Part shown: one piece after another, positions 1 to 64,000 of the stretch
How positions within the stretch are numbered: the stretch's first letter is position 1
Layout: each line of letters starts with the position of its first letter
Translations under genes and position numbers: made by a program
Assembly: GCA_913061505.1 (NCBI GenBank)
Contig: CAJXSO010000003.1
Span: 1 to 64,000 of the forward strand
Direction of reading: 5' to 3'
Source of the DNA: an uncultured Lutimaribacter sp.
GTDB lineage: Bacteria > Pseudomonadota > Alphaproteobacteria > Rhodobacterales > Rhodobacteraceae
Length of the DNA stretch: 64,000 nt
The notes under the pieces: model-generated
The model's input: the letters and a program-made list of their open reading frames with translations, nothing else
Told to the model about the DNA's origin: nothing
Database searches by the model: none

Positions 1-2
1 GG

Positions 3-458
3 TATTTTTCGGCAGTGTACGCCTTTGAGCCAGCCCGTGATACTTTCCAATGCTTGGAGCGCAATGTTTTTGAAAATGGAGATTACAATAAGGTCCGCTT
101 GTACAACGCTGCAGTAAGCGACGAGCGGTCTTATGTGGGAGTGAAACGTAGTTGGTTTCGGCTCTCTATTACCAGCACAGTGAGTGGAAAAGGTGACGTG
201 CCAGCAGTGCCTCTTGATGCATTAGGCCTAAACGATTTGCGTTTTTTAAAGCTGGATGTCGAGGGGTTTGAGTACCAAAGTCTGCACGGGGCTAAGGCTA
301 CGATAGAGACGTGTCGCCCAGCGGTGCTAATGGAAGTGAAGCCTGCTGAAGAAGAGCAGTTGCCAGAACCATATAAGGCAGAGAAGCTTTTGCTAGATAT
401 GGGTTTTAATGTGGTGCTCACAGCTGGCATCAACCGTCTTTACTACCCCTGTGATTAA
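3..458 (+). CDS. FkbM-family methyltransferase, 3' part (cut by window edge)
   Basis: The reading frame is open to the left edge, so only the last 151 residues are seen. The residues YAFEPARD at the left end match the SAM-binding region of FkbM-type methyltransferases, and KLDVEGFEYQSLHGA (about residues 82-96 of the visible part) is the family's K-x-D-x-E-G-x-E block. These enzymes O-methylate sugars or small molecules and often sit in surface polysaccharide or mobile loci. The base composition is clearly AT-richer than the rest of the window (runs such as tttttgaaaatggag). Together with the tRNA-like end at 591-606, this suggests the gene lies in an acquired island. Family call is good; substrate unknown. 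Confidence 0.8.
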   Translation, partial: YFSAVYAFEPARDTFQCLERNVFENGDYNKVRLYNAAVSDERSYVGVKRSWFRLSITSTVSGKGDVPAVPLDALGLNDLRFLKLDVEGFEYQSLHGAKATIETCRPAVLMEVKPAEEEQLPEPYKAEKLLLDMGFNVVLTAGINRLYYPCD

Positions 459-508
459 AGTGAATGACACTTTGGACCTTTGAAACGTAAGGTTCGTTGC
501 AGGCCTCT

Positions 509-529
509 AGGACCGCTTTTAGGACCGCT
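509..529 (+). repeat. Short direct repeat aggaccgct x2
   Basis: The 9-mer aggaccgct occurs at 509-517 and 521-529, in the non-coding stretch between the FkbM gene and the tRNA-like end. It could be an arm-type recombinase site of an integrated element, but two copies of nine bases is weak evidence. Nothing else is seen between 459 and 590. Confidence 0.3.
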
Positions 530-590
530 ACATATTTCAATGTGGAGTTTAAGTAACCGATTTTGTTGGTCTTTTTAGTCACTAAGGCCG

Positions 591-606
591 CCTCTCCTGG
601 GCACCA
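591..606 (+). other. tRNA-Leu 3'-end fragment, probable attachment site
   Basis: The 16 bases cctctcctgggcacca have the layout of a tRNA 3' end: a T-arm strand (cctct), a seven-base acceptor strand (cctgggc), discriminator a, and encoded CCA. The acceptor would pair with a gene starting GCCCAGG, which is typical of bacterial tRNA-Leu. No tRNA body lies upstream: the preceding bases do not form a T-loop. A terminator follows directly, as after a real tRNA gene. This is the usual scar of an integrative element that entered a tRNA 3' end. Inference from sequence form only. Confidence 0.5.
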
Positions 607-607
607 T

Positions 608-646
608 AAAAAACCGCCTACAGCCCCGCGCTGAGGCGGTTTTTTT
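608..646 (+). terminator. Rho-independent terminator after the tRNA-like end
   Basis: The arms aaaaaaccgcct and aggcggtttttt are perfectly complementary around a short loop, with T's after and A's before. It starts one base after the CCA of the tRNA-like fragment, so it was probably the terminator of that tRNA gene. It can work in both directions. Confidence 0.85.
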
Positions 647-755
647 GTGTCTGTCGAAGTAGATATTGGTTCATTGAAGCTGTGTGAATTTCTCCCCAGG
701 TGGTTGGTTTTATTTGGATAAATCCACGTAAACTTTTACGAGCACGGTTCCCGCC

Positions 756-1028
756 ATGGGCACCAGCCCTAAATTTATCGATGGCGCGCTGGCGTATCGC
801 TTGGCGCAGATGATGGACCCGGATCTTGACCCTGAAAAGCAGATGTTGCCTTGGATCAACCCTGCGTTTTCTGAAATTATTGCCGATAATAAATGCGCTT
901 TCCTCGATAAATCAGGCACCCGCCAATATGGCGTGATGGAGGAATTGGGCCGCGCGTGGCGCGAGGCGCGGCATATTGAAAAAACAGTGGTTGATGGCAA
1001 AAGCATTTGGGTTGTGACGCCGAAATAA
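756..1028 (+). CDS. Orphan 90-residue protein, possibly a gene remnant
   Basis: I do not recognise this protein. It looks coding: codon choice matches the window and it has a mixed globular composition (for example YRLAQMMDPDLDPEKQ near the N-terminus and SIWVVTPK at the end). There is no convincing ribosome binding site before ATG 756, and the frame stays open only back to a TAA at 729-731. It lies just inside the chromosomal side of the probable island edge. It may be the tail of a longer gene whose front was lost on integration, or a small independent gene. No function is proposed. Confidence 0.45.
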   Translation: MGTSPKFIDGALAYRLAQMMDPDLDPEKQMLPWINPAFSEIIADNKCAFLDKSGTRQYGVMEELGRAWREARHIEKTVVDGKSIWVVTPK

Positions 1029-1134
1029 GCGCTGCATTGGCCCCTGTTGGTGACGCCCCGTCATATCTCCGCGCGTTGCTTTACAGCGGGCCGCCGTGCC
1101 CCCTATCCTTTGGTCAGGAAAAAGGGGGGTTGGC

Positions 1135-2676
1135 ATGAACGGTGCGGAAAGTCTGGTTCATACATTGGTGAATTGCGGGGTGGATACGTGTTTTGCCAAC
1201 CCGGGCACCAGTGAAATGCATTTCGTGGCGGCGCTTGACCGTATCGCCGGTGTGAAATGCGTTTTGGGGCTGCAGGAAAATGTCGTAACTGGCATGGCCG
1301 ATGGCTATTTTCGCATGGCGCGCAAACCGGCGGCCACCTTGCTGCATTGTGGGCCGGGGTTGGCCAATGGCATGGCCAATTTGCATAATGCCCGGCGTGC
1401 GCGCAGTGCGGTGGTGAATGTGGTGGGCGATCAGGCCACCTATCACCGGCCCCATGATGCCCCGCTGACCGCCGATACCGAAGGCATGGCGCGCACGGTG
1501 TCAGATTGGGTGCGCACCACGACGGCTGCCGCAGATGTGGGGCGCGATGCGGCGCAGGCGGTGCAGGCCGCCATGACGCATCCGGGCCAGATTGCTACGC
1601 TGGTTTTGCCCTCGGATGCCAGCTGGAATGCGGGCGGCGTGCCGGCACAGCCCTTGCCCAGCCCGGCCGTGCAACCGGTGGATCAGGCGCGCATTGCCCA
1701 GGCGGCGCAGTTGTTGCGCAGTGGCGAAAAGGTGCTGTTGCTGTTGGCGGGCGGGGCTGTTTGGGCCGAGGGCCAAGCGCTGGCATGGGCCATCGCACAG
1801 CACAGTGGCGCCGATCTGATGGCCGATTACATGGCGTCGCATTTGCATCGTGGCCAAGGCCGGCTGCCCCTGGCGCGTGTGCCCTATGCCACTGAAAAAG
1901 CGTGCCAGGCGCTGGCCCCGTATCAGCATATCATCTTGGTGAATGCCAAGCCGCCCGTGGGCTTTTTTGCCTATCCTGATAAGCCCTCGGTGCAGCATGC
2001 ACCTGGTGCCAACCTGTTTACACTATCGCGCCCTGATCAAGATGCCCTTGCCACGCTGCAGGCCCTGGTGGCCGAATTGGGCGCGCCCATGGCGGCGATG
2101 CCGGCGGTGGGCCCGCGGCCCGGGCGCCCCAGTGGCGCTGTCACGCCCGAGGGTTTGGCCCAGGCGGTGGCGGCCTTGATGCCCGAGGGGGCCATTATCA
2201 GCGATGAAAGCGTGTCTTTCGGCCGCGGGTTCTACCCCCATACCTATGCCGCACCGGCCCATGATTGGTTGCATCTGGCGGGTGGCGCCATTGGCGAGGG
2301 GCTGCCCATGGCCACGGGCGCGGCTTTGGGCACAGGCGGTGGGCGGCGGGTGATCAGCCTGCAGGCCGATGGTTCGGCCATGTATTCGCTGCAGGCCCTA
2401 TGGACCCAAGCCCGCGAGAATTTGCCCTGCACCACCATCATTTTATCGAACCGCAAATATAACATCCTGATCGGCGAATATGGCAATGTGGGCGCCAACC
2501 CTGGCCCTACGGCCATGGCTATGCTGGATCTGGGCAACCCCGATCTGAACTGGCTGCAGCTGGCCAATGGCATGGGGGTCGAGGCGGCGCGCGCTGAAAC
2601 GCTGGATCAGCTCTGCGATCTGATGGCCCATAGCTTTGCCCAGTCTGGGCCGTTTTTGATCGAGCTTTGCATCTAA
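1135..2676 (+). CDS. Thiamine-diphosphate enzyme, acetolactate synthase-like
   Basis: A 513-residue member of the acetolactate synthase / benzoylformate decarboxylase superfamily. The N-terminal PYR domain contains FANPGTSEMHF (20-30) and the cofactor-activating Glu48 in LQEN. The C-terminal PP domain carries ADGSAMYSLQALW followed by SNRKYN, the Mg-ThDP binding motif (GDGS replaced by ADGS). The start at 1135 is chosen over an upstream in-frame ATG at 1096 because aaggggggt sits just before it. Databases often label such proteins acetolactate synthase large subunit, but the short form and the catabolic neighbourhood make a 2-oxoacid decarboxylase or lyase at least as likely. It converges on the TRAP permease gene, with a bidirectional terminator between them. 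Confidence 0.8.
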   Translation: MNGAESLVHTLVNCGVDTCFANPGTSEMHFVAALDRIAGVKCVLGLQENVVTGMADGYFRMARKPAATLLHCGPGLANGMANLHNARRARSAVVNVVGDQATYHRPHDAPLTADTEGMARTVSDWVRTTTAAADVGRDAAQAVQAAMTHPGQIATLVLPSDASWNAGGVPAQPLPSPAVQPVDQARIAQAAQLLRSGEKVLLLLAGGAVWAEGQALAWAIAQHSGADLMADYMASHLHRGQGRLPLARVPYATEKACQALAPYQHIILVNAKPPVGFFAYPDKPSVQHAPGANLFTLSRPDQDALATLQALVAELGAPMAAMPAVGPRPGRPSGAVTPEGLAQAVAALMPEGAIISDESVSFGRGFYPHTYAAPAHDWLHLAGGAIGEGLPMATGAALGTGGGRRVISLQADGSAMYSLQALWTQARENLPCTTIILSNRKYNILIGEYGNVGANPGPTAMAMLDLGNPDLNWLQLANGMGVEAARAETLDQLCDLMAHSFAQSGPFLIELCI

Positions 2677-2696
2677 GCGCGGTTGCGCATTGAATG

Positions 2697-2731
2697 AAAA
2701 AGGCCCGGGCCTTGTGCGCCGGGCCTTTTTC
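2697..2731. terminator. Bidirectional terminator between convergent genes
   Basis: The arms aaaaaggcccgg and ccgggccttttt flank a nine-base loop. A's on the left and T's on the right let it stop transcripts of both the ThDP enzyme (plus) and the TRAP permease operon (minus). Confidence 0.9.
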
Positions 2732-2754
2732 CTTTTTGCCATGCTGTTGGCCGC

Positions 2755-4740
2755 TTAGGCGGTGGCGGCCGTGGCCCCTTCGCGCCGGGCCATCACCACT
2801 GCGGGCACAGCCAACAGCAGGCCCAAAAGGGTTAGCATCAGGTGGCTTAGGCCCATCACGCCGCCCTCGGGTGCGGCCACCAAAAGCCCTGCAACAAACA
2901 GCAACACCCGCGCCGCCATGGCGCCTGGGCCTTTGGCCAATGGGCCAAAGAACGCCAGATAGCCTTGCAATGCGGCCGAGATAAACCACACGCCCAGCAG
3001 CGCGCAAACCAGCACAAAGGCCACCTCGGGTGCGCTGCCCTGGCCGATCAGTGCGGGGTTGAGCACAAAGAAGAAGGGCACAATGTAGATAACACCGCCA
3101 AGGCGCATGGCCTCTAGCCCGGTGCGCATCGGGCTGGCGCCTGCCATGCTGGCCGCGGCAAAGGCCCCCAGCGCCACTGGTGGGGTGATAAAGCTGACCA
3201 TGCCCCAATACAGAATGAACAGATGCACCGCCAATTCATTCAGCCCGGCTTGCACCAGGGCCGGGGCCAATACGATGGCCAAGAAGATGTAACAGGCTGT
3301 CACCGTCATACCCATGCCAAAGATAAAGGCGGTGATCGCCCCCATCAGCAGCAGCATCGGCACCGAATTGCCCGCCATATAGACCAGCTCGTTGGCCAAA
3401 GGCCCGGTAAGCCCGGTGGCCTGAAACGCGCCCACGATCATGCCAATGCCCAGCAGCACCGCCACCAGCTCGGACAGGGTGCGCCCCACCGAAACGATCA
3501 CATCGATCAGCCCATCCAGCGTCAGCCGGTCGCGTGGGTTTAACTGGTTTACGGCAAGCAGCAGCACCACGGCGTAAAACGGTGCGGTGGTTTCCCAGCG
3601 AAACGCCACCATCAAAAAGATCAGTAGCGCAAAAACGAACACATATTGCCAGCCGGCGCGCAGCGTGTCGCGCAGCACTGGCAGCGTGTCGCGCCCCAGC
3701 CCACGCAGGCCACGGCGCGCCGAATAGGCATCGACCTGGGCGAATAAGGCAAAGAAATACAGCAGCGACGGTATGGCCGCCGCCAGCATAATCTCGACAT
3801 AGGGTTTGCTAAGCCAGCTTGCGATCACAAAGGCGGTGGCGCCCATGATCGGTGGCATCAAAACCCCGCCTGTGGAGGCGCAGGCCTCGGTTGCGGCGGC
3901 GTAGCGTGGCGAGAAGCCGGATTTCTTCATCGCTGGAATAGACACCGCGCCGGTTGTCAGCACGTTCGAGATCACCGAGCCCGACATCGAGCCCATAAAG
4001 CCTGACGCAAAAATCGAAACCTTTGCCGCCCCGCCGCGATAATGGCCCACCAGCGCCATGGCGAGGTTGTTGAAAAACTTGCCGCCGCCGGTGAATTGCA
4101 GCACCGCCCCAAACAAGATGAAGCCGATCACCAAATTGCCAAATGCCCGCATGGGAATGCCAAACGAGGCCTCTGACGAGATCATGAAATAAGGGATCAC
4201 ATCGCGAAATGGCTGGCTAAAGCCGTTTAGCGGGTCGGGCACCTTATCGGCGAAAACGGGGTAGATGGAAAACAACAGCACAATGCCAAACAGCACCATC
4301 CCCCCGGCGCGGCGCGTGCCCTCGAGGATCAGTGCGTAAAACAGCATCGAGGCCCAAACCGCATGATCGGGGGCTGCGTATTCCCAGCCGGCATCCAGGC
4401 TTTGATCGGCGGTAAAGGCAAAAAACAGCGCCACGCCCATGGTAAGCAGGGCCAAGCCCCAATCATAGAGCGGCACGCGTGCCGATGCCGGGCCAACGGC
4501 GCGGAAGCACACGAAAGTAAGGCTTAGAAACAACCCTGCCAGCAGGTATAGATACATGCCCCCCAGCATCGAATACCCGCCAAGGCGCAGGTTGAACAAC
4601 TGGTTGACCGAAAGCGCAATGGCAAGCGTGGAACAGGTGAAAATAAACCAGCGGGCAGCCCCGCGATACACAACTTTCTCGGCGGCTTTTTCCGCCTCGA
4701 GCACAGATTGGCCTAGGGCACCAGAACGGCTGTCCTGCAT
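2755..4740 (-). CDS. TRAP transporter, fused small/large permease (TAXI type)
   Basis: A 661-residue integral membrane protein with many hydrophobic helices. The N-terminal quarter corresponds to the small DctQ-like subunit and the rest to the large DctM-like subunit, fused as is usual for TAXI-type TRAP systems. The central segments GFMGSMSGSVISNVLTTGAV and VLMPPIMGATAFV are typical of the fused permease family. It should import a carboxylate-type solute with a sodium gradient. The start at 4740 is preferred to the ORF extension at 4866 because gaaagaagg precedes it. It follows the matching receptor gene by 144 bases on the same strand. Substrate unknown. Confidence 0.9.
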   Translation of the reverse strand: MQDSRSGALGQSVLEAEKAAEKVVYRGAARWFIFTCSTLAIALSVNQLFNLRLGGYSMLGGMYLYLLAGLFLSLTFVCFRAVGPASARVPLYDWGLALLTMGVALFFAFTADQSLDAGWEYAAPDHAVWASMLFYALILEGTRRAGGMVLFGIVLLFSIYPVFADKVPDPLNGFSQPFRDVIPYFMISSEASFGIPMRAFGNLVIGFILFGAVLQFTGGGKFFNNLAMALVGHYRGGAAKVSIFASGFMGSMSGSVISNVLTTGAVSIPAMKKSGFSPRYAAATEACASTGGVLMPPIMGATAFVIASWLSKPYVEIMLAAAIPSLLYFFALFAQVDAYSARRGLRGLGRDTLPVLRDTLRAGWQYVFVFALLIFLMVAFRWETTAPFYAVVLLLAVNQLNPRDRLTLDGLIDVIVSVGRTLSELVAVLLGIGMIVGAFQATGLTGPLANELVYMAGNSVPMLLLMGAITAFIFGMGMTVTACYIFLAIVLAPALVQAGLNELAVHLFILYWGMVSFITPPVALGAFAAASMAGASPMRTGLEAMRLGGVIYIVPFFFVLNPALIGQGSAPEVAFVLVCALLGVWFISAALQGYLAFFGPLAKGPGAMAARVLLFVAGLLVAAPEGGVMGLSHLMLTLLGLLLAVPAVVMARREGATAATA

Positions 4741-4884
4741 GGCGCGGCACCTTCTTTCAGGATGGGTGGCATGGTGTTGGGCGACAATACTGGCCCCTGG
4801 CCTGCCCGTGGGTGACATAGGCGCAACAAGGGGGCCAAGGGGTGCAGCATGGCCTGGTGTGGCCATGCTGCCTGGGCTTAGCCC

Positions 4885-6045
4885 TTAGAACACAACGCTA
4901 AAGCCACCGGCCTTTAGGGCGTCGCGGCGCTTGGTTTCCCATGCCGCCTGCCAATCAGATGGGCCTTCTGCCTTTAGCTCTTCCCATGCTTTTTGCAGCG
5001 CCGCTTGGCGGGCCACCAGCATGTCGTTATGGGCTTGGTCGGCATCGCTCCATTTGCCGATCTCACGATAGTAGCGGATTGCGCCATCGTGATAGGGGGC
5101 AACCCACTGGAAGTTTTGCTTATCCAGCGCCCAGCCATTGATACCCGGGGCCTTGCCTTTGTAGGCCTCGAAATATTCGTGCATGGCCTTGGTCATGTTA
5201 TAGGTCAGCTCTTCGTCTTGTTCTGCATAGGTCATCAGAACAGGGTAGGCATAGCCCGCTGTTGGTGTGCCCGGGGTGCCGTCGATTGTGGCGCCAACGG
5301 TTGCATTCATCGCGCTAAAGAAGGGCGCTACAGCGGCCATACGGGCCATGGCCTCTTTGTCGGTGGGGTCGATCGGGGGCCAATATACCCCACGCGGGCT
5401 GGAGGCGGCCTCGTAAGCCATGCCCGAGTTGGTCGAGGCAAAGGCCGCATCGGTGCTGCCATCTACCATGCCTTTCCAGCTGTCGCCAAAGCCGCCGAAA
5501 TCGACGCGCTCTACGTCGTCCCAGGTTAGGCCGCCATAGGCCAGATAGGCCTCGTTATTCACGTTCAGCGCGGGTGCGCCTTTTACCCAGCTGACGCGCA
5601 TGCCTTTCAGATCGGAATAGGTAAAGCCCTCGCATTTGGGCTTGCCCACTTTTTCACAGGCCTCGGCGGCCACCGCCAGGGCCAGGCCCACCGCGCCACC
5701 ATTGTTGGCCGCCAGCACGCGCACGGGCTGCGGGCCCCAGTTTTCGGCGCCAAACTGGAATACGCCCTCTTGGGCCATGAACGAGCCGCCCACACCATTG
5801 GCGGAAAATTGCACCTTGCCCTGGCGCACAGGCTCGGTCCGGGCGATGTCGTTTTTGCCCGGCAAAACCCGCAGGTTGATGCCCAGTGCCTCTTGCAGCG
5901 CGGCGCCGATCGCGACCGATTGGTTATACCCGGCCGAGCCCGTGCCATAGGCTGTCCAAACCACCTGGCTTGGCAGTTTGACCTCGGCTGCAACGGCTGA
6001 ACCTACAAGTGCACCCAGCACTGCGGCAACGAATGTATTGCGCAT
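4885..6045 (-). CDS. TAXI-family TRAP solute receptor
   Basis: A 386-residue periplasmic binding protein. It starts with a classical signal peptide (MRNTFVAAVLGALVGSAVAA) and continues with WTAYGTGSAGYNQ and TEPVRQGKVQFSANG, as in the TAXI (immunogenic protein) family. It is longer than typical TAXI receptors of about 320 residues. The start at 6045 is supported by aaagggagg upstream and by the signal peptide; the ORF extends in frame to 6123 without support. It delivers its ligand to the fused permease encoded just downstream. A good sigma-70-like promoter lies at 6095-6123. Confidence 0.9.
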   Translation of the reverse strand: MRNTFVAAVLGALVGSAVAAEVKLPSQVVWTAYGTGSAGYNQSVAIGAALQEALGINLRVLPGKNDIARTEPVRQGKVQFSANGVGGSFMAQEGVFQFGAENWGPQPVRVLAANNGGAVGLALAVAAEACEKVGKPKCEGFTYSDLKGMRVSWVKGAPALNVNNEAYLAYGGLTWDDVERVDFGGFGDSWKGMVDGSTDAAFASTNSGMAYEAASSPRGVYWPPIDPTDKEAMARMAAVAPFFSAMNATVGATIDGTPGTPTAGYAYPVLMTYAEQDEELTYNMTKAMHEYFEAYKGKAPGINGWALDKQNFQWVAPYHDGAIRYYREIGKWSDADQAHNDMLVARQAALQKAWEELKAEGPSDWQAAWETKRRDALKAGGFSVVF

Positions 6046-6094
6046 TGTGTCCTCCCTTTGAATGATCGCCGGCGTTTTTATGTGGCGTAACGGA

Positions 6095-6123
6095 ATGACA
6101 AAATGTGGCCGCCTTTCTGTCAA
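6095..6123 (-). promoter_or_regulatory. Sigma-70-type promoter of the TAXI-TRAP unit
   Basis: On the minus strand, a perfect -35 box TTGACA (6118-6123) is followed after exactly 17 bases by a -10-like TGTCAT (6095-6100). This puts the transcript start about 40 bases before the receptor start codon. The surrounding intergenic stretch also has partly repeated motifs (gtaacg, and gtcaa...ttgac), which might bind a regulator. Confidence 0.65.
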
Positions 6124-6218
6124 CGATTACAGAAATTGACGTAACGTGACTTTGGCGGTTTTGAATATGTGACGGAATATCTTTTTCAATCGGTCCCGCA
6201 GTGCGAAAAGGCCGCGCG

Positions 6219-6254
6219 AAAAAGCCGCCCCCCACAGTGTGATCCGGGGCGGCG
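6219..6254 (-). terminator. Terminator after the acyl-CoA ligase gene
   Basis: On the minus strand the arms GCCGCCCC and GGGGCGGC enclose a loop and are followed by TTTTT. It lies just after the ligase stop codon and before the TAXI promoter, so the ggt-peptidase-ligase series and the transporter are probably separate transcripts. Confidence 0.75.
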
Positions 6255-6268
6255 GCCCTGATTTTTCC

Positions 6269-7804
6269 CTAGCTATCCCATTGCTCGCGCAATTCGCGTT
6301 TGAGAATCTTGCCAATGGCGCTGCGGGGCATTTCTGGCAAAATCTTTAGCCCCTTTAGCCGCTGGGTTTTGCCCAGCATGGCATTGGCGCCGGCCAAGAT
6401 ATCATCGGCGGTGGCTTGGGCCTTTAGCGTGACATAAGCCACTGGAATTTCGCCCCAATCTGCGTCTGGCACGCCAACAACAGCGGCCTCGTGCACCGCC
6501 GGGTTACGCGCCAGCATATCTTCCAGATCGCAGGCATAGATGTTGAAACCGCCAGAAATGATCATGTCTTTCTTGCGGTCCATCAGAATAAGAAACCCAT
6601 CTTCATCCAGCCGGCCCATATCGCCCGTGCGCATATAGCTGTGGCCTTCGGGGCTGATCCACACCACAGCCCGGGTGGCATCGGGGGCGTTGCGATAGCC
6701 GCGCATCAAGGTGGGCGAGCGGCCGACGATCTCGCCGATCTCGCCGGCGGGCACCTCGGCGCCTGTGTCATCGATAAAGCGCACATCGCCCCCCAGCACG
6801 GGCTTGCCCACGGTGTGCAGCTTGTCGGGGTTGGCGGTGCAATCCAAAATCGTGCTCACGCCCCCCTCGGTCATGCCATAGATGTTAATCATCCGCCCCG
6901 GCCAGCGCTGCAGCACCTGCGCCAACAAAGGCGGGGTTAGCGGTGCCGAGGTGCAAAGCTTTACCTGAAAGGCCGACAGATCGAACCTGTCGAAATCGGG
7001 GTGTTCGATCAAGCGCCTGATCTGCACCGGCACCAGCATCGTATGCGACACGCGGTATTGTTCGGCCAGCTGCAAAAACCGCAGGCTGTCGAATTTCTGC
7101 ATCAACAGAACATGGCTGCCCTGGCCCAGGGCGGGCAGCAGCGTGACCAGGGTGGTGTTGGAATAGATCGGCGTTGAAATCAGGCAAACGGCGCTATCGT
7201 CAAAGCCATAGTTGCGAAAGCGAAAGATCTGCCTGTCGCGAAAGCGGGCATCATGCTCGATCCCCTTGGGGTGGCCGGTGGTGCCCGAGCTATAGAGAAT
7301 ATCGAGCAGATCATCGGGGCCAATGGCCACGGGCTGTGCAGGCGCATGGCCCGCCGCCTGTGCCCAAAAGGCGGATAGATCTTCACACTCCAGCCCTGGC
7401 CCGGCCTGCGCATCGCCCAAAACCAGCACCGCACCGCTGTTTTCGCCCATGCGTTGCAGCGCCTCGGGTGCCGCAGAGGTGGGCAGCGTGGCCACAGCGG
7501 CCCCAGCCGCCACAATGGCCATATAGGCGCAGACATGATCCACCGTAACACCCGCCAGCGTGGCCACCACAGCGCCCGGCCCAATGCCGCGCGCCTGCAA
7601 CAGCCCCGCGCCCTGGTCCATGCGCGCCACAAATTGCGCGCGCGTCAGGTGCTGGCCCTCGGCGCTGAGGCAGGGGGCATCTGGCGCGGCTTGGGCCAGG
7701 CGGCGCAGGCGGGTTGGCAGATCGATATAGTCCTCGCCCGGCAAGGGCGCGGGCACCAGCGGCGCCAAGGGCGCGACGGGGGTTTGGGCGGTTGTTTGTG
7801 TCAT
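6269..7804 (-). CDS. AMP-dependent acyl-CoA synthetase/ligase
   Basis: A 511-residue member of the ANL superfamily, which activates a carboxylic acid with ATP and joins it to CoA. The P-loop-like motif YSSGTTGHPKG lies near residue 165, then IYGMTEGG, YMRTGDMGRLDEDG, the hinge KKDMIISGGFNIY and the catalytic lysine near the end in GKILKRELRE. The start at 7804 (after acaggga) is preferred; the ORF runs on to 8431 only because the frame is open inside the neighbouring peptidase gene. The closest type is the medium/long-chain or aryl acid ligases. Its neighbours suggest it acts on an acid released by the peptidase or transferase encoded upstream, but the substrate is not shown. Confidence 0.88.
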   Translation of the reverse strand: MTQTTAQTPVAPLAPLVPAPLPGEDYIDLPTRLRRLAQAAPDAPCLSAEGQHLTRAQFVARMDQGAGLLQARGIGPGAVVATLAGVTVDHVCAYMAIVAAGAAVATLPTSAAPEALQRMGENSGAVLVLGDAQAGPGLECEDLSAFWAQAAGHAPAQPVAIGPDDLLDILYSSGTTGHPKGIEHDARFRDRQIFRFRNYGFDDSAVCLISTPIYSNTTLVTLLPALGQGSHVLLMQKFDSLRFLQLAEQYRVSHTMLVPVQIRRLIEHPDFDRFDLSAFQVKLCTSAPLTPPLLAQVLQRWPGRMINIYGMTEGGVSTILDCTANPDKLHTVGKPVLGGDVRFIDDTGAEVPAGEIGEIVGRSPTLMRGYRNAPDATRAVVWISPEGHSYMRTGDMGRLDEDGFLILMDRKKDMIISGGFNIYACDLEDMLARNPAVHEAAVVGVPDADWGEIPVAYVTLKAQATADDILAGANAMLGKTQRLKGLKILPEMPRSAIGKILKRELREQWDS

Positions 7805-7913
7805 GCGTGTCCCTGTTTTGGCTGTTTTAGTGGCATTGGGGCGGTGGTGCTGCGATGAAGCAAGCCAAAATTGCCCTTGCGTCAGGCGCAGCGCCCCAAA
7901 ACGCCGCGTCATT

Positions 7914-9332
7914 TCACATGGCGGAAACTGCGCAATCGCCCGGGCCGCCAGTGGCGCCGATATCCCAAAACAGCCCCGCCATGCAGTGCAGCGCATCGCG
8001 GCAGACCGGGGCCAAAACATGCTCGTTTGGCGCATGCTGCGAGCATCCCCGGTAGGAATGTGGCACCCAAACCGTGGGCAGGCCCAGAATTTCGCTAAAG
8101 CAATCATTGGGCAGCGAGCCGGCCAGATTTGGTAAAATATGCGGGTCTTTTCCGCTGGTTTCGGCCAGCGAGCGGCGCACGAATTGCACCCAAGGATGGC
8201 CGGGCGCCAGCCGCGTGGCTTTGAAAAAGCCCCGCGCGTCGGGCACGATTTCGACACGATCAAACCCGTGCCGATCCAGGTGCCGGCGCAGCGCGGGCAA
8301 AATATCGTCAACATCCGTGCCCACCACAAACCGCAATTGGCAGGTGGCGCGGGCACTGGCGGAAATGGCGTTGACAGGCGCGGCTGGCACGCCGCTTTCC
8401 ATGGCCAGAATGGCAAAGCTGTTCCAGCCATAGGCGCGCTCGGCCGGGGTCAGGGCCTCTTCGCCCCAGTCTAGATCTATGCTGGGGCCGGTGTTGCCAT
8501 CCTCTGGCATGGCAATGGGCAGATCACGCAGCGCTGTGCGAATATCGTCGGTCAGGCTGGTGGGGCGCCATTCGGGCACTTGTATCTGGCCGCGGGCATC
8601 GGTGATGGTGGCCAGGGCCTGTGCCAAAATCATGGCAGGGTCAGCCAGCAGCCCCCCCCAATTGCCCGAATGATGCGCGCCCTCGCGCAGATCTACGCGT
8701 AGATCGAAATTCACCCCCCCGCGCGAGCCCATGAAAACCGTGGGCGTATCGGCCTGCAGGCGCGGCCCATCCGAGGCGATCAGCACATCGGCGGCCAAGT
8801 CATGTTGATGGGCGCGGAAAAATTCGGCCATCCCGGCAGACCCTGTTTCCTCGCTCATCTCGATCACGATACGGCTGTTAAACCCCAGCGCACCGCGGGT
8901 GGCCAGCACCGCCTCGATTGCGGCAATATTGATCAGGTGTTGCGATTTGTTATCGGCACTGCCGCGCCCATAAAGCCGCTCGCCCCGGCGGGTAAGGCTA
9001 AAGGGCGCCAGCCCCTCGTGCCACATGCCATGCTGGGCGCGGATCACGTCGCCATGGCCATAGCTGAGCACTGTTGGCAGATCCGCGCCCTCGTGGCGCT
9101 GGGCAATCAAAAACGGGCCGCCGTTTGGGTTTGGGTTGGGGTGGATGGTGCAGCGATAGCCCGCCGCCTGCAGGCGGGGCTGCATGGCCTGTTCCAGATA
9201 GGCCTGCAGATGCGGCGCGGCATCCGGGTCTTGGCTTTCGGTGGGGTGGCGCACCAGATCTGCAAGCTCGGTTTCAAACTGGCCGCTGTCGAAATAGCGG
9301 GCCACTGCGGCCAGGGCTGCGGCGCGGCTCAT
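7914..9332 (-). CDS. M20-family metallopeptidase
   Basis: A 472-residue zinc amidohydrolase of the M20/ArgE-DapE-CPG2 type. SYGHGDVIR holds the first metal histidine and the following catalytic Asp, YGRGSADNK the bridging Asp, and EMSEETGS the general-base Glu and metal Glu. A dimerisation domain follows, with a final histidine in WVPHSYRGCSQHAPNE. It removes an acyl or amino-acid group from a small peptide or amide. The ATG overlaps the ggt stop codon (ATGA), so the two are probably translated together. The frame is open further upstream, but the overlap start and the family's N-terminus fit 9332. Confidence 0.9.
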   Translation of the reverse strand: MSRAAALAAVARYFDSGQFETELADLVRHPTESQDPDAAPHLQAYLEQAMQPRLQAAGYRCTIHPNPNPNGGPFLIAQRHEGADLPTVLSYGHGDVIRAQHGMWHEGLAPFSLTRRGERLYGRGSADNKSQHLINIAAIEAVLATRGALGFNSRIVIEMSEETGSAGMAEFFRAHQHDLAADVLIASDGPRLQADTPTVFMGSRGGVNFDLRVDLREGAHHSGNWGGLLADPAMILAQALATITDARGQIQVPEWRPTSLTDDIRTALRDLPIAMPEDGNTGPSIDLDWGEEALTPAERAYGWNSFAILAMESGVPAAPVNAISASARATCQLRFVVGTDVDDILPALRRHLDRHGFDRVEIVPDARGFFKATRLAPGHPWVQFVRRSLAETSGKDPHILPNLAGSLPNDCFSEILGLPTVWVPHSYRGCSQHAPNEHVLAPVCRDALHCMAGLFWDIGATGGPGDCAVSAM

Positions 9333-10903
9333 ACGGGCGCCCCGGCCACGGCATCGCCCCAGGGCGACATGATTTCCGTGCAGCCCGAATTCAGCGCCCC
9401 CCGCCGCATCACGCCCGCAGGGCAGGCAAAGGCATAGGGAAAGATGGTGCGCTTGGTCGTTACCACATCGCGGGTTTTGGCAAGGGCGGCCAGCACATCG
9501 GCCGGCAGCGCCTCGTCTGCCACCACGCCCGGGCCCCCCGAGACATCGATGCGCGGGCTGTGAAAGGCCGCTTCCAGATCCATGCCGCAATCCAGCATCA
9601 AGCCCGCCAGCTGGGCCACCGCGCTGACAATCTTGCGCCCACCCGAGGCCCCGATGGCAAAGCGCATATCGCCCCGCTGGCCAATGGCGGGGCACACATT
9701 CATCAAACAGCGCTTGCCCGCCCCCAGCGAATTTGGCCGCCCCTGAACAGGATCAAACCACATGATGCCATTGTTCATCAGCAGCCCGGTGCTGCCCGAC
9801 ACCACCCGCGCGCCAAAGATCGACAACAGGGTTTGGGTTTGGGCCACCATATTGCCATGCCGATCCACCACCGAGAAATGCGTGGTGCAGCCCGGGGCGG
9901 TGGGGCTTTCGCCGCTGTCGCCCATCTGCGACAGGCGGTGGGCATAGGCCTGATCTAGCCCATCGGCAAAGGCCACATAGGTGTCTGGCGTGGGTGTGGC
10001 GGGCAAATCGCGGCTGGCCATCACCCCCATGGCCTGTTGCAGGGTGGGGCCAGCGGTTAGCCCGGGCACCACATGCATCATGGCATCGCGATAGCCAAAG
10101 CTAAGCGCAGGCTGAAATTCGGCGCGATAGGCCTGCAGATCGGCATGCGACAGGCTGCCGCCTTTGGCCTGAATATCCGCCGCCATGGCAGCGCCGACAT
10201 CGCCATCGTATAGTTCGCGCGGGCCGTTGGCGGCAATCTGGGCCAATGTATCGGCCATGCGCGATTGATCCAGCCGCTTATCGGCCAGCGCTGTCCAGCC
10301 GCTGATGGTGGGCCAGTGGCCGTCTTCCAAAAACAGCGCGGCGGCATCTGGGTCTTTGGCCAATTCGCGGGTGGTCGAGGCAATAACGAGGGCTGCAAAC
10401 CAATCGACCACCATGCCCTGTTTGGCGTGATCGATGGCGGGGGCCAGCAATTCGGCCCATGGCATTTTGCCATAGCGCGCATGGGCTTGGCCCAGCCCAT
10501 CTACCACGCCGGGCACGGCCACGGCGGTGGCGCCTTGCACGTTGCGGTCGCCCTCGACATGCTCCCATGGGAACAGATCGCCTGCTTTTCCTGCGCCAGA
10601 TAGCGGGTAATCGGCAGGGTTCAGCGCCGCAGGTGCCCGCATGCCGTGGTTCAGCGCCTGCGCCTGGCCAGTATCGGCGCGCCACAGCATCATGGCGCCG
10701 CCACCGGCGGGGCCGCTCATCCAGGGTTCCAGAACGCCGATGGCAAAAGAGGTGGCCACTGCCGCATCGACCGCATCGCCACCCGCCGCCAGCACCGCGG
10801 CGCCTGCCTCGGCGGCAAGCCTGTGCTGGGCTGCTACAACGCCATGTTCGGTTTCGATCACCGTTTTGCGGATGACCATGGAATTAGATAGGTTCACGCT
10901 CAT
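9329..10903 (-). CDS. Gamma-glutamyltransferase-like Ntn hydrolase
   Basis: A 524-residue gamma-glutamyltransferase family protein. The self-processing site is TTHFSVVDRHGNMVA (the first or second Thr being the new N-terminus). GSTGLLMNNGIMWFDP and GASGGRKI follow in the small subunit. There is no signal peptide, so it is probably cytoplasmic, like the short GGTs rather than the periplasmic glutathione enzyme. The start at 10903 follows gagggagg. It leads an apparent operon with the M20 peptidase and the acyl-CoA ligase. This suggests stepwise release of an acid from a gamma-glutamyl or other amide compound, but that is inference. Confidence 0.85.
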   Translation of the reverse strand: MSVNLSNSMVIRKTVIETEHGVVAAQHRLAAEAGAAVLAAGGDAVDAAVATSFAIGVLEPWMSGPAGGGAMMLWRADTGQAQALNHGMRAPAALNPADYPLSGAGKAGDLFPWEHVEGDRNVQGATAVAVPGVVDGLGQAHARYGKMPWAELLAPAIDHAKQGMVVDWFAALVIASTTRELAKDPDAAALFLEDGHWPTISGWTALADKRLDQSRMADTLAQIAANGPRELYDGDVGAAMAADIQAKGGSLSHADLQAYRAEFQPALSFGYRDAMMHVVPGLTAGPTLQQAMGVMASRDLPATPTPDTYVAFADGLDQAYAHRLSQMGDSGESPTAPGCTTHFSVVDRHGNMVAQTQTLLSIFGARVVSGSTGLLMNNGIMWFDPVQGRPNSLGAGKRCLMNVCPAIGQRGDMRFAIGASGGRKIVSAVAQLAGLMLDCGMDLEAAFHSPRIDVSGGPGVVADEALPADVLAALAKTRDVVTTKRTIFPYAFACPAGVMRRGALNSGCTEIMSPWGDAVAGAPV

Positions 10904-10984
10904 CGCTGCCCTCCCTCTGCCGCGCTGCTTGGGCGATAGCAGCCGATTTGCGGGGTTTGCGCAACACCGCAATACCCCGTGGGC

Positions 10985-11476
10985 CTAGGCGGCGGCGCCG
11001 CGCAGCCTGCGCCCCATGTGGATGGCGGCCCATATCAGCAGGCCCAGCAGCACAACCCTGATCAGGGACAGCAGGTTGAAATTAAAGAAAATGAATTGCT
11101 GTTGAATGCGCTCAACCTGGTTTGGGCTAAAGGACAGCAGAAAATATTCAGACAGATCGTGGAACTGGGCAAAAAACGAAAAGCCGGCGCAGATAAGAAA
11201 GGCGCTAAAGAACAAGCGCCGCAGCAGCAGGGGCAGATAGAAGATACATAAAAACACAGCCCCCATCTGCAGTTTCTGGCGCAGCAGGGTTTCGGCCTTT
11301 TGATGGGTGATGGTGTGCAGCAGCACCTCTACCTCGACGAAATCGGCCCACAGCACCAAAACATAAATCAGCCCAACCGCATAGATGATGGTGGATAGGG
11401 CATAAAACGGGGTCAATTCCCCCATCAGAAACGGGGGTTGCCTGCGCAGATCGGCGCGAAAGATATTGATCAACAT
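10985..11476 (-). CDS. Integral membrane protein of unknown function
   Basis: A 163-residue protein with about four predicted membrane segments (around residues 25-50, 75-95, 97-115 and 135-155) and positively charged ends. I do not recognise the family. The start at 11476 is chosen because gagg lies eight bases upstream; an ATG two codons earlier (11482) is also possible. It is followed on the same strand by the gamma-glutamyltransferase gene 81 bases later, but nothing links the two functions. Confidence 0.7.
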   Translation of the reverse strand: MLINIFRADLRRQPPFLMGELTPFYALSTIIYAVGLIYVLVLWADFVEVEVLLHTITHQKAETLLRQKLQMGAVFLCIFYLPLLLRRLFFSAFLICAGFSFFAQFHDLSEYFLLSFSPNQVERIQQQFIFFNFNLLSLIRVVLLGLLIWAAIHMGRRLRGAAA

Positions 11477-11639
11477 TCCCATCCTCGCGCCCGTATCTTT
11501 TTTTGGTTTTGGCAAGACTAGCGCAGCGCAGGGGCTGGTCAAAGAAATATTTTGATTTCAGAATATTTTAAGCAAGGCACAGACACACCCCGCAGCATTC
11601 AGCCTGCGCGTATGTTTCTGCCAATTTGCAAATGGGGTT

Positions 11640-11715
<76 letters not shown>

Positions 11716-11760
11716 ATCATTTTCAGGCGGTGTCGCCTGTGCGCCGGTATCTAGGCAAAG

Positions 11761-11796
11761 CCGCGGGCGGGATCAAGCGAAAAAAACCGCCCGCGG
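11761..11796. repeat. Perfect 10-bp inverted repeat with A/T run in the loop
   Basis: ccgcgggcgg (11761-11770) and ccgcccgcgg (11787-11796) are exact reverse complements around a 16-base loop. It lies just after the TIGR02300 gene stop. A normal terminator would carry T's after the stem. Here, on the minus strand, the T run is inside the loop, so its role is uncertain. Confidence 0.6.
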
Positions 11797-11804
11797 TGTG
11801 TTAT

Positions 11805-12128
11805 TTAATCTTCGTCTTCCGATGCCACATCTGTCAGCTCGTCAAGCGAGACATTGTCGTCGTCGTCTTCTTCCAGCAGATCATCATCAAGATCCATGTC
11901 GACATCATCGTCGTCCAGCAGATCATCATCACTATCCGCCACATCGGCGACTTTCATTTTCTTGGTCGCTGCATCCTCGGCATCGGCTGCAATCATGCTG
12001 CGCTTGCCGGTATCCAATTCAACCACTTCCCCCGTGTAGGGGCTGACGATTGGCGATTTGTTCAGGTCGTAAAAGCGTTTCCCCGTGGTCGGGCACACGC
12101 GCTTTACGCCCCATTCTTCCTTGGCCAT
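11805..12128 (-). CDS. TIGR02300-family protein with acidic tail
   Basis: A 107-residue protein. The N-terminus MAKEEWGVKRVCPTTGKRFY and DLNKSPIVSPYTGE matches the TIGR02300 family of alphaproteobacteria, which keeps a zinc-ribbon-like CP..TGK..YDLNK block. From about residue 65 on, the chain is nearly all Asp and Glu (runs of DDD and EED), so the tail is probably unstructured. The function of the family is not known. The start at 12128 follows agaggga; an 18-residue in-frame extension has no support. Confidence 0.9.
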   Translation of the reverse strand: MAKEEWGVKRVCPTTGKRFYDLNKSPIVSPYTGEVVELDTGKRSMIAADAEDAATKKMKVADVADSDDDLLDDDDVDMDLDDDLLEEDDDDNVSLDELTDVASEDED

Positions 12129-12206
12129 GGAGATCCCTCTTTTGTATCTCTTGTCTTGTGGGCAATCCGCGTCCCCTGCCATAACAGGGGCGGTGTGTCA
12201 AAGGCT

Positions 12207-12935
12207 ATGTCGCAAATGCGGCATTTGATCGGGCTGGATATGGGCAAACATCTGATTGGCGGCAACCCTCCTATCGAGGTTTTGCTAAAAAAATCTGGTC
12301 GGGCCAAGCGCATGTCGCTGCGCCTGTCGCGGCTAGATCGCAGCGTCACGCTGACGATACCCACCCATGTGCCTGTGGCGCAGGGGCTGGCCTTTGCCGA
12401 GGAAAAAGCCGATTGGCTGCGCCAGCATTTGGCCGATGCCCCCAGCTGCACCCCCGTGGCGCTGGGGGCATTGCTGCCGGTCGAGGGGCAGATGCTGCGG
12501 TTGCAACAGGCCGAAAGCGGGCGCAGCCCACAGATACAGGGCGATTGCTTGCTGGTGCCACGGGGCGGGGCGGGGCTGGCTGCGCGTTTGCAGGGCTTTT
12601 TAAAGGTGCTTGCCCGCGAACGGCTGGTGGCCGCCTCGGATCACTATGCCAGCCGTTTGGGGCGTGGCTACCAGCGGCTTAGCCTGCGCGATACGCGCTC
12701 GCGCTGGGGGTCATGCACGGCGGATGCGGGGCTGATGTATTCGTGGCGGCTGATCATGGCGCCCCCCGATGTGCTGCGCTATGTCGCCGCCCACGAGGTG
12801 GCGCATTTGCGCGAAATGAATCACTCGCCTGCGTTCTGGGCCTTGGTGCAGCAGCTTTACGGCGATTATCGCCCGCCGCGCCAATGGTTGCGCCAGAATG
12901 GGGCGGGGTTGCACAGCTACCGATTCGTGGATTGA
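12207..12935 (+). CDS. YgjP/DUF45-family metallopeptidase
   Basis: A protein of about 242 residues with the zinc motif HEVAHLREMNHSPAFW near the C-terminus (HExxH plus a downstream His), preceded by LRDTRSRWGSC, the hallmark of the YgjP/SprT-like WLM clan. The N-terminal half has the RAKRMSLRLSR strand typical of DUF45 proteins. Substrates of these proteases are not known. In-frame ATGs at 12207, 12216 and 12240 are possible; none has a clear ribosome binding site, so the start is uncertain. The frame is open far upstream across the TIGR02300 gene on the other strand, which I treat as chance. Confidence 0.85.
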   Translation: MSQMRHLIGLDMGKHLIGGNPPIEVLLKKSGRAKRMSLRLSRLDRSVTLTIPTHVPVAQGLAFAEEKADWLRQHLADAPSCTPVALGALLPVEGQMLRLQQAESGRSPQIQGDCLLVPRGGAGLAARLQGFLKVLARERLVAASDHYASRLGRGYQRLSLRDTRSRWGSCTADAGLMYSWRLIMAPPDVLRYVAAHEVAHLREMNHSPAFWALVQQLYGDYRPPRQWLRQNGAGLHSYRFVD

Positions 12936-12966
12936 CCTGCCCCGGGTTTGTGATCACATATCACCC

Positions 12967-13614
12967 ATGCTTGTCACATCCCGCCCAGATCCAACCCCAT
13001 CGGCGCATGATCGCGTTTATCGCGGGCTGCGCACCCGAATCATGCATGGCGATATGGCACCGGGCCAGGCGCTGACATTGCGGGGCATCGGCAAGGAATT
13101 TGGCGTCTCGATGACGCCCGCGCGCGAGGCGGTGCGGCGCCTGGTGGCCGAAGGCGCGCTGACGCTTAGCAGCTCGGGGCGGGTTTCAACGCCGGAATTG
13201 TCCAATGACCGAATCGAAGAGCTGGCCGCGCTGCGCAGCCTGATCGAGGTAGAGCTGGCCAGCCGCGCCCTGCCGCGCGCCCACCTGGCCCTGATCGAGC
13301 GGTTGCAAACCATCAATGCCAGCGTCAGTGAAATGGTCGTGAAACAAGATGCGGTGGGCTATATCCGCACCAACCTGGAATTTCACCGCACCTTGTATTT
13401 GCGTGCCCAGGCCCCGGCCATGCTGGCCATGGCTGAAACCGTGTGGTTGCAGCTGGGCCCCACGATGCGCCGGCTATACGGGCGGCTGCAGCGCAAAGAG
13501 CCGCCTCATAACCACAGGCTGATTTTGGCCGCTTTGCGCGCGGGCGACGAACCGGGCCTGCGCCTTGCGGTGCGCACCGATGTCACCCAGGGCCTGCGGA
13601 TGCTGGCGGGTTAA
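12967..13614 (+). CDS. GntR-family (FCD-type) transcription regulator
   Basis: A 215-residue regulator. The winged helix lies at about residues 10-75 (VYRGLRTRIMHGDMAPGQ, then GKEFGVSMTPAREAVRRL as the recognition helix). A helical FCD-like ligand domain follows, with EFHRTLY supplying the typical metal/ligand histidine region. Its stop codon overlaps that of the convergent acetoacetyl-CoA synthetase gene by four bases (ttaa). The ligand and target genes are not evident. Confidence 0.88.
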   Translation: MLVTSRPDPTPSAHDRVYRGLRTRIMHGDMAPGQALTLRGIGKEFGVSMTPAREAVRRLVAEGALTLSSSGRVSTPELSNDRIEELAALRSLIEVELASRALPRAHLALIERLQTINASVSEMVVKQDAVGYIRTNLEFHRTLYLRAQAPAMLAMAETVWLQLGPTMRRLYGRLQRKEPPHNHRLILAALRAGDEPGLRLAVRTDVTQGLRMLAG

Positions 13615-15575
13615 GCCCCCGCCAGATAATCCTGCGCATAGCTGTCATACCAGCCCAGGCAGGCCGGGTTTGCCATGGCATCGGCGGTGGCCACCTTGGC
13701 CATGGGCTGGCCCAGCAGGCGCTTTTTGATCGGCACTTCCATCTTTTTGCCGGTCAGGGTGTAGGGAATATCGGGTGCGGCGCAGATGATATCTGGCACA
13801 TGGCGCGGCGAGGCGCGCTGTTTCAGATCGCCAATGATGCGCGCTTGCAACGCGTCATTCAGCGTGGCCCCGTCGGCCAGTTTCAAAAACAAGATCATGC
13901 AGCTGGGTTTGCCCAGATATTCCAGATCCACCACCAAGCTATCGGCCACCTCGGTGCGGTCTTCGACGACGCGGTAAATATCGGCCGTGCCCATGCGAAT
14001 GCCGTGGCGGTTGATCGTGGCATCCGAGCGGCCATAGATGATGGCGCCGCCCTGGGGGCTGATTTTCACCCAATCGCCATGGCGCCAGACGCCCGGGAAG
14101 GTTTCGAAATAGCTGGATTTATAGCGCGCATCGCCCGCATCACCCCAAAAATACAGCGGCATCGAGGGCATGGGTGCGGTGCAAACCAGCTCGCCCACAT
14201 CATCGATCACAGGTTGGCCCTGATCGTCAAAGGCCTGCACCGCAGCACCCAGGGCGCGGCATTGCATCTCGCCTATGCGCACGGGCAGCATGGGGTTGCC
14301 TGCCAAAAAGGCGCCGGCAAAATCGGTGCCCCCGGCAATGGGGGCCAGCCAGATATGCGGGCCGATCTTGTCCCATATCCAGGCATAGGCCTCGGGCGGC
14401 AGGGGCGAGCCGGTTGCCCCCACAGCGCGCAGGCGTGACAGATCGGCAATTTTGGCAGGCTCGATATCGGATTTGGCCATGCCAATAAACCAGGCCGCCC
14501 CAGCGCCAAACGAGGTAACCCCCGCCTGTTCGATAAAGCGCCACAGGCGCCCGCCATCGGGGTGGTTTGGGTTGCCCTCGGCCAGGGCAATGGTGGCGCC
14601 GGTCAGCAGCCCGCCGACCTGTGCGTTCCACATGATCCAGCCGGTGGAGGTGAACCAGCTAAACGTGTCATCCGGGCCCAGATTGCCATGCAAGCCCTGC
14701 AGCACCAAATGCTCGACCACAATACCGCCATGGCCATGCACGATGGGTTTCGGGCTGCCCGTCGTGCCCGATGAATAGACCACCCAAAGCGGGTGATCAA
14801 AGGGCAGCGGCACTGGCGCCTGGCGGGCGGTGCCTGCCTGCAAACCTGCCCAATCATGGGCTGTGGTTTGCAACGGATCAATCGTGCCCGGCCCATCCAG
14901 GCTGATCCAATGCTTCAGCGTGGGAAGGCCCTGCAGCAGCGCTTGCACCTCGCTGCTGCGGTCGCGCCACTTGCCTGCATGGTCATAGCCCGTGGCGGTA
15001 AACAGCGCTTTTGGCTCGATCTGGCGGAAGCGTTCCAAAACCGTGGGCGCCCCCATATCTGGCGCGCAAAGCGACCAGATCGCCCCCAGCGAGGCACAGG
15101 CCAGAAACGCCACAATGGTTTCCTTGTTATTGGGCAAATAGCCCACCACCCGGTCGCCGCGGGTGATGCCAAGGGCCTGCAGGCTGGCGGCCAGGGTGGC
15201 AACCTGCGTTTGCAGCGCATCCCATGTCAGGGTGGTATATGTGCCGTCTTCGGCCTGATGAATGATTGCCGGGTGGCCGGGGCGCACATGGCGCATCACC
15301 TGATCTGCATAATTCAGGCTGGCGCCTTCAAACCACTTGGCGCCGGGCATATCAGGGGTGCCGATCACCGCGCTATAGGGCGTGGGGCTGGTCAGGCCGT
15401 GATAGTCCCATACCGCCTGCCAAAACCCTGTCAGATCTGTGATCGACCACTGCCAAAGCGCATCGTAATCGGCAAATTCCCGGCCCTGCTGTGCCAGCCA
15501 GCCCATAAACTGTGCCATGTTGCTGGCGTTTGCAAACCCGGCGCTGGGCGTCCAGACACCATCGATCACAGCCAT
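13611..15575 (-). CDS. Acetoacetyl-CoA synthetase
   Basis: A 654-residue ANL-superfamily ligase that makes acetoacetyl-CoA from acetoacetate, ATP and CoA. The full length, VYSSGTTGSPKPIVHGHGG, the FTSTGWIMWNAQVGGL segment and the C-terminal TLTGKKMEVPIKKRL block with the catalytic lysine all fit this family rather than acetyl-CoA synthetase. The start at 15575 is preceded by ggggaggg; the in-frame ATG at 15599 is less likely. It probably feeds ketone bodies or polyhydroxybutyrate carbon back to central metabolism. It converges with the GntR regulator. Confidence 0.92.
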   Translation of the reverse strand: MAVIDGVWTPSAGFANASNMAQFMGWLAQQGREFADYDALWQWSITDLTGFWQAVWDYHGLTSPTPYSAVIGTPDMPGAKWFEGASLNYADQVMRHVRPGHPAIIHQAEDGTYTTLTWDALQTQVATLAASLQALGITRGDRVVGYLPNNKETIVAFLACASLGAIWSLCAPDMGAPTVLERFRQIEPKALFTATGYDHAGKWRDRSSEVQALLQGLPTLKHWISLDGPGTIDPLQTTAHDWAGLQAGTARQAPVPLPFDHPLWVVYSSGTTGSPKPIVHGHGGIVVEHLVLQGLHGNLGPDDTFSWFTSTGWIMWNAQVGGLLTGATIALAEGNPNHPDGGRLWRFIEQAGVTSFGAGAAWFIGMAKSDIEPAKIADLSRLRAVGATGSPLPPEAYAWIWDKIGPHIWLAPIAGGTDFAGAFLAGNPMLPVRIGEMQCRALGAAVQAFDDQGQPVIDDVGELVCTAPMPSMPLYFWGDAGDARYKSSYFETFPGVWRHGDWVKISPQGGAIIYGRSDATINRHGIRMGTADIYRVVEDRTEVADSLVVDLEYLGKPSCMILFLKLADGATLNDALQARIIGDLKQRASPRHVPDIICAAPDIPYTLTGKKMEVPIKKRLLGQPMAKVATADAMANPACLGWYDSYAQDYLAGA

Positions 15576-15657
15576 ATCAAGCCCTCCCCGCTGATCCATG
15601 CGGGCAGAGTTTCGGGCGGGCGCGGCGCTGTCAAGCAGATGCGCGCCCGCCGTGGCG

Positions 15658-16146
15658 TCACAGTTTGGCCAACAGCGATTCGCCGGCCGATATTTCGCAG
15701 ACGCCCGGGCCTTCTTCGGGCAGGAACTGGGTCACAACCCCGTCTTCCACCAGCATCGCATAGCGCTTTGAGCGCGCCAACAGGCCCGCGGGCGGGGCAT
15801 CAAAGGCCATGCCAATGGCATTGGTAAAGCTGCTATCGGCATCGGCCAGCATGGTGATGCCGGCGGCATTGGCGCCAGTGGCCTCGCCCCATGCTTTCAT
15901 CACGAAAGGATCGTTGACGCTGACGCAGATAATTTCATCTACGCCTTTTTCGGCAAACTGGTCTTTGGTGCGGATAAAGCTGGGCACATGGGCCGAATGG
16001 CAGGTGGGGGTAAAGGCGCCGGGCACGGCAAACAGCGCCACTTTGCGCCCTGCGGTTTTCTCGGACACTTTCACTTGCTGCGGGCCATTTTCGCCCAACA
16101 TCACCAATGTGGCCTCGGGCAGTTTGTCACCTACGGAAATCGTCAT
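15658..16146 (-). CDS. Peroxiredoxin, Prx5/AhpE-like
   Basis: A 162-residue thiol peroxidase. PGAFTPTCHSAHVPSF carries the peroxidatic cysteine (about residue 50), and a second cysteine sits near the C-terminus in GVCEISAGE. This pattern is the atypical Prx5 group, usually reduced by glutathione/glutaredoxin or thioredoxin. It is divergent from a ferredoxin-reductase-like gene, with 97 bases between the starts. Confidence 0.93.
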   Translation of the reverse strand: MTISVGDKLPEATLVMLGENGPQQVKVSEKTAGRKVALFAVPGAFTPTCHSAHVPSFIRTKDQFAEKGVDEIICVSVNDPFVMKAWGEATGANAAGITMLADADSSFTNAIGMAFDAPPAGLLARSKRYAMLVEDGVVTQFLPEEGPGVCEISAGESLLAKL

Positions 16147-16243
16147 TTGGAAATCCCTCGTCGCTTGGGTTTGCGTTTCATACGGGCAAGGATATAGGGT
16201 CGCGCGTAGTGCAAGACCAATGATATATTTGGGAGATCCTTGG

Positions 16244-17458
16244 ATGGGGCATATTGTTGTTGTAGGTGCAGGTCAGGCCGGGGCGGCCTGTGTGGCAAAA
16301 CTGCGTGGTTTAGGGTATCAAGGCGCCATTACCATGGTGGGTGACGAGCCCGTTTTTCCCTATCAGCGCCCTCCGCTGTCCAAGAAATATCTGTTGGGTG
16401 AACTTACGCTGGAACGGCTCTATCTGCGCCCGGCCAGTTTCTATCAAGACAACCAGATCACCGTGCACACCGGCCAACGCGTGCAGGCGATCGACCGCCA
16501 TGCCAAATGCGTGCAGCTGGCAGATGAAACCCTGGCCTACGACCATTTGGTGCTGGCCACCGGATCGGTGCCGCGGCGCTTGCCTGCCGCGATCGGGGGG
16601 GATTTGCGCGGCGTCTTTACCGTGCGCGATCTGGCGGATGCCGATGCCATGGCCCCCTATTTCCAGCCCGGCGCCAAGGTGCTGATTGTGGGCGGTGGCT
16701 ACATCGGGCTAGAGGCGGCGGCGGTGGCGGCGGCCAAGGGGCTGCAGGTGGTTTTGGTGGAAATGGCCCCGCGTATTTTGCAGCGCGTCGCAGCACCAGA
16801 AACCAGCGCCTATTTCCGCGATCTGCACAGCCGTCATGGGGTGGATATTCGCGAGGCTGTGGGCCTGCAGGGCCTGCAGGGCAGCGATGGCCATGTCAGC
16901 GGCGCCACATTAAGCGATGGCACCGAATTGGCGGTGGATTTCGTGATCGTTGGTGTGGGCATTGCGCCCGCAACCGAGCTGGCGCAGGCGGCGGGGCTAG
17001 AGCTGGACAATGGCATCGCGGCCGATCAGCACGGCCGCACCAGCGACCCCCATATCTGGACTGCGGGCGATTGCGCCAGCTTTCCCCACCAAGGCGGCCG
17101 CATTCGGCTGGAATCGGTGCCCAATGCCATCGATATGGCTGAATGCGTGGCTGAAAACATTATGGGCGCGGAAAAAGACTATGTGCCACAGCCGTGGTTC
17201 TGGTCTGATCAATATGACGTAAAGCTGCAAATCGCCGGGCTGAATACCGGATACGACCGGGTGGTTGCGCGCGCGGGCGACAAGCCGGGGGCGGCCTCGT
17301 TTTGGTATTTTGCCGGGGCGCAGCTGCTGGCGGTTGATGCCGCCAACGACCCGCGCGCCTATATGATTGGCAAACGCCTGATCGATGCGGGCAAAACCGT
17401 GCCGATCGATATTGTGGCAGACCCGGCCAGCGACCTGAAGGCGCTGATGAAAGCGTGA
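16244..17458 (+). CDS. FAD/NAD-dependent ferredoxin reductase-like protein
   Basis: A 404-residue pyridine nucleotide-disulfide oxidoreductase. The FAD site is VVVGAGQAGAACVAKLRGLG at the N-terminus and the NAD site is VLIVGGGYIGLEAAAVAAAK in the middle; IWTAGDCASFP binds FAD again. The C-terminal domain is the reductase type found with rubredoxin/2Fe-2S ferredoxins of P450 and dioxygenase systems. The start at 16244 has gggaga seven bases upstream. No ferredoxin or oxygenase gene is adjacent. Its stop overlaps the rsmD start (GTGA). Confidence 0.9.
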   Translation: MGHIVVVGAGQAGAACVAKLRGLGYQGAITMVGDEPVFPYQRPPLSKKYLLGELTLERLYLRPASFYQDNQITVHTGQRVQAIDRHAKCVQLADETLAYDHLVLATGSVPRRLPAAIGGDLRGVFTVRDLADADAMAPYFQPGAKVLIVGGGYIGLEAAAVAAAKGLQVVLVEMAPRILQRVAAPETSAYFRDLHSRHGVDIREAVGLQGLQGSDGHVSGATLSDGTELAVDFVIVGVGIAPATELAQAAGLELDNGIAADQHGRTSDPHIWTAGDCASFPHQGGRIRLESVPNAIDMAECVAENIMGAEKDYVPQPWFWSDQYDVKLQIAGLNTGYDRVVARAGDKPGAASFWYFAGAQLLAVDAANDPRAYMIGKRLIDAGKTVPIDIVADPASDLKALMKA

Positions 17459-18012
17459 GGATCATCGCAGGCCAGCACCGCGGCCTTGCCTTGGCCAGCG
17501 TGGGCCGGGGGGATCAGGGTGCGCATTTGCGCCCCACCCCCGACCGCGTGCGCGAGGCGCTGTTTAGCATCTTGCAGGGCCATGGCCTGCCCCAAGGGGC
17601 GCGGGTGCTGGATCTGTTTGCAGGAACCGGCGCGCTGGGCCTCGAGGCGCTTTCGCGCGGGGCGGTGCATGCGACATTCGTGGATAATGGCCGCGTGGCG
17701 CAGCGTTTGATCGCCGAAAACCTGGCCAAGGCCAGGCGGCAGGCCGATGCCACCGTGCTGACCTGCGCCGCAGATAAACTGCCGCCTGCGGCGCACCCGG
17801 TTGATTTGGTTTTCATGGATCCCCCCTATGGCAAGGGGCTGGCCGATAGCCTGCCTGCGCTGTTGCAATCGCGTGGCTGGCTGGCGCCAGATGCGGTGAT
17901 TGTATGCGAGGAAAACAGCCCCCAGCCCGCGCCGCCGGGCTTTGTGCTGTTGGGCCAGCGCCGGTATGGCGATACGCATCTTAGCCTGATGGCGCCCGCC
18001 ACCCCGGATTAA
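17455..18012 (+). CDS. rsmD: 16S rRNA (guanine966-N2)-methyltransferase RsmD
   Basis: A 185-residue SAM methyltransferase. MRIIAGQHRG at the N-terminus, VLDLFAGTGALGLEALSRGA as motif I and FMDPPYGKGLADSL as the catalytic DPPY motif are diagnostic of RsmD, which methylates G966 of 16S rRNA in the assembled small subunit. It begins with GTG overlapping the stop of the upstream reductase gene. Confidence 0.95.
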   Translation: MRIIAGQHRGLALASVGRGDQGAHLRPTPDRVREALFSILQGHGLPQGARVLDLFAGTGALGLEALSRGAVHATFVDNGRVAQRLIAENLAKARRQADATVLTCAADKLPPAAHPVDLVFMDPPYGKGLADSLPALLQSRGWLAPDAVIVCEENSPQPAPPGFVLLGQRRYGDTHLSLMAPATPD

Positions 18013-18107
18013 GCCGCCAAAGACGACATCGCCGCAGGTCGCATTTGCGCGCGCCGGGCGGTGCTGTGCTGGGCCATGCTGGGTGGCAGTTATATCAGAG
18101 ACTGCAT

Positions 18108-19382
18108 ATGCCCACCACACGCCGTATACCGGAATGGCTGCGCCACGGCCCGCTGCCAAAACCACGCCATTTCGCAGCACTTCAGGCGTTCGAGGCCATC
18201 ACCCGCGGCATGCTGGTATCGGTGTTTCCCCTAGAGATGTATCGCGCCCTGGCCGACGCACAGCTGGTGTCCGAGGTGTATTTCCTGATCGGCCTGTTGT
18301 CGCTGTTCACTGGCCTGATGGTGCCATGGCTGAACCGCCTGATGCCGCGCCGGTGGCTTTATACCATTGGTGCGGCGATGTATCTGGTGGGCACTGCGCT
18401 GGCGGTTTTTGGCCCCGGCTGGGCCATCGCCCCGGCCGTGGCGGCCAATACGCTGGCCACGGTGATTACCTTTGTCTGTTTCAACGCCTATGTGCTCGAT
18501 TATGTGGGCCGCGCCGAGTTGAGCCGCCTGGAAACCATGCGCATGCAATTTTCCGCGCTTGGCTGGACGGCGGGGCCAATTTTGGGTGTCAGCCTGCTGG
18601 AATGGTGGCACCCCGCACCGTTTTTGGTGTCGGGCATGGCGGCGCTGGGCATGTTGGTGCTGTTTTGGGTGCTGCGGCTGGGCAATGGCAAGCTGATTTC
18701 GCGCGCCAAGGCGCCGCCGCCCAACCCCATGGCCTATCTGGGGCGGTTTTTCGCGCAGCCGCGTTTGGTGGCGGGCTGGCTGTTTGCGGTTTTACGGTCG
18801 TGCGGGTGGTGGGTGTATGTGGTGTATCTGCCAATCTTTTGCGTCGAATCTGGCCTGGGCACGCAGATGGGCGGCATTGTGCTGTCGATCACCAATGGCA
18901 CGCTGTTTTTAACCCCAATCATGCTGCGCTGGATACAGCGTGCGGGCATTCGCCGGGCGGTGCGCACCGGGTTTGCGCTGGCGGGGGGGCTGTTTGTGCT
19001 GGCGGGCCTGGTGCATGGCTGGCCGCCCTTGGCGGTGCTGGTGCTGGTTTTTGCCTCGTTCTGCCTGATCTTGCTAGATGTCTGTGGCGGGCTGCCATTT
19101 TTGATGGCGGTCAAACCATCCGAGCGCACGGAGATGTCGGCGGTCTATTCCAGTTTCCGCGATGTTTCGGGCATCATTACCCCGGCCGCGGCCTGGCTGG
19201 TGCTGATGATCACACCGCTATGGGGTGTTTTTCTGGCCGGGGGCGCTGGGCTGTGGGTGGCTTGGGGCATTGCCGGGCGGTTGCACCCGCGCCTGGGCCA
19301 GCCCCGCCCCATTCCTTTGGTGCTGCTACCCGAAACCGACCCGGCGCCGCTGCCTGCGGTCAATGGCCAGCCGGCACGCTAG
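18108..19382 (+). CDS. MFS-type permease
   Basis: A 424-residue protein with about twelve hydrophobic segments in two halves. It has RRWLYTIGAAMYLVGTALAV in the first half and ends in a Pro-rich tail. It resembles the major facilitator superfamily; no substrate signature is recognised. The start at 18108 gives a normal short cytoplasmic N-terminus. A second long frame (18083-19417) overlaps it but lacks a membrane protein pattern. The stop overlaps that of the convergent map gene by four bases (ctag). Confidence 0.82.
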   Translation: MPTTRRIPEWLRHGPLPKPRHFAALQAFEAITRGMLVSVFPLEMYRALADAQLVSEVYFLIGLLSLFTGLMVPWLNRLMPRRWLYTIGAAMYLVGTALAVFGPGWAIAPAVAANTLATVITFVCFNAYVLDYVGRAELSRLETMRMQFSALGWTAGPILGVSLLEWWHPAPFLVSGMAALGMLVLFWVLRLGNGKLISRAKAPPPNPMAYLGRFFAQPRLVAGWLFAVLRSCGWWVYVVYLPIFCVESGLGTQMGGIVLSITNGTLFLTPIMLRWIQRAGIRRAVRTGFALAGGLFVLAGLVHGWPPLAVLVLVFASFCLILLDVCGGLPFLMAVKPSERTEMSAVYSSFRDVSGIITPAAAWLVLMITPLWGVFLAGGAGLWVAWGIAGRLHPRLGQPRPIPLVLLPETDPAPLPAVNGQPAR

Positions 19383-20239
19383 CCATAGGTGGGGTGAAAC
19401 CGGCCTGCAGGCGATAGCGTAAAGATCTCGGCCCCAGTGCTGGTCACACCGATTGAATGTTCGAACTGCGCCGACAGCGATTTGTCGCGGGTGACAGCTG
19501 TCCATTCATCGGCCAGGGTTTTGGTTTCGGGGCGGCCAAGGTTGACCATTGGTTCGATGGTGAAAAACATCCCCTCTTCCAGCACCGGCCCGGTGCCGGG
19601 GCGGCCGTAATGCAGCACGTTGGGGGGCGCGTGAAAGACCCGGCCCAGCCCATGGCCGCAAAAATCGCGCACCACCGACATGCGATGCGCCTCGACATAG
19701 GTTTGAATGGCATGGCCGATATCGCCAAAGGTATTGCCGGGGCGCACCTGTTCGATGCCCAACATCAGCGCGTCATGGGTTACTTGAATCAGCCGTTCGG
19801 CCTTGCGGTTTAGCGTGCCTGCCACATACATGCGGCTGGTATCGCCAAACCAGCCATCCACAATCACCGTGACGTCGATATTCAAAATATCGCCATCTTT
19901 CAGCTTTTTATCCCCGGGAATGCCATGGCAGACCACATGGTTGACTGAAATGCAGCTGGCATGTTTGTAGCCGCGATAGCCAATCGTGGCCGATGTCGCC
20001 CCCGCCTGCACCACTTTTGCCTCGATGATACGGTCGATTTCGGCGGTGCTTTGGCCAGGAAACACATGTTCGGCGATTTCGTCCAATATCTGCGCGGCCA
20101 AGGCGCCGGCCCGGTGCATCCCGGCAAAATCCGCGTCTTCGTGAATGCGAATGCCTTCGCGCGTTGTGCGCCCTTGATGCTTGTCGGTCACGGGGTCTGG
20201 CCTTTCTGTCGCTTTTCTGTCGCTTTGCGTGTTGCCCAT
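19379..20239 (-). CDS. map: Methionine aminopeptidase, type I
   Basis: A 286-residue enzyme that removes the initiator methionine from new proteins. The metal ligands are visible: Asp in NIDVTVIVDGW and GDTSRM, His in CGHGLGRVFH, Glu in TIEPMV and Glu in FEHSIG. KHASCISVNHVVCHGIPG is the substrate-pocket segment. It has an extra N-terminal stretch of about 25 residues rich in charged residues, so the true start could be further inside, and the site before ATG 20239 is weak. Confidence 0.93.
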   Translation of the reverse strand: MGNTQSDRKATERPDPVTDKHQGRTTREGIRIHEDADFAGMHRAGALAAQILDEIAEHVFPGQSTAEIDRIIEAKVVQAGATSATIGYRGYKHASCISVNHVVCHGIPGDKKLKDGDILNIDVTVIVDGWFGDTSRMYVAGTLNRKAERLIQVTHDALMLGIEQVRPGNTFGDIGHAIQTYVEAHRMSVVRDFCGHGLGRVFHAPPNVLHYGRPGTGPVLEEGMFFTIEPMVNLGRPETKTLADEWTAVTRDKSLSAQFEHSIGVTSTGAEIFTLSPAGRFHPTYG

Positions 20240-20287
20240 TACTTAGGGCAGTTTTGCCGCCTGTGCCAGAGCGGGCACCGCGTGTGG

Positions 20288-20989
20288 TTATGGCTGCAAG
20301 AATGGCAGCGGGTGGCGCAGATCTATGGCCTGGGGGGAAATCGCGCAATCATAGGCCATCACCTGCACGCCTGCCTGCACCGCCTGCACCATGCCTTTGG
20401 CATAGTTCGGGTCGATATCGGCGGCCAATGCCACGCGGGTGCAATCGGTGCGCTGCACCAAAAAGAACAAAACCGCACGGTGGCCCGCCTGCGCCATAGC
20501 GGCCAAATCATGCAAGTGTTTCAGCCCGCGTGCGGTGACGCTGTCGGGAAATTCGGCCAGCCCGCTTTGGCGCGATAGGGTGACAGATTTCACCTCGAGG
20601 TAGATATCCGGCCCATCGCCCGACAGCAAAAAATCCACCCGCGAGTTTTGCCCATATGGCACCTCGGCACGCAGCTTGGGCGCGCGCAGCGGCGCAATCT
20701 GGCCCGCCTGCAACGCTGCCTTTAGCGCGCGATTGGGCAAAGATGTATCGACCCCGGTGAAATGGCCATCGCCATGATCGACCAGCCGCCAGCCATATTT
20801 CAGCTTTTTGCGTGGGTCGCTGTTGGGCTCCAGCCAGATGCGTGTGCCGGGCTGGGCCAGCCCCATCATGCTGCCGGGGTTGGCGCAATGGGCGGTTATT
20901 TCGCGCCCATCGGGCAATTGGCAATCTGCCAGAAACCGCTTGTATCGCCGCAGCAAACTGGCTGGAATAAGAGGGGTTTGAAAGCGCAT
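20288..20989 (-). CDS. sfsA: SfsA family DNA/RNA nuclease
   Basis: A 233-residue SfsA protein. YKRFLADCQLPDGREITAHC and NPGSMMGL form the N-terminal OB-like part. The nuclease core has RVDFLL, IYLEVKSVTL (PD-D/ExK-like) and FPDSVTARGLKHL. In E. coli SfsA was linked to maltose regulation and nuclease activity. It is divergent from cinA, with the starts 45 bases apart. Confidence 0.93.
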   Translation of the reverse strand: MRFQTPLIPASLLRRYKRFLADCQLPDGREITAHCANPGSMMGLAQPGTRIWLEPNSDPRKKLKYGWRLVDHGDGHFTGVDTSLPNRALKAALQAGQIAPLRAPKLRAEVPYGQNSRVDFLLSGDGPDIYLEVKSVTLSRQSGLAEFPDSVTARGLKHLHDLAAMAQAGHRAVLFFLVQRTDCTRVALAADIDPNYAKGMVQAVQAGVQVMAYDCAISPQAIDLRHPLPFLQP

Positions 20990-21034
20990 GCCACATGCCT
21001 ATACCGGCACATGTAACCACGCAAGGAGAGGCCA

Positions 21035-21757
21035 ATGCCAAACCCCACAGCCGCAATGCTTGTTATTGGTGATGAAATCCTGTCGGGCCGCACGCGCGAT
21101 TCCAATATGCACCATCTGGCGCAAGAGCTGACAAAGGTTGGCATCGATCTGCGCGAGGTGCGCGTGGTCAGCGATGATGCCCCCGCCATCGAGGCGGCGG
21201 TGCTGGCGCTGTCGGGTGCCTATACCCATGTTTTCACCAGCGGTGGTATCGGCCCCACCCATGATGACATCACGGCCGATTGCGTGGCGCGCGCCTTTGG
21301 CCGCCATATCGACGTGCGCGAAGACGCCCGCGCCTTGTTGGCGGCACATTACGCCCGCACCGGGGCCGAGCTGAACGCGGCACGGCTGCGCATGGCGCGT
21401 ATCCCCGATGGGGCCACATTGATTGAAAACCCGGTGTCCACCGCGCCCGGGTTTACCGTGGAAAATGTGCATGTTTGTGCGGGCGTTCCGGCGGTATTTC
21501 AGGCGATGGTGGCCAGCATTTTGCCTGGGCTTACCGGGGGGGTGCCGCTGTTGTCGCAAAGCTACCGCATCTTGCGGGGCGAGGGCGAGATTGCCGCGCC
21601 ACTGGCCGAGTTGGCGGCCGAATTTGCAGATCTGTCGATTGGCTCTTACCCGTTCCAGCAAAACGGGGCTTACGGCGCCAATATCGTGATCCGCGGCAGC
21701 GATGGTGCGCGCGTGGATGCGGCGATCACCAAACTTGCAGGAATTTTCCCCTCATGA
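21035..21757 (+). CDS. CinA N-terminal (MoaB/MogA-like) domain protein
   Basis: A 240-residue protein with AAMLVIGDEILSGRTRDSN and FTSGGIGPTHDDIT, the signature of the competence/damage-inducible CinA nucleotide-binding domain. The C-terminal nicotinamide-nucleotide amidase domain is absent, as in many alphaproteobacteria where it is a separate gene. A strong site (aaggagagg) precedes the start. It leads an operon of four genes that overlap by four bases each. Confidence 0.9.
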   Translation: MPNPTAAMLVIGDEILSGRTRDSNMHHLAQELTKVGIDLREVRVVSDDAPAIEAAVLALSGAYTHVFTSGGIGPTHDDITADCVARAFGRHIDVREDARALLAAHYARTGAELNAARLRMARIPDGATLIENPVSTAPGFTVENVHVCAGVPAVFQAMVASILPGLTGGVPLLSQSYRILRGEGEIAAPLAELAAEFADLSIGSYPFQQNGAYGANIVIRGSDGARVDAAITKLAGIFPS

Positions 21758-22485
21758 TGCCCACAGCCTGCCAGCTTTACGAGGCCACCGAGGCCACCTG
21801 GCCCGCGGCCAGCTATACACAGCAAGGGCCATGGCTGCTGCGCCAAGGCCAGGGCGGGGGGCAGCGCGTGTCTGCCGCCACCGCCACCGGCCCTGTCACC
21901 CAGGCCGATATCGATATGGCCGAAACGCAGATGCAGGCCATGGGCCAGGCAAGGCTGTTTCAGATACGCCACGACCAGGCAGAGCTGGATGCAATGCTGG
22001 CCGCGCGCGGCTACCTGGTGGTGGACCCGGTGAATTTATACGCAGCCCCCGTTGCCGCGATTGCCACCGAACGCCCCCCAAGGGTGTGCACCTTTTGCAT
22101 TTGGGAGCCGCTGGCCATTCAGCTGGATATCTGGGCTGAGGGCGGCATTTTAGCCCCACGGGTGGCGGTGATGCACCGTGCCAAGGGGCCGAAAACCTCG
22201 CTTTTGGCGCGGTTTAACGACCATCCCGGCGGCAGCGGGTTTGTGGCCATGCATCAGGGCATCGCCATGGTGCATGCGCTGCATATTCTACCCCATCAGC
22301 GCCGGCAGGGGCTGGGGCGCTATTTCATGCGCGAGGCGGCGTTTTGGGCCCAAGACCAAGGCGCAAGCCACCTGGCGCTGGCTGTCACGCAGGGGAACAT
22401 GGGCGGTAATGCCCTCTATTCTTCCATCGGCATGCAGGTTGTGGGACAGTATCACTATCGCAAGCACAAGGAGGATCTTGCATGA
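21754..22485 (+). CDS. GNAT-family N-acetyltransferase
   Basis: A 243-residue protein whose C-terminal half has the acetyl-CoA binding motif ILPHQRRQGLGRYFMREA, followed by NALYSSIGMQVVGQYHYR, typical of GNAT enzymes. The N-terminal half (with PWLLRQGQGGGQRVSAAT) is a degenerate second GNAT fold or a substrate domain. The substrate is unknown. It starts with ATG overlapping the cinA stop; the next codon is also ATG. Confidence 0.85.
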   Translation: MMPTACQLYEATEATWPAASYTQQGPWLLRQGQGGGQRVSAATATGPVTQADIDMAETQMQAMGQARLFQIRHDQAELDAMLAARGYLVVDPVNLYAAPVAAIATERPPRVCTFCIWEPLAIQLDIWAEGGILAPRVAVMHRAKGPKTSLLARFNDHPGGSGFVAMHQGIAMVHALHILPHQRRQGLGRYFMREAAFWAQDQGASHLALAVTQGNMGGNALYSSIGMQVVGQYHYRKHKEDLA

Positions 22486-23054
22486 CCCGCGACAGCCGCC
22501 CCACAGCCCTTGATTTGCCCGCCGTCAGCCCGCTGCCCGAGGCCACGCAGAAATATTTCGATATCTGCCAAGACAAGCTGGGGCTGGTGCCAAATGTGCT
22601 GCGCGCCCATGCGTTTGACATCGACAAGCTGAACGCGTTTTCCGCGCTTTATAATAACATCATGCTGGCCGAAAGCGGGCTGTCCAAACTGGAACGCGAG
22701 ATGATCGCGGTGGTGGTCTCTTCGATCAACCGCTGTTTTTATTGCCTCACGGCCCATGGCCAAGCCGTGCGCGCGCTGTCTGGCGACCCGATGCTGGGCG
22801 AAATGCTGGTGATGAATTACCGCGTGGCGCCGCTGGATGCGCGCCAACGTGCCATGTTGGATTTTGCGGTGAAAGTCACCGAAACCAGCCACCGCGTGGA
22901 AGAGGCCGACCGCCAGGCGCTGCGCGATGTGGGCTTTAGCGACCGTGATATTTTCGACATTGCCAATGTGACGGGCTTTTACAACATGACGAACCGCGTC
23001 GCCTCGGCCATCGATATGCGCCCCAACGACGAGTATCACGCACAAAACCGATGA
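22482..23054 (+). CDS. AhpD-like peroxidase-related protein
   Basis: A 190-residue carboxymuconolactone decarboxylase/AhpD-fold protein. The redox motif CFYCLTAHGQAVRAL (Cys-x-x-Cys plus His) follows a conserved Glu in LEREMIAVVVSS, as in alkylhydroperoxidase AhpD. The group is named peroxidase-related enzyme; its partner is unknown. A strong aaggagg is inside the end of the upstream gene, and the start overlaps that gene's stop (ATGA). Confidence 0.9.
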   Translation: MTRDSRPTALDLPAVSPLPEATQKYFDICQDKLGLVPNVLRAHAFDIDKLNAFSALYNNIMLAESGLSKLEREMIAVVVSSINRCFYCLTAHGQAVRALSGDPMLGEMLVMNYRVAPLDARQRAMLDFAVKVTETSHRVEEADRQALRDVGFSDRDIFDIANVTGFYNMTNRVASAIDMRPNDEYHAQNR

Positions 23055-24049
23055 TACGGGCATTTTCAGCAGCGCTGGTTTTCGCCTTGTCTTGCGCCCC
23101 GATCATTTGGGCGTCAGGGGCGCGGGCGCAAACGGTGGATTTGGCGCTGCCTGCCAATGCGGTGCTGACTGCCGACCAAGTGCAAAACCCCCACAGCTAT
23201 GTCTTGCCCCTGGGCCCCTATGCCCAAGGTGGGGGTGCGGGCTTGGCCCTAGAGGGGCGTGTGCAGCTGCGGGCCTGGCGGTTAGAGGGGCGCGGGCTGA
23301 CCACGCTGCAGCTGTTGCAGCCCCTGCGCGCGCAGTTTTTGCAAGCGGGCGCAAAGGTGCTGTTTGAATGCGAAGCCGCGCAATGCGGCGGGTTTGATTT
23401 TCGATTTGATATCAAGGTTTTGCCAGCCCCTGCCATGCGCGTGGGGCTGGGGGATTATCGCTTTTTGGCGCTGCAGCTTAATGCCGAAACCCATGCCAGC
23501 CTGCTGGTCAGCCGGTTTGGCAATGCAGGTTTTATCCAGCTGGTCACTGTGGCGGCCAAGCCCGGCAGCACGCCCGCCGTGCAGGCACACACCAGCGCCC
23601 CTGCGCTTGCCGCGCCGGGGGTTGCGCAGGCTGTGGGCGATCAGGCTGCGGGCGTGCAGGGTGCGGCTGCGCAAACTTTGGGCGCGCAGCTGTGGGCGCA
23701 GGGGCGGGCCATTTTGGCCGATCTGGAATTTACCTCGGGCGCTGCCGATTTGGGGGCGGGGCCTTTTCAATCGTTGGCGATGCTGGCGCAGTTTCTGCAA
23801 GATCATCCCAACAGCCGCGTGGCCCTGGTGGGCCATACCGATGCAGTGGGCGCGCTAGAGGGCAACATCGCCCTGTCGCGCCGGCGCGCGGCCCAGGTGG
23901 TGGCGCGGCTGGTGGCTGATTATGGTATCGATACCGCCCGCCTTCAGGCCGAAGGCATGGGCTTTTTGGCGCCGATTGCCAGCAATCGCACGGCCGAGGG
24001 GCGGTTGGCAAATCGCCGGGTCGAGGTGATTTTGCTGGATACCGATTAA
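23051..24049 (+). CDS. OmpA-family outer-membrane/peptidoglycan-linked protein
   Basis: A 332-residue exported protein: signal peptide of about 26 residues ending ASGARA, a central domain of about 150 residues that I do not recognise, an Ala-rich linker, and a C-terminal OmpA domain. The latter has VALVGHTDAVGALEGNIALS and RRRAAQVVARL and ends ANRRVEVILL, which binds peptidoglycan. It is the last gene of the cinA operon. Its stop overlaps that of the convergent alcohol dehydrogenase gene by four bases (ttaa). Confidence 0.9.
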   Translation: MIRAFSAALVFALSCAPIIWASGARAQTVDLALPANAVLTADQVQNPHSYVLPLGPYAQGGGAGLALEGRVQLRAWRLEGRGLTTLQLLQPLRAQFLQAGAKVLFECEAAQCGGFDFRFDIKVLPAPAMRVGLGDYRFLALQLNAETHASLLVSRFGNAGFIQLVTVAAKPGSTPAVQAHTSAPALAAPGVAQAVGDQAAGVQGAAAQTLGAQLWAQGRAILADLEFTSGAADLGAGPFQSLAMLAQFLQDHPNSRVALVGHTDAVGALEGNIALSRRRAAQVVARLVADYGIDTARLQAEGMGFLAPIASNRTAEGRLANRRVEVILLDTD

Positions 24050-25095
24050 GCCCCCAGTTCGGTAATCACCGTCACCCCAACGCCGCTAAACCCATCCATC
24101 TGCCGCAATGCCGCCTCGGCCTGGCTCAGCGGTATGCGCCCGGTGACAAGCTGCGCAATATCCAGCCGCCCCGCGGCGATCATACCCCACAGGCTGCCAA
24201 ACCGCCGCGCGGCCATGCCGCGCGAACCTGCCAGGCTGATCTGGCGGGAATACACCAGCTCTAGCAAGGGCAGTTCCACGGTGGCGTGCTGTTCCAGCGG
24301 CATGCCGATCTGCACGTGGCGCCCCATTTTGCGCAAGCCATAGACCGAATTGCGGAAGGTTTGGCTAACCCCAAGCGCATCGATCGAGACATGCGCACCG
24401 CCATTGGTTATCTCGCGCAGGGCCTGGCCCACATCATCGGTTTGGCTGGCATCCAGCACCTCTGTTGCCCCCATTTGGCGCGCGGCAGCCAGGGCTTGGG
24501 GGTTGATATCAACCGCCACAATCTGGGCGCCCAATGCGGCACCAATCATGATCGCAGAGAGGCCCACGCCGCCGCAGCCATGCACCGCCAGCCATTCCCC
24601 TGGTTGCAGGGCACCCCGGTCTACCACCGCCCGAAAGGCCGTTGTCACGCGGCAGCCCATGCCGGCTGCCTCGGCAAAGCCCAAGGTTTCGGGCAAATGC
24701 ACCAGGTTGAAATCGGCCCTTGGCACCGCCAGCCTTTGGGCAAAGGCGCCCCAGCCGGTAAAGCCGATCACCTGTTGGTGGTTGCAGATGGTGGGGTCGC
24801 CGGTGGTGCAATCGGGGCAGGTGCCACAGGCCAGGATAAAGGGCGCAGTCACCCTGTCGCCCACGGCAAAGCGGCGCACATCGCGGCCCACCTCTTGGAC
24901 GACGCCCGCAAATTCGTGGCCCATCACATGCGGCAACACCACATCGGGATCGGCGCCGCGCCATGCGTGATGATCCGAGCGGCACACGCCGCAGGCCTGA
25001 ATGCCCACAATCACACCATCTGCGGGGCAGTGCGGGTCGGGCACCTCGCGCAGATCAAGCGCCGCGCCAAAGCGCTCCATCACCAATGCTTTCAT
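24046..25095 (-). CDS. Zinc-dependent alcohol dehydrogenase
   Basis: A 349-residue medium-chain dehydrogenase. ACGVCRSDHHAW and GHEFAGVV hold the catalytic zinc ligands. CGTCPDCTTGDPTIC supplies the four cysteines of the structural zinc, and HGCGGVGLSAIMIGAALGA the NAD site. The start at 25095 follows aaaggggcaagg; the in-frame extension to 25146 is not needed. The substrate is not evident from context. Confidence 0.9.
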   Translation of the reverse strand: MKALVMERFGAALDLREVPDPHCPADGVIVGIQACGVCRSDHHAWRGADPDVVLPHVMGHEFAGVVQEVGRDVRRFAVGDRVTAPFILACGTCPDCTTGDPTICNHQQVIGFTGWGAFAQRLAVPRADFNLVHLPETLGFAEAAGMGCRVTTAFRAVVDRGALQPGEWLAVHGCGGVGLSAIMIGAALGAQIVAVDINPQALAAARQMGATEVLDASQTDDVGQALREITNGGAHVSIDALGVSQTFRNSVYGLRKMGRHVQIGMPLEQHATVELPLLELVYSRQISLAGSRGMAARRFGSLWGMIAAGRLDIAQLVTGRIPLSQAEAALRQMDGFSGVGVTVITELGA

Positions 25096-25173
25096 GGCCT
25101 TGCCCCTTTTGCCTATGCCCCCGTGTCTGGCAGGACAAAAAAGCAAATGTGGCTGTAAGGCAAGGCTATCTGG

Positions 25174-26193
25174 TCAGTCGTTGGCAAAGCAGTTGGCAAA
25201 GGCCTGCCCGAGCGCCCGCAAGGTGGCGGTATAGTGGCCCGGCCCCGTGGCATGGGCGCGCCCCAGCGGATCGATCTCGGTGATGCGCAGGCTGGTGTTA
25301 TCAAGCGCGTTCAGCACCGCGCTGTTCAGCTGTGGTTCGGTGAAAACGCAGGCAATATCGCTGTGCTCGATCTGGTCTTTCAGCGCGGCCAGGCGGCCAG
25401 CACTGGGGCTGGTGGCATCGCTTAGGCTAATGGCACCTGCGGGCTGCAGGCCAAAGCGGGCCTCGAAATACTGATAGGCATCGTGAAACACCAGATAATC
25501 GCTGCGCCCTTTGGGCAGGGCGCTGGCCAATTCGGCCTGCAACTGCGCCAATTCCTGCGCGCCTGCGGTGGCATTGGCCTGATAGGTGGTGGCATTGTCC
25601 GGGTCGATCTGGGCCAGGGTTTGGGCAATAGCGCCCAGCCATAGCGTGGCATTTTGCGGATCTAGCCATGCATGCGGGTCGAGGCCGCTATGATCATGCC
25701 CATCGCCTGCGTGGTGATCGTGGCTGTCGTGGTCATCTTTATGCCCGCTTTCATTTTCATGCGCGTGCTTATGCTCGTCTTTGTGCTTATGCTCGTGATC
25801 GTGCTCTTCCTCGGCTGCGCCAAAGCTTTCGGTATCGCGGACCATGTGCAGCGTTGTGCCGGGCAGGTCTAGCAAGGTGATGATCTGCGCCTTTTCACCC
25901 AAGCTTTGCAGTGGTTTTTCCAACCATGGTGCCAGCTCTTCGCCGATTGTCACGACCAGCGCTGCATCTTGCAGGGCGCGCGCATCAGAGGGCCGCAAGC
26001 TGATGTGATGGGGCGAGGCGCTGGGCGGCACCAGCAAGGTAGGAGTGCCCACGCCCTGCATCACCATCGACACCAGCCCATGCACCGGCGCGATATCGGC
26101 CACCACATTGGGGGCGGCCATGGCGGGGCTGGCGGCAGCGGCACCGAGGGCAAAGAAAACACAACGTAAGCGGGTAGAAATTGGCAGCGGCAT
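25174..26193 (-). CDS. znuA: Zinc ABC transporter periplasmic binding protein ZnuA
   Basis: A 339-residue cluster-9 metal receptor. The signal peptide ends ASPAMA. Zinc ligands are likely the histidines in IAPVHGLV, SPHHISLRP and LVFHDAYQYF, with FTEPQ near the fourth. Between about residues 127 and 170 is the long His/Asp/Glu-rich loop typical of ZnuA, which may gather zinc. It is divergent from zur-znuC-znuB, with two Zur operators in the 108-base gap, so all are probably repressed by zinc-loaded Zur. caggag precedes the start. Confidence 0.95.
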   Translation of the reverse strand: MPLPISTRLRCVFFALGAAAASPAMAAPNVVADIAPVHGLVSMVMQGVGTPTLLVPPSASPHHISLRPSDARALQDAALVVTIGEELAPWLEKPLQSLGEKAQIITLLDLPGTTLHMVRDTESFGAAEEEHDHEHKHKDEHKHAHENESGHKDDHDSHDHHAGDGHDHSGLDPHAWLDPQNATLWLGAIAQTLAQIDPDNATTYQANATAGAQELAQLQAELASALPKGRSDYLVFHDAYQYFEARFGLQPAGAISLSDATSPSAGRLAALKDQIEHSDIACVFTEPQLNSAVLNALDNTSLRITEIDPLGRAHATGPGHYTATLRALGQAFANCFAND

Positions 26194-26229
26194 GGGGGCT
26201 CCTGTTGCTTGGTTGGGGGTGATTTATAT

Positions 26230-26247
26230 GTAATGATATAACATATC
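26230..26247. promoter_or_regulatory. Zur operator 1 (znuA side)
   Basis: gtaatgatataacatatc is a near-palindrome close to the alphaproteobacterial Zur consensus built on gTTATgTTATAACATAac. It lies in the divergent znuA / zur region. The consensus is from memory; the palindrome is seen directly. Confidence 0.7.
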
Positions 26248-26251
26248 AAGC

Positions 26252-26269
26252 GTTATGTTATAATATTGC
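26252..26269. promoter_or_regulatory. Zur operator 2 (zur-znuCB side)
   Basis: gttatgttataatattgc is a second near-palindrome of the same type. Its centre is 22 bases, or two helical turns, from the first, so two Zur dimers could bind on one face of the DNA and control both directions. Confidence 0.7.
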
Positions 26270-26301
26270 ATTTCCCGCAGCGCCGGCGTAAAACCCAGCC
26301 C

Positions 26302-26787
26302 ATGACAAAGGCGCACGGATTTCATCAGCACGACCACGCGGCTTGCATCAGCGATGCATTGACCAAAGCCGAGGCCTATTGCGCCGCGCGCAAGCTGCAG
26401 TTCACGCCGGTGCGCCGCCGCACCCTAGAGGTGCTGTTGGCCCATCACCGCAGCATGGGCGCCTACGAAGTGTTAAGCCATTTGGATGCCAGCGGCTTTG
26501 GCGCGCAGCCGCCTGTGGCCTATCGGGCGCTGGATTTTTTGGTAAAGCACGGCTTTGCCCATAAGGTCGAGGCGATGAATGCCTATGTGGCCTGCAGCCA
26601 CCCCGGTGCCCAACATGTGCCCGCCTTTTTGATTTGCCGCCAGTGCAGCACCGTGCAAGAGGCGCAGATAGAACCCATGCAAAACGGGTTGGGCGATGCC
26701 GCCCAGGATGCCGGCTTTGCGATCGAACGCGCGGTGGTCGAGGCGCAGGGCCTGTGCCCCTTATGTCAGCAAAGTGCCCCTGAATGA
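26302..26787 (+). CDS. zur: Zinc uptake regulator Zur (Fur family)
   Basis: A 161-residue Fur-family repressor with a His-rich N-terminus (HGFHQHDHAAC), the winged helix FTPVRRRTLEVLLAHH and AYEVLSHLD, and a structural zinc site made by CRQC and CPLC. Its place next to znuCB and facing znuA marks it as Zur rather than Fur. The in-frame extension starts inside operator 2, so ATG 26302 is preferred although its ribosome binding site is poor. znuC overlaps its stop (ATGA). Confidence 0.93.
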   Translation: MTKAHGFHQHDHAACISDALTKAEAYCAARKLQFTPVRRRTLEVLLAHHRSMGAYEVLSHLDASGFGAQPPVAYRALDFLVKHGFAHKVEAMNAYVACSHPGAQHVPAFLICRQCSTVQEAQIEPMQNGLGDAAQDAGFAIERAVVEAQGLCPLCQQSAPE

Positions 26788-27587
26788 GCTTGATCACCGT
26801 CACCAACCTATCTGTGCGTTTGGGCGCGGTGCCCGTTTTGTCGGGCGTCGATTTCACCATCGAGCGTGGCGAGATTGTGACCATCGTTGGGCCGAACGGG
26901 TCGGGTAAATCGACGTTTTTGCGCTGCCTGATCGGCGCGCTTGCCCCAAGCACGGGCCAGATCAGCAGGGCGCCGGGCCTGCGTATTGGCTATGTGCCGC
27001 AAAAGCTGGCCATCGATCCGACATTGCCGCTGACGGTGGGGCGGTTTTTGTCGCTGCCCCGGCGGCGCCAGCCCGCCGATGTGGCCGCCGCGCTAGATCA
27101 GGCGGGCGTGCCGCATCTGGAAGCGCGCCAGATGGCCGATCTGTCGGGGGGGCAGTTTCAGCGTGTGCTTTTGGCCCGTGCCCTGCTGGAAAACCCCGAT
27201 ATTTTGATCCTGGACGAAGCCACACAGGGGCTAGATCAGGCCGGCTCGGCCGCGTTTTACCACCAGATCGAAATGGTGCGCCGCAGATTTGGCTGTGCAG
27301 TGCTGATGGTCAGCCACGAGCTGCATGTGGTGATGGCCGCAAGCGACCGGGTGGTGTGCCTGAACGGCCATGTCTGCTGCCAAGGCACACCCGAATTGGT
27401 GGCCAGCGCCCCCGAATACCGGGCGCTGTTTGGCACTGGCACCAAGGGTGCTTTGGCGCTTTACCGGCACGAGCACAACCACAGCCACGAGGCCGAAGGC
27501 TGCACCGATCCCAGCCATGCCCACACCCATGCCCACACCCATGCACCGGCGCATAGCCACCGCCAAGACGAGGGCCAGAATGTTTGA
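26784..27587 (+). CDS. znuC: Zinc ABC transporter ATPase ZnuC with His-rich tail
   Basis: A 267-residue ATPase: Walker A GPNGSGKST, signature LSGGQFQRVLLARALLE, Walker B ILILDEATQGLD and switch histidine SHELHVV. The last 35 residues are dominated by histidines (HEHNHSHEAEG, then repeated HAHTHAHTH) and contain a tandem 12-base repeat at about 27516-27543. Such a tail may bind zinc on the cytoplasmic side. It overlaps zur at its start and znuB at its end (8 bases). Confidence 0.95.
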   Translation: MSLITVTNLSVRLGAVPVLSGVDFTIERGEIVTIVGPNGSGKSTFLRCLIGALAPSTGQISRAPGLRIGYVPQKLAIDPTLPLTVGRFLSLPRRRQPADVAAALDQAGVPHLEARQMADLSGGQFQRVLLARALLENPDILILDEATQGLDQAGSAAFYHQIEMVRRRFGCAVLMVSHELHVVMAASDRVVCLNGHVCCQGTPELVASAPEYRALFGTGTKGALALYRHEHNHSHEAEGCTDPSHAHTHAHTHAPAHSHRQDEGQNV

Positions 27588-28374
27588 TGATTTTCTGCTG
27601 CGGGCCCTGTTGGCGGGCTTTGGCGTTGCGCTGGCGGCAGCGCCTATTGGCTGTTTTGTGGTTTGGCGGCGGATGGCCTATTTTGGCGATGCCACCGCCC
27701 ATGCCGCGATTTTGGGTGTGGCCTTGGCCCTGGCCTTTGGCTTGCCTGTGTTCACCGGCGCTGTGGCCGTGGCCTTGCTGATGGCGCTGACGGTCAGCAG
27801 CCTGTCGGGGCGGGGCTATTCTATGGATACGTTGCTGGGGGTCTTGGCGCATTCCTCGCTGGCCTTTGGTTTGGTGGCGGTGTCGTTTCTGCAAGATGTG
27901 CGCATCGATCTGATGGCCTATCTGTTTGGCGATATCTTGGCGGTAACCACCGGCGATCTTGGGGTGATTTGGGGCGGTGCGCTGGGTGTGGTGGTGCTGT
28001 TGGCGTGGCGCTGGCAGGCGTTGCTGACTACAACGCTAAACCCGGATTTGGCCTGCGCCTCGGGGCTAGATCCAAAGCGCGAGCAATTGGTGCTGACCTT
28101 GGCGCTGGCCTTGGTGGTGGCGGTGGCAATCAAGGTGGTGGGCGTGCTGTTGATTGCGGCGCTGTTGCTGGTGCCCGCGGCCGCTGCGCGCCCCTTTGCC
28201 GCCACGCCCGAGCGTATGGCGCTGCTGGCGGCGCTGGTTGCTATGGCCGCGGTGGCTGCTGGGTTGGGCGTGTCTTTTTACCACGATACGCCTGCTGGCC
28301 CCAGCATTGTCTGTGCGGCGGCGGTGCTGTTTGCGTTTAGCAGCCTGTGGCGCAGCATTCAGAACGCTGCGTAA
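27580..28374 (+). CDS. znuB: Zinc ABC transporter permease ZnuB
   Basis: A 264-residue protein with about eight membrane helices, including VVWRRMAYFGDATAHAAILG near the N-terminus and KVVGVLLIAALLLVPAAAA near the C-terminus, the conserved segments of cluster-9 metal permeases. The start at 27580 lies inside the end of znuC; the longer open frame back to 27370 only reads through znuC. It completes the zinc importer. Confidence 0.94.
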   Translation: MFDDFLLRALLAGFGVALAAAPIGCFVVWRRMAYFGDATAHAAILGVALALAFGLPVFTGAVAVALLMALTVSSLSGRGYSMDTLLGVLAHSSLAFGLVAVSFLQDVRIDLMAYLFGDILAVTTGDLGVIWGGALGVVVLLAWRWQALLTTTLNPDLACASGLDPKREQLVLTLALALVVAVAIKVVGVLLIAALLLVPAAAARPFAATPERMALLAALVAMAAVAAGLGVSFYHDTPAGPSIVCAAAVLFAFSSLWRSIQNAA

Positions 28375-28412
28375 CAGGCAATTTCCGCATTGCGAAAACC
28401 TATTCCATAAAG

Positions 28413-28441
28413 TTGACTGCCCGCACCGCCCGGTCTAATTT
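28413..28441 (+). promoter_or_regulatory. Sigma-70-type promoter of the beta-oxidation operon
   Basis: TTGACT (28413-28418) and TAATTT (28436-28441) are separated by exactly 17 bases. They lie 35 bases before the start codon of the multifunctional enzyme gene, and about 40 bases after the znuB stop. Confidence 0.65.
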
Positions 28442-28475
28442 CGGGCGTGACGCATATAGTGCTTGGGGGGAACGC

Positions 28476-30575
28476 ATGTCAGATATCCAAAAAATCAACG
28501 AACCAATTTCTATCGAACGTGTGGGCGATGTGGCGCTGATCTGCATCGATAACCCGCCGGTGAATGCCACGGGCCAAGCCGTGCGCCAAGGGCTGCAAGA
28601 GGCCGTCGAGGTGCTGAATGCCGATGCCCAGGCCAAAGTGATTGCCATTTATGCGGCCGGGCGCACCTTTGTGGCGGGCGCTGATATCCGCGAGTTTGGC
28701 AAGCCGCCGATGCCGCCTGCCTTGCCCGATGTGTTTAATGTGATCGAAGACAGCCAAACCCCGGTGATCAGCGTGCTGCATGGCACCGCGCTGGGCGGCG
28801 GGTTTGAGCTGGGCCTTGCCACCCATGCCCGCATTGGCATCGAGGGGCTGCGCGTGGGTCTGCCCGAAATCAACCTTGGCCTCTTGCCCGGTGCCGGTGG
28901 CACGCAGCGCGTGCCGCGCCTTGCGGGCATTCCCATGGCGCTGGATATGGCGCTGTCGGGGCGGATGGTTTCGGCGCGCGAGGCGCTGGAAAAGGGCCTG
29001 CTGGACCGCCTGCAGGCAGGCGCACCGCGTGATGTGGCGCTGGCCGCCGCAGCCGAGGTGCTGGCCGGCACCCTGCCCACCCGCCGCACCTGCGATCTGG
29101 CCACCCCGCAAGACGACAAGGCGCTAGAGGATACCGCCGCCATGCTGCGGGCCAAACAGGCGCATCTGGTGGCCCCGCATAAAATTGTCGAGGCGGTGCG
29201 CGCCGCCTATCTGCCCCGCACCGAAGGGCTGGCCGTGGAACGCCAAGCCTTTCTTGATTGCATGCAAACGCCCCAACGGGCCGGCATGATCCATGCGTTT
29301 TTTGGCGAACGGGCGGTTTCCAACGTGCCCGAGGCCAAAGCCCCCGCGCGCGATATTGCCAAAGTGGGGGTGATCGGTGGTGGCACGATGGGTTCGGGCA
29401 TTGCCACCTCGTGCTTGCTGGCGGGTTTGCCGGTGGTCTTGGTCGAGGTGGCCCCCGAAGGGCTGCAGCGGGGCGTTGATACCATCACCAAAAACATCGA
29501 TGGCGCTGTGTCGCGGGGGAAAATGCCTGCCGACAAACGCGATGGCGTGCTGGCGGCGCTGACGCCCAGCCTGAAAATGGAAGATCTGGGCGATGTCGAT
29601 TTGGTGATCGAGGCCGTGTTCGAACAGATGGATGTGAAAAAAGACATTTTCGGCAAGCTCGATGGCATTTGCAAACCCGGGGCGATTTTGGCCTCGAACA
29701 CCTCGTATCTGGATATCAACGAGATTGCCGCCTGCACGCAGCGCCCCCAAGATGTGCTGGGCCTGCATTTCTTCAGCCCGGCGCATGTGATGCGTTTGTT
29801 GGAAATCGTGCAAGGGGCTGCCACCGCGCCAGATGTGCTGGCCAGTGGCTTTGCCTTGGCGAAGCGGTTGAAAAAAGTGGGTGTCTTGGCGCAGGTCTGC
29901 GATGGGTTCATCGGCAACCGCATTCTGGCGCATTATTCCAAAACCGCCTCATATCTGGTGTTGGATGGTGCCGCACCCGCGCAGGTGGATGCCGCGCTCG
30001 AGGCATTTGGCTTTGCCATGGGCCCGCATAAGGTGGGCGATTTGGCCGGTTTGGACATTGGCTGGATGACCCGCAAGCGCAAGGCCGCCACCCGCAACCC
30101 GGCCGAGCGTTATGCCGGTGATGTGGCCGATCGCATTTGCGAAAACGGCTGGTTTGGCCGCAAAACAGGCCGGGGCTATTACAATTACGATGGTGGCGCC
30201 CCGGTGCCAAACCCAGATGCGCTGGCGATTATCGATGCGGTGCGCAGCGAAAAGGGCATCACCCCGCGTGATTTCAGCGATGACGAGATCGTCGATCGCT
30301 ACATGACCGCGATGATCGTCGAGGCCGCCCGCGTGGTGGAAGATGGCACCGCCAAACGCCCCGTTGATGTGGATATGGTGTTTGTCTTTGGCTACGGGTT
30401 CCCGCGCTACCGTGGGGGGCCTTTGCACTATGCCGATACGCTGGGTGCCAAGGAACTGGTGGCGCGTATCACGCGCTATGCGCAAGAAGATGCCAACTAC
30501 TGGCAGGTGCCTGCGATCTTGCAGCAGATGGCCGAAACAGGGAAAACTTTTGCAGATTTGAACAAGGAAGGGTGA
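28476..30575 (+). CDS. Multifunctional enoyl-CoA hydratase / 3-hydroxyacyl-CoA dehydrogenase
   Basis: A 699-residue fusion of beta-oxidation enzymes. The N-terminal crotonase domain has VAGADIREFGK and HGTALGGGFELGLATHARIG (oxyanion hole and a catalytic Glu nearby in LPEINLGLLPGAGGTQR). The dehydrogenase domain starts with VIGGGTMGSGIATSC (NAD site, about residue 300), then ASNTSYLDINEIA and LHFFSPAHVMRLLEIV with the catalytic His. It resembles FadJ / the peroxisomal multifunctional enzyme; an isomerase role for the N-terminus is possible. ggggggaa precedes the start. It leads an operon with two acyl-CoA dehydrogenases. Confidence 0.93.
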   Translation: MSDIQKINEPISIERVGDVALICIDNPPVNATGQAVRQGLQEAVEVLNADAQAKVIAIYAAGRTFVAGADIREFGKPPMPPALPDVFNVIEDSQTPVISVLHGTALGGGFELGLATHARIGIEGLRVGLPEINLGLLPGAGGTQRVPRLAGIPMALDMALSGRMVSAREALEKGLLDRLQAGAPRDVALAAAAEVLAGTLPTRRTCDLATPQDDKALEDTAAMLRAKQAHLVAPHKIVEAVRAAYLPRTEGLAVERQAFLDCMQTPQRAGMIHAFFGERAVSNVPEAKAPARDIAKVGVIGGGTMGSGIATSCLLAGLPVVLVEVAPEGLQRGVDTITKNIDGAVSRGKMPADKRDGVLAALTPSLKMEDLGDVDLVIEAVFEQMDVKKDIFGKLDGICKPGAILASNTSYLDINEIAACTQRPQDVLGLHFFSPAHVMRLLEIVQGAATAPDVLASGFALAKRLKKVGVLAQVCDGFIGNRILAHYSKTASYLVLDGAAPAQVDAALEAFGFAMGPHKVGDLAGLDIGWMTRKRKAATRNPAERYAGDVADRICENGWFGRKTGRGYYNYDGGAPVPNPDALAIIDAVRSEKGITPRDFSDDEIVDRYMTAMIVEAARVVEDGTAKRPVDVDMVFVFGYGFPRYRGGPLHYADTLGAKELVARITRYAQEDANYWQVPAILQQMAETGKTFADLNKEG

Positions 30576-30577
30576 CT

Positions 30578-31765
30578 ATGGACCTGAGCTTTTCTGAAAA
30601 CGACATCGCCTTTCGCGACGAAGTGCGCAGCTATCTGGCCGATAACCTGCCCACCGCCATGACCGAAGCTGTGCGCAAGGGTGGCGAGCTGACCAAAGAG
30701 ATGATGGAAGAATGGCACGCCATTTTGCAGCGCAAGGGCTGGCTGGCCACGATTTGGCCCAAAGAATACGGCGGCCCCGGCTGGACGCCCGTGCAGCGCC
30801 ATATTTTCGAGGAAGAATGCTGCCGCGCCTATGCGCCCCGCATCGTGCCCTTTGGGCTGAATATGCTGGGGCCGGTGCTGATCGAATTTGGCACCCAAGC
30901 GCAGAAAGAGTACTACCTGCCGCGCATTTTGTCGGGCGAGGATTGGTGGTGCCAGGGCTATTCCGAGCCGGGCGCTGGCAGCGATCTGGCCTCGCTGAAA
31001 ACCCGCGCGGTGCGCGATGGCGATCATTGGGTGATCAATGGCCAGAAAACCTGGACAACCCTGGGCCAGCATGCCGATAAAATCTTTTGCCTGTGCCGCA
31101 CCGATCCCGAGGCCAAGCAGCAGCAAGGCATCAGCTTTATCCTGGTGGATATGAACACCCCCGGCATCGAGGTGCGCCCGATTCGCCTGATCGAAGGGGG
31201 CCACGAGGTAAACGAGGTGTTTTTCACCGATGTGCGCGTGCCTGCTGAAAACCTTGTGGGCGAGGAAAACAAAGGCTGGACCATCGCCAAATTCTTGCTG
31301 ACCCATGAACGCACCGGCATTGCCGGCGTGGGCTTTTCCATGCAGTCGCTGGAAGAGGTAAAGGCGCTGGCGCGCAAAATCCGCCGCGGGGGCAAGCGCC
31401 TGATCGATGACCCGCTGTTTGCGGCGCGCATCGCCCAGGCCGAGGTAGACCTGGAGGCGATGAAAATCACCAACCTGCGGATGCTGTTCAAGGCACAACA
31501 ACAGGGTGCACCGGGGCCGGAAACCTCGATCTTGAAAATCAAGGGCACCGTTATTCACCAAGAGCTGAAAGATCTGGCGCGCCGTGCGCTGGGCCCGGTG
31601 GCGGCGCCATTCCCCGGCTATCTGGCCGAGGGCAACATCATGTTTGGCCCTGATGGCACAGAACACAACGCGGCGCGTTATTTCAACAACCGCAAAACCT
31701 CGATCTTCGGTGGCTCGAACGAGATCCAGCGTAATATTTTGAGCAAAGCAGCACTGGAGCTCTGA
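30578..31765 (+). CDS. Acyl-CoA dehydrogenase (larger of a pair)
   Basis: A 395-residue flavoprotein. CQGYSEPGAGSDLASLKTRA and VINGQKTWTTLGQHADKIF are the flavin/substrate motifs, and FGGSNEIQRNIL closes the chain. The common catalytic Glu of the YEGT motif is a Gly here, so the base must lie elsewhere or in the partner. Its neighbour, one base after its stop, is a second, shorter dehydrogenase. In steroid and ring-degrading bacteria such pairs form an alpha2beta2 enzyme. ATG 30578 with aaggaagg upstream is preferred to GTG 30572. Substrate unknown. Confidence 0.9.
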   Translation: MDLSFSENDIAFRDEVRSYLADNLPTAMTEAVRKGGELTKEMMEEWHAILQRKGWLATIWPKEYGGPGWTPVQRHIFEEECCRAYAPRIVPFGLNMLGPVLIEFGTQAQKEYYLPRILSGEDWWCQGYSEPGAGSDLASLKTRAVRDGDHWVINGQKTWTTLGQHADKIFCLCRTDPEAKQQQGISFILVDMNTPGIEVRPIRLIEGGHEVNEVFFTDVRVPAENLVGEENKGWTIAKFLLTHERTGIAGVGFSMQSLEEVKALARKIRRGGKRLIDDPLFAARIAQAEVDLEAMKITNLRMLFKAQQQGAPGPETSILKIKGTVIHQELKDLARRALGPVAAPFPGYLAEGNIMFGPDGTEHNAARYFNNRKTSIFGGSNEIQRNILSKAALEL

Positions 31766-31766
31766 T

Positions 31767-32837
31767 ATGGATTTTAACCTAACCGAAGACCGCCAGATGC
31801 TGGCAGACAGCCTGAACCGCTATCTGGGCGATAAATACCCGGTCGAGCACCGCAATGCCGTGGCCTATGATCTGCCCTGCCATGACGATGGCAAATGGGC
31901 CGAACTGGCCGAGTTGGGCGCTTTGTTTGCCCTGTCGCCCGAAAGCGCGGGTGGCTTTGGCGGCACTGGCTTTGACATTGCCGTGGTGTTCGAGGCGCTG
32001 GGCCGCACCCTGTGCCCCGAGCCGATGTTGGGCGCCGCCATGGCTGCGCGCATCCTAACTGCGCTCGAGCAAGACCAAGAGGCACTGTTGTCGGGTGCTA
32101 CGAAATACGCCGTGGCCCTGGCCGAGGTGGATGCGCCCTATGATCTGCAGGCGATGGAATGCAGCGCCGTGGCGCAGGGCGATGGCCATGCGCTGACTGG
32201 GCGCAAAACCAGCGTCTATGGTGGGCAAGTGGCCGATGTTTTCCTGGTTGCCGCCATGCTAAACGGCGCCCCGGCGCTGTTTTCGGTGCAGGCCGCAGCC
32301 GCGCAGGTGGTGGGCTATCCGATGATGGATGGCGCGGGCGCGGCCGAGCTGCTGCTTGATGGCACGCCGGCACAGCTGTTGGCCGCAGATGCCGGGGCGA
32401 TTATCGCAGATGCGGTGAATGCCGGCATCGTGGCCCTATGCGCCGAGGCAGTGGGTGTGATGGATGTGGTGCATGCCACAACCGTTGATTACCTGAAAAC
32501 CCGCAAGCAATTTGGCGTGCCAATTGGCAAGTTTCAGGTGTTGCAGCATCGCGCGGTAGACATGCTTACCGAGATCGAGCAAGCCCGCTCGATCACCATC
32601 AAAGCTGCCTCTGAACTGGGCGGGCCAGATGCCGGGCGTTTTGCCTCGATGGCGAAAAACATGATCGGCCGGGCTGGGCGCCTGGTGGCGGAAGAGGCCA
32701 TTCAAATGCACGGTGGTATTGCCATGACATGGGAATACCCCGTGTCGCATTACGCCAAACGCCTGATCATGCTGGATGCGCAATTGGGCGACACCGATTA
32801 CCACCTGTCGCGCGTTATGGCAGATTTGGCTGCCTGA
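31767..32837 (+). CDS. Acyl-CoA dehydrogenase (smaller of a pair)
   Basis: A 356-residue acyl-CoA dehydrogenase fold: an N-terminal helical domain with LAELGALFALSPESAGGFGG, a reduced beta domain (LTGRKTSVYGGQVADVFLVA), and a C-terminal helical domain with TRKQFGVPIGKFQVLQHRAVDM and IQMHGGIAMTWEYPVSHYAK. It lacks the N-E-I-Q motif of its partner, which fits a heteromeric enzyme in which the subunits share active sites. It starts one base after the stop of the preceding gene. Confidence 0.9.
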   Translation: MDFNLTEDRQMLADSLNRYLGDKYPVEHRNAVAYDLPCHDDGKWAELAELGALFALSPESAGGFGGTGFDIAVVFEALGRTLCPEPMLGAAMAARILTALEQDQEALLSGATKYAVALAEVDAPYDLQAMECSAVAQGDGHALTGRKTSVYGGQVADVFLVAAMLNGAPALFSVQAAAAQVVGYPMMDGAGAAELLLDGTPAQLLAADAGAIIADAVNAGIVALCAEAVGVMDVVHATTVDYLKTRKQFGVPIGKFQVLQHRAVDMLTEIEQARSITIKAASELGGPDAGRFASMAKNMIGRAGRLVAEEAIQMHGGIAMTWEYPVSHYAKRLIMLDAQLGDTDYHLSRVMADLAA

Positions 32838-32851
32838 TCGCGGGTGTTTTG

Positions 32852-32887
32852 GGGCTGGCCGTTGGCCTGGGCATTTACGGCCAGCCC
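32852..32887 (+). terminator. Possible terminator after the acyl-CoA dehydrogenase pair
   Basis: gggctggccgt and acggccagccc are perfect 11-base complements around a 14-base loop. The downstream T tract is poor (attctt), so it may act as a weak terminator or protect the transcript end. Confidence 0.45.
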
Positions 32888-32908
32888 ATTCTTCGCTAAG
32901 GCGCGCCC

Positions 32909-33556
32909 ATGAGCAGCACCTATTCCCCGCCCAGCGGCCCTTTGGATATCTTATATGATGATCACGCGCTGTTGGCGGTGAACAAACCCGCAGGCCTGCT
33001 GTCTGTGCCGGGGCGCGGCGCGCATCTTGCCGATTGTTTGATCACCCGTATTCAAGCCAGCTTTCCCACCGCTTTGCTGGTGCATCGGCTGGATCGCGAT
33101 ACATCTGGTGTGATGGTCTTTGCCCTGACACCGCATGCACAGCGCGCCTTGGGCCAGCAGTTTGAAAAGCGTCAGACGCGCAAAACCTATGTGGCGCGGG
33201 TGTGGGGGCAGGTGACGGAAAAAACTGGAACTGTTGATCTGCCGCTGATCGTCGATTGGCCCAACCGCCCGCTGCAGAAAGTCTGCCACGACACCGGAAA
33301 ACCCGCAGTTACCGATTGGCGCCTGCTGCGCAGCACCGCCACCGAAAGCCGCCTGCGCCTGATGCCGCGCACCGGGCGCAGCCACCAGCTAAGGGTGCAT
33401 ATGCAGGCCTTGGGGCACCCGATTTTGGGCGATCCGTTTTACGCCCAAGGCCCTGCGCTGGCGTTTCCCCGATTGATGCTGCATTCCGAGGAACTGCGCC
33501 TGAACCACCCCGAAAGCGGCAAGGGCCTTAGCTTTCGCGCCCCGGCCGATTTTTAG
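32909..33556 (+). CDS. RluA-family pseudouridine synthase
   Basis: A 215-residue enzyme without an S4 domain. VHRLDRDTSGVMVFA carries the catalytic aspartate, KTYVARVWG and LRLMPRTGRSHQLRVHM are the other family blocks, and HPILGDPFYA follows. The short form without S4 matches RluA, which modifies 23S U746 and tRNA U32, but paralogues with other targets exist, so the exact substrate is left open. Confidence 0.93.
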   Translation: MSSTYSPPSGPLDILYDDHALLAVNKPAGLLSVPGRGAHLADCLITRIQASFPTALLVHRLDRDTSGVMVFALTPHAQRALGQQFEKRQTRKTYVARVWGQVTEKTGTVDLPLIVDWPNRPLQKVCHDTGKPAVTDWRLLRSTATESRLRLMPRTGRSHQLRVHMQALGHPILGDPFYAQGPALAFPRLMLHSEELRLNHPESGKGLSFRAPADF

Positions 33557-33644
33557 GCCCACCCCATTTGGCCACAACCCATAGGGGCTTGATCTGCCTG
33601 CGATACACTTTGTAGACTGGGTGCATTATTTATAGGGGGGGCTG

Positions 33645-34229
33645 ATGCTGTCGCGTCGTGTATTTCTGGGCGGTCTTGGAACGGCTTTGGCCATGCCGCA
33701 GGTGGCTATGGCACAAAAACCCCAGCGGTTTCAGCCCGGGCCAGAACTGGCCCCCAGAATCGTGGCGCTGGACGCGTATTTGCCTGCAGGTGAAATACAT
33801 GTCGATCCAAACGTCTTTGCCCTGTATCTGACACTGCCCGATTACAAGGCCTGGCGTTATACCGTGGCGGTCTCAAAACCCGCCCTGTGGGAGCCGGGCA
33901 CCTACCATGTGAAATGGATGGCCGAATGGCCGCGCTGGCGCCCCACAAACGAGATGATCCGCCGCAACCCGGCGGCTTATGCCAAATATCGAGGCGGCAT
34001 GCCGGGCGGGCCGAACAACCCGCTGGGTGCGCGGGCGATTTACCTGTTTGATGGGCCGCGCGATACCTATTTGCGCATCCATGGCACCAACCAGCCATGG
34101 ACGGTGGGCACCGCCAGCTCGAACGGGTGCGCGCGCATGATCAACGAGCATGTGATCCACCTGGTGGCGCGGGTGCAGCGTGGGGCAAAGGTGGTGTTGC
34201 ACCCCAGATGGGGCAGCGAGCAGGCCTAG
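33645..34229 (+). CDS. L,D-transpeptidase (YkuD family)
   Basis: A 194-residue exported enzyme. The N-terminus MLSRRVFLGGLGTALAMPQ has a twin-arginine-like start and a signal peptide ending VAMA. The catalytic block is RIHGTNQPWTVGTASSNG followed by CARM, the H-G-T...S-x-G-C-x-R motif of YkuD enzymes that cross-link peptidoglycan or attach lipoproteins to it. A G-rich site lies before ATG 33645. Its stop overlaps that of the convergent aspartoacylase-like gene (ctag). Confidence 0.93.
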   Translation: MLSRRVFLGGLGTALAMPQVAMAQKPQRFQPGPELAPRIVALDAYLPAGEIHVDPNVFALYLTLPDYKAWRYTVAVSKPALWEPGTYHVKWMAEWPRWRPTNEMIRRNPAAYAKYRGGMPGGPNNPLGARAIYLFDGPRDTYLRIHGTNQPWTVGTASSNGCARMINEHVIHLVARVQRGAKVVLHPRWGSEQA

Positions 34230-35272
34230 ATGATTTCGTCTTCATCAAACAGCGGCTCGGCCTCCATCTGCGCGGCCATGCCTTCGATGGCGGCTTCGGC
34301 ATGGGCGGGTTTGCTGATTTCTGCAATGTGAAACAGCGCCTCGCCTTCGTTGACCACCGGCATATTGGTGCGCCCCACCACGATACCGCCCACCTCGCTG
34401 CGCAATTCCACCTCGGCCAGGCCGAAAGGATCGGCGATGATGCCCATGATCTCGCCTGGTTTCACCACATCGCCGGTGGTGCGGTAGGCGCGAAACAGCC
34501 CGCCTGCTGGCGCCCGCTGCCAGCCCGAGCGGTCGCTTGTTACAGGCGGGGCGGGGGCGCGCGGCACGCCGCGGGCGCTGATCATGCCCAGCTTGTGCAT
34601 CACCCGCAAAATCCCGGCCACGCCGGTGCGCGCGGCCAGCTCGTCAAAGCGCAGCCCCTCGCCCGCCTCGTAAAGCAGCACGTCAACGCCGGCCTCTTCG
34701 GCGGCCATCCGCAGCGAGCCTTCGCGCAGTTTCGAGCGCAGCATGACAGGGGCGCCAAAGGCCTCGCCCAACTGGCGCAGGCGGGCATTGCCGGGTGTCA
34801 GGCGGATTTGTGGCAAGTTGCTGCGCTGGATCGCGGCCGAGTGCAGATCGATGCCGATATCGGCGCGTTTGACGATCTGTTCCAAAAAGATATGCGCCAG
34901 CCGCGCCCCAAGCGAGCCCTCGGGCGTGCCGGGAAAACAGCGGTTTAGATCGCGCCGGTCGGGCAAATAGCGGGCATGGTTCAAAAACCCAAAGGTGTTG
35001 ACGATGGGCACCGCCATCAACGTGCCTGCCAAGCTGTGCAGGGGCCGGGCGCGCAACAGGCGGCGCACGATTTCCACGCCAATCACCTCGTCGCCATGGA
35101 TTGCGGCGCTGACAAACATCACCGGGCCCGGGCGTTTGCCGTGGATCACATGCACCGACATGGTGACAGGCGTGTGATCTGACAGCGACGATACCGGCAG
35201 CTCTATGGTGCGGCGGGTGCCGGGCGCCACGCTGTGGCCGGCCAGCACAAAGGCGTCGGGGCGGGGTGTCAT
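34226..35272 (-). CDS. Succinylglutamate desuccinylase/aspartoacylase-like zinc hydrolase
   Basis: A 348-residue M14-like metalloprotein of the AstE/AspA group. [10 protein letters not shown] gives the first zinc ligands (H-x-x-E), [10 protein letters not shown] the third, and [20 protein letters not shown] is the substrate arginine region. The C-terminal domain ([20 protein letters not shown]) is a barrel-sandwich domain. It is the last gene of a rimB-rimK operon, overlapping rimK by ATGA. In such neighbourhoods it is thought to remove groups added by the ATP-grasp ligase; this is inference. Confidence 0.88.
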
Positions 35273-36174
35273 CCTTTGCCCTTGGTGCGGGTGGCGCCAT
35301 CGCGGGCGGTGCGTTCGATGAAGGCAATCACCATATCGGCGATGTCTTTGCCGGTGGCCTCTTCCACGCCTTCCAGCCCGGGCGAGCTGTTCACCTCCAT
35401 CACCACCGGCCCGTGGTTCGAGCGCAACATATCCACGCCGCACACATTCAGCCCCATGGCCCGCGCTGCGCGCAATGCGGTCGAGCGTTCCTCGGGCGTG
35501 ATTTTCACCGCCTTTGCCGTGCCCCCGCGGTGCAGGTTCGAGCGAAATTCGCCCTCGGCCCCGGTGCGCTGCATGGCGGCGACCACCTTGCCGCCAATCA
35601 CAAAGGCGCGGATATCGGTGCTGCCGGCCTCTTTGATGAATTCCTGCACCAAGATGTTCACATCGGCGCCGCGAAACGCCTCGATCACCGATTTTGCCGA
35701 CCGTTCGGTATCGGCCAAAACCACGCCGATGCCTTGGGTGCCTTCCAGCAGTTTGATCACCACAGGCGCGCCGCCCGATAGTTTGATCACCTCTTCGGCT
35801 TTTTTCGGGTCATGGGCAAATGTGGTGACTGGCAGGCCAATGCCATCGCGCGCCAGCAATTGCATCGAGCGCAGCTTATCGCGCGAGCGCCCGATGGCCA
35901 CGCTTTCGTTCAGCGGGTAGACCCCTTGCATTTCAAATTGCCGCAGCACCGCCAGCCCGTAAAACGTGATCGATGCGCCAATGCGCGGGATCACCGCATC
36001 GTAGCGGGGCAGTTTGGCGCCCTCGTAGTAAATTTCGGGCCGGCGCGAGGCGATGTTCATCGAACAGCGCAGCGTGTTGATCATATCCAGCTCGTGGCCC
36101 CGTGCCTCGGCTGCCTGTTTCAGGCGCTGGTGCGAATAGAGCTTTGGGTTACGGGTTAGCATGGCGATTTTCAT
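35269..36174 (-). CDS. rimK: RimK-type ATP-grasp glutamate ligase
   Basis: A 301-residue ATP-grasp enzyme of the RimK family, which adds glutamate residues to the C-terminus of ribosomal protein S6 or makes poly-glutamate. [38 protein letters not shown] and [20 protein letters not shown] are the ATP/Mg segments, and the N-terminal [18 protein letters not shown] is the RimK preATP domain. It overlaps genes on both sides by four bases (ATGA), so the three proteins are probably made together. Confidence 0.94.
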
Positions 36175-36662
36175 TCGGGGGTGCCTTTTTGCGCAAACGA
36201 CAGGCCCGCCACCAGCGGTGGCCCGGCCAGAAAAGATTTGCCCGCATCCACAAGGATACGCCGGCGGCGAATGGCGGTGCGGCCCAAGATAATGGGCATG
36301 GCCATGGCGCTGCGGTTGGCAAGGGTAATTTCAATGGGCCAGCGGCGTTGGCCCAGCACCAGCCCGGTTTCAATCACCAGCCTGTGTTGGGGTAAGCCGC
36401 TGGTGTTTTTCACAGCCCGCTGATCTACCAGCGGCGCCTCGCAATCGGTGGCGGCCACGCCCGAGCTGTGGGGGATGTGAAAGCGCACCCAGGGCCGGCC
36501 GTCTTTTTCAAAGCGGCGAATGCGCGTGGCGTGCAGTGCTGATGTGCGCGCGCCGGTATCGATTTTTGCCTGCAGCACAATGCCCAGATCGGGCAGCGCG
36601 ATACGTTCGCGCCAGCCAATCACGATGGGGGCTGCAGCCCTGCCATGCTTATCTGTGCTCAT
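36171..36662 (-). CDS. RimB-like retropepsin-type aspartic protease (COG4067)
   Basis: A 163-residue protein with [13 protein letters not shown], the D-T-G-A active-site loop of the single-domain retropepsin-like proteases called RimB or COG4067, and [14 protein letters not shown] near the C-terminus. These proteins are regularly encoded next to rimK and are linked to cutting or regulating the glutamylated product. ATG 36662 with agagg upstream is preferred to GTG 36668. It is first in the operon. Confidence 0.85.
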
Positions 36663-36784
36663 GGGCACCTCTGCGAGGAAACATTCCTACGGTGCCATGC
36701 TTTTTGCCATGACAAAATAGAAATTCAGTTGCGCCCGTTAAGCGCAGCTTGGGCGCTTGTCTACAGGCAAAATGGTGCCCCAAA

Positions 36785-36812
36785 AGGAAAGGGCCCCGAT
36801 TGGGGCCCCTTG
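36785..36812 (-). terminator. Terminator of the 1-Cys peroxiredoxin gene
   Basis: gggcccc and ggggccc pair around a short loop. On the minus strand a T-rich tail (TTTCCTTTTG) follows, 27 bases after the peroxiredoxin stop. Confidence 0.75.
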
Positions 36813-36838
36813 ATCACGCAGTCTGTGCAAAAACGCGC

Positions 36839-37492
36839 TTAGGCGCCCAGTTTGGTGGTGCGCAGATAGGGCAGTTTTACATCGATTTCGCCAAATTTTT
36901 CGCGGGCTTGGTCGTCGTTCAGCGACAGCGCCACGATCACGTCTTGGCCTACAGTCCAGTTGGCCGGGGTTGCGATGGGGGTGCCAAAGGTGGCCTGCAG
37001 CCCATCGAGGGCGCGCAGCACTTCGGCAAAGTTGCGGCCAACCGACATGGGGTAGGTCATGATCAGCTGCACCTTTTTATCGGGGCTGATGATGAAAACC
37101 GAACGCACGCTGGCCGAATCTGCGGCAGTGCGGCCATCGGGCAAATAGGCATCGGCGGGCAGCATATCAAAGGCTTTTGACACCTCCAGCCCGGTATCTG
37201 CGATGATGGGGAAGGTGGGTTGAGCACCGGCAAAAGCGGCGATATCGCCTTTCCACTGTTTGTGCTCGTCCACGCCATCGACCGACAGGCCAATGACCTT
37301 GGTGTTGCGCTTGGCCCATTCATCGGCCAGCTGCGCCACGGCGCCGAATTCGGTTGTGCAGACGGGGGTGAAATCTTTGGGGTGGCTGAACAAGATCGCC
37401 CAGCTATCGCCGATCCAATCATGGAATGTGATGGTGCCTTGATCGGTTTCAGCGGTGAAATTTGGCACGATGTCGTTGATGCGCAGGCCCAT
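36839..37492 (-). CDS. 1-Cys peroxiredoxin (Prx6 type)
   Basis: A 217-residue peroxidase. SHPKDFTPVCTTEFG holds the peroxidatic Cys, and there is no second conserved Cys, which is the Prx6 pattern. The C-terminal extension TPANWTVGQDVIVALSL is also typical of this group. aggaga precedes the start. It probably reduces organic peroxides with a glutathione-type partner. Confidence 0.94.
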   Translation of the reverse strand: MGLRINDIVPNFTAETDQGTITFHDWIGDSWAILFSHPKDFTPVCTTEFGAVAQLADEWAKRNTKVIGLSVDGVDEHKQWKGDIAAFAGAQPTFPIIADTGLEVSKAFDMLPADAYLPDGRTAADSASVRSVFIISPDKKVQLIMTYPMSVGRNFAEVLRALDGLQATFGTPIATPANWTVGQDVIVALSLNDDQAREKFGEIDVKLPYLRTTKLGA

Positions 37493-37726
37493 GAAGATCT
37501 CCTGTGGTTCATGAATATTCCGTTTCTTAGATACATTCTAAATTGCCAGATACCAGCCCCGTTGCCCGACAATGCCGCCAGGGTGACAGGATGTCGCTGG
37601 GCGGCTGTGCCGTGGCGTTCGGGTAAATCTGATTTATCCGCCCTTGTCCTGCGCCATGGCCAGTGACACAGTGGCGCCGAGAACCCGGTGGGTGCCGGAA
37701 TCATGAATTTCGACGGAGGCTCTGAG

Positions 37727-39166
37727 ATGATCGAGAAACGCCAATTTTATATCAACGGCGCATGGGTAGACCCGGTTGTGCCACGCGACCATCACGTGAT
37801 CGACCCCTCTACAGAAGAGCCTTGCGCGGTGATTTCGATGGGTGGGCAGGGCGATACCGATGCCGCGGTGGCTGCAGCCAAAGCCGCGTTTCCCGGCTGG
37901 ATGGCCACCCCCGTGGCCGAGCGTATTGCGCTGGTTGAAAAGATGCTTGAGGTTTACAAAAGCCGGTCCGAGGATCTGGCCCAAGCCATCAGCATTTGCA
38001 TGGGCGCGCCCATTGAAATGGCACGCACCCAGCAGGTGGGCGCCGGGCTGTGGCACACCAGCAATTTCCTGAAAGCGGCAAAGAATTTCCAGTTTATCCG
38101 CCCCTTGGGCGATCATGCCCCCAATGACCGCATCGTATACGAGCCGGTGGGCGTGTGTGCGCTGATCACGCCGTGGAACTGGCCGATGAACCAGGTCACG
38201 CTGAAAGTGGTGGCAGCGGCCATCGCGGGCTGCACCATGGTGCTGAAACCATCGGAAGAAAGCCCGCTGGATGCGATTGTGTTTGCCGAAATCATGCACG
38301 AGGCAGGCTTTCCCGCCGGTGTGTTCAACCTGGTCAATGGCGATGGCTTAGGCGTGGGCACGCAGCTTTCGGGGCACAAGGATGTGGATATGGTCAGCTT
38401 TACCGGCTCGACCCGCGCGGGCATTGCGATTTCCAAAAATGCCGCCGACACGCTCAAGCGTGTGCATCTGGAACTGGGTGGCAAGGGCGCGAATATCATC
38501 TTTGATGATGCCGATGAAAAAGCGGTCAAGCGTGGCGTGTTGCATATGATGAACAACACCGGCCAAAGCTGTAATGCCCCCAGCCGCATGTTGGTGCAGC
38601 GTGGCATCTACGAGCAGGCGGTTGAAACCGCGGCGCAGGTGGCCAGTGGCATTCAGGTGGGCGACAGCCACGCCGAAGGCCGCCACATCGGCCCGGTGGT
38701 GAACGAGGCACAATGGGGCAAAATCCAGGGCCTTATCCAAAAGGGCATTGATGAAGGCGCGCGCTTGGTCGCCGGTGGCACGGGCCGCCCCGAAGGCTTT
38801 AACAAAGGCTTTTATGTGCGCCCCACGGTGTTTGCCGATGTGACCAACGATATGACCATCGCGCGCGAGGAAATCTTTGGCCCGGTGCTGTCGATCATCC
38901 CGTTTGAGACCGAGCAAGAAGCCGTAGAGATTGCCAATGACACGGTTTATGGCCTGACCAACTATGTGCAAACCCAAGATGGCAGCCGCGCCAACCGCCT
39001 GGCTTTGCAGCTGCGTTCGGGCATGGTGGAAATGAACGGCCAAAGCCGCGGCGCGGGCGCGCCCTTTGGGGGGATGAAACAATCTGGCAATGGCCGCGAG
39101 GGTGGCGTTTGGGGGATTGAGGATTTCCTAGAGGTCAAAGCCGTGGCAGGCTGGGCCGCCGAATAA
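37727..39166 (+). CDS. NAD(P)-dependent aldehyde dehydrogenase
   Basis: A 479-residue aldehyde dehydrogenase. CALITPWNWPMNQVTLKV and VLKPSEESPLDA bind the cofactor, FTGSTRAG leads to the catalytic Glu in LELGGKGANI, and the nucleophile Cys lies in NTGQSCNAPSRM. EEIFGPVLSIIPF and PFGGMKQSG are further family blocks. The start at 37727 follows cggaggc; the ORF is open 13 codons further. Substrate unknown. Confidence 0.93.
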   Translation: MIEKRQFYINGAWVDPVVPRDHHVIDPSTEEPCAVISMGGQGDTDAAVAAAKAAFPGWMATPVAERIALVEKMLEVYKSRSEDLAQAISICMGAPIEMARTQQVGAGLWHTSNFLKAAKNFQFIRPLGDHAPNDRIVYEPVGVCALITPWNWPMNQVTLKVVAAAIAGCTMVLKPSEESPLDAIVFAEIMHEAGFPAGVFNLVNGDGLGVGTQLSGHKDVDMVSFTGSTRAGIAISKNAADTLKRVHLELGGKGANIIFDDADEKAVKRGVLHMMNNTGQSCNAPSRMLVQRGIYEQAVETAAQVASGIQVGDSHAEGRHIGPVVNEAQWGKIQGLIQKGIDEGARLVAGGTGRPEGFNKGFYVRPTVFADVTNDMTIAREEIFGPVLSIIPFETEQEAVEIANDTVYGLTNYVQTQDGSRANRLALQLRSGMVEMNGQSRGAGAPFGGMKQSGNGREGGVWGIEDFLEVKAVAGWAAE

Positions 39167-39232
39167 GGCAGCCTATTAGCCGCAGCCTGGTGCAACGCTG
39201 GGCTGCCTATGTGCCAAAGACAGCAACCGCCA

Positions 39233-39265
39233 TAAAAAAAGCCCCGGTCAGTGCCGGGGCTTTTT
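39233..39265. terminator. Bidirectional terminator between aldehyde dehydrogenase and pnp
   Basis: aaaaaaagccccgg and ccggggcttttt flank a short loop, giving U-tracts in both directions for the two convergent genes. Confidence 0.9.
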
Positions 39266-39284
39266 ATGTTCAGGGGCAGGCGCC

Positions 39285-41423
39285 TTATTCGGCGTCGCCT
39301 TCTGCTTCTTTGGTGGCTTCTTCGCCGGTTTCCTGATCGACCACTTTCATCGACAGGCGCACCTTGCCGCGGTCGTCAAAGCCCAGCAGCTTGACCCATA
39401 CCTCTTGGCCTTCTTTCAGAACGTCCGAGGGGTGATTCAGGCGGCGGTTTTCGATTTGGCTGACATGCACCAGGCCATCGCGCTTGCCGAAGAAATTCAC
39501 AAAGGCGCCGAAATCGACCAGTTTCACAACCTTGCCTTTGTAGATTTTGCCTTCTTCGGGTTCGGCCACGATCGAATAGATCATGTCATAGGCTTTTTGG
39601 ATGGCATCGCCATTCGACGAGGCAATCTTGATGATACCATCGTCGTTGATGTCAACCTTGGCGCCCGAAACCTCGACGATCTCGCGGATCACCTTGCCGC
39701 CCGAGCCGATCACTTCGCGGATCTTATCGGTGGGGATTTGCATGGTTTCAATGCGCGGTGCGTGGGCGCTGAATTCGCCAGCACCCGAAAGCGCCTTGTT
39801 CATTTCACCCAAGATATGCAACCGGCCAGCTTTGGCCTGTTCCAGCGCTTTTTCCATGATTTCCGGTGTGATACCGGCCACCTTGATATCCATCTGCAGG
39901 CTGGTGATGCCTGCCTCGGTGCCGGCCACTTTGAAATCCATATCGCCCAGGTGGTCTTCGTCGCCCAAGATATCGGTCAACACAGCCCAGCTGCCGTCGT
40001 CTTCCAGCACCAGGCCCATGGCCACACCGGCAACCGCAGCTTTCAGCGGCACGCCCGCATCCATCATCGACAGCGAGCCACCACAGACCGACGCCATCGA
40101 AGACGAGCCGTTCGATTCTGTGATCTCGGACACGATACGAATGGTATAGGGGAAATCGGTGGGCGCAGGCAAAACCGCCTGCAGCGCACGCCATGCCAGC
40201 TTGCCATGGCCAATCTCGCGGCGGCCCGGGCTGCCAACGCGGCCAACTTCACCAACCGAATAGGGGGGGAAGTTGTAATGCAGCAGGAAGTTCGATTTGA
40301 AATTCCCGTGCAACGCGTCGATGAATTGTTCGTCATCGCCCGTGCCCAGGGTGGTCACAACCAGGCCTTGGGTTTCGCCACGGGTGAACAGGGCCGAGCC
40401 ATGGGTGCGCGGCAGCAGGCCGGTTTCGCACACAATGGGGCGCACCTGATCCAGCGCGCGGCCATCGATACGCTTGCCTTCTTTCACAACCGTGCTGCGC
40501 AGCACGCCCGATTCCAGCTTTTTCAGTGCCGAACCCAGGTTTGCATCTTCCAGCTCTTCTTCGCTTAGCGCGGCCTTGATGGCCTCTTTGGCGGCGGCCA
40601 CGGCTGCCACGCGCTCTTGCTTGTTCAAGATGGCGTAGGCGGCGCGCATCTGATCTTCGCCCAAGCTTTTCACGCGCTCGTAAAGGGCGCTGTAATCGGG
40701 GGCTGCAAAATCAAACGGCTCTTTGGCGGCGGCTTCGGCCAGCGAAATGATCAGGTCTAGCACCGGCTGGATCTGCTGATGGGCAAATACCACGGCGCCC
40801 AGCATTTCGGCTTCGGTCAGCTCGTAGGCTTCTGATTCCACCATCATCACGGCGTCTTTGGTGCCTGCGACCACCAGATCAAGGCGCTGTTCGGGGTTCA
40901 GGCGCAGGTCTTGCATGTCGTCAACCGAGGGGTTGAGCACATAATCGCCATCCACAAAGCCCACGCGGCAGCCGGCAATCGGGCCCATAAAGGGCACGCC
41001 CGAAATGGTCAGCGCGGCGCTGGCGGCGATCATCGCCACGATATCGGGGTCATTCACCAGATCGTGGCTCAGCACGGTGCACATCACCAGCACTTCGTGT
41101 TTGAAGCCCGGCACAAACAACGGGCGAATGGGCCGGTCGATCAGGCGTGCGGTCAGCGTTTCTTTTTCAGTCGGGCGCGCCTCGCGCTTGAAAAAGCCAC
41201 CGGGAACCTTGCCCGCGGCATAGTATTTTTCCTGGTAGTGAACCGTCAGCGGAAAGAAATCCTGGCCCGGTTTGGCCTCTTTGGCGAAGGTCACGTTGGC
41301 CATAACGCTGGTTTCACCCAGCGTGGCAATCACGGTGCCATCTGCCTGACGGGCAACCTTGCCCGTTTCCAGTGTCAGCGTTTCATCGCCCCACTGCATT
41401 GTTTTCGTCGTCACGTTGAACAT
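39285..41423 (-). CDS. pnp: Polyribonucleotide nucleotidyltransferase (PNPase)
   Basis: A 712-residue 3'-5' phosphorolytic exonuclease of the RNA degradosome: two RNase PH domains (the first with [20 protein letters not shown], the second with [20 protein letters not shown]), a KH domain ([20 protein letters not shown]) and a C-terminal S1 domain ([20 protein letters not shown]). The start at 41423 ([11 protein letters not shown]) is the family N-terminus. It is not next to rpsO, its usual neighbour, which lies 4.9 kb away with three opposite-strand genes between. Confidence 0.97.
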
Positions 41424-41733
41424 CTGTCGTATCCTGTAAGGGAGCGCACCCAGCCCCTGCCGGGTCTCCCGTTTGCATGGCGGCCCCATTGCCGCCGACC
41501 CATTCCATCTTAGTTTCGAGCGCCAGGGTCAGGGCGCAACGTCTCAGATGCGGGGGCCATACATGTTTTTAGCCCTATTGGGAAGCACAGAGTTCCGCAC
41601 AGCCCCCGCTGGAGGCACGGTAACAAACCATCACGCCCAATTGACGCTGCGCGACGGGCTTTGTGTTGCACATCCCGCGCCCTAGATGGATGGTGTGCGC
41701 ACGCTTTCCTGCAAAGAAATAGGAGATACCCAA
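41424..41733. other. Intergenic region between divergent pnp and degP
   Basis: These 310 bases hold the pnp leader and the HtrA-protease promoter region. I see no convincing gene, RNA or strong promoter. A TTGACG at 41641-41646 is not followed by a good -10 box at normal spacing. Confidence 0.4.
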
Positions 41734-43215
<1,482 letters not shown>

Positions 43216-43238
43216 GGCGCAACACGCGTCATGCATCA

Positions 43239-43267
43239 ACGGGGGCGCCCTGGGGCGCCCCTTTTTT
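43239..43267 (+). terminator. Terminator after the HtrA protease gene
   Basis: ggggcgcc and ggcgcccc form a stable stem, followed by TTTTTT. It lies 24 bases after the stop codon. Confidence 0.85.
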
Positions 43268-43357
43268 GTGCTTCATGCAAACACCCCAGTGCTGCCTTTT
43301 TTCAGCCGCAAATATTTGGCGAAATACCTGCACCAATTTCAGTAGCGAGCTGTTTGC

Positions 43358-44593
43358 ATGCCCTCTTTTTTTACCCCCTCTCGGTTGCTTGGCATCTTGC
43401 CGCGCCCGCGGCCTGCGGCATTTGCCCCGGTTGCCCCGGCGGCCCAGGTTGTGGCCGATTACGCCAAAACCCACGCCTTGCCCCTGCGCCACGATGGGCC
43501 AGATCTGCAGGCGCAGGCCGCAATCGCCACGCGGGGGCTGTTTTTGGCCCGCCAAGAGCGGTGGTCAGATTTATCGCATGAAATGAAAATAGCCGACCGG
43601 CATCTGGACCGCACATTGGGCGGTGTGGCCCATGCCCCGCTTTTGGCGCGTGGGGCGGCCTGCGATGCCATTGGCCCCTTGTTGCAAGTGTTGGCAGACC
43701 CGGGGCTGGTGGCCGCCCACGCCCCCGGCGGTGGCATTGCCGCGCTGCAAGAGGCGTTGGAAGATTTCGAAGATGATTTTGCCCTTGGTTTGGTGCTGGT
43801 TTATGCCCTGATCGAAACCGGGCTTGCATGGCGCGGGCAGGGCTGGGTTTCAGATGTGCCACAGGCGCATTGGCAGCAATTTCAGGCACATTTCCAGCAG
43901 GCGCAGGCGGTTTTGGCCGCACATGGGCAGTATACACGCAACAGCGCCGCCTATGCCGCGGCGCGTTGTGCGCTTTTTGCCGCGCTGCCCGCGCGTGCCG
44001 ACGAGGTGTGCACCGCCTATGAATGGTTGATCGATCTTGATCCGGGCAACCCCCATCATATGCGCAATTTCGGTGTGCATTTGCTGCCGCGCTGGTTTGG
44101 CGATTACGACCAGCTCGAGGCGCAGGCGCAGCGCATTGCGGGGCGGTGTGCCTCGGTTTGGGGCGGAGGCGGTTATGCTTGGGTCTATCTAGATGCTTTG
44201 CGCCACGATCCCAAGGCGCTGACCGTGTTGAATGTAGATCGGTTCACAAATGCGGTGCAGGCCATTTTGGACAGTGCGGAAAACCCCCATTATGCCAATG
44301 ATTTGGCCGCGTTTGGCGCGCTTACCCTGGCGGGCCCGGCGTATCAGTCGCGCCTGTTGCGCCCCATGGCCCAAGGGCTGCGCCAGGGCCTGGATGCGGT
44401 GTTGCAGGGCCGCTTGCGCGAAATTCACGCCCCCGTTTGGGAACAGGCCGCGCAAGCTGTGGTTTTGCCAGGCACAGCGGCGCGCCCGATGATCGCGGAT
44501 GGCGGTAAAATTCCGACCCAGGTGCATCTTTTTCAGCCCAGCTTGCGCAGGCGGGCAGAAATTTCGCGCTTAAGGCCCAGTTTGTCGGCCTAA
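43358..44593 (+). CDS. Hypothetical protein, 411 residues
   Basis: I do not recognise this protein. It is rich in Ala, Leu, Gln and His and appears all-helical, with segments such as DLDPGNPHHMRNFGVHLLP that recall tetratricopeptide-like repeats, but no clear repeat period is seen. There is no signal peptide or membrane helix. Codon use is like its neighbours, and it lies alone between the HtrA gene and gatB. Confidence 0.7.
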   Translation: MPSFFTPSRLLGILPRPRPAAFAPVAPAAQVVADYAKTHALPLRHDGPDLQAQAAIATRGLFLARQERWSDLSHEMKIADRHLDRTLGGVAHAPLLARGAACDAIGPLLQVLADPGLVAAHAPGGGIAALQEALEDFEDDFALGLVLVYALIETGLAWRGQGWVSDVPQAHWQQFQAHFQQAQAVLAAHGQYTRNSAAYAAARCALFAALPARADEVCTAYEWLIDLDPGNPHHMRNFGVHLLPRWFGDYDQLEAQAQRIAGRCASVWGGGGYAWVYLDALRHDPKALTVLNVDRFTNAVQAILDSAENPHYANDLAAFGALTLAGPAYQSRLLRPMAQGLRQGLDAVLQGRLREIHAPVWEQAAQAVVLPGTAARPMIADGGKIPTQVHLFQPSLRRRAEISRLRPSLSA

Positions 44594-44677
44594 GCCTGGG
44601 TTGCGCGCCCCATTACGCTTGCCCCGCCTGCGGTGACGATTTAGAACGCCGCTGATCTATCCACTAAGGGGGCAGCG

Positions 44678-46189
44678 ATGCTTGATCTTACCTTTGAAAC
44701 GCCCAAGCCCAAGGTCATTGCAGGGGCCAAGCACGACTGGGAGCTGGTGATCGGCATGGAGGTGCATGCCCAGGTTGCCTCGAACGCCAAGCTGTTTTCG
44801 GGCGCCTCGACGCGTTTTGGCGCCGAGCCTAACGCCAATGTGGCCTTTGTGGATGCCGCCATGCCGGGCATGTTGCCCGTGATCAACGAATTCTGCGTGG
44901 CCCAGGCTGTGCGCACAGGGCTGGGGCTGAAGGCCGAGATTAACCTTTGGTCGGCCTTTGACCGCAAAAACTATTTCTACCCCGATCTGCCGCAGGGCTA
45001 CCAGATCAGCCAGCTGTATCACCCCATCGTGGGCGAGGGCGAGATCATCGTCGATATGGGCCCGGGCGTGGCCCGCCGCGTGCGGATCGAGCGGATTCAC
45101 CTTGAACAGGATGCAGGCAAGTCGATCCACGATATGGACCCGGCCATGTCTTTTGTGGATTTGAACCGCACCGGCGTGGCGCTGATGGAGATCGTCAGCC
45201 GCCCCGATATTCGCGGCCCCGAAGAGGCCGCCGCCTATGTGACCAAGCTGCGCCAGATCCTGCGCTATCTGGGCACCTGCGATGGCAATATGCAAAATGG
45301 CAACTTGCGCGCCGATGTGAACGTATCGATCTGCCTGCCCGGCGCCTACGAGCGTTTCCAGGAAACCGGCGATTTCAGCCATTTGGGCACGCGCTGCGAG
45401 ATCAAGAATATGAACTCGATGCGCTTTATTCAGCAGGCGATTGAATACGAGGCGCGCCGCCAGATCGCAATTGTCGAGGCCGGTGGCGAGGTTGTGCAAG
45501 AAACCCGCCTTTATGACCCCGACAAGGGGGAAACACGCTCGATGCGCAGCAAGGAAGAGGCGCATGATTACCGCTATTTCCCCGACCCCGATTTGCTGCC
45601 CTTGGAAATAGAACAGGCATGGGTTGATGATATTGCCGCCAGCCTGCCGGAATTGCCCGATGCCAAAAAGGCGCGTTTCGTGCTGCAAATGGGCCTGTCG
45701 GAATATGATGCCAGCGTGCTGACCGCCGAGGTGCAAAACGCCGATTATTTCGAGGCCGTCGCCGAAGGGCGCGATGGCAAGATGGCGGCCAACTGGGTGA
45801 TCAACGAGCTGTTTGGCCGCCTGAAAAAAGATGATCGCGACATTGCCGACAGCCCGGTTTCGCCGCAGCAATTGGGCGGAATCATCGATCTGATCGCCAA
45901 GGGCGATATTTCCGGCAAGATCGCCAAAGACCTGTTTGAAATCGTCTATACCGAAGGCGGCGACCCGGCACAGATTGTCGAGGCGCGCGGGATGAAACAG
46001 GTGACAGATACCGGCGCAATCGAGGCGGCCGTAGACGCCATTATCGCTGCCAACCCGGCGCAGGTGGAAAAGGCCCAGCAAAACCCCAAACTGGCAGGCT
46101 GGTTTGTGGGGCAGGTGATGAAAGCCACCGGCGGCAAGGCCAACCCGGCGGCTGTAAACCAGATCGTCAGCCAGAAACTGGGCCTTTAA
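44678..46189 (+). CDS. gatB: Asp-tRNA(Asn)/Glu-tRNA(Gln) amidotransferase subunit B
   Basis: A 503-residue GatB. The N-terminal [14 protein letters not shown] and [16 protein letters not shown] are the kinase-domain signatures (activating misacylated Glu/Asp on tRNA). [18 protein letters not shown] follows, and the C-terminal tail domain (YqeY-like) ends with [16 protein letters not shown]. It works with GatA and GatC, which are not in this window. ggggg precedes the start. Confidence 0.97.
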
Positions 46190-46206
46190 GCGCCTGGAAA
46201 TACGCT

Positions 46207-46242
46207 AAAAACCCCCGTGGGCCCGGGCCTGCGGGGGTTTTT
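46207..46242 (+). terminator. Terminator of gatB
   Basis: aaaaaccccc and gggggttttt are perfectly complementary around a 16-base loop, just after the gatB stop codon. Confidence 0.9.
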
Positions 46243-46273
46243 ATTGGCCCGCTCCCGCAGTTTCTGTGGCGCA

Positions 46274-46302
46274 TAAAAAAACCCGCCTGCAGCGCAGGCG
46301 GG
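46274..46302 (-). terminator. Terminator of rpsO
   Basis: On the minus strand the stem cccgcctgc / gcaggcggg is followed by TTTTTTT, 27 bases after the rpsO stop. It faces the gatB terminator. Confidence 0.9.
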
Positions 46303-46328
46303 CCATTTTGCCAACAGGCCTTTTCCGC

Positions 46329-46598
46329 TTAGCGGCGGATGCCCAAACGCTGGATCAGCGACTGGTAGCGTGCCTCGTCTTTTGCTTTCAGATAGTCCAG
46401 CAGCTTACGGCGCTGGGCCACCATCATCAGCAGGCCGCGGCGGCCGTGGTTGTCTTTTTTGTGGGTTTTGAAGTGCTCGGTCAGCGTGGTGATGCGCGAG
46501 GTCAGGATGGCAACCTGAACTTCGGGCGAACCGGTGTCACCTTCTTTGGTGGCGAATTCGGCGATGACGCGGGCTTTTTCTTCAACAGTGATCGACAT
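46329..46598 (-). CDS. rpsO: 30S ribosomal protein S15
   Basis: An 89-residue S15, the normal length. [17 protein letters not shown] and [20 protein letters not shown] are the conserved 16S-binding helices. aaaggagatccc precedes ATG 46598. The usual rpsO-pnp gene pair is broken here. Confidence 0.97.
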
Positions 46599-46736
46599 CG
46601 GGATCTCCTTTATTTGAGGGTTACGGGCGCAAGCCGGGATGTCGTCCAGCAAGGTCCAAAACCGTGCAGATTCCTGCAGCGGATGCGGGCGTATAGGGGA
46701 AAACCACCGCAAAGAAAAGGGGGTTTTCCCGCAGCC

Positions 46737-48080
46737 CTAGCGCGCGCGTAGCAGTTTCAGCACATCTTGGCTGGGAAATCCATCAGGCGCCACGCCTGCC
46801 GCGGTTTGAAAGGCGCGAATGGCCGCCACGGTATTGGGCCCGATGATGCCATCGATTTTCTCTACCGCAAAGCCGCGCTGTTGCAGGCGGCGCTGCATTT
46901 CCAGCCGCTCGTCATAGCTAAGCGCGGCATAGCCCCGCGGCCATGGCGCCACAAATTCGCCCCCGCCTTTGATGCGATCAGACAAATGCCCAACCCCCAT
47001 CACATAGGCGGTCGAGTTGTTGTAGCGCGTGATCACGGTGAAATTGTCAAAGATCATAAAGGCCGGGCCCTTTAGCCCCGCAGGCAGCAAGATAGAGGCC
47101 GGGCCATGGTTGCGCGGCGCACGCCCCGCCATATCGGTGATGCCCATTTGCGCCCATTGGGCCGGGCTGCGTTTTATCTTGCGGCTGGCCAGATTGGCAT
47201 CAAACCCTGCGGGCAAGCGCACCTCGATGCCCCAGGGCTGGCCCTTTTGCCAGCCATGGCGCTGCAAATATGCGGCGGTCGAGGCCAGGGCATCGGTGGG
47301 ATCGTCAGACCAGATATCGCGCTTGCCATCACCGGTGAAATCCACGGCATAGGCCAGATACGAGGTAGGAATGAACTGGGTATGCCCCATGGCCCCGGCC
47401 CACGAGCCCTTCATCGCGCGCGGCTGCACATCGCCCGATTGCAAGATCTGCAATGCGGCGAACAGCTGTTTTTCAAAAAAGGCCCCACGCCGCCCATCAA
47501 AGGCCAGGGTGGCCAGGGCCTCGATCACATCCAGCGTGCCGCGCCGTTCACCATAGGCGGTTTCCATGCCCCACACGGCCAAAACCACCTCTTTCTCCAC
47601 GCCATAGGCGCGTTCGATCTGGCTTAGAATGCGGCCATGGCGGGCCAGAGCGGCCTTGCCGTTTTTCACCCGCACGGGGCTGGCGGCGCTGTCTAGGTAA
47701 TCCCAGATCTGGCGTTTGAATTCGGCCTGGTTGCGGTCGTTTTTCACGATGGATGCGTTGTAGCGAATGCCGCTAAAGGCCGCTTGTGCCACATCGGGGC
47801 GTATGCCCTTGGCCACCACTTGTGCCTTATAGCGGGCCAGCCAGCCCTGGAATGCGCGGTCTTTGGCGCCCATGCTGGCGGTGTTTGCGGGCGGCTGTGC
47901 GTTCAATGTGGCGGGGCGTTCGATGGGGCGGGGCGATGTGGCAATCACCCCGCTGGCGCCTGTGGCCTGTGGGCTGGGGCGTGCCTCGGGCCGTGGGGAT
48001 TGCGCCACGGGGCTGGCTATGGCTGGGCCAGATAGGGCGATCCATAGGCCCGCAAAAAGCGGGGTCAAAACTGTCAGCAT
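46737..48080 (-). CDS. Lytic murein transglycosylase (MltB type) with peptidoglycan-binding domain
   Basis: A 447-residue exported enzyme that cleaves peptidoglycan glycan strands. The signal peptide ends GPAIAS. The catalytic Glu lies in WGMETAYGERRG, with MGHTQFIPTSYLAYA and GDGKRDIWS typical of family 3 (MltB/SLT_2). A C-terminal PG-binding domain (RLQQRGFAVEKIDGIIGPNT) follows. ATG 48080 is chosen for the signal peptide; the in-frame extension to 48137 is not needed. Confidence 0.94.
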   Translation of the reverse strand: MLTVLTPLFAGLWIALSGPAIASPVAQSPRPEARPSPQATGASGVIATSPRPIERPATLNAQPPANTASMGAKDRAFQGWLARYKAQVVAKGIRPDVAQAAFSGIRYNASIVKNDRNQAEFKRQIWDYLDSAASPVRVKNGKAALARHGRILSQIERAYGVEKEVVLAVWGMETAYGERRGTLDVIEALATLAFDGRRGAFFEKQLFAALQILQSGDVQPRAMKGSWAGAMGHTQFIPTSYLAYAVDFTGDGKRDIWSDDPTDALASTAAYLQRHGWQKGQPWGIEVRLPAGFDANLASRKIKRSPAQWAQMGITDMAGRAPRNHGPASILLPAGLKGPAFMIFDNFTVITRYNNSTAYVMGVGHLSDRIKGGGEFVAPWPRGYAALSYDERLEMQRRLQQRGFAVEKIDGIIGPNTVAAIRAFQTAAGVAPDGFPSQDVLKLLRAR

Positions 48081-48227
48081 TGCTCGGCCTGTTGTTTTAT
48101 TATGCCCGCATGCTACCCCGAATGTAGGCACCTTCAAAGAACCCTTTCGGATGGGCGGCGCAGTTTCGCCAATGGCTGCGCCAATGGTGCGCTACTGGCG
48201 CCTAAACTGGGCCTGGTTAAAATGGGC

Positions 48228-50501
48228 TTAGCTGCGGCGGCTGCGTTTGATCTTGGCTTTGATCTTTGCCGATTTCTTGACCGATTGCACCTGTTTGCGC
48301 CGTGCGGGTTTGCCGCGCCCGCGGCCCCGCCCGCCGCCGCCCGGCCCGTGGCTGATGGCCTCGCCCGCCAGTTCCAGCAGCTCTAGCGCCACACCGCCGG
48401 TGACGGGGGCGGCCTCGACCAGTTTGACCAAAACGCGCTGGCCGAGGCCAATGGTCAGCCCGCTGTCTGCGCCGGTCAGCACGCCGGCATCGGCATCGAA
48501 ATGGAAATATTCACGCCCCAGGTTGCGCATGGGGATAATCCCATCGGCGCCGGTTTCATCCAGTTTTACAAACACGCCAAATTTGGCAATGCCGCTGATT
48601 TTGCCGGTAAATTCCGCGCCAATGCGATCGGATAGGAAGGCGGCCAGATACCTGTCGGTTGTGTCACGTTCGGCCAGCATGGCGCGGCGTTCGGTATCGC
48701 TGATATGGGTGGCGGTGTGTTCCAGCCTTTCGATATCAACAGCGGTCAATCCGTCATCGCCCCAGCCATGGCTGGCAATCAGGGCGCGATGCACCACCAG
48801 ATCGGCATAGCGGCGGATGGGCGAGGTGAAATGCGCATAGGCGCGCAGGGCCAGCCCGAAATGGCCAAAATTGGTGGGGCTGTAATAGGCCTGCGTCATG
48901 GCGCGCAGGGTGGAAAGGTTGATGAGATCGTTGAAATCGCTGCCAGCCGCCTGCGCCAAAAGGCGGTTTAAATGCGCGGTCTGCAGCACCTGCCCCTTGG
49001 CCAGGGTAAAGCCCGCGCTGCCCGCGGTTTCGCGCAGCGCATCCAGCTTTTCGGGGCTTGGTTCTTCGTGCACCCGAAACAGCAGGGGGGTTTTACGCTT
49101 TATCAGCTCTTCTGCCGCGGCCACATTGGCCAGCACCATGAATTCCTCGATCAGCCGGTGGGCATCGAGGCGTTCGGTGAAATTGACCGATTGCACCTGC
49201 CCTTCGGCTGTCAGCACCACCTTGCGTTCGGGCAGATCCAGCGCCAGGGGCTGGCGGCGTTCGCGCGCGGCCACAAGGGCGCGGTAGGCGGCGTAAAGGG
49301 GCGCAATAACCGGCGCCACCAGCGGCGCGGTTTTTTCGTTGGGCTGGCCATCTTGTGCGGCTTGCACCTCTTCATAGGTCAGCGATGCGGCCGATCGCAT
49401 CAGCCCGCGTTGAAAGCGGTGCCCCAGCTTGGTGCCATCGGCGGCAATTTTCATGCGCACGGCAATACAGGCACGCGGCACCCCTTCGTGCAGCGAGCAC
49501 AGATCGCCCGACAGCCTGTCGGGCAGCATGGGCACCACCCGATCTGGGAAATAGGCCGAGTTGCCGCGCTTGCGCGCCTCGATATCCAGGGGCCTGCCGG
49601 GGCGCACGTAATGGGCCACATCGGCAATAGCCACCCACAGAATATGGCCGCCGGGGTTGGCCGGGTCGTCATCGGGGTGGGCATAGCAGGCATCATCGTG
49701 ATCGCGCGCATCCCAGGGATCGATCGTAACCAGCGGCATATCGCGCATGTCAACGCGCCCGGCCAGCCCGGCGGGCTTTTGCGCATCGGCCTCGGCCAGG
49801 ACATCATCGGGAAACGCATCGGGGATGGCGTGCTGGTGAATGGCAATCAGCGATACCGCCTTGGGCGCGCTGGGGTTGCCAAGGCGGGTGATAATACGCG
49901 CGCGGGGCAGGCCCATGCGGGCGCGCGGGCCTGATTGCTGGGCCTCTACCAATTCGCCATCGCGGGCCTCGGCCTCGGCGCCGGGGGGCACCAGCCATTC
50001 TTTGGCATTGCCCTTGTCGATGGGCACGATGCGCCCGCCTTCGTGGCCCTTGCGAAAGATGCCCAAAATCTTTTGTGGGTTGTGCCCGATTCGGCGGATC
50101 AGCCGCGCCTGATATTGGTGGTCATCGGCCTGCACCTCGCTTACGCGGGCCAGCAGCCTGTCGCCCGGGGCAAGGGCCGGATCGCCGGGGCTGGGCAGCA
50201 CCATCAGCACGGGCGCGGGCGCCTCGCCCTGCCATTCCATGGGCGCGGCCAGCAATTCGCCATCATCGGTGGTGCCGGTGATGGTAATCACGGAAACGGG
50301 GGGCAATTTATCGGGGCTGCGATAGGTTTTGCTGCGCTTGGCCAAATGGCCCTCGGCCTCGAGCTCTTTTAGCAGGCGCTTTAGATCGATGCGCGCAGCA
50401 CCTTTGATGCCAAAAGCCTTGGCAATATCACGTTTCGCGGTCAGGGTCGGGTTTTCGGAAATCCAGTTTAGAATTTCCTCTTTGGTGGGCAGCTGGCTCA
50501 T
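48228..50501 (-). CDS. rnr: Ribonuclease R
   Basis: A 757-residue exoribonuclease of the RNB family. It has an N-terminal winged-helix region, cold-shock domains, the RNB core with TIDPWDARDHDDACY (the metal-binding aspartates), and a C-terminal S1 domain followed by a very basic tail (KKSAKIKAKIKRSRRS). It degrades structured RNA in rRNA and mRNA turnover. The gene is divergent from nspC. Confidence 0.96.
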   Translation of the reverse strand: MSQLPTKEEILNWISENPTLTAKRDIAKAFGIKGAARIDLKRLLKELEAEGHLAKRSKTYRSPDKLPPVSVITITGTTDDGELLAAPMEWQGEAPAPVLMVLPSPGDPALAPGDRLLARVSEVQADDHQYQARLIRRIGHNPQKILGIFRKGHEGGRIVPIDKGNAKEWLVPPGAEAEARDGELVEAQQSGPRARMGLPRARIITRLGNPSAPKAVSLIAIHQHAIPDAFPDDVLAEADAQKPAGLAGRVDMRDMPLVTIDPWDARDHDDACYAHPDDDPANPGGHILWVAIADVAHYVRPGRPLDIEARKRGNSAYFPDRVVPMLPDRLSGDLCSLHEGVPRACIAVRMKIAADGTKLGHRFQRGLMRSAASLTYEEVQAAQDGQPNEKTAPLVAPVIAPLYAAYRALVAARERRQPLALDLPERKVVLTAEGQVQSVNFTERLDAHRLIEEFMVLANVAAAEELIKRKTPLLFRVHEEPSPEKLDALRETAGSAGFTLAKGQVLQTAHLNRLLAQAAGSDFNDLINLSTLRAMTQAYYSPTNFGHFGLALRAYAHFTSPIRRYADLVVHRALIASHGWGDDGLTAVDIERLEHTATHISDTERRAMLAERDTTDRYLAAFLSDRIGAEFTGKISGIAKFGVFVKLDETGADGIIPMRNLGREYFHFDADAGVLTGADSGLTIGLGQRVLVKLVEAAPVTGGVALELLELAGEAISHGPGGGGRGRGRGKPARRKQVQSVKKSAKIKAKIKRSRRS

Positions 50502-50602
50502 ACTTGGCCCCTATCACAGGGATTGGCGCGCGTCATTGGGAAAGATTGGCCCTTTGCACAGCCAGGTTTTGCCGGGCAATGGCGTTTTTACAAAGTTTTT
50601 TC

Positions 50603-50631
50603 TTGAGTTGTGCCCCCACAGGCCCTATCTG
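50603..50631 (+). promoter_or_regulatory. Sigma-70-type promoter of nspC
   Basis: TTGAGT (50603-50608) and TATCTG (50626-50631) are 17 bases apart, about 50 bases before the nspC start codon. Confidence 0.55.
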
Positions 50632-50681
50632 CGCGCTCTGTTGCCTTTCCTGCCAACTGGCCCGGATGATTGGGGGAAGAT

Positions 50682-51779
50682 ATGCTAAAAACGCCTTACT
50701 ACCTTGTCGACAAGGCGCTGTTGTTACCCAACATGGAAAAAATTGCCTGGCTGCGCGAACAGTCGGGTGCAAAATCTTTGTTGGCATTGAAATGCTTTGC
50801 CACATGGTCGGTTTTCGATTTCATGAGCGACTATATGGATGGCACCACCTCGTCGTCTTTGTTCGAGGTAAAACTGGGGCGCGAGAAATTTCCCGGTGAA
50901 ACCCATGCCTATTCGGTGGCCTGGGCTGATGATGAAATGCCCCAGGTTTTGGCAAATTCGGATAAGGTTATTTTCAACACCGCCGCGCAATTGCGGCGTT
51001 TCGAGCAGATCAGCCGCGGGCACAAGCGCGGGCTGCGGGTAAACCCCGGTGTTTCGACATCCAGTTTCGATCTGGCCGATCCCGCCCGCCCCTATAGCCG
51101 CTTGGGCGAACATGCGCCCGAGGTGATTGAGCCTGTGTTGGGGCTGGTTTCTGGGTTTATGTTCCACAACAATTGCGAAAACGCCGATTTTCAGCGCTTT
51201 GATGCAATGTTGGGCATGATCGAACAGCGCTTTGGCCATCTGATCCGCCAGATGGAGTGGATCAGCCTGGGCGGGGGTATCCACTTTACCGGCGAGGGCT
51301 ATCCGCTGGACAAGCTGGCCGAGCGATTGAAGCGCTTTGCCGGGCAGAACGAGGTGCAGGTGTATCTAGAGCCGGGCGAAGCCGCCATCACCAAATCTAC
51401 CACGCTGGAAGTGACGGTGCTGGATACGCTGAACAACGGCAAAAACCTGGCCATCGTGGATAGCAGCATAGAGGCCCATATGCTGGATCTGCTGATTTAC
51501 CGCGAAAGCGCCAAAATCGCGCCCAATACTGGCCCGCACCAGTGGATGGTATGCGGAAAATCCTGCCTTGCAGGCGATATCTTTGGCGAATTCAATTTCG
51601 AGCAGCCCCTGCAGCCCGGTGACAGGCTGAGCATCCAAGATGCAGGTGGTTACACAATGGTTAAAAAGAACTGGTTTAACGGCGTGCAGATGCCGGGCAT
51701 TGCCCTGCGCGAATTGGATGGCACCGTGCGTTTGGTGCAATCTTTCGACTATGCCGATTTTTCCGCCGCCCTGTCATAG
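50682..51779 (+). CDS. nspC: Carboxynorspermidine decarboxylase
   Basis: A 365-residue PLP enzyme of the alanine-racemase-fold group. TPYYLVDKALLLPNMEKI opens the barrel, LLALKCFATWSVFDFMSDY carries the PLP lysine, and GLVSGFMFHNNCENADF, SLGGGIHFTGEGYPLD and MVCGKSCLAGDIFGEF contain other active-site residues. It decarboxylates carboxynorspermidine or carboxyspermidine in the alternative polyamine route. The start at 50682 has ggggga upstream. The dehydrogenase that makes its substrate is encoded next. Confidence 0.93.
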   Translation: MLKTPYYLVDKALLLPNMEKIAWLREQSGAKSLLALKCFATWSVFDFMSDYMDGTTSSSLFEVKLGREKFPGETHAYSVAWADDEMPQVLANSDKVIFNTAAQLRRFEQISRGHKRGLRVNPGVSTSSFDLADPARPYSRLGEHAPEVIEPVLGLVSGFMFHNNCENADFQRFDAMLGMIEQRFGHLIRQMEWISLGGGIHFTGEGYPLDKLAERLKRFAGQNEVQVYLEPGEAAITKSTTLEVTVLDTLNNGKNLAIVDSSIEAHMLDLLIYRESAKIAPNTGPHQWMVCGKSCLAGDIFGEFNFEQPLQPGDRLSIQDAGGYTMVKKNWFNGVQMPGIALRELDGTVRLVQSFDYADFSAALS

Positions 51780-51856
51780 GGGCGGTGGCCGCCCATATGG
51801 GCACAGCCATGGCGCCCAAGGGCGCAGATGAACAGCGGTAACCCCAAGGAGGTTTG

Positions 51857-51865
51857 ATGGGTTAA
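51857..51865 (+). CDS. Minimal ORF (Met-Gly-stop) before the carboxynorspermidine dehydrogenase start
   Basis: A strong ribosome binding site aaggagg (51846-51852) is followed four bases later by ATG GGT TAA, and the next three bases are the ATG of the large gene in the same frame. The spacing of the site to the first ATG is short (4 bases) and to the second is long (13). Ribosomes might start on the short ORF and restart, or skip it. It may also be a chance result of a stop mutation behind an older start. Confidence 0.45.
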   Translation: MG

Positions 51866-53113
51866 ATGAAAAAGAACGTTCTCATCATCGGCGCAGGTGG
51901 CGTCGCTCAGGTCGTGGCGCATAAATGCGCGCAAAACAACGATGTGCTGGGGGATATTCATATCGCCAGCCGGACGCTTTCGAAATGCGAGGCGATCCTT
52001 GAGTCGGTCCATGAAAAAGGCGCGATGAAGCAGCAGGGCGTTCTGCAGGCGCATCAGGTGGATGCCATGGACAGTGCCGCCGTGGCCGCGCTGATCGGCA
52101 AAACGGGCGCGCAAATTGTTATCAACGTGGGCTCGGCCTTTGTGAATATGACGGTGCTGGATGCCTGTATCGAAACGGGTGCCGCCTATATTGACACCGC
52201 CATTCACGAAGACCCCACCAAAATTTGCGAAACCCCGCCTTGGTATGCCAATTACGAATGGAAAAAGCGCGATCTTTGCGCCGAAAAGGGCATTACCGCG
52301 ATTTTGGGCGCAGGGTTTGACCCAGGCGTGGTGAATGCCTTTGCGCGGTTTGCCATCGACGAATATATGGACGAGGTGAAATCGATCGATATCGTCGATA
52401 TCAATGCCGGCAGTCATGGCAAATATTTTGCCACCAACTTTGACCCCGAGATCAATTTCCGCGAATTCACCGGCGTCGTCTACTACTGGGAAGACCAGCA
52501 GTGGAAAGAAAAGAAAATGTTTGAAACCGGCCGCGATTGGGATCTGCCGGTGGTGGGCACCTGCCGCGCTTACCAATCTGGCCATGACGAGGTGCATTCG
52601 CTGGCCACCAACTATCCGCAGGCAGATGTGCGGTTTTGGATGGGCTTTGGCGAGCATTACATCAATGTTTTCACCGTGCTGCAAAACCTGGGCCTGCTGT
52701 CCGAGCAGCCTGTGAAAACCGCCGAAGGGCTAGAAGTGGTGCCGCTAAAGGTGGTGAAGGCCGTGCTGCCCGACCCCAGCAGCCTGGCCCCCAATTACAC
52801 CGGCAAAACCTGTATTGGTGATCTGGTGAAAGGCGTCAAAGACGGCAAAGAGGTCGAGGTGTTTGTCTATAACGTCGCCGATCACAAAGAGGCGTATTTA
52901 GAGGTGGGCAGCCAAGGCATCAGCTATACCGCAGGCGTGCCGCCCGTGGCTGCGGCCATGCTGGTGGCCACCGGCGAATGGGATGCCAAAACCATGCGCA
53001 ACGTCGAAGAGCTGGATCCAAAGCCATTCTTTAGCGTGCTTGATCGCATCGGCCTGCCCACCCGCGTATTGGAAGGCGGCCTGGGCGGCACTGACAAGGC
53101 GTGGAACGCCTAA
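51866..53113 (+). CDS. Carboxynorspermidine synthase (saccharopine dehydrogenase-like)
   Basis: A 415-residue NAD(P)-dependent reductive enzyme. The Rossmann motif VLIIGAGGVAQVVAHKCAQN opens the chain. DTAIHEDPTKIC, ILGAGFDPGVVNAFARFA and DINAGSHGKYFATNFDPE are typical of the saccharopine-dehydrogenase-like carboxy(nor)spermidine dehydrogenases. It condenses aspartate semialdehyde with a diamine, and NspC upstream then decarboxylates the product. The two genes are in the same direction, 86 bases apart. Confidence 0.93.
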   Translation: MKKNVLIIGAGGVAQVVAHKCAQNNDVLGDIHIASRTLSKCEAILESVHEKGAMKQQGVLQAHQVDAMDSAAVAALIGKTGAQIVINVGSAFVNMTVLDACIETGAAYIDTAIHEDPTKICETPPWYANYEWKKRDLCAEKGITAILGAGFDPGVVNAFARFAIDEYMDEVKSIDIVDINAGSHGKYFATNFDPEINFREFTGVVYYWEDQQWKEKKMFETGRDWDLPVVGTCRAYQSGHDEVHSLATNYPQADVRFWMGFGEHYINVFTVLQNLGLLSEQPVKTAEGLEVVPLKVVKAVLPDPSSLAPNYTGKTCIGDLVKGVKDGKEVEVFVYNVADHKEAYLEVGSQGISYTAGVPPVAAAMLVATGEWDAKTMRNVEELDPKPFFSVLDRIGLPTRVLEGGLGGTDKAWNA

Positions 53114-53133
53114 AGCGCGACGGAAACCTTACC

Positions 53134-53164
53134 CAAAGGCCCGCCCGATGTGGCGGGCCTTTTG
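53134..53164 (+). terminator. Terminator of the nspC operon
   Basis: aaaggcccgcc and ggcgggccttt are perfectly complementary around a six-base loop, 20 bases after the stop codon. Confidence 0.88.
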
Positions 53165-53239
53165 CGTTTGGGCTGGCCTTGCGGGGCCCGTGCCCCTAGC
53201 ATCACGGGGCAGGTTTGGTGTTTGCTTGGTGCTTTGGCT

Positions 53240-54541
53240 ATGGTCCAGATTTATCCGGTGTTGATTTGCAATAGCGCAGATGCGGGGCTGTGGCCCATGG
53301 CGCGCGCCGCCTGCCCCGATATTTTCGCCCCGCTTTTTCAGGGCCGCAGCGCGTTTCAGAATGCAGCGCAGGCCTTTCGTGGTCCGCAAATGGCGCGGCC
53401 ATTGGTGGTGGTGGCCATGGCGCATCGGTTCCTGGCCCTTGGTCAATTGGCGGCACTGGGGATCGAGCCGGCCGATATCTTGGCCTTGCCCAGCCTGCCA
53501 GATCGCTCCACCGCCCTTGGGCTGGCGGCGCTGCACCTGCAGGCGCGCGCTGGCGCCGAGGTGGGGCTGCTGGCGCTGCCCCTGGCCGGTGCCCTGCCCC
53601 AGCTTGATGGCGTGGCGCAGGCCGTGCAGCGGGCGGTGCCAGATATTTTGCAGGGCGAGATTGGGCAATTTTGCGCAGGCACGCAGGGTGACACGGGGCT
53701 GTGTTTTGGCACGGTCGGCCGCATTGTGCAGCTGTTGCAGCACCATGCGGGCACAGAAATGGGGGCGTGGGGTGCCGCCCTTGCAGCTGCGCGGCGCGAT
53801 CTGGCCTTTACCTGCCTTGATGAGTGCATGGCAGTGGCTGATGCGGCGCCGCTGGCACAGGCGCTGGGCGATCTGCCAAATTGGCCCCTGCCTGGTGCCC
53901 AGGGCGGGGTGCATGCCAGCTGGCAGGGCCTGCGCCGGCATTTGGGGGAAGATGCGCAGGCGGTGGCCATGTCGGGGCCTGTCACCGCGCTTGACTGCCG
54001 TGATTGCCTGCTGGTGGCGGGCGATCCGGGCCAGCCGCTGGTGGCGATTGGGCTGGACAATATGCTGGCGGTGGCGCTGCCTGATGGGGTGCTGGTGGCC
54101 CCGCTTGGGCCTGATGGTGCGGGCGGTGCATCGGCGGGGCCCACGGGCCGCCAGCCACTGGCAGTGCCACTGCCAGTGCAAGCCCAGCCGCCCCGCCGCA
54201 CCGACAGGCCCTGGGGCTGGTTTGAAACCCTGGCCCAAGGCCCGCGCTTTGCCGTGCGGCGCGTGGTGCTGCACCCCGGCGCCCAAATGGGGCTGCACAG
54301 CCACCAGTTTTGCGCCGAGCATTGGGTGGTGGTGGCCGGCACTGCACAGCTGCGGCTGGATTACACCACGCAACTGCTGCCCGAGGGGCAGGCCGCCTAT
54401 GCGCCGGCGGGCACAGTGCACCAGCTGGCCAACCCCGGCAAACTGCCCCTGACCCTGATCGAGCTGCGCACCGGCGCCCATTTGGAGCAAGACGATATCT
54501 TGCGCTACGACATCGCCCCACCGCCCCTGCCGGGGCCATAA
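53240..54541 (+). CDS. Degenerate mannose-1-phosphate guanylyltransferase / mannose-6-phosphate isomerase-like protein
   Basis: A 433-residue protein laid out like type II ManC/AlgA. In active enzymes the N-terminus has P-V-I-L-x-G-G-x-G-T-R-L-W-P-L-S-R. Here residues 6-22 read [17 protein letters not shown], so the glycines, Thr and Arg of the nucleotide signature are lost, and the usual PKQF lysine region reads PDIF. The C-terminal cupin part is well kept: [17 protein letters not shown] (metal His and Glu), [10 protein letters not shown] and DDILRYD, although the final YGR is missing. It probably retains at most the isomerase or a binding role. The start at 53240 gives the family N-terminus; a 453-residue ORF on the other strand is a shadow. 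Confidence 0.75.
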
Positions 54542-54593
54542 TTGTGCCCCATTTTGGGGGGCATATGGCGGGTGTTCAGTTTGGTTGGTTTTG

Positions 54594-55760
54594 ATGAAAA
54601 TTGCAGTGGTTGGTTTGGGCTATGTTGGCCTGTCGAATGCGGTGTTGTTGGCCCAGCATCACAGAGTTGTGGCGTTGGATGTTGATGCGCTGCGCGTAGC
54701 GGCGGTGAACCGCCGTGAATGCCCCATCGAAGATGCCGAGATGCAGCAGTTTTTGGCACAAAAGCCGCTGGATTTGCAGGCCACCACCGATGCGGCCCTG
54801 GCCTATCGGGGGGCGCGGTTTGTGGTGGTGGCCACCCCCACCAATTATGACAGCGTGACCAACCAGTTTGATACGCGCACCGTGGAACAGGTGTTGGGCG
54901 ATGTGCGCCAGGCCAATCCGCAGGCGGTGATTGTGATCAAATCCACCATTCCGGTGGGGTTTGTCGACCGCATGCGCCAGCGTTTCCAAACCGATGCAAT
55001 CTTGTTCTCGCCCGAATTTCTGCGCGAGGGGCGCGCGCTTTACGACAATCTTTACCCCTCGCGCATCGTGGTGGGGGGCAGTTGCGCGCAGGCACAGGAA
55101 TTTGCCACACTCTTGCGGCAGGGCGCTGCCACCGATACCGCCGAGATTGTGCTGACAGGCCCGGCCGAGGCCGAGGCGGTAAAGCTGTTTGCAAATACCT
55201 ATCTTGCCATGCGCGTGGCCTTTTTTAACGAGCTTGACAGCTACGCCCTGGCGCGGGGGCTTGATAGCCGCCAGATCATCAACGCCGTGGGCCTAGACCC
55301 GCGGATTGGCCAGCATTACAACAACCCCTCGTTTGGCTATGGCGGCTATTGCCTGCCCAAAGACACCCGGCAATTGCTGGCCAATTATTCCGACGTGCCC
55401 CAAAACCTGATCGCGGCCATTGTCGATGCCAACCGCACCCGCAAAGATTTTCTGGCCGAGGCGATTTTGGCCAAGGCCCCAAATGTGGTGGGGGTGTATC
55501 GGCTGGTGATGAAAAGCGGCTCGGACAATTTCCGCCAATCGTCGGTGCAGGGCATTATGAAGCGCATCAAGGCCAAAGGCGTGCGCGTGATCGTATACGA
55601 ACCCAGCTACCCCGAGCCCAGTTTCTTTGGCTCTGAGGTGGTCGATGATCTGACCCGTTTCAAAGCCAGCGCAGATGTTATCGTGGCCAACCGCCACGCT
55701 GCGGAATTGGCCGATGTTGCAGGCAAGCTGTTTACCCGCGATCTGTTTGGCACCGATTAG
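54594..55760 (+). CDS. ugd: UDP-glucose 6-dehydrogenase
   Basis: A 388-residue enzyme of the short (E. coli-like) class that oxidises UDP-glucose to UDP-glucuronate. [20 protein letters not shown] binds [16 protein letters not shown] and [10 protein letters not shown] are family blocks, and the catalytic Cys lies in [16 protein letters not shown]. It lies 52 bases after the ManC-like gene, so the two may form a sugar operon for surface polysaccharide. Confidence 0.94.
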
Positions 55761-55787
55761 CGCCGCATCCCAGCTGCATTGGCAAAA

Positions 55788-55819
55788 CCGCCAGGCGCAA
55801 AAAACTGGCGTGGCGGGTG
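55788..55819. repeat. Weak inverted repeat after ugd
   Basis: ccgccag and ctggcg face each other around an A-rich loop, without a T tract. The gap between ugd and the UbiA fusion (160 bases) holds nothing else I can support, including no clear promoter. Confidence 0.3.
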
Positions 55820-55920
55820 CAAATATTCTAACCTTCTGAATACGTGCACCAAAGAGGCCGTTTCGCGCATGCCTATCTGCCCCCCTCCCTGGCCTTTGCC
55901 CCTGTTGGGCCCAGTTCAGC

Positions 55921-57375
55921 ATGGGTGATATGGGTGCATCTGCGCCCATGGATTTGGCCGCCATGGTTTTGGTGGTCGATCTGGATGGCACCTTGCTGCA
56001 ATCGGATATGCTGCATGAAAGTTTCTGGTCGGCTTTTGGGCGCAATTGGCGCAGCCCTTTTTTAGCGGTGGCCGCGCTGATGCAGGGGCGGGCTGCGTTA
56101 AAGGCCTATCTGCAGGGGCAAGCGCGGGTAGATGCCGCAACCCTGCCCTATAACCCGGCTGTGTTGGATCATATCGCCGCGCATCGCGCCTTGGGTGGGC
56201 GTGTGGCGCTGGTGACAGCTGCAAACACGGCCTGGGCTGAACAGATTGCCGCGCATTTGCAGCTGTTTGACGAGGTGCATGGCTCGGACGCGGTGACAAA
56301 CCTGAAAGGGCAGGCCAAGGCCGCGTTTTTGTGCCAGCGTTTTGGCGCAGGCCAGTTTGCCTATATGGGCGATGCACAGGCCGATCTGCCGGTTTGGGCC
56401 GTGGCAGGGCAGGTGATAACAGTAAATGCCCCCGCCCGCCTGCGCAGCCAAGCCCAGGGGCTGGGCAAGCCTACGCTGCATCTGGCGGGCGCCGCGCGCG
56501 GGGGCTGGCCGTATTTATCGGCGTTGCGGCCCCATCAATGGTTGAAAAACACGCTGGTTTTCCTGCCCATGCTGGCCTCGCACCAGCTGGGCTTGGCCAC
56601 GGTGATGCACAGCTTTTGGGCCTTTGTGGCCTTTTGCCTGGTGGCCTCTAGCGTTTATGTGTTGAACGATCTTTTGGATCTTGGCGCCGATCGTGCCCAC
56701 CCGCGCAAGCGCCTGCGCCCCTTTGCCGCCGGGGCGGTGCCCTTGGCGCAGGGGGCGGCTATGGCGGTGGGGCTGGCCCTGGCCGGGGCTGCGGTTGCCG
56801 CCTATCTGGGCCCGGCATTCGCGCTGGTTTTGGGGGTGTATTACGTCTTAACCACGGCCTATTCGCTGGCGCTGAAACGCCAGATTGTTTTGGATATTTG
56901 CGTCTTGGCCGGGCTTTACACCATGCGCCTTATTGCCGGGGCGGTGGCCAGCGGTATTGATTTATCGGTATGGCTGCTGGCTTTTTCCACGTTTTTCTTT
57001 TTCGCCCTGGCCGCGGTGAAACGCCAGGCCGAGCTGGTTGACATGGCCGAGCGTGGCGCGCTTACCGCGCGGGGGCGTGGCTATCATGTGCAAGATTTGC
57101 CCATCATTAGCATGGTGGGGCTGGCGGCGGGCTATATCTCGGTTTTGGTGATGGCGCTTTATGTGAACGCGCCCGCTGTGCAAGAGCTATACGCCAACCC
57201 CTATGCGCTATGGGGGATTTGCGCGGTGCTGCTTTATTGGCTGACGCGCATCGTATTGCTGACGCATCGCGGCGCCATGCCAGATGACCCGGTGGTTTTC
57301 GCCGCGAAAGACCGCGTAAGCCTGCTGTGCCTGGCGCTGATACTGGCCTTTACCGCAGGGGGCGCGCTGTTATGA
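55921..57375 (+). CDS. HAD phosphatase - UbiA prenyltransferase fusion (decaprenyl-phosphate phosphoribosyltransferase-like)
   Basis: A 484-residue fusion. The N-terminal about 190 residues are a HAD domain with VVDLDGTLLQSDML (nucleophile Asp), VTAANTAW and YMGDAQADLPVW. The rest is a UbiA membrane enzyme: RPHQWLKNTLVFLPML, NDLLDLGADRAHPRKRLRP (the N-D-x-x-D-x-x-x-D motif) and LKRQIVLDICVLAGLYTMR. These match the DPPR synthase branch (mycobacterial Rv3806c type), which joins PRPP to polyprenyl phosphate. The HAD part could then remove the 5-phosphate. ATG 55921 is the first; 55930 or 55948 are possible starts. The stop overlaps the next gene (ATGA). Confidence 0.88.
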   Translation: MGDMGASAPMDLAAMVLVVDLDGTLLQSDMLHESFWSAFGRNWRSPFLAVAALMQGRAALKAYLQGQARVDAATLPYNPAVLDHIAAHRALGGRVALVTAANTAWAEQIAAHLQLFDEVHGSDAVTNLKGQAKAAFLCQRFGAGQFAYMGDAQADLPVWAVAGQVITVNAPARLRSQAQGLGKPTLHLAGAARGGWPYLSALRPHQWLKNTLVFLPMLASHQLGLATVMHSFWAFVAFCLVASSVYVLNDLLDLGADRAHPRKRLRPFAAGAVPLAQGAAMAVGLALAGAAVAAYLGPAFALVLGVYYVLTTAYSLALKRQIVLDICVLAGLYTMRLIAGAVASGIDLSVWLLAFSTFFFFALAAVKRQAELVDMAERGALTARGRGYHVQDLPIISMVGLAAGYISVLVMALYVNAPAVQELYANPYALWGICAVLLYWLTRIVLLTHRGAMPDDPVVFAAKDRVSLLCLALILAFTAGGALL

Positions 57376-57791
57376 GCTGGCAGGTCTTGGTGCTGCGCTA
57401 CACGCTTTTTGCGGTGCTGGCCACGCTGGCCAATTTGGCCGTGCAACGGCTGGTCTTTTGGGCATGGCCGGGCACGGGCCGTTTGGTGCTGGCCCTGGGC
57501 CTTGGCACATTGGTGGGGCTGGTGGTGAAATATGCCTTGGACAAACGCTGGATCTTTGCCGACACCAGCCGCGGCATGCGGGCCCATGGGCAGAAATTTG
57601 CCCTGTATTCAGCGATGGGGCTGGTTACAACCGCGCTGTTTTGGGGCACGGAAACCGCGTTTTGGCTGCTATGGGGCACCGAGGCCATGCGCGAATTGGG
57701 CGCGGTTTTGGGCCTAAGCGTGGGCTATGTGGTGAAATATAACCTAGACAAGCGGTATGTCTTTTCCCGCTCCCTTGGGGGCGCGGCATGA
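57372..57791 (+). CDS. GtrA-family membrane protein
   Basis: A 139-residue protein with four hydrophobic helices and the GtrA hallmarks VKYALDKRWIFAD and VKYNLDKRYVFS, each after a helix. GtrA proteins help move or hold lipid-linked sugars in the membrane; the mycobacterial homologue Rv3789 sits in the arabinan precursor locus. It overlaps the UbiA fusion and the DprE1-like gene by four bases on either side. Confidence 0.88.
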   Translation: MSWQVLVLRYTLFAVLATLANLAVQRLVFWAWPGTGRLVLALGLGTLVGLVVKYALDKRWIFADTSRGMRAHGQKFALYSAMGLVTTALFWGTETAFWLLWGTEAMRELGAVLGLSVGYVVKYNLDKRYVFSRSLGGAA

Positions 57792-59116
57792 GCACAGTGT
57801 CTGGCTGGGGCCAATACCCGCGCCTGCAGGCCCATCTGCGCAAACCCCAAAGCCCCGAGGCGCTGTGCGCCCTGGCCCAAAACGGCGGCCCCACCATTGC
57901 CCGCGGCAACGGGCGCGCCTATGGCGATAGTGCCATCAACAGCCGCTGCACAATCGATATGCGCGCGCTAAACCGGATGCTGCAGTTTTGCCCCGATAGC
58001 GGCCAATTGGTGGCCGAGGCGGGGGTTTTGCTGGGCGATATCATTGCCGCCTTCCTGCCGCGCGGCTGGTTTCCCTATGTCACGCCCGGCACCAAATTTG
58101 TCACGCTTGGGGGGGCAGTTGCGGCCGATGTGCATGGCAAAAACCACCACAAGGAAGGTGGCTTTGGCGCCTATGTCGATTGGCTGGATTTGGTGGATCA
58201 CAGCGGGCAGATACTGCGCTGTTCGCGCAGCGAAAACCCGCAGCTGTTTCAGCACACGCTGGGGGGCATGGGCCTGACGGGTGTTATTTACCGGGTGGCG
58301 TTGCGCCTGCGCCCGGTCTCCAGCGGCTGGATCGTGCAAAAGCGCCAAGTGGCGCGCGATATCGGCCAGGCGATCGCGCTGTTTGAACAGGCCCAAGACG
58401 CCACATATTCGGTGGCATGGATCGATTGCCTGCAGCGTGGCGCGGCCATGGGGCGGTCGCTGGTGATGCTGGGCGAGCACGCAACACCCGCCGATTTACC
58501 ACCCAAGGCCCGCGCCACGCCCTTTGCGCCCCCAAAAAGGCGGCAGCTGCACATGCCCATAACCCCGCCCAGCTGGGTGCTAAACCGCGCCACTGTGCGT
58601 GCCTTTAATGCGCTATATTATTGGCAGGGTGCGCGCGGGCCCGGGCATAGTTTGGTGGATTGGGACAGCTACTTTTACCCGCTCGATGCCATTTTGGGGT
58701 GGAATAAAATCTACGGCCGCCGCGGGTTTGCCCAGTTTCAATGCGTCATCCCTTTGGCCCAGGCCGAAGCCGGGCTGCGCGCGCTTTTGGCGGCTATTTC
58801 GGCGGCGGGCGCGGGCTCGTTTCTGGCGGTGCTCAAGCGGCTTGGCGCCCAAGACAGCCCGCTGTCGTTTCCCATGGCGGGCTATACGCTGGCCCTGGAT
58901 TTTCCTGTTACAGCGAAAACCCTGGCCTTGATGCAGCAGCTAGATGCGATCACCCACCACTATGGCGGGCGTATTTATCTGGCCAAAGACAGCCGCATTT
59001 CCCGCGATATGTTTCACCAGACCGAGCCGCGCGCCGCCCCCTTTGCCCGGTATCGGCAGGCCAGTGGGGCTGCGGGCGCGTGGGCCTCGGCACAATCGGA
59101 AAGGCTGGGTTTATGA
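57788..59116 (+). CDS. dprE1: Decaprenylphosphoryl-beta-D-ribose 2'-oxidase-like FAD enzyme (DprE1-like)
   Basis: A 442-residue FAD oxidase of the VAO/PCMH fold. ARGNGRAYGDSAINSR and TPGTKFVTLGGAVAADVHGK followed by NHHKEGGFGAYV are near-identical in form to the flavin site of DprE1. The C-terminal substrate domain has FAQFQCVIPL, LAVLKRLGAQDSPLSFPM and IYLAKDSRISRDMFH, with the catalytic lysine in AKDS. The residue that is Cys387 in M. tuberculosis (WNICVDF) is Ala here (YTLALDF). It oxidises the ribose 2'-OH of the lipid-linked sugar. It is translationally coupled to both neighbours (ATGA). Confidence 0.88.
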   Translation: MSTVSGWGQYPRLQAHLRKPQSPEALCALAQNGGPTIARGNGRAYGDSAINSRCTIDMRALNRMLQFCPDSGQLVAEAGVLLGDIIAAFLPRGWFPYVTPGTKFVTLGGAVAADVHGKNHHKEGGFGAYVDWLDLVDHSGQILRCSRSENPQLFQHTLGGMGLTGVIYRVALRLRPVSSGWIVQKRQVARDIGQAIALFEQAQDATYSVAWIDCLQRGAAMGRSLVMLGEHATPADLPPKARATPFAPPKRRQLHMPITPPSWVLNRATVRAFNALYYWQGARGPGHSLVDWDSYFYPLDAILGWNKIYGRRGFAQFQCVIPLAQAEAGLRALLAAISAAGAGSFLAVLKRLGAQDSPLSFPMAGYTLALDFPVTAKTLALMQQLDAITHHYGGRIYLAKDSRISRDMFHQTEPRAAPFARYRQASGAAGAWASAQSERLGL

Positions 59117-59850
59117 GCAAATCTGCAGTGCTTATTCTAGGGGCCGGCAGCGATATGGCACGGGCCTTGGCCCATAAATACGCAAGCGCTGGCCACGATA
59201 TTCAGCTGGCCGCCCGGCAGGTGCAGCGGCTGGCCGCGGATCAGGCCGATATCGCGCTGCGCCATGGTGTGGCGGTCAGCTTGCATGAATTTGATGCGCT
59301 TGATTTGGGCACTCACCCGGGGTTCGTGCAAGGCCTGCCCAGCCTGCCGGGCATTGCCATTTGTGCGGTGGGGCTGATGGGCCAGCAAGGTGAAAGCCAA
59401 ACCGATATGCAAAAAGCCGCTTTGGTGATGCGCAGCAATTTCGAGGGCCCTGCCTGCATTTTAGCCCTGTTGGCCAATGCATTCGAGCAGCGTGGCCATG
59501 GTATTTTGGTGGGCATCGCCTCGGTTGCGGGGCTGCGGGGGCGGGCATCGAATTATGTCTATGGGGCGTCAAAGGCGGGGTTTGTGGCGTTTTTGTCGGG
59601 GCTGCGTAACCGTTTGGCCCGTGGCCCTGTGCATGTGGTGACTGTGCTGCCAGGCTTTGTGAACACCAAAATGACCGAAGGCATGGCCTTGCCCCGGCGG
59701 TTGCTGGCCCAGCCCGCCGATGTGGCCGATGCGGTTTTCCGCGCCACACAAAAGCGCCGCGATGTGATTTATGTAAAACCCATCTGGCGGCTGATCATGG
59801 CCATCATCTGCGCCCTGCCAGAGCGGGTGTTCAAAAAAACCAGCCTCTAG
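59113..59850 (+). CDS. dprE2: Decaprenylphosphoryl-2-keto-pentose reductase-like SDR (DprE2-like)
   Basis: A 245-residue short-chain dehydrogenase. AVLILGAGSDMARALAHKYA is the NAD(P) site, HEFDALDLGTHP and IASVAGLRGRASNYVYGASK hold the substrate and Ser-Tyr-Lys region, and the C-terminal WRLIMAIICALPERVF is a hydrophobic end as in DprE2. With the DprE1-like enzyme it would epimerise the lipid-linked ribose to arabinose. It ends two bases before the stop of the convergent Sel1-repeat gene. Confidence 0.88.
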   Translation: MSKSAVLILGAGSDMARALAHKYASAGHDIQLAARQVQRLAADQADIALRHGVAVSLHEFDALDLGTHPGFVQGLPSLPGIAICAVGLMGQQGESQTDMQKAALVMRSNFEGPACILALLANAFEQRGHGILVGIASVAGLRGRASNYVYGASKAGFVAFLSGLRNRLARGPVHVVTVLPGFVNTKMTEGMALPRRLLAQPADVADAVFRATQKRRDVIYVKPIWRLIMAIICALPERVFKKTSL

Positions 59851-59852
59851 CG

Positions 59853-60923
59853 CTATTGCTGGCCCAGTTTGCGGGCTGCGGCCAGGGTGCCAAAGCCCAC
59901 TTGTGCATCCAACGCGCCCATATAAAGCCCGCGCTCTTGCAAAATGCGCTGAAATTCCAGCGCGGTTTGCCGATCCCAATATGGGGTATAGCCATTCACA
60001 CGCCCGCGCAGCTTGGCCACATCTAACCCGCCTGTCTCGATCGCCGCGATGTAATATTGGGCGGCTTTTTGCGGGTTATAGGCCAGGCCATCGCCGCGCT
60101 CGTGCATAAAGCCAAGGGTGTTTAGCGCCTGCCCGTCGCCCCCTTTTGCGGCGTGTTCCAGCAGGCGCAGCTTTATCGTTGGGTCGGCAAATTCGCCCGC
60201 GCCTTCGTAGATTTGCGCAATTTTTGCCTGTGCTTCGGTGCTGCCTTGATCGGCGGCCATTTGGTAATAGCGCACCGCCTCGACCGGGTTTGGCAGGGCC
60301 AGTTGCCGGGCCAGCGCAGGGGGCAGGGCGCGCGGGCTGAGGTAAAGCTCGGCCAGGCGCAGCTGCGAAACATGATAGCCCGCATCGGCGGTTTCTTGCA
60401 GCAAAGCCAGCATTTTACGGCTGTCGCGCGGCACCCCCCGGCCCAGCCGATACATGATGGCCATGCTGGATTTCGCAGCGATATCGCCCGCCTCGGCTGC
60501 TTTGGTATATTCCTCGATTGCGCGGGCAATGTTTTCGGGCGTGCCGCCAATGCCAAAGTTGTAATAATCGGCCAGCTTGGTATGCGCGGCCGCCACGCCG
60601 CCTGCCGCAGCCATTTCGAAAACGTCTATGGCATGGGCATGCACGCCCTCGCGCTGCATCATCACTGCCAGGTGAAACAGGGCCTCTGGGTTGGGGGGGG
60701 CGCCCAGTGCGGCGGCCTCGCAATAGGGGCGCGCGCGGGCCAATGTGCTGAAATACACGTCATAGGCTGCGCGGCTTATCGGCGCCTCGGCCTGGGGTTT
60801 GCCGGCAATATCGGTGCATGTATCCGCGGCGGTTTGCGCTCCAGCAGGCACGGCCATGGCCAGTGCCAGCACCCCTGCGCGCCAAAAATGCGTTGCCATT
60901 TTTGCAAATTTGCATCCCGCCAT
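59853..60923 (-). CDS. Exported Sel1-repeat protein
   Basis: A protein of about 356 residues with a signal peptide ending PAGAQ, followed by several Sel1-like repeats (for example AHTKLADYYNFGIGGTPEN, AAKSSMAIMYRLGRGVPRD and QALNTLGFMHERGDGLAYN). The C-terminal LEFQRILQERGLYMGALDAQ looks like a short peptidoglycan-binding motif. Such proteins act as scaffolds in the envelope; no partner is shown. ATG 60923 is preferred because cgggg lies upstream and the signal peptide is complete; 60986 and 60899 are other in-frame starts. Confidence 0.8.
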   Translation of the reverse strand: MAGCKFAKMATHFWRAGVLALAMAVPAGAQTAADTCTDIAGKPQAEAPISRAAYDVYFSTLARARPYCEAAALGAPPNPEALFHLAVMMQREGVHAHAIDVFEMAAAGGVAAAHTKLADYYNFGIGGTPENIARAIEEYTKAAEAGDIAAKSSMAIMYRLGRGVPRDSRKMLALLQETADAGYHVSQLRLAELYLSPRALPPALARQLALPNPVEAVRYYQMAADQGSTEAQAKIAQIYEGAGEFADPTIKLRLLEHAAKGGDGQALNTLGFMHERGDGLAYNPQKAAQYYIAAIETGGLDVAKLRGRVNGYTPYWDRQTALEFQRILQERGLYMGALDAQVGFGTLAAARKLGQQ

Positions 60924-61244
60924 GCTGCACCCCGTTCTCAGACCAATTCCGGTGCCCATAACAGCCGATTCTGCACGGATTGCCAATGCGCTTGGTTTGC
61001 AGCCTTTGCCATGGCTTGGCCTGATATTTGCAAATCTGGCATGAAAAGATGCCCGAAAAGCGGTGCGTGTTTACAAAATATTAGGCGAACATGCGCCAGT
61101 TTCTGGGCTGTCGGGCGGATTCCTGCCTGAAAACAGGCCGCAAAGCGGCTGAATTGGCTGGGTAATTGTTTGGCCCAAGCTTGTGCAGTAAGGGGGCAGC
61201 GGGCAAGAATAGGCTTGTCCACGCTTAGAAAGGTTTGGCGCCAG
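60924..61244. other. Intergenic region between divergent genes
   Basis: About 320 bases between the Sel1-repeat gene and the proline-rich protein gene. No gene, RNA or clear promoter is supported. The plus-strand frame of the downstream gene is open back to 61170, so part of the region could be coding if the start is earlier. Confidence 0.4.
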
Positions 61245-62591
61245 TTGATCAAGGCAGCTGCATTTACAACGCCACGTGTGCTGGCCAGCTATGTTTTTCT
61301 GCTGGGCATGATTGGCATCGGCGCGGGCGCCTATGCGCTGCGCGAGGCACCATTGCAGCCGCCCCAGCCCCCTGCGGTGATCGCAACCCAGCTGCTACCC
61401 CCGCCTGTGGATTTGGCGGCACCTGGTGCCCCGGCCTTGTCTGCGCCGCCTGCGGCGGGGGCCCAGCCGCCTATGCCTTTGCCGCCCACAATGGCGCAGC
61501 CACAGTTTGATAATGCTGCGGTGTCGCGTGTGTCGCGCGTGTATTTGGGCCCGCCGCCGGCGGTGCCGCCAAACTGGCCCAACCGCGCCCCTGCCGCGCA
61601 GGCCAGCCCAGAGCCGGCGAAACCCCCTGCCATCCGCCCAAGCCTGCGGCCGGCCAGTTTTCAAGCGGCTTTCCAGAAAGGGGCGCAACCGCCTGTGGCC
61701 CCGATGCCACGGGCCACCCTGCGCCCGCGCCTGCGGCCTGATGGGCTGGCAGCGCCCGCGCCTGCCGCACTCGCCGCGGCGCCCACGTTTGGCGTGATGC
61801 GCCAGGGCGCGTGCCCGGCGCGGCTGGTGCGCGCGGTGCCGCGGCGCGCCGGATCGGCCGCCAGTGCTGCGGCGGTTTTGGCCCGTGTGCAAGATATCGA
61901 CGGCACCCGGCGCGACCGCGTGCTAGAGGCGGAAATTCGCGGCGGTAACATGCCTGCCTTTTTGCGAAACCTCGTGCCTGTTACCCTGGCCGGCCCGGGG
62001 CCTGATGGCAGAAAGGTGCAGATCACGCTATGCGTTATGCCCGATTATCTGGCGATCGGTGATGATCGAAACTTTGTGCGTGTGCCTTTGGGGCTGCCAT
62101 CTGCCATGCGTATCGCCACCGATTTTGATATGGTGCTGCCCACACCGCAGATGGTGGATCTGATCTATCGCGCCTCGGACGTGCGGCTGCAGCCCAGCCC
62201 CATGCCCCCTGGCGCGGCGATGACCACCACCGCCTATTTCCAGCGCCATAACACCACGGTCGAGGCGCAGCGCCGCGCCAGTGGTGGGGCCGCAGGGATG
62301 CTGGTGTCTGGCCATAAAAAAGATGTGGTGCTGACACGCCGGCTGTCGGCTGTGCCGGGGCGGGTGGCAATTTATGGCTGGCATCGGCGCAATGGTAAGC
62401 CCATTCAACCGCTCAGCACGGTGCATGGTGCGCAATATGCCGATTACAGCCATGGCATTCGCCTGGTCAGCCGCAATGCGGTGTTGGATGGGCGGCAAGT
62501 GGATTTGCTGGCCCTGATCCAAGACCCACGCTATGCCGCGCTGCTCACCAAAGAGGGCCCGATGAGCCCGCGCCTGTTTGCAGCAAAATAG
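61245..62591 (+). CDS. Membrane-anchored proline-rich protein with a conserved C-terminal domain
   Basis: A protein of about 448 residues. One N-terminal membrane helix (VLASYVFLLGMIGIGAGAYA) is followed by about 150 residues rich in Pro and Ala, probably a periplasmic spacer. The globular C-terminal half has QITLCVMPDYLAIGDDRNFV, PTPQMVDLIYRASDV, VSGHKKDVVLTRRL and GAQYADYSHGIRLVS. I do not recognise the domain by name; the HKKD and DYSHGIR segments look like catalytic or binding motifs. TTG 61245 with agaaagg upstream is the likely start, but TTG 61215 and 61170 are also in frame. Confidence 0.7.
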   Translation: MIKAAAFTTPRVLASYVFLLGMIGIGAGAYALREAPLQPPQPPAVIATQLLPPPVDLAAPGAPALSAPPAAGAQPPMPLPPTMAQPQFDNAAVSRVSRVYLGPPPAVPPNWPNRAPAAQASPEPAKPPAIRPSLRPASFQAAFQKGAQPPVAPMPRATLRPRLRPDGLAAPAPAALAAAPTFGVMRQGACPARLVRAVPRRAGSAASAAAVLARVQDIDGTRRDRVLEAEIRGGNMPAFLRNLVPVTLAGPGPDGRKVQITLCVMPDYLAIGDDRNFVRVPLGLPSAMRIATDFDMVLPTPQMVDLIYRASDVRLQPSPMPPGAAMTTTAYFQRHNTTVEAQRRASGGAAGMLVSGHKKDVVLTRRLSAVPGRVAIYGWHRRNGKPIQPLSTVHGAQYADYSHGIRLVSRNAVLDGRQVDLLALIQDPRYAALLTKEGPMSPRLFAAK

Positions 62592-62625
62592 CCGGGGCCT
62601 GCAAACCCCAGCCAAAACGCGGCGC

Positions 62626-63624
62626 TTATTTGATATCTTTAAAGCAGCGAAACCCAAGGTGGTAGTTGTGGTGGCTATTGGCGGCCAAAACCCGGGTGCC
62701 ATGCCAAAACGGGGCGCGCCAGCGGCTCCAGTGGGTATGGGCGCGGATCTTGTCCCAGATAAACCAGCTGCCCTTCATTTCGGTGACACCCAAACTGCGG
62801 CTGCCACGGCTGGCCATTTGATCGGGCGCCAGGGGCAGGTTCATATGCTCGGCCGCGTTGCCATCTAAATCGTAGACGCCCAATGGGCTTTTACAGCCTG
62901 GAAAGCTGCCCGCGGGATAGGTGTTTGAGCCGCAGCCAGTGAAACTGCCCCCATTGCAGCTGGCGTTTTTGAAACTGCCCGTGGCGCAAACGCCAGCCTG
63001 CCAGTTTGGGCCGATCGAATAGCGCGCGCTGGCCTGATATTTGGCGTTATGCGCGGCCCGGGCGGCCTGAACCGAGCGGCCAAAAAAGTAATCAGGCGGG
63101 GTAAGCGCCCCGTGCGATGCCCCCTCCCATTCATGCGCGTCGCCCATGCGCTTGCCTTCGGCCCAGCACAGCTCGGCGGCTTCTTTGGCGCGCACCCAAA
63201 CCACGGGATAGGCCCCTGGAACGTTGGGGTATTCGAACATATCCACGCAAACCCGCGCATCTGCGGCGGTTTCGGTTGCTGGGTCATAAAGCGGCGCCAT
63301 GAATTTTTCGCCGCAAATACGCTCGAACCCGGTGTTGCGGTAATATGATTTGGGATCGGCGCCCAGTTTTTGGGCCAGCTGTTGGGGGGTGAGCGGGTGT
63401 TTTGTAACGGCTGGGTTGCCTTGGCCAATCCAGGGTGAGCTGGCAAAAATAGCGCGAATTCTGGCCATTTCTGCCCCGCTCAGCCCGCGTGCCGCTTGCA
63501 TTTGGCGCAGCATTGCCGCGTTATTTTCTGCCAAGGTTTGCCCCATGGCGGGCAGGCCCAAAAAGACCAGGCAGAGCGCCATAAAACTGCGGCGCAGGTT
63601 TTGGTAAAAATCAGCTAAGCACAT
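62626..63624 (-). CDS. SUMF1 (formylglycine-generating enzyme fold) exported protein
   Basis: A 332-residue protein. The signal peptide ends GLPAMGQT after two arginines in the n-region. The sulfatase-modifying-factor fold is shown by VCVDMFEYPNVPGAYPVVWV, EAAELCWAEGKRMGDAHEWE, GVYDLDGNAAEHMNL and the closing HHNYHLGFRCFKD. The two active-site cysteines of true formylglycine-generating enzymes are not found at the equivalent place (GSWFIWDKIRAHTHW). It is therefore likely a structural or other SUMF1-fold protein. A Cys-rich insert lies in the middle. Confidence 0.8.
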   Translation of the reverse strand: MCLADFYQNLRRSFMALCLVFLGLPAMGQTLAENNAAMLRQMQAARGLSGAEMARIRAIFASSPWIGQGNPAVTKHPLTPQQLAQKLGADPKSYYRNTGFERICGEKFMAPLYDPATETAADARVCVDMFEYPNVPGAYPVVWVRAKEAAELCWAEGKRMGDAHEWEGASHGALTPPDYFFGRSVQAARAAHNAKYQASARYSIGPNWQAGVCATGSFKNASCNGGSFTGCGSNTYPAGSFPGCKSPLGVYDLDGNAAEHMNLPLAPDQMASRGSRSLGVTEMKGSWFIWDKIRAHTHWSRWRAPFWHGTRVLAANSHHNYHLGFRCFKDIK

Positions 63625-63636
63625 GGAAACCCCCGG

Positions 63637-63999
63637 CTATTTTCTGAGTAAATAAAAGAAATCGCGGTTATCGGCAAAACTGACAAAGCGCGGTATCGGC
63701 CAGCCATCGCGGGTTTGCCCATCGATCGCGGCCATGCCTTGCACCAAATGATGGGGCAAAACGCGCCCCTCTTCGTGGGTATAGACGGCAAGGTAGGTGT
63801 GTTCTTGCGAGTTCATATCCAGCAGCATGGCGTAATCGCAACCATAGGCCTGAAAGCTGCGCGCCATGGCCGAAGGCGTTGCGGTTGAAAAATAGCCAAA
63901 AATCAAAAACTTGCGCAAACCCACGGTTTTCATGCAGGCGCCGCCCCGCAAGGTGCGCAAATCGGCCTCGGCCGATCCCGACCAATTGCCGCCCAGCCA
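63637..63999 (-). CDS. Phosphodiester glycosidase-like protein, 3' part (cut by window edge)
   Basis: The frame is open to the right edge, so only the last 120 residues are seen. FLIFGYFSTATPSAMARSFQ and GCDYAMLLDMNSQEHTYLA resemble the end of NAGPA-type phosphodiester glycosidase domains, found in exopolysaccharide-linked proteins. The call is by motif memory and is moderate. It ends 12 bases before the start of the SUMF1 gene on the same strand, so the two may be one operon. Confidence 0.6.
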   Translation of the reverse strand, partial: WLGGNWSGSAEADLRTLRGGACMKTVGLRKFLIFGYFSTATPSAMARSFQAYGCDYAMLLDMNSQEHTYLAVYTHEEGRVLPHHLVQGMAAIDGQTRDGWPIPRFVSFADNRDFFYLLRK

Positions 64000-64000
64000 G

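Follow-up and report, generated by a model that had tools for sequence, protein, structure and literature searches.

Integrative islands that regenerate a tRNA gene and leave a displaced fragment of it are standard, and they are the subject of Islander (PMC4383910). Many integrations have been described in Sinorhizobium, involving 25 of 52 tRNA genes (PMC11476347), and prophages of the Rhodobacteraceae are reported from tRNA-Leu and tRNA-Thr genes (PMC8224337). Mycobacteriophage Ms6 crosses over in the T-loop, and altering its short core redirects it to a different tRNA gene (PMC1762012). Tycheposons, as described in PMC10872708, carry cargo, border a tRNA gene and use a tyrosine recombinase, with tRNA-Met and XerD named. 

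The locus studied here resembled the Islander-type islands in its regenerated tRNA gene, its displaced 3' fragment and the tyrosine integrase of its relatives (PMC4383910). Unlike in those islands, the repeat included the terminator and about 100 further bases, and the integrase and interior were seen in relatives only. The Rhodobacteraceae prophages belong to the same bacterial family and have tRNA-Leu and tRNA-Thr among their reported sites (PMC8224337), but no capsid or terminase match was obtained among the scanned frames of two related elements, in genomes G153 (8 of 14 frames) and G147 (7 of 19). Ms6 likewise integrates at tRNA 3' ends; however, it uses tRNA-Ala genes and its core change was engineered, whereas here unlike genes (Leu, Thr) are used naturally (PMC1762012). 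The likeness to Tycheposons is by description alone. In the literature searched we found no paper on DUF6538 together with an integrase, and a limited search on integrases and differing tRNA genes gave no description that we recognised as the GGACC-repeat family presented below.

The assembly under study (G000) is a 3.01-Mb draft in 100 contigs. The window, meaning the whole stretch of DNA that was analysed, comprises bases 1-64,000 of its contig C3; since the window begins at base 1 of C3, that contig holds no sequence to its left. Comparisons were made with 295 genomes of the family (G-numbers) and a collection of viral contigs (among them L165). G001 was the sole genome of the same genus among the relatives searched. 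C-numbers denote contigs, C51 being the G000 contig that ends near an intact tRNA-Leu(CAG). Judged from sequence comparison, window bases 1-590 are most probably (probability about 0.93) the right end of an integrative element at the 3' end of tRNA-Leu(CAG) that uses a tyrosine integrase, with 591-606 as its attR core. The features are collected in Table 1.

Table 1. Features at and around the displaced tRNA-Leu(CAG) end in the window
Feature	Position	Strand	Basis
FkbM-domain methyltransferase gene, C-terminal 151 codons, last cargo gene, cut by contig start	3..458	+	PF05050, phrog_8156
Tandem arm-like repeat GGACCGCTTTTAGGACCGCT near the putative right end of the element	510..529	+	1 window match, 0.01 expected
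Spacer from arm-like repeat to core, 61 bp	530..590	+	length 60-61 bp among 7 right ends
CCA-bearing displaced 3' end of tRNA-Leu(CAG), putative attR core	591..606	+	16-mer search, intact C51 gene
Direct repeat common to C51:115-285	591..761	+	160/171 identical, first 69 identical
Terminator-like hairpin and T-run	611..646	+	by eye
Open frame of 90 aa, kind unclear, may not be a gene	756..1028	+	no family match
TGGGCACCA, matching the terminal 9 bases of tRNA-Leu, at the right-hand border of the repeat; candidate second core	757..765	+	by eye
Thiamine-pyrophosphate enzyme gene, chromosomal flank	1135..2676	+	PF02776, PF02775

The initial annotation had described a 16-base, CCA-bearing tRNA-Leu 3' end without a body, followed directly by a terminator. 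Both descriptions were confirmed. The scar CCTCTCCTGGGCACCA had no tRNA body ahead of it, and ARAGORN on the whole window returned a single tRNA, a tRNA-Ala at 11640-11715. The hairpin with its T-run was read by eye in both copies of the repeat described below. The intact tRNA-Leu with the same ending, expected elsewhere in the genome, was found on C51 (270-356, minus strand; anticodon CAG), where the terminal bases matched the scar at 16 of 16 positions. With up to two mismatches allowed, the scar 16-mer occurred at two sites in the assembly, namely the scar itself and the end of this tRNA; a third copy of the core was not found in G000 at that threshold, and the reversed pattern gave 0 matches in the whole assembly.

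The likeness between the two sites continued well past the tRNA end. Window 591-761 (plus strand) and C51:115-285 formed a direct repeat of 171 bp without gaps, identical at 160 of 171 positions (94%). The first 69 bases, holding the tRNA end and the terminator, were identical, and the other 102 matched at 91 positions (split counted by eye). Because the likeness spans 171 bp at 94%, the scar match is not due to chance. C51 continued for 114 bases past the repeat and then ended. Both marks of an island were thus present in one genome, an intact tRNA ending in the scar bases and a bodiless 3' fragment; they lay on two contigs in G000 (C51 and C3), whereas G147 and G153 each had them on a single contig, equally oriented and an island's length apart.

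To the left of the scar, an AT-rich FkbM methyltransferase gene had been proposed, and the domain matches (PF05050, E 6.8e-15; phrog_8156 methyltransferase, E 4.3e-22) and base composition bore this out. The GC content of window 1-590 was 0.471 (GC3 0.483) against a mean of 0.615 for the remainder, and none of 1257 sliding windows of 590 bases had GC as low. Only the last 151 residues of the protein are visible, because the contig begins at window base 1. Its designation as surface-sugar cargo is a guess; what is visible is the end of a single FkbM-domain gene. Among plasmids it matched 11 records, every one below 60% identity.

Just inside the scar, 61 bp from the core, lay the rare tandem motif GGACCGCTTTnnGGACCGCT. 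Shuffles predicted 0.01 matches to the arm-like repeat in the window (up to two mismatches), where one was present. This tandem GGACCGCT repeat 61 bp ahead of the right core was placed as in the GGACC-repeat family (60-61 bp). The exact motif occurred at eight places in 5 of the 295 family genomes, and no control match was noticed in the same table; with two mismatches allowed, G000 had four places and the reversed control two. All eight adjoined a tRNA 3' end or an apparent one. In six of them, all right ends, 60 or 61 bp separated the motif from the core behind it, and the remaining two (C51 and G001:C451) were left ends; viral contig L165 held a seventh right end. At the first place in G069, ARAGORN found no tRNA, yet a longer tRNA 3' half was present. 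At the second the core was read by eye only, and an intact tRNA was seen neither there nor for L165. Six of the seven motif-bearing viral contigs (L166-L171, with tandem GGACCGCT) had no tRNA end within 170 bases on either side of the motif, so the motif alone is no proof of an element end.

Arrangements of this kind with both ends were present in relatives. G147 had tRNA-Leu(CAG) and then the same scar 22.8 kb on, on a single contig, and G153 had 12.55 kb between two core copies on one contig starting inside an apparent tRNA-Leu. An integrase-like frame came first after the left repeats in both, and the integrase was the first gene after the tRNA in G153, G147, G261 and G001. The G153 integrase matched the Phage_integrase domain at E 5.2e-16, with a DUF6538 match below the cut-off. 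Elsewhere in the G153 element (8 of its 14 frames were scanned), the frames included ones for a second DUF6538/integrase-like protein, a DUF5906/primase-like protein, HNH and SNase-domain proteins, and those of G147 (7 of 19 scanned) transporter parts, an aldehyde dehydrogenase, an AMP-binding enzyme, GCV_T and a LysR regulator; the cargo therefore varies between elements.

Matches to the G153 integrase at E 1e-50 or better were found in at least 8 of 295 family genomes, among the matches listed and with at most five candidates scored per genome. They occupied at least 14 places, and at five of these ARAGORN found a tRNA close before the integrase: Leu-CAG in G147, G261 and G295:C18, Thr-CGT in G001 and Thr-TGT in G295:C24. 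At G295:C22 a tRNA-Ser lay further off. No tRNA was found by ARAGORN at 8 of the 14 within the stretch fetched; these eight include G153, which starts inside its tRNA-Leu, and G141, which has Thr-CGT-like cores 16.4 kb apart. The two G295 integrases at Leu-CAG (C18) and Thr-TGT (C24) were identical across 432 residues, and their DNA was 99.8% identical over 1,721 bp starting about 20 bp past the tRNA, where an assembly error is possible. The arm-like repeats of G295 (GGAACACTTTTT) were unlike GGACC. G261:C26 carried a tandem pair at tRNA-Leu(CAG), 19.6 kb apart, with integrases 96% identical. Searched against 50,697 phage records (at 1e-20) and against the viral contigs, the G153 integrase matched nothing; among plasmids it had one match (30% over 55% of the query), a Ruegeria sp. 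TM1040 protein annotated as DUF6538. The 22-base tRNA-Leu end had no match in the viral contigs.

Among 31 stretches downstream of tRNA-Leu(CAG), two held a second copy of its end (up to two mismatches), as a 21-base repeat 4.3 kb on in G010 and a 24-base repeat 11.1 kb on in G019. A 399-aa integrase-like frame stood just inside the second copy in G010 (by eye), and G008 had a Phage_integrase match about 1 kb past the tRNA. Given these elements in relatives, G010 and G008 included, tRNA-Leu(CAG) is a recurrent insertion site. Our tentative view, held at a little short of even odds, is that the element family may keep one integrase type and its arm repeats while moving among tRNA genes as different as Leu-CAG, Thr-CGT and Thr-TGT. 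Its attP would hold the 3' end of the tRNA concerned, at least sometimes with the terminator, so that hardly more than an exchange of the short core would be needed for retargeting.

The integrase itself was not found at the element ends of G000, where C51 and C3 both end inside the element and so an integrase beside the tRNA is not seen. Three Phage_integrase matches were present in the assembly (C9, C11 and C4), none of them at these ends, and the C11 match is presumably the chromosomal XerC, judging by its surroundings. The G153 integrase had no G000 match at E 1e-50 (at most five candidates scored), nor was it found in 60 further small contigs (six of which, C95-C100, showed neither G nor C, probably being masked as N, and were unreadable), in C51, in the window or in the first 20 kb of C13. 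The same contigs gave no FkbM match beyond that of the window.

The last 55 bases of C51 were identical at 53 positions to the left end of an element that bears an integrase in the congener G001. There, an intact tRNA-Thr(CGT) lies upstream of the integrase frame, whose ATG stands 116 bases past the point where the first repeat begins; close to the contig end, the frame departs early from the integrase sequence. All five left ends compared had three GGACC repeats at 12-bp steps. These began 47 bp (G001), 56 bp (G153), 57 bp (G147) and 57 bp (G261) after the CCA, whereas in C51 the distance was 214 bp, so that the C51 end departs from the 47-57 bp of the family though its three repeats are correctly stepped. 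The extra stretch of about 155 host-like bases (window 607-761, C51 115-269) was the part of the 171-bp repeat beyond the CCA, and from its far end the C51 arm repeats were 59 bp away. The repeat terminates in ATGGGC and the window copy then has ACCA; hence TGGGCACCA is present twice, once where the tRNA ends and once at window 757-765. Either the element carried a long piece of host DNA in its attP, or the left crossover took place at the second TGGGCACCA site.

G000 also carried the ends of what appears to be a second element. The final base of C54 was also that of tRNA-Thr(CGT), and C13 started with 186 AT-rich bases (GC 0.441), after which 187-283 held a GGACC repeat and, 61 bp on, a tRNA-Thr 3' end. 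From these contig ends, G000 very probably holds two elements of the GGACC family, all four of whose junctions fall at contig ends or close to them. The second showed all the marks of the tRNA-Leu(CAG) element. C13 had been considered as the continuation of C51 on the strength of the common motif and was rejected, being the right end of the element at tRNA-Thr(CGT). As for the order and distance of C51 and C3, their two junctions lie on different contigs.

On the other side of the scar, the claim that the island lies to the left agreed with the comparison to G001: window 1141-19221 was collinear with G001:C347 at 89% DNA identity. The thiamine-pyrophosphate enzyme encoded there carried both of its domains, and the congener protein was 98% identical. 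At the DNA level, window 656-1130 matched neither G001 nor any of 10 other relatives searched, and because it is absent from G001 the age of the flank next to the scar, as old chromosome, is not itself confirmed. The 90-aa frame within this region matched nothing in Pfam or PHROGs and nothing among the plasmids and viral contigs; it is perhaps no gene, or a remnant.

The surroundings of tRNA-Leu(CAG) were also compared. The tRNA adjoined an epimerase gene at 26 of 30 loci, that of G000 included, and the congener sequence broke 49 bases past the tRNA. Ribonuclease D was present in 11 of the 31 downstream stretches, G000's included (some of them short), at 131 bp or less from the last 16 bases of the tRNA in six. 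As a marker of the ancestral empty site it was rejected: the G000 copy lies on C40 beside another apparent tRNA (by eye), so no empty site follows from it. Elsewhere in the window, an AT-rich stretch downstream of tRNA-Ala(GGC) (10990-11640) was collinear with the congener, and the 3' end of that tRNA had no second copy in the window or in C3 64001-84000.

The odd C51 junction gives rise to an alternative that we regard as unlikely but still of some weight. The left junction would lie outside the tRNA, at the second core-like site 155 bp downstream (TGGGCACCA), and the repeat would stem from recombination between element copies at the two sites or from an earlier excision that captured host DNA in attP; the locus would still be an island, with a different crossover alone. 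The distance of the C51 arm repeats from the far repeat end, close to the spacing in four relatives, speaks for it, as does the window copy ending in the tRNA's own 9 bases. However, C51 keeps only TGGGC there, without ACCA, and the repeats of G153 also run past the CCA (38 bases, 36 alike, by eye), so that an extended likeness in attP is in itself nothing unusual. The related suggestion that a second element, or its left remnant, lies to the right of the scar, as in the G261 tandem, would turn 607-761 into element DNA. It draws on the C51 likeness passing the terminator, on the existence of such tandems and on the gap at 656-1130 in G001, but the window has no arm motif to the right, G000 lacks a third core and G001 is collinear from 1141 on; we consider it very improbable.

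That the element is a prophage or its remnant, as distinct from a non-viral island, seems improbable to us, though less so than such a tandem. Prophages of this family are reported from tRNA-Leu and tRNA-Thr genes (PMC8224337), the G153 element encodes primase-like and HNH proteins and one weak tape-measure-like match (E 0.0045), and the right end L165 lies on a contig of the viral collection. Against this stand the lack of capsid and terminase matches in the scanned G153 and G147 frames and of integrase matches in the phage records and viral contigs at the threshold given above. We give hardly any credence to the idea that the tRNA end came to lie here without integration, by segmental duplication or through misjoining or mixing in the assembly. 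The draft is fragmented and both junctions are at contig ends, but neither process accounts for the arm repeats and how they are spaced, or for the likeness of the C51 end to an integrase-bearing left end, and relatives show the layout on single contigs; strain mixing could still account for the odd 155 bp.

The C51 tRNA, the 171-bp repeat, the arm motif and the integrase-bearing relatives together point to 591-606 as the attR of a tyrosine-integrase island. The reading of the locus as a scar of site-specific integration into a tRNA gene is likewise supported by the C51 tRNA, the long repeat and the relatives with the same ends. In such an island, the integrase would bind the GGACC arm repeats together with the core in the 3' part of the tRNA gene. 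Strand exchange would occur at the left edge of the repeat, in the T-stem or T-loop region, and the element's own tRNA end and terminator would restore the tRNA gene. Cargo such as the FkbM-domain gene would ride inside the element.

The element is of an ordinary kind, with related elements using tRNA-Leu or tRNA-Thr genes in the same bacterial family, and with one slightly unusual junction. The initial reading stands, and the family of elements behind it is modestly interesting. The result sets the boundary of mobile and chromosomal DNA at base 591 and shows that insertion at tRNA-Leu(CAG) recurs in the bacterial family, and the end motif helps to locate further elements. The identical integrases at two tRNA genes in one genome would, if true, make the natural retargeting of integrases testable.
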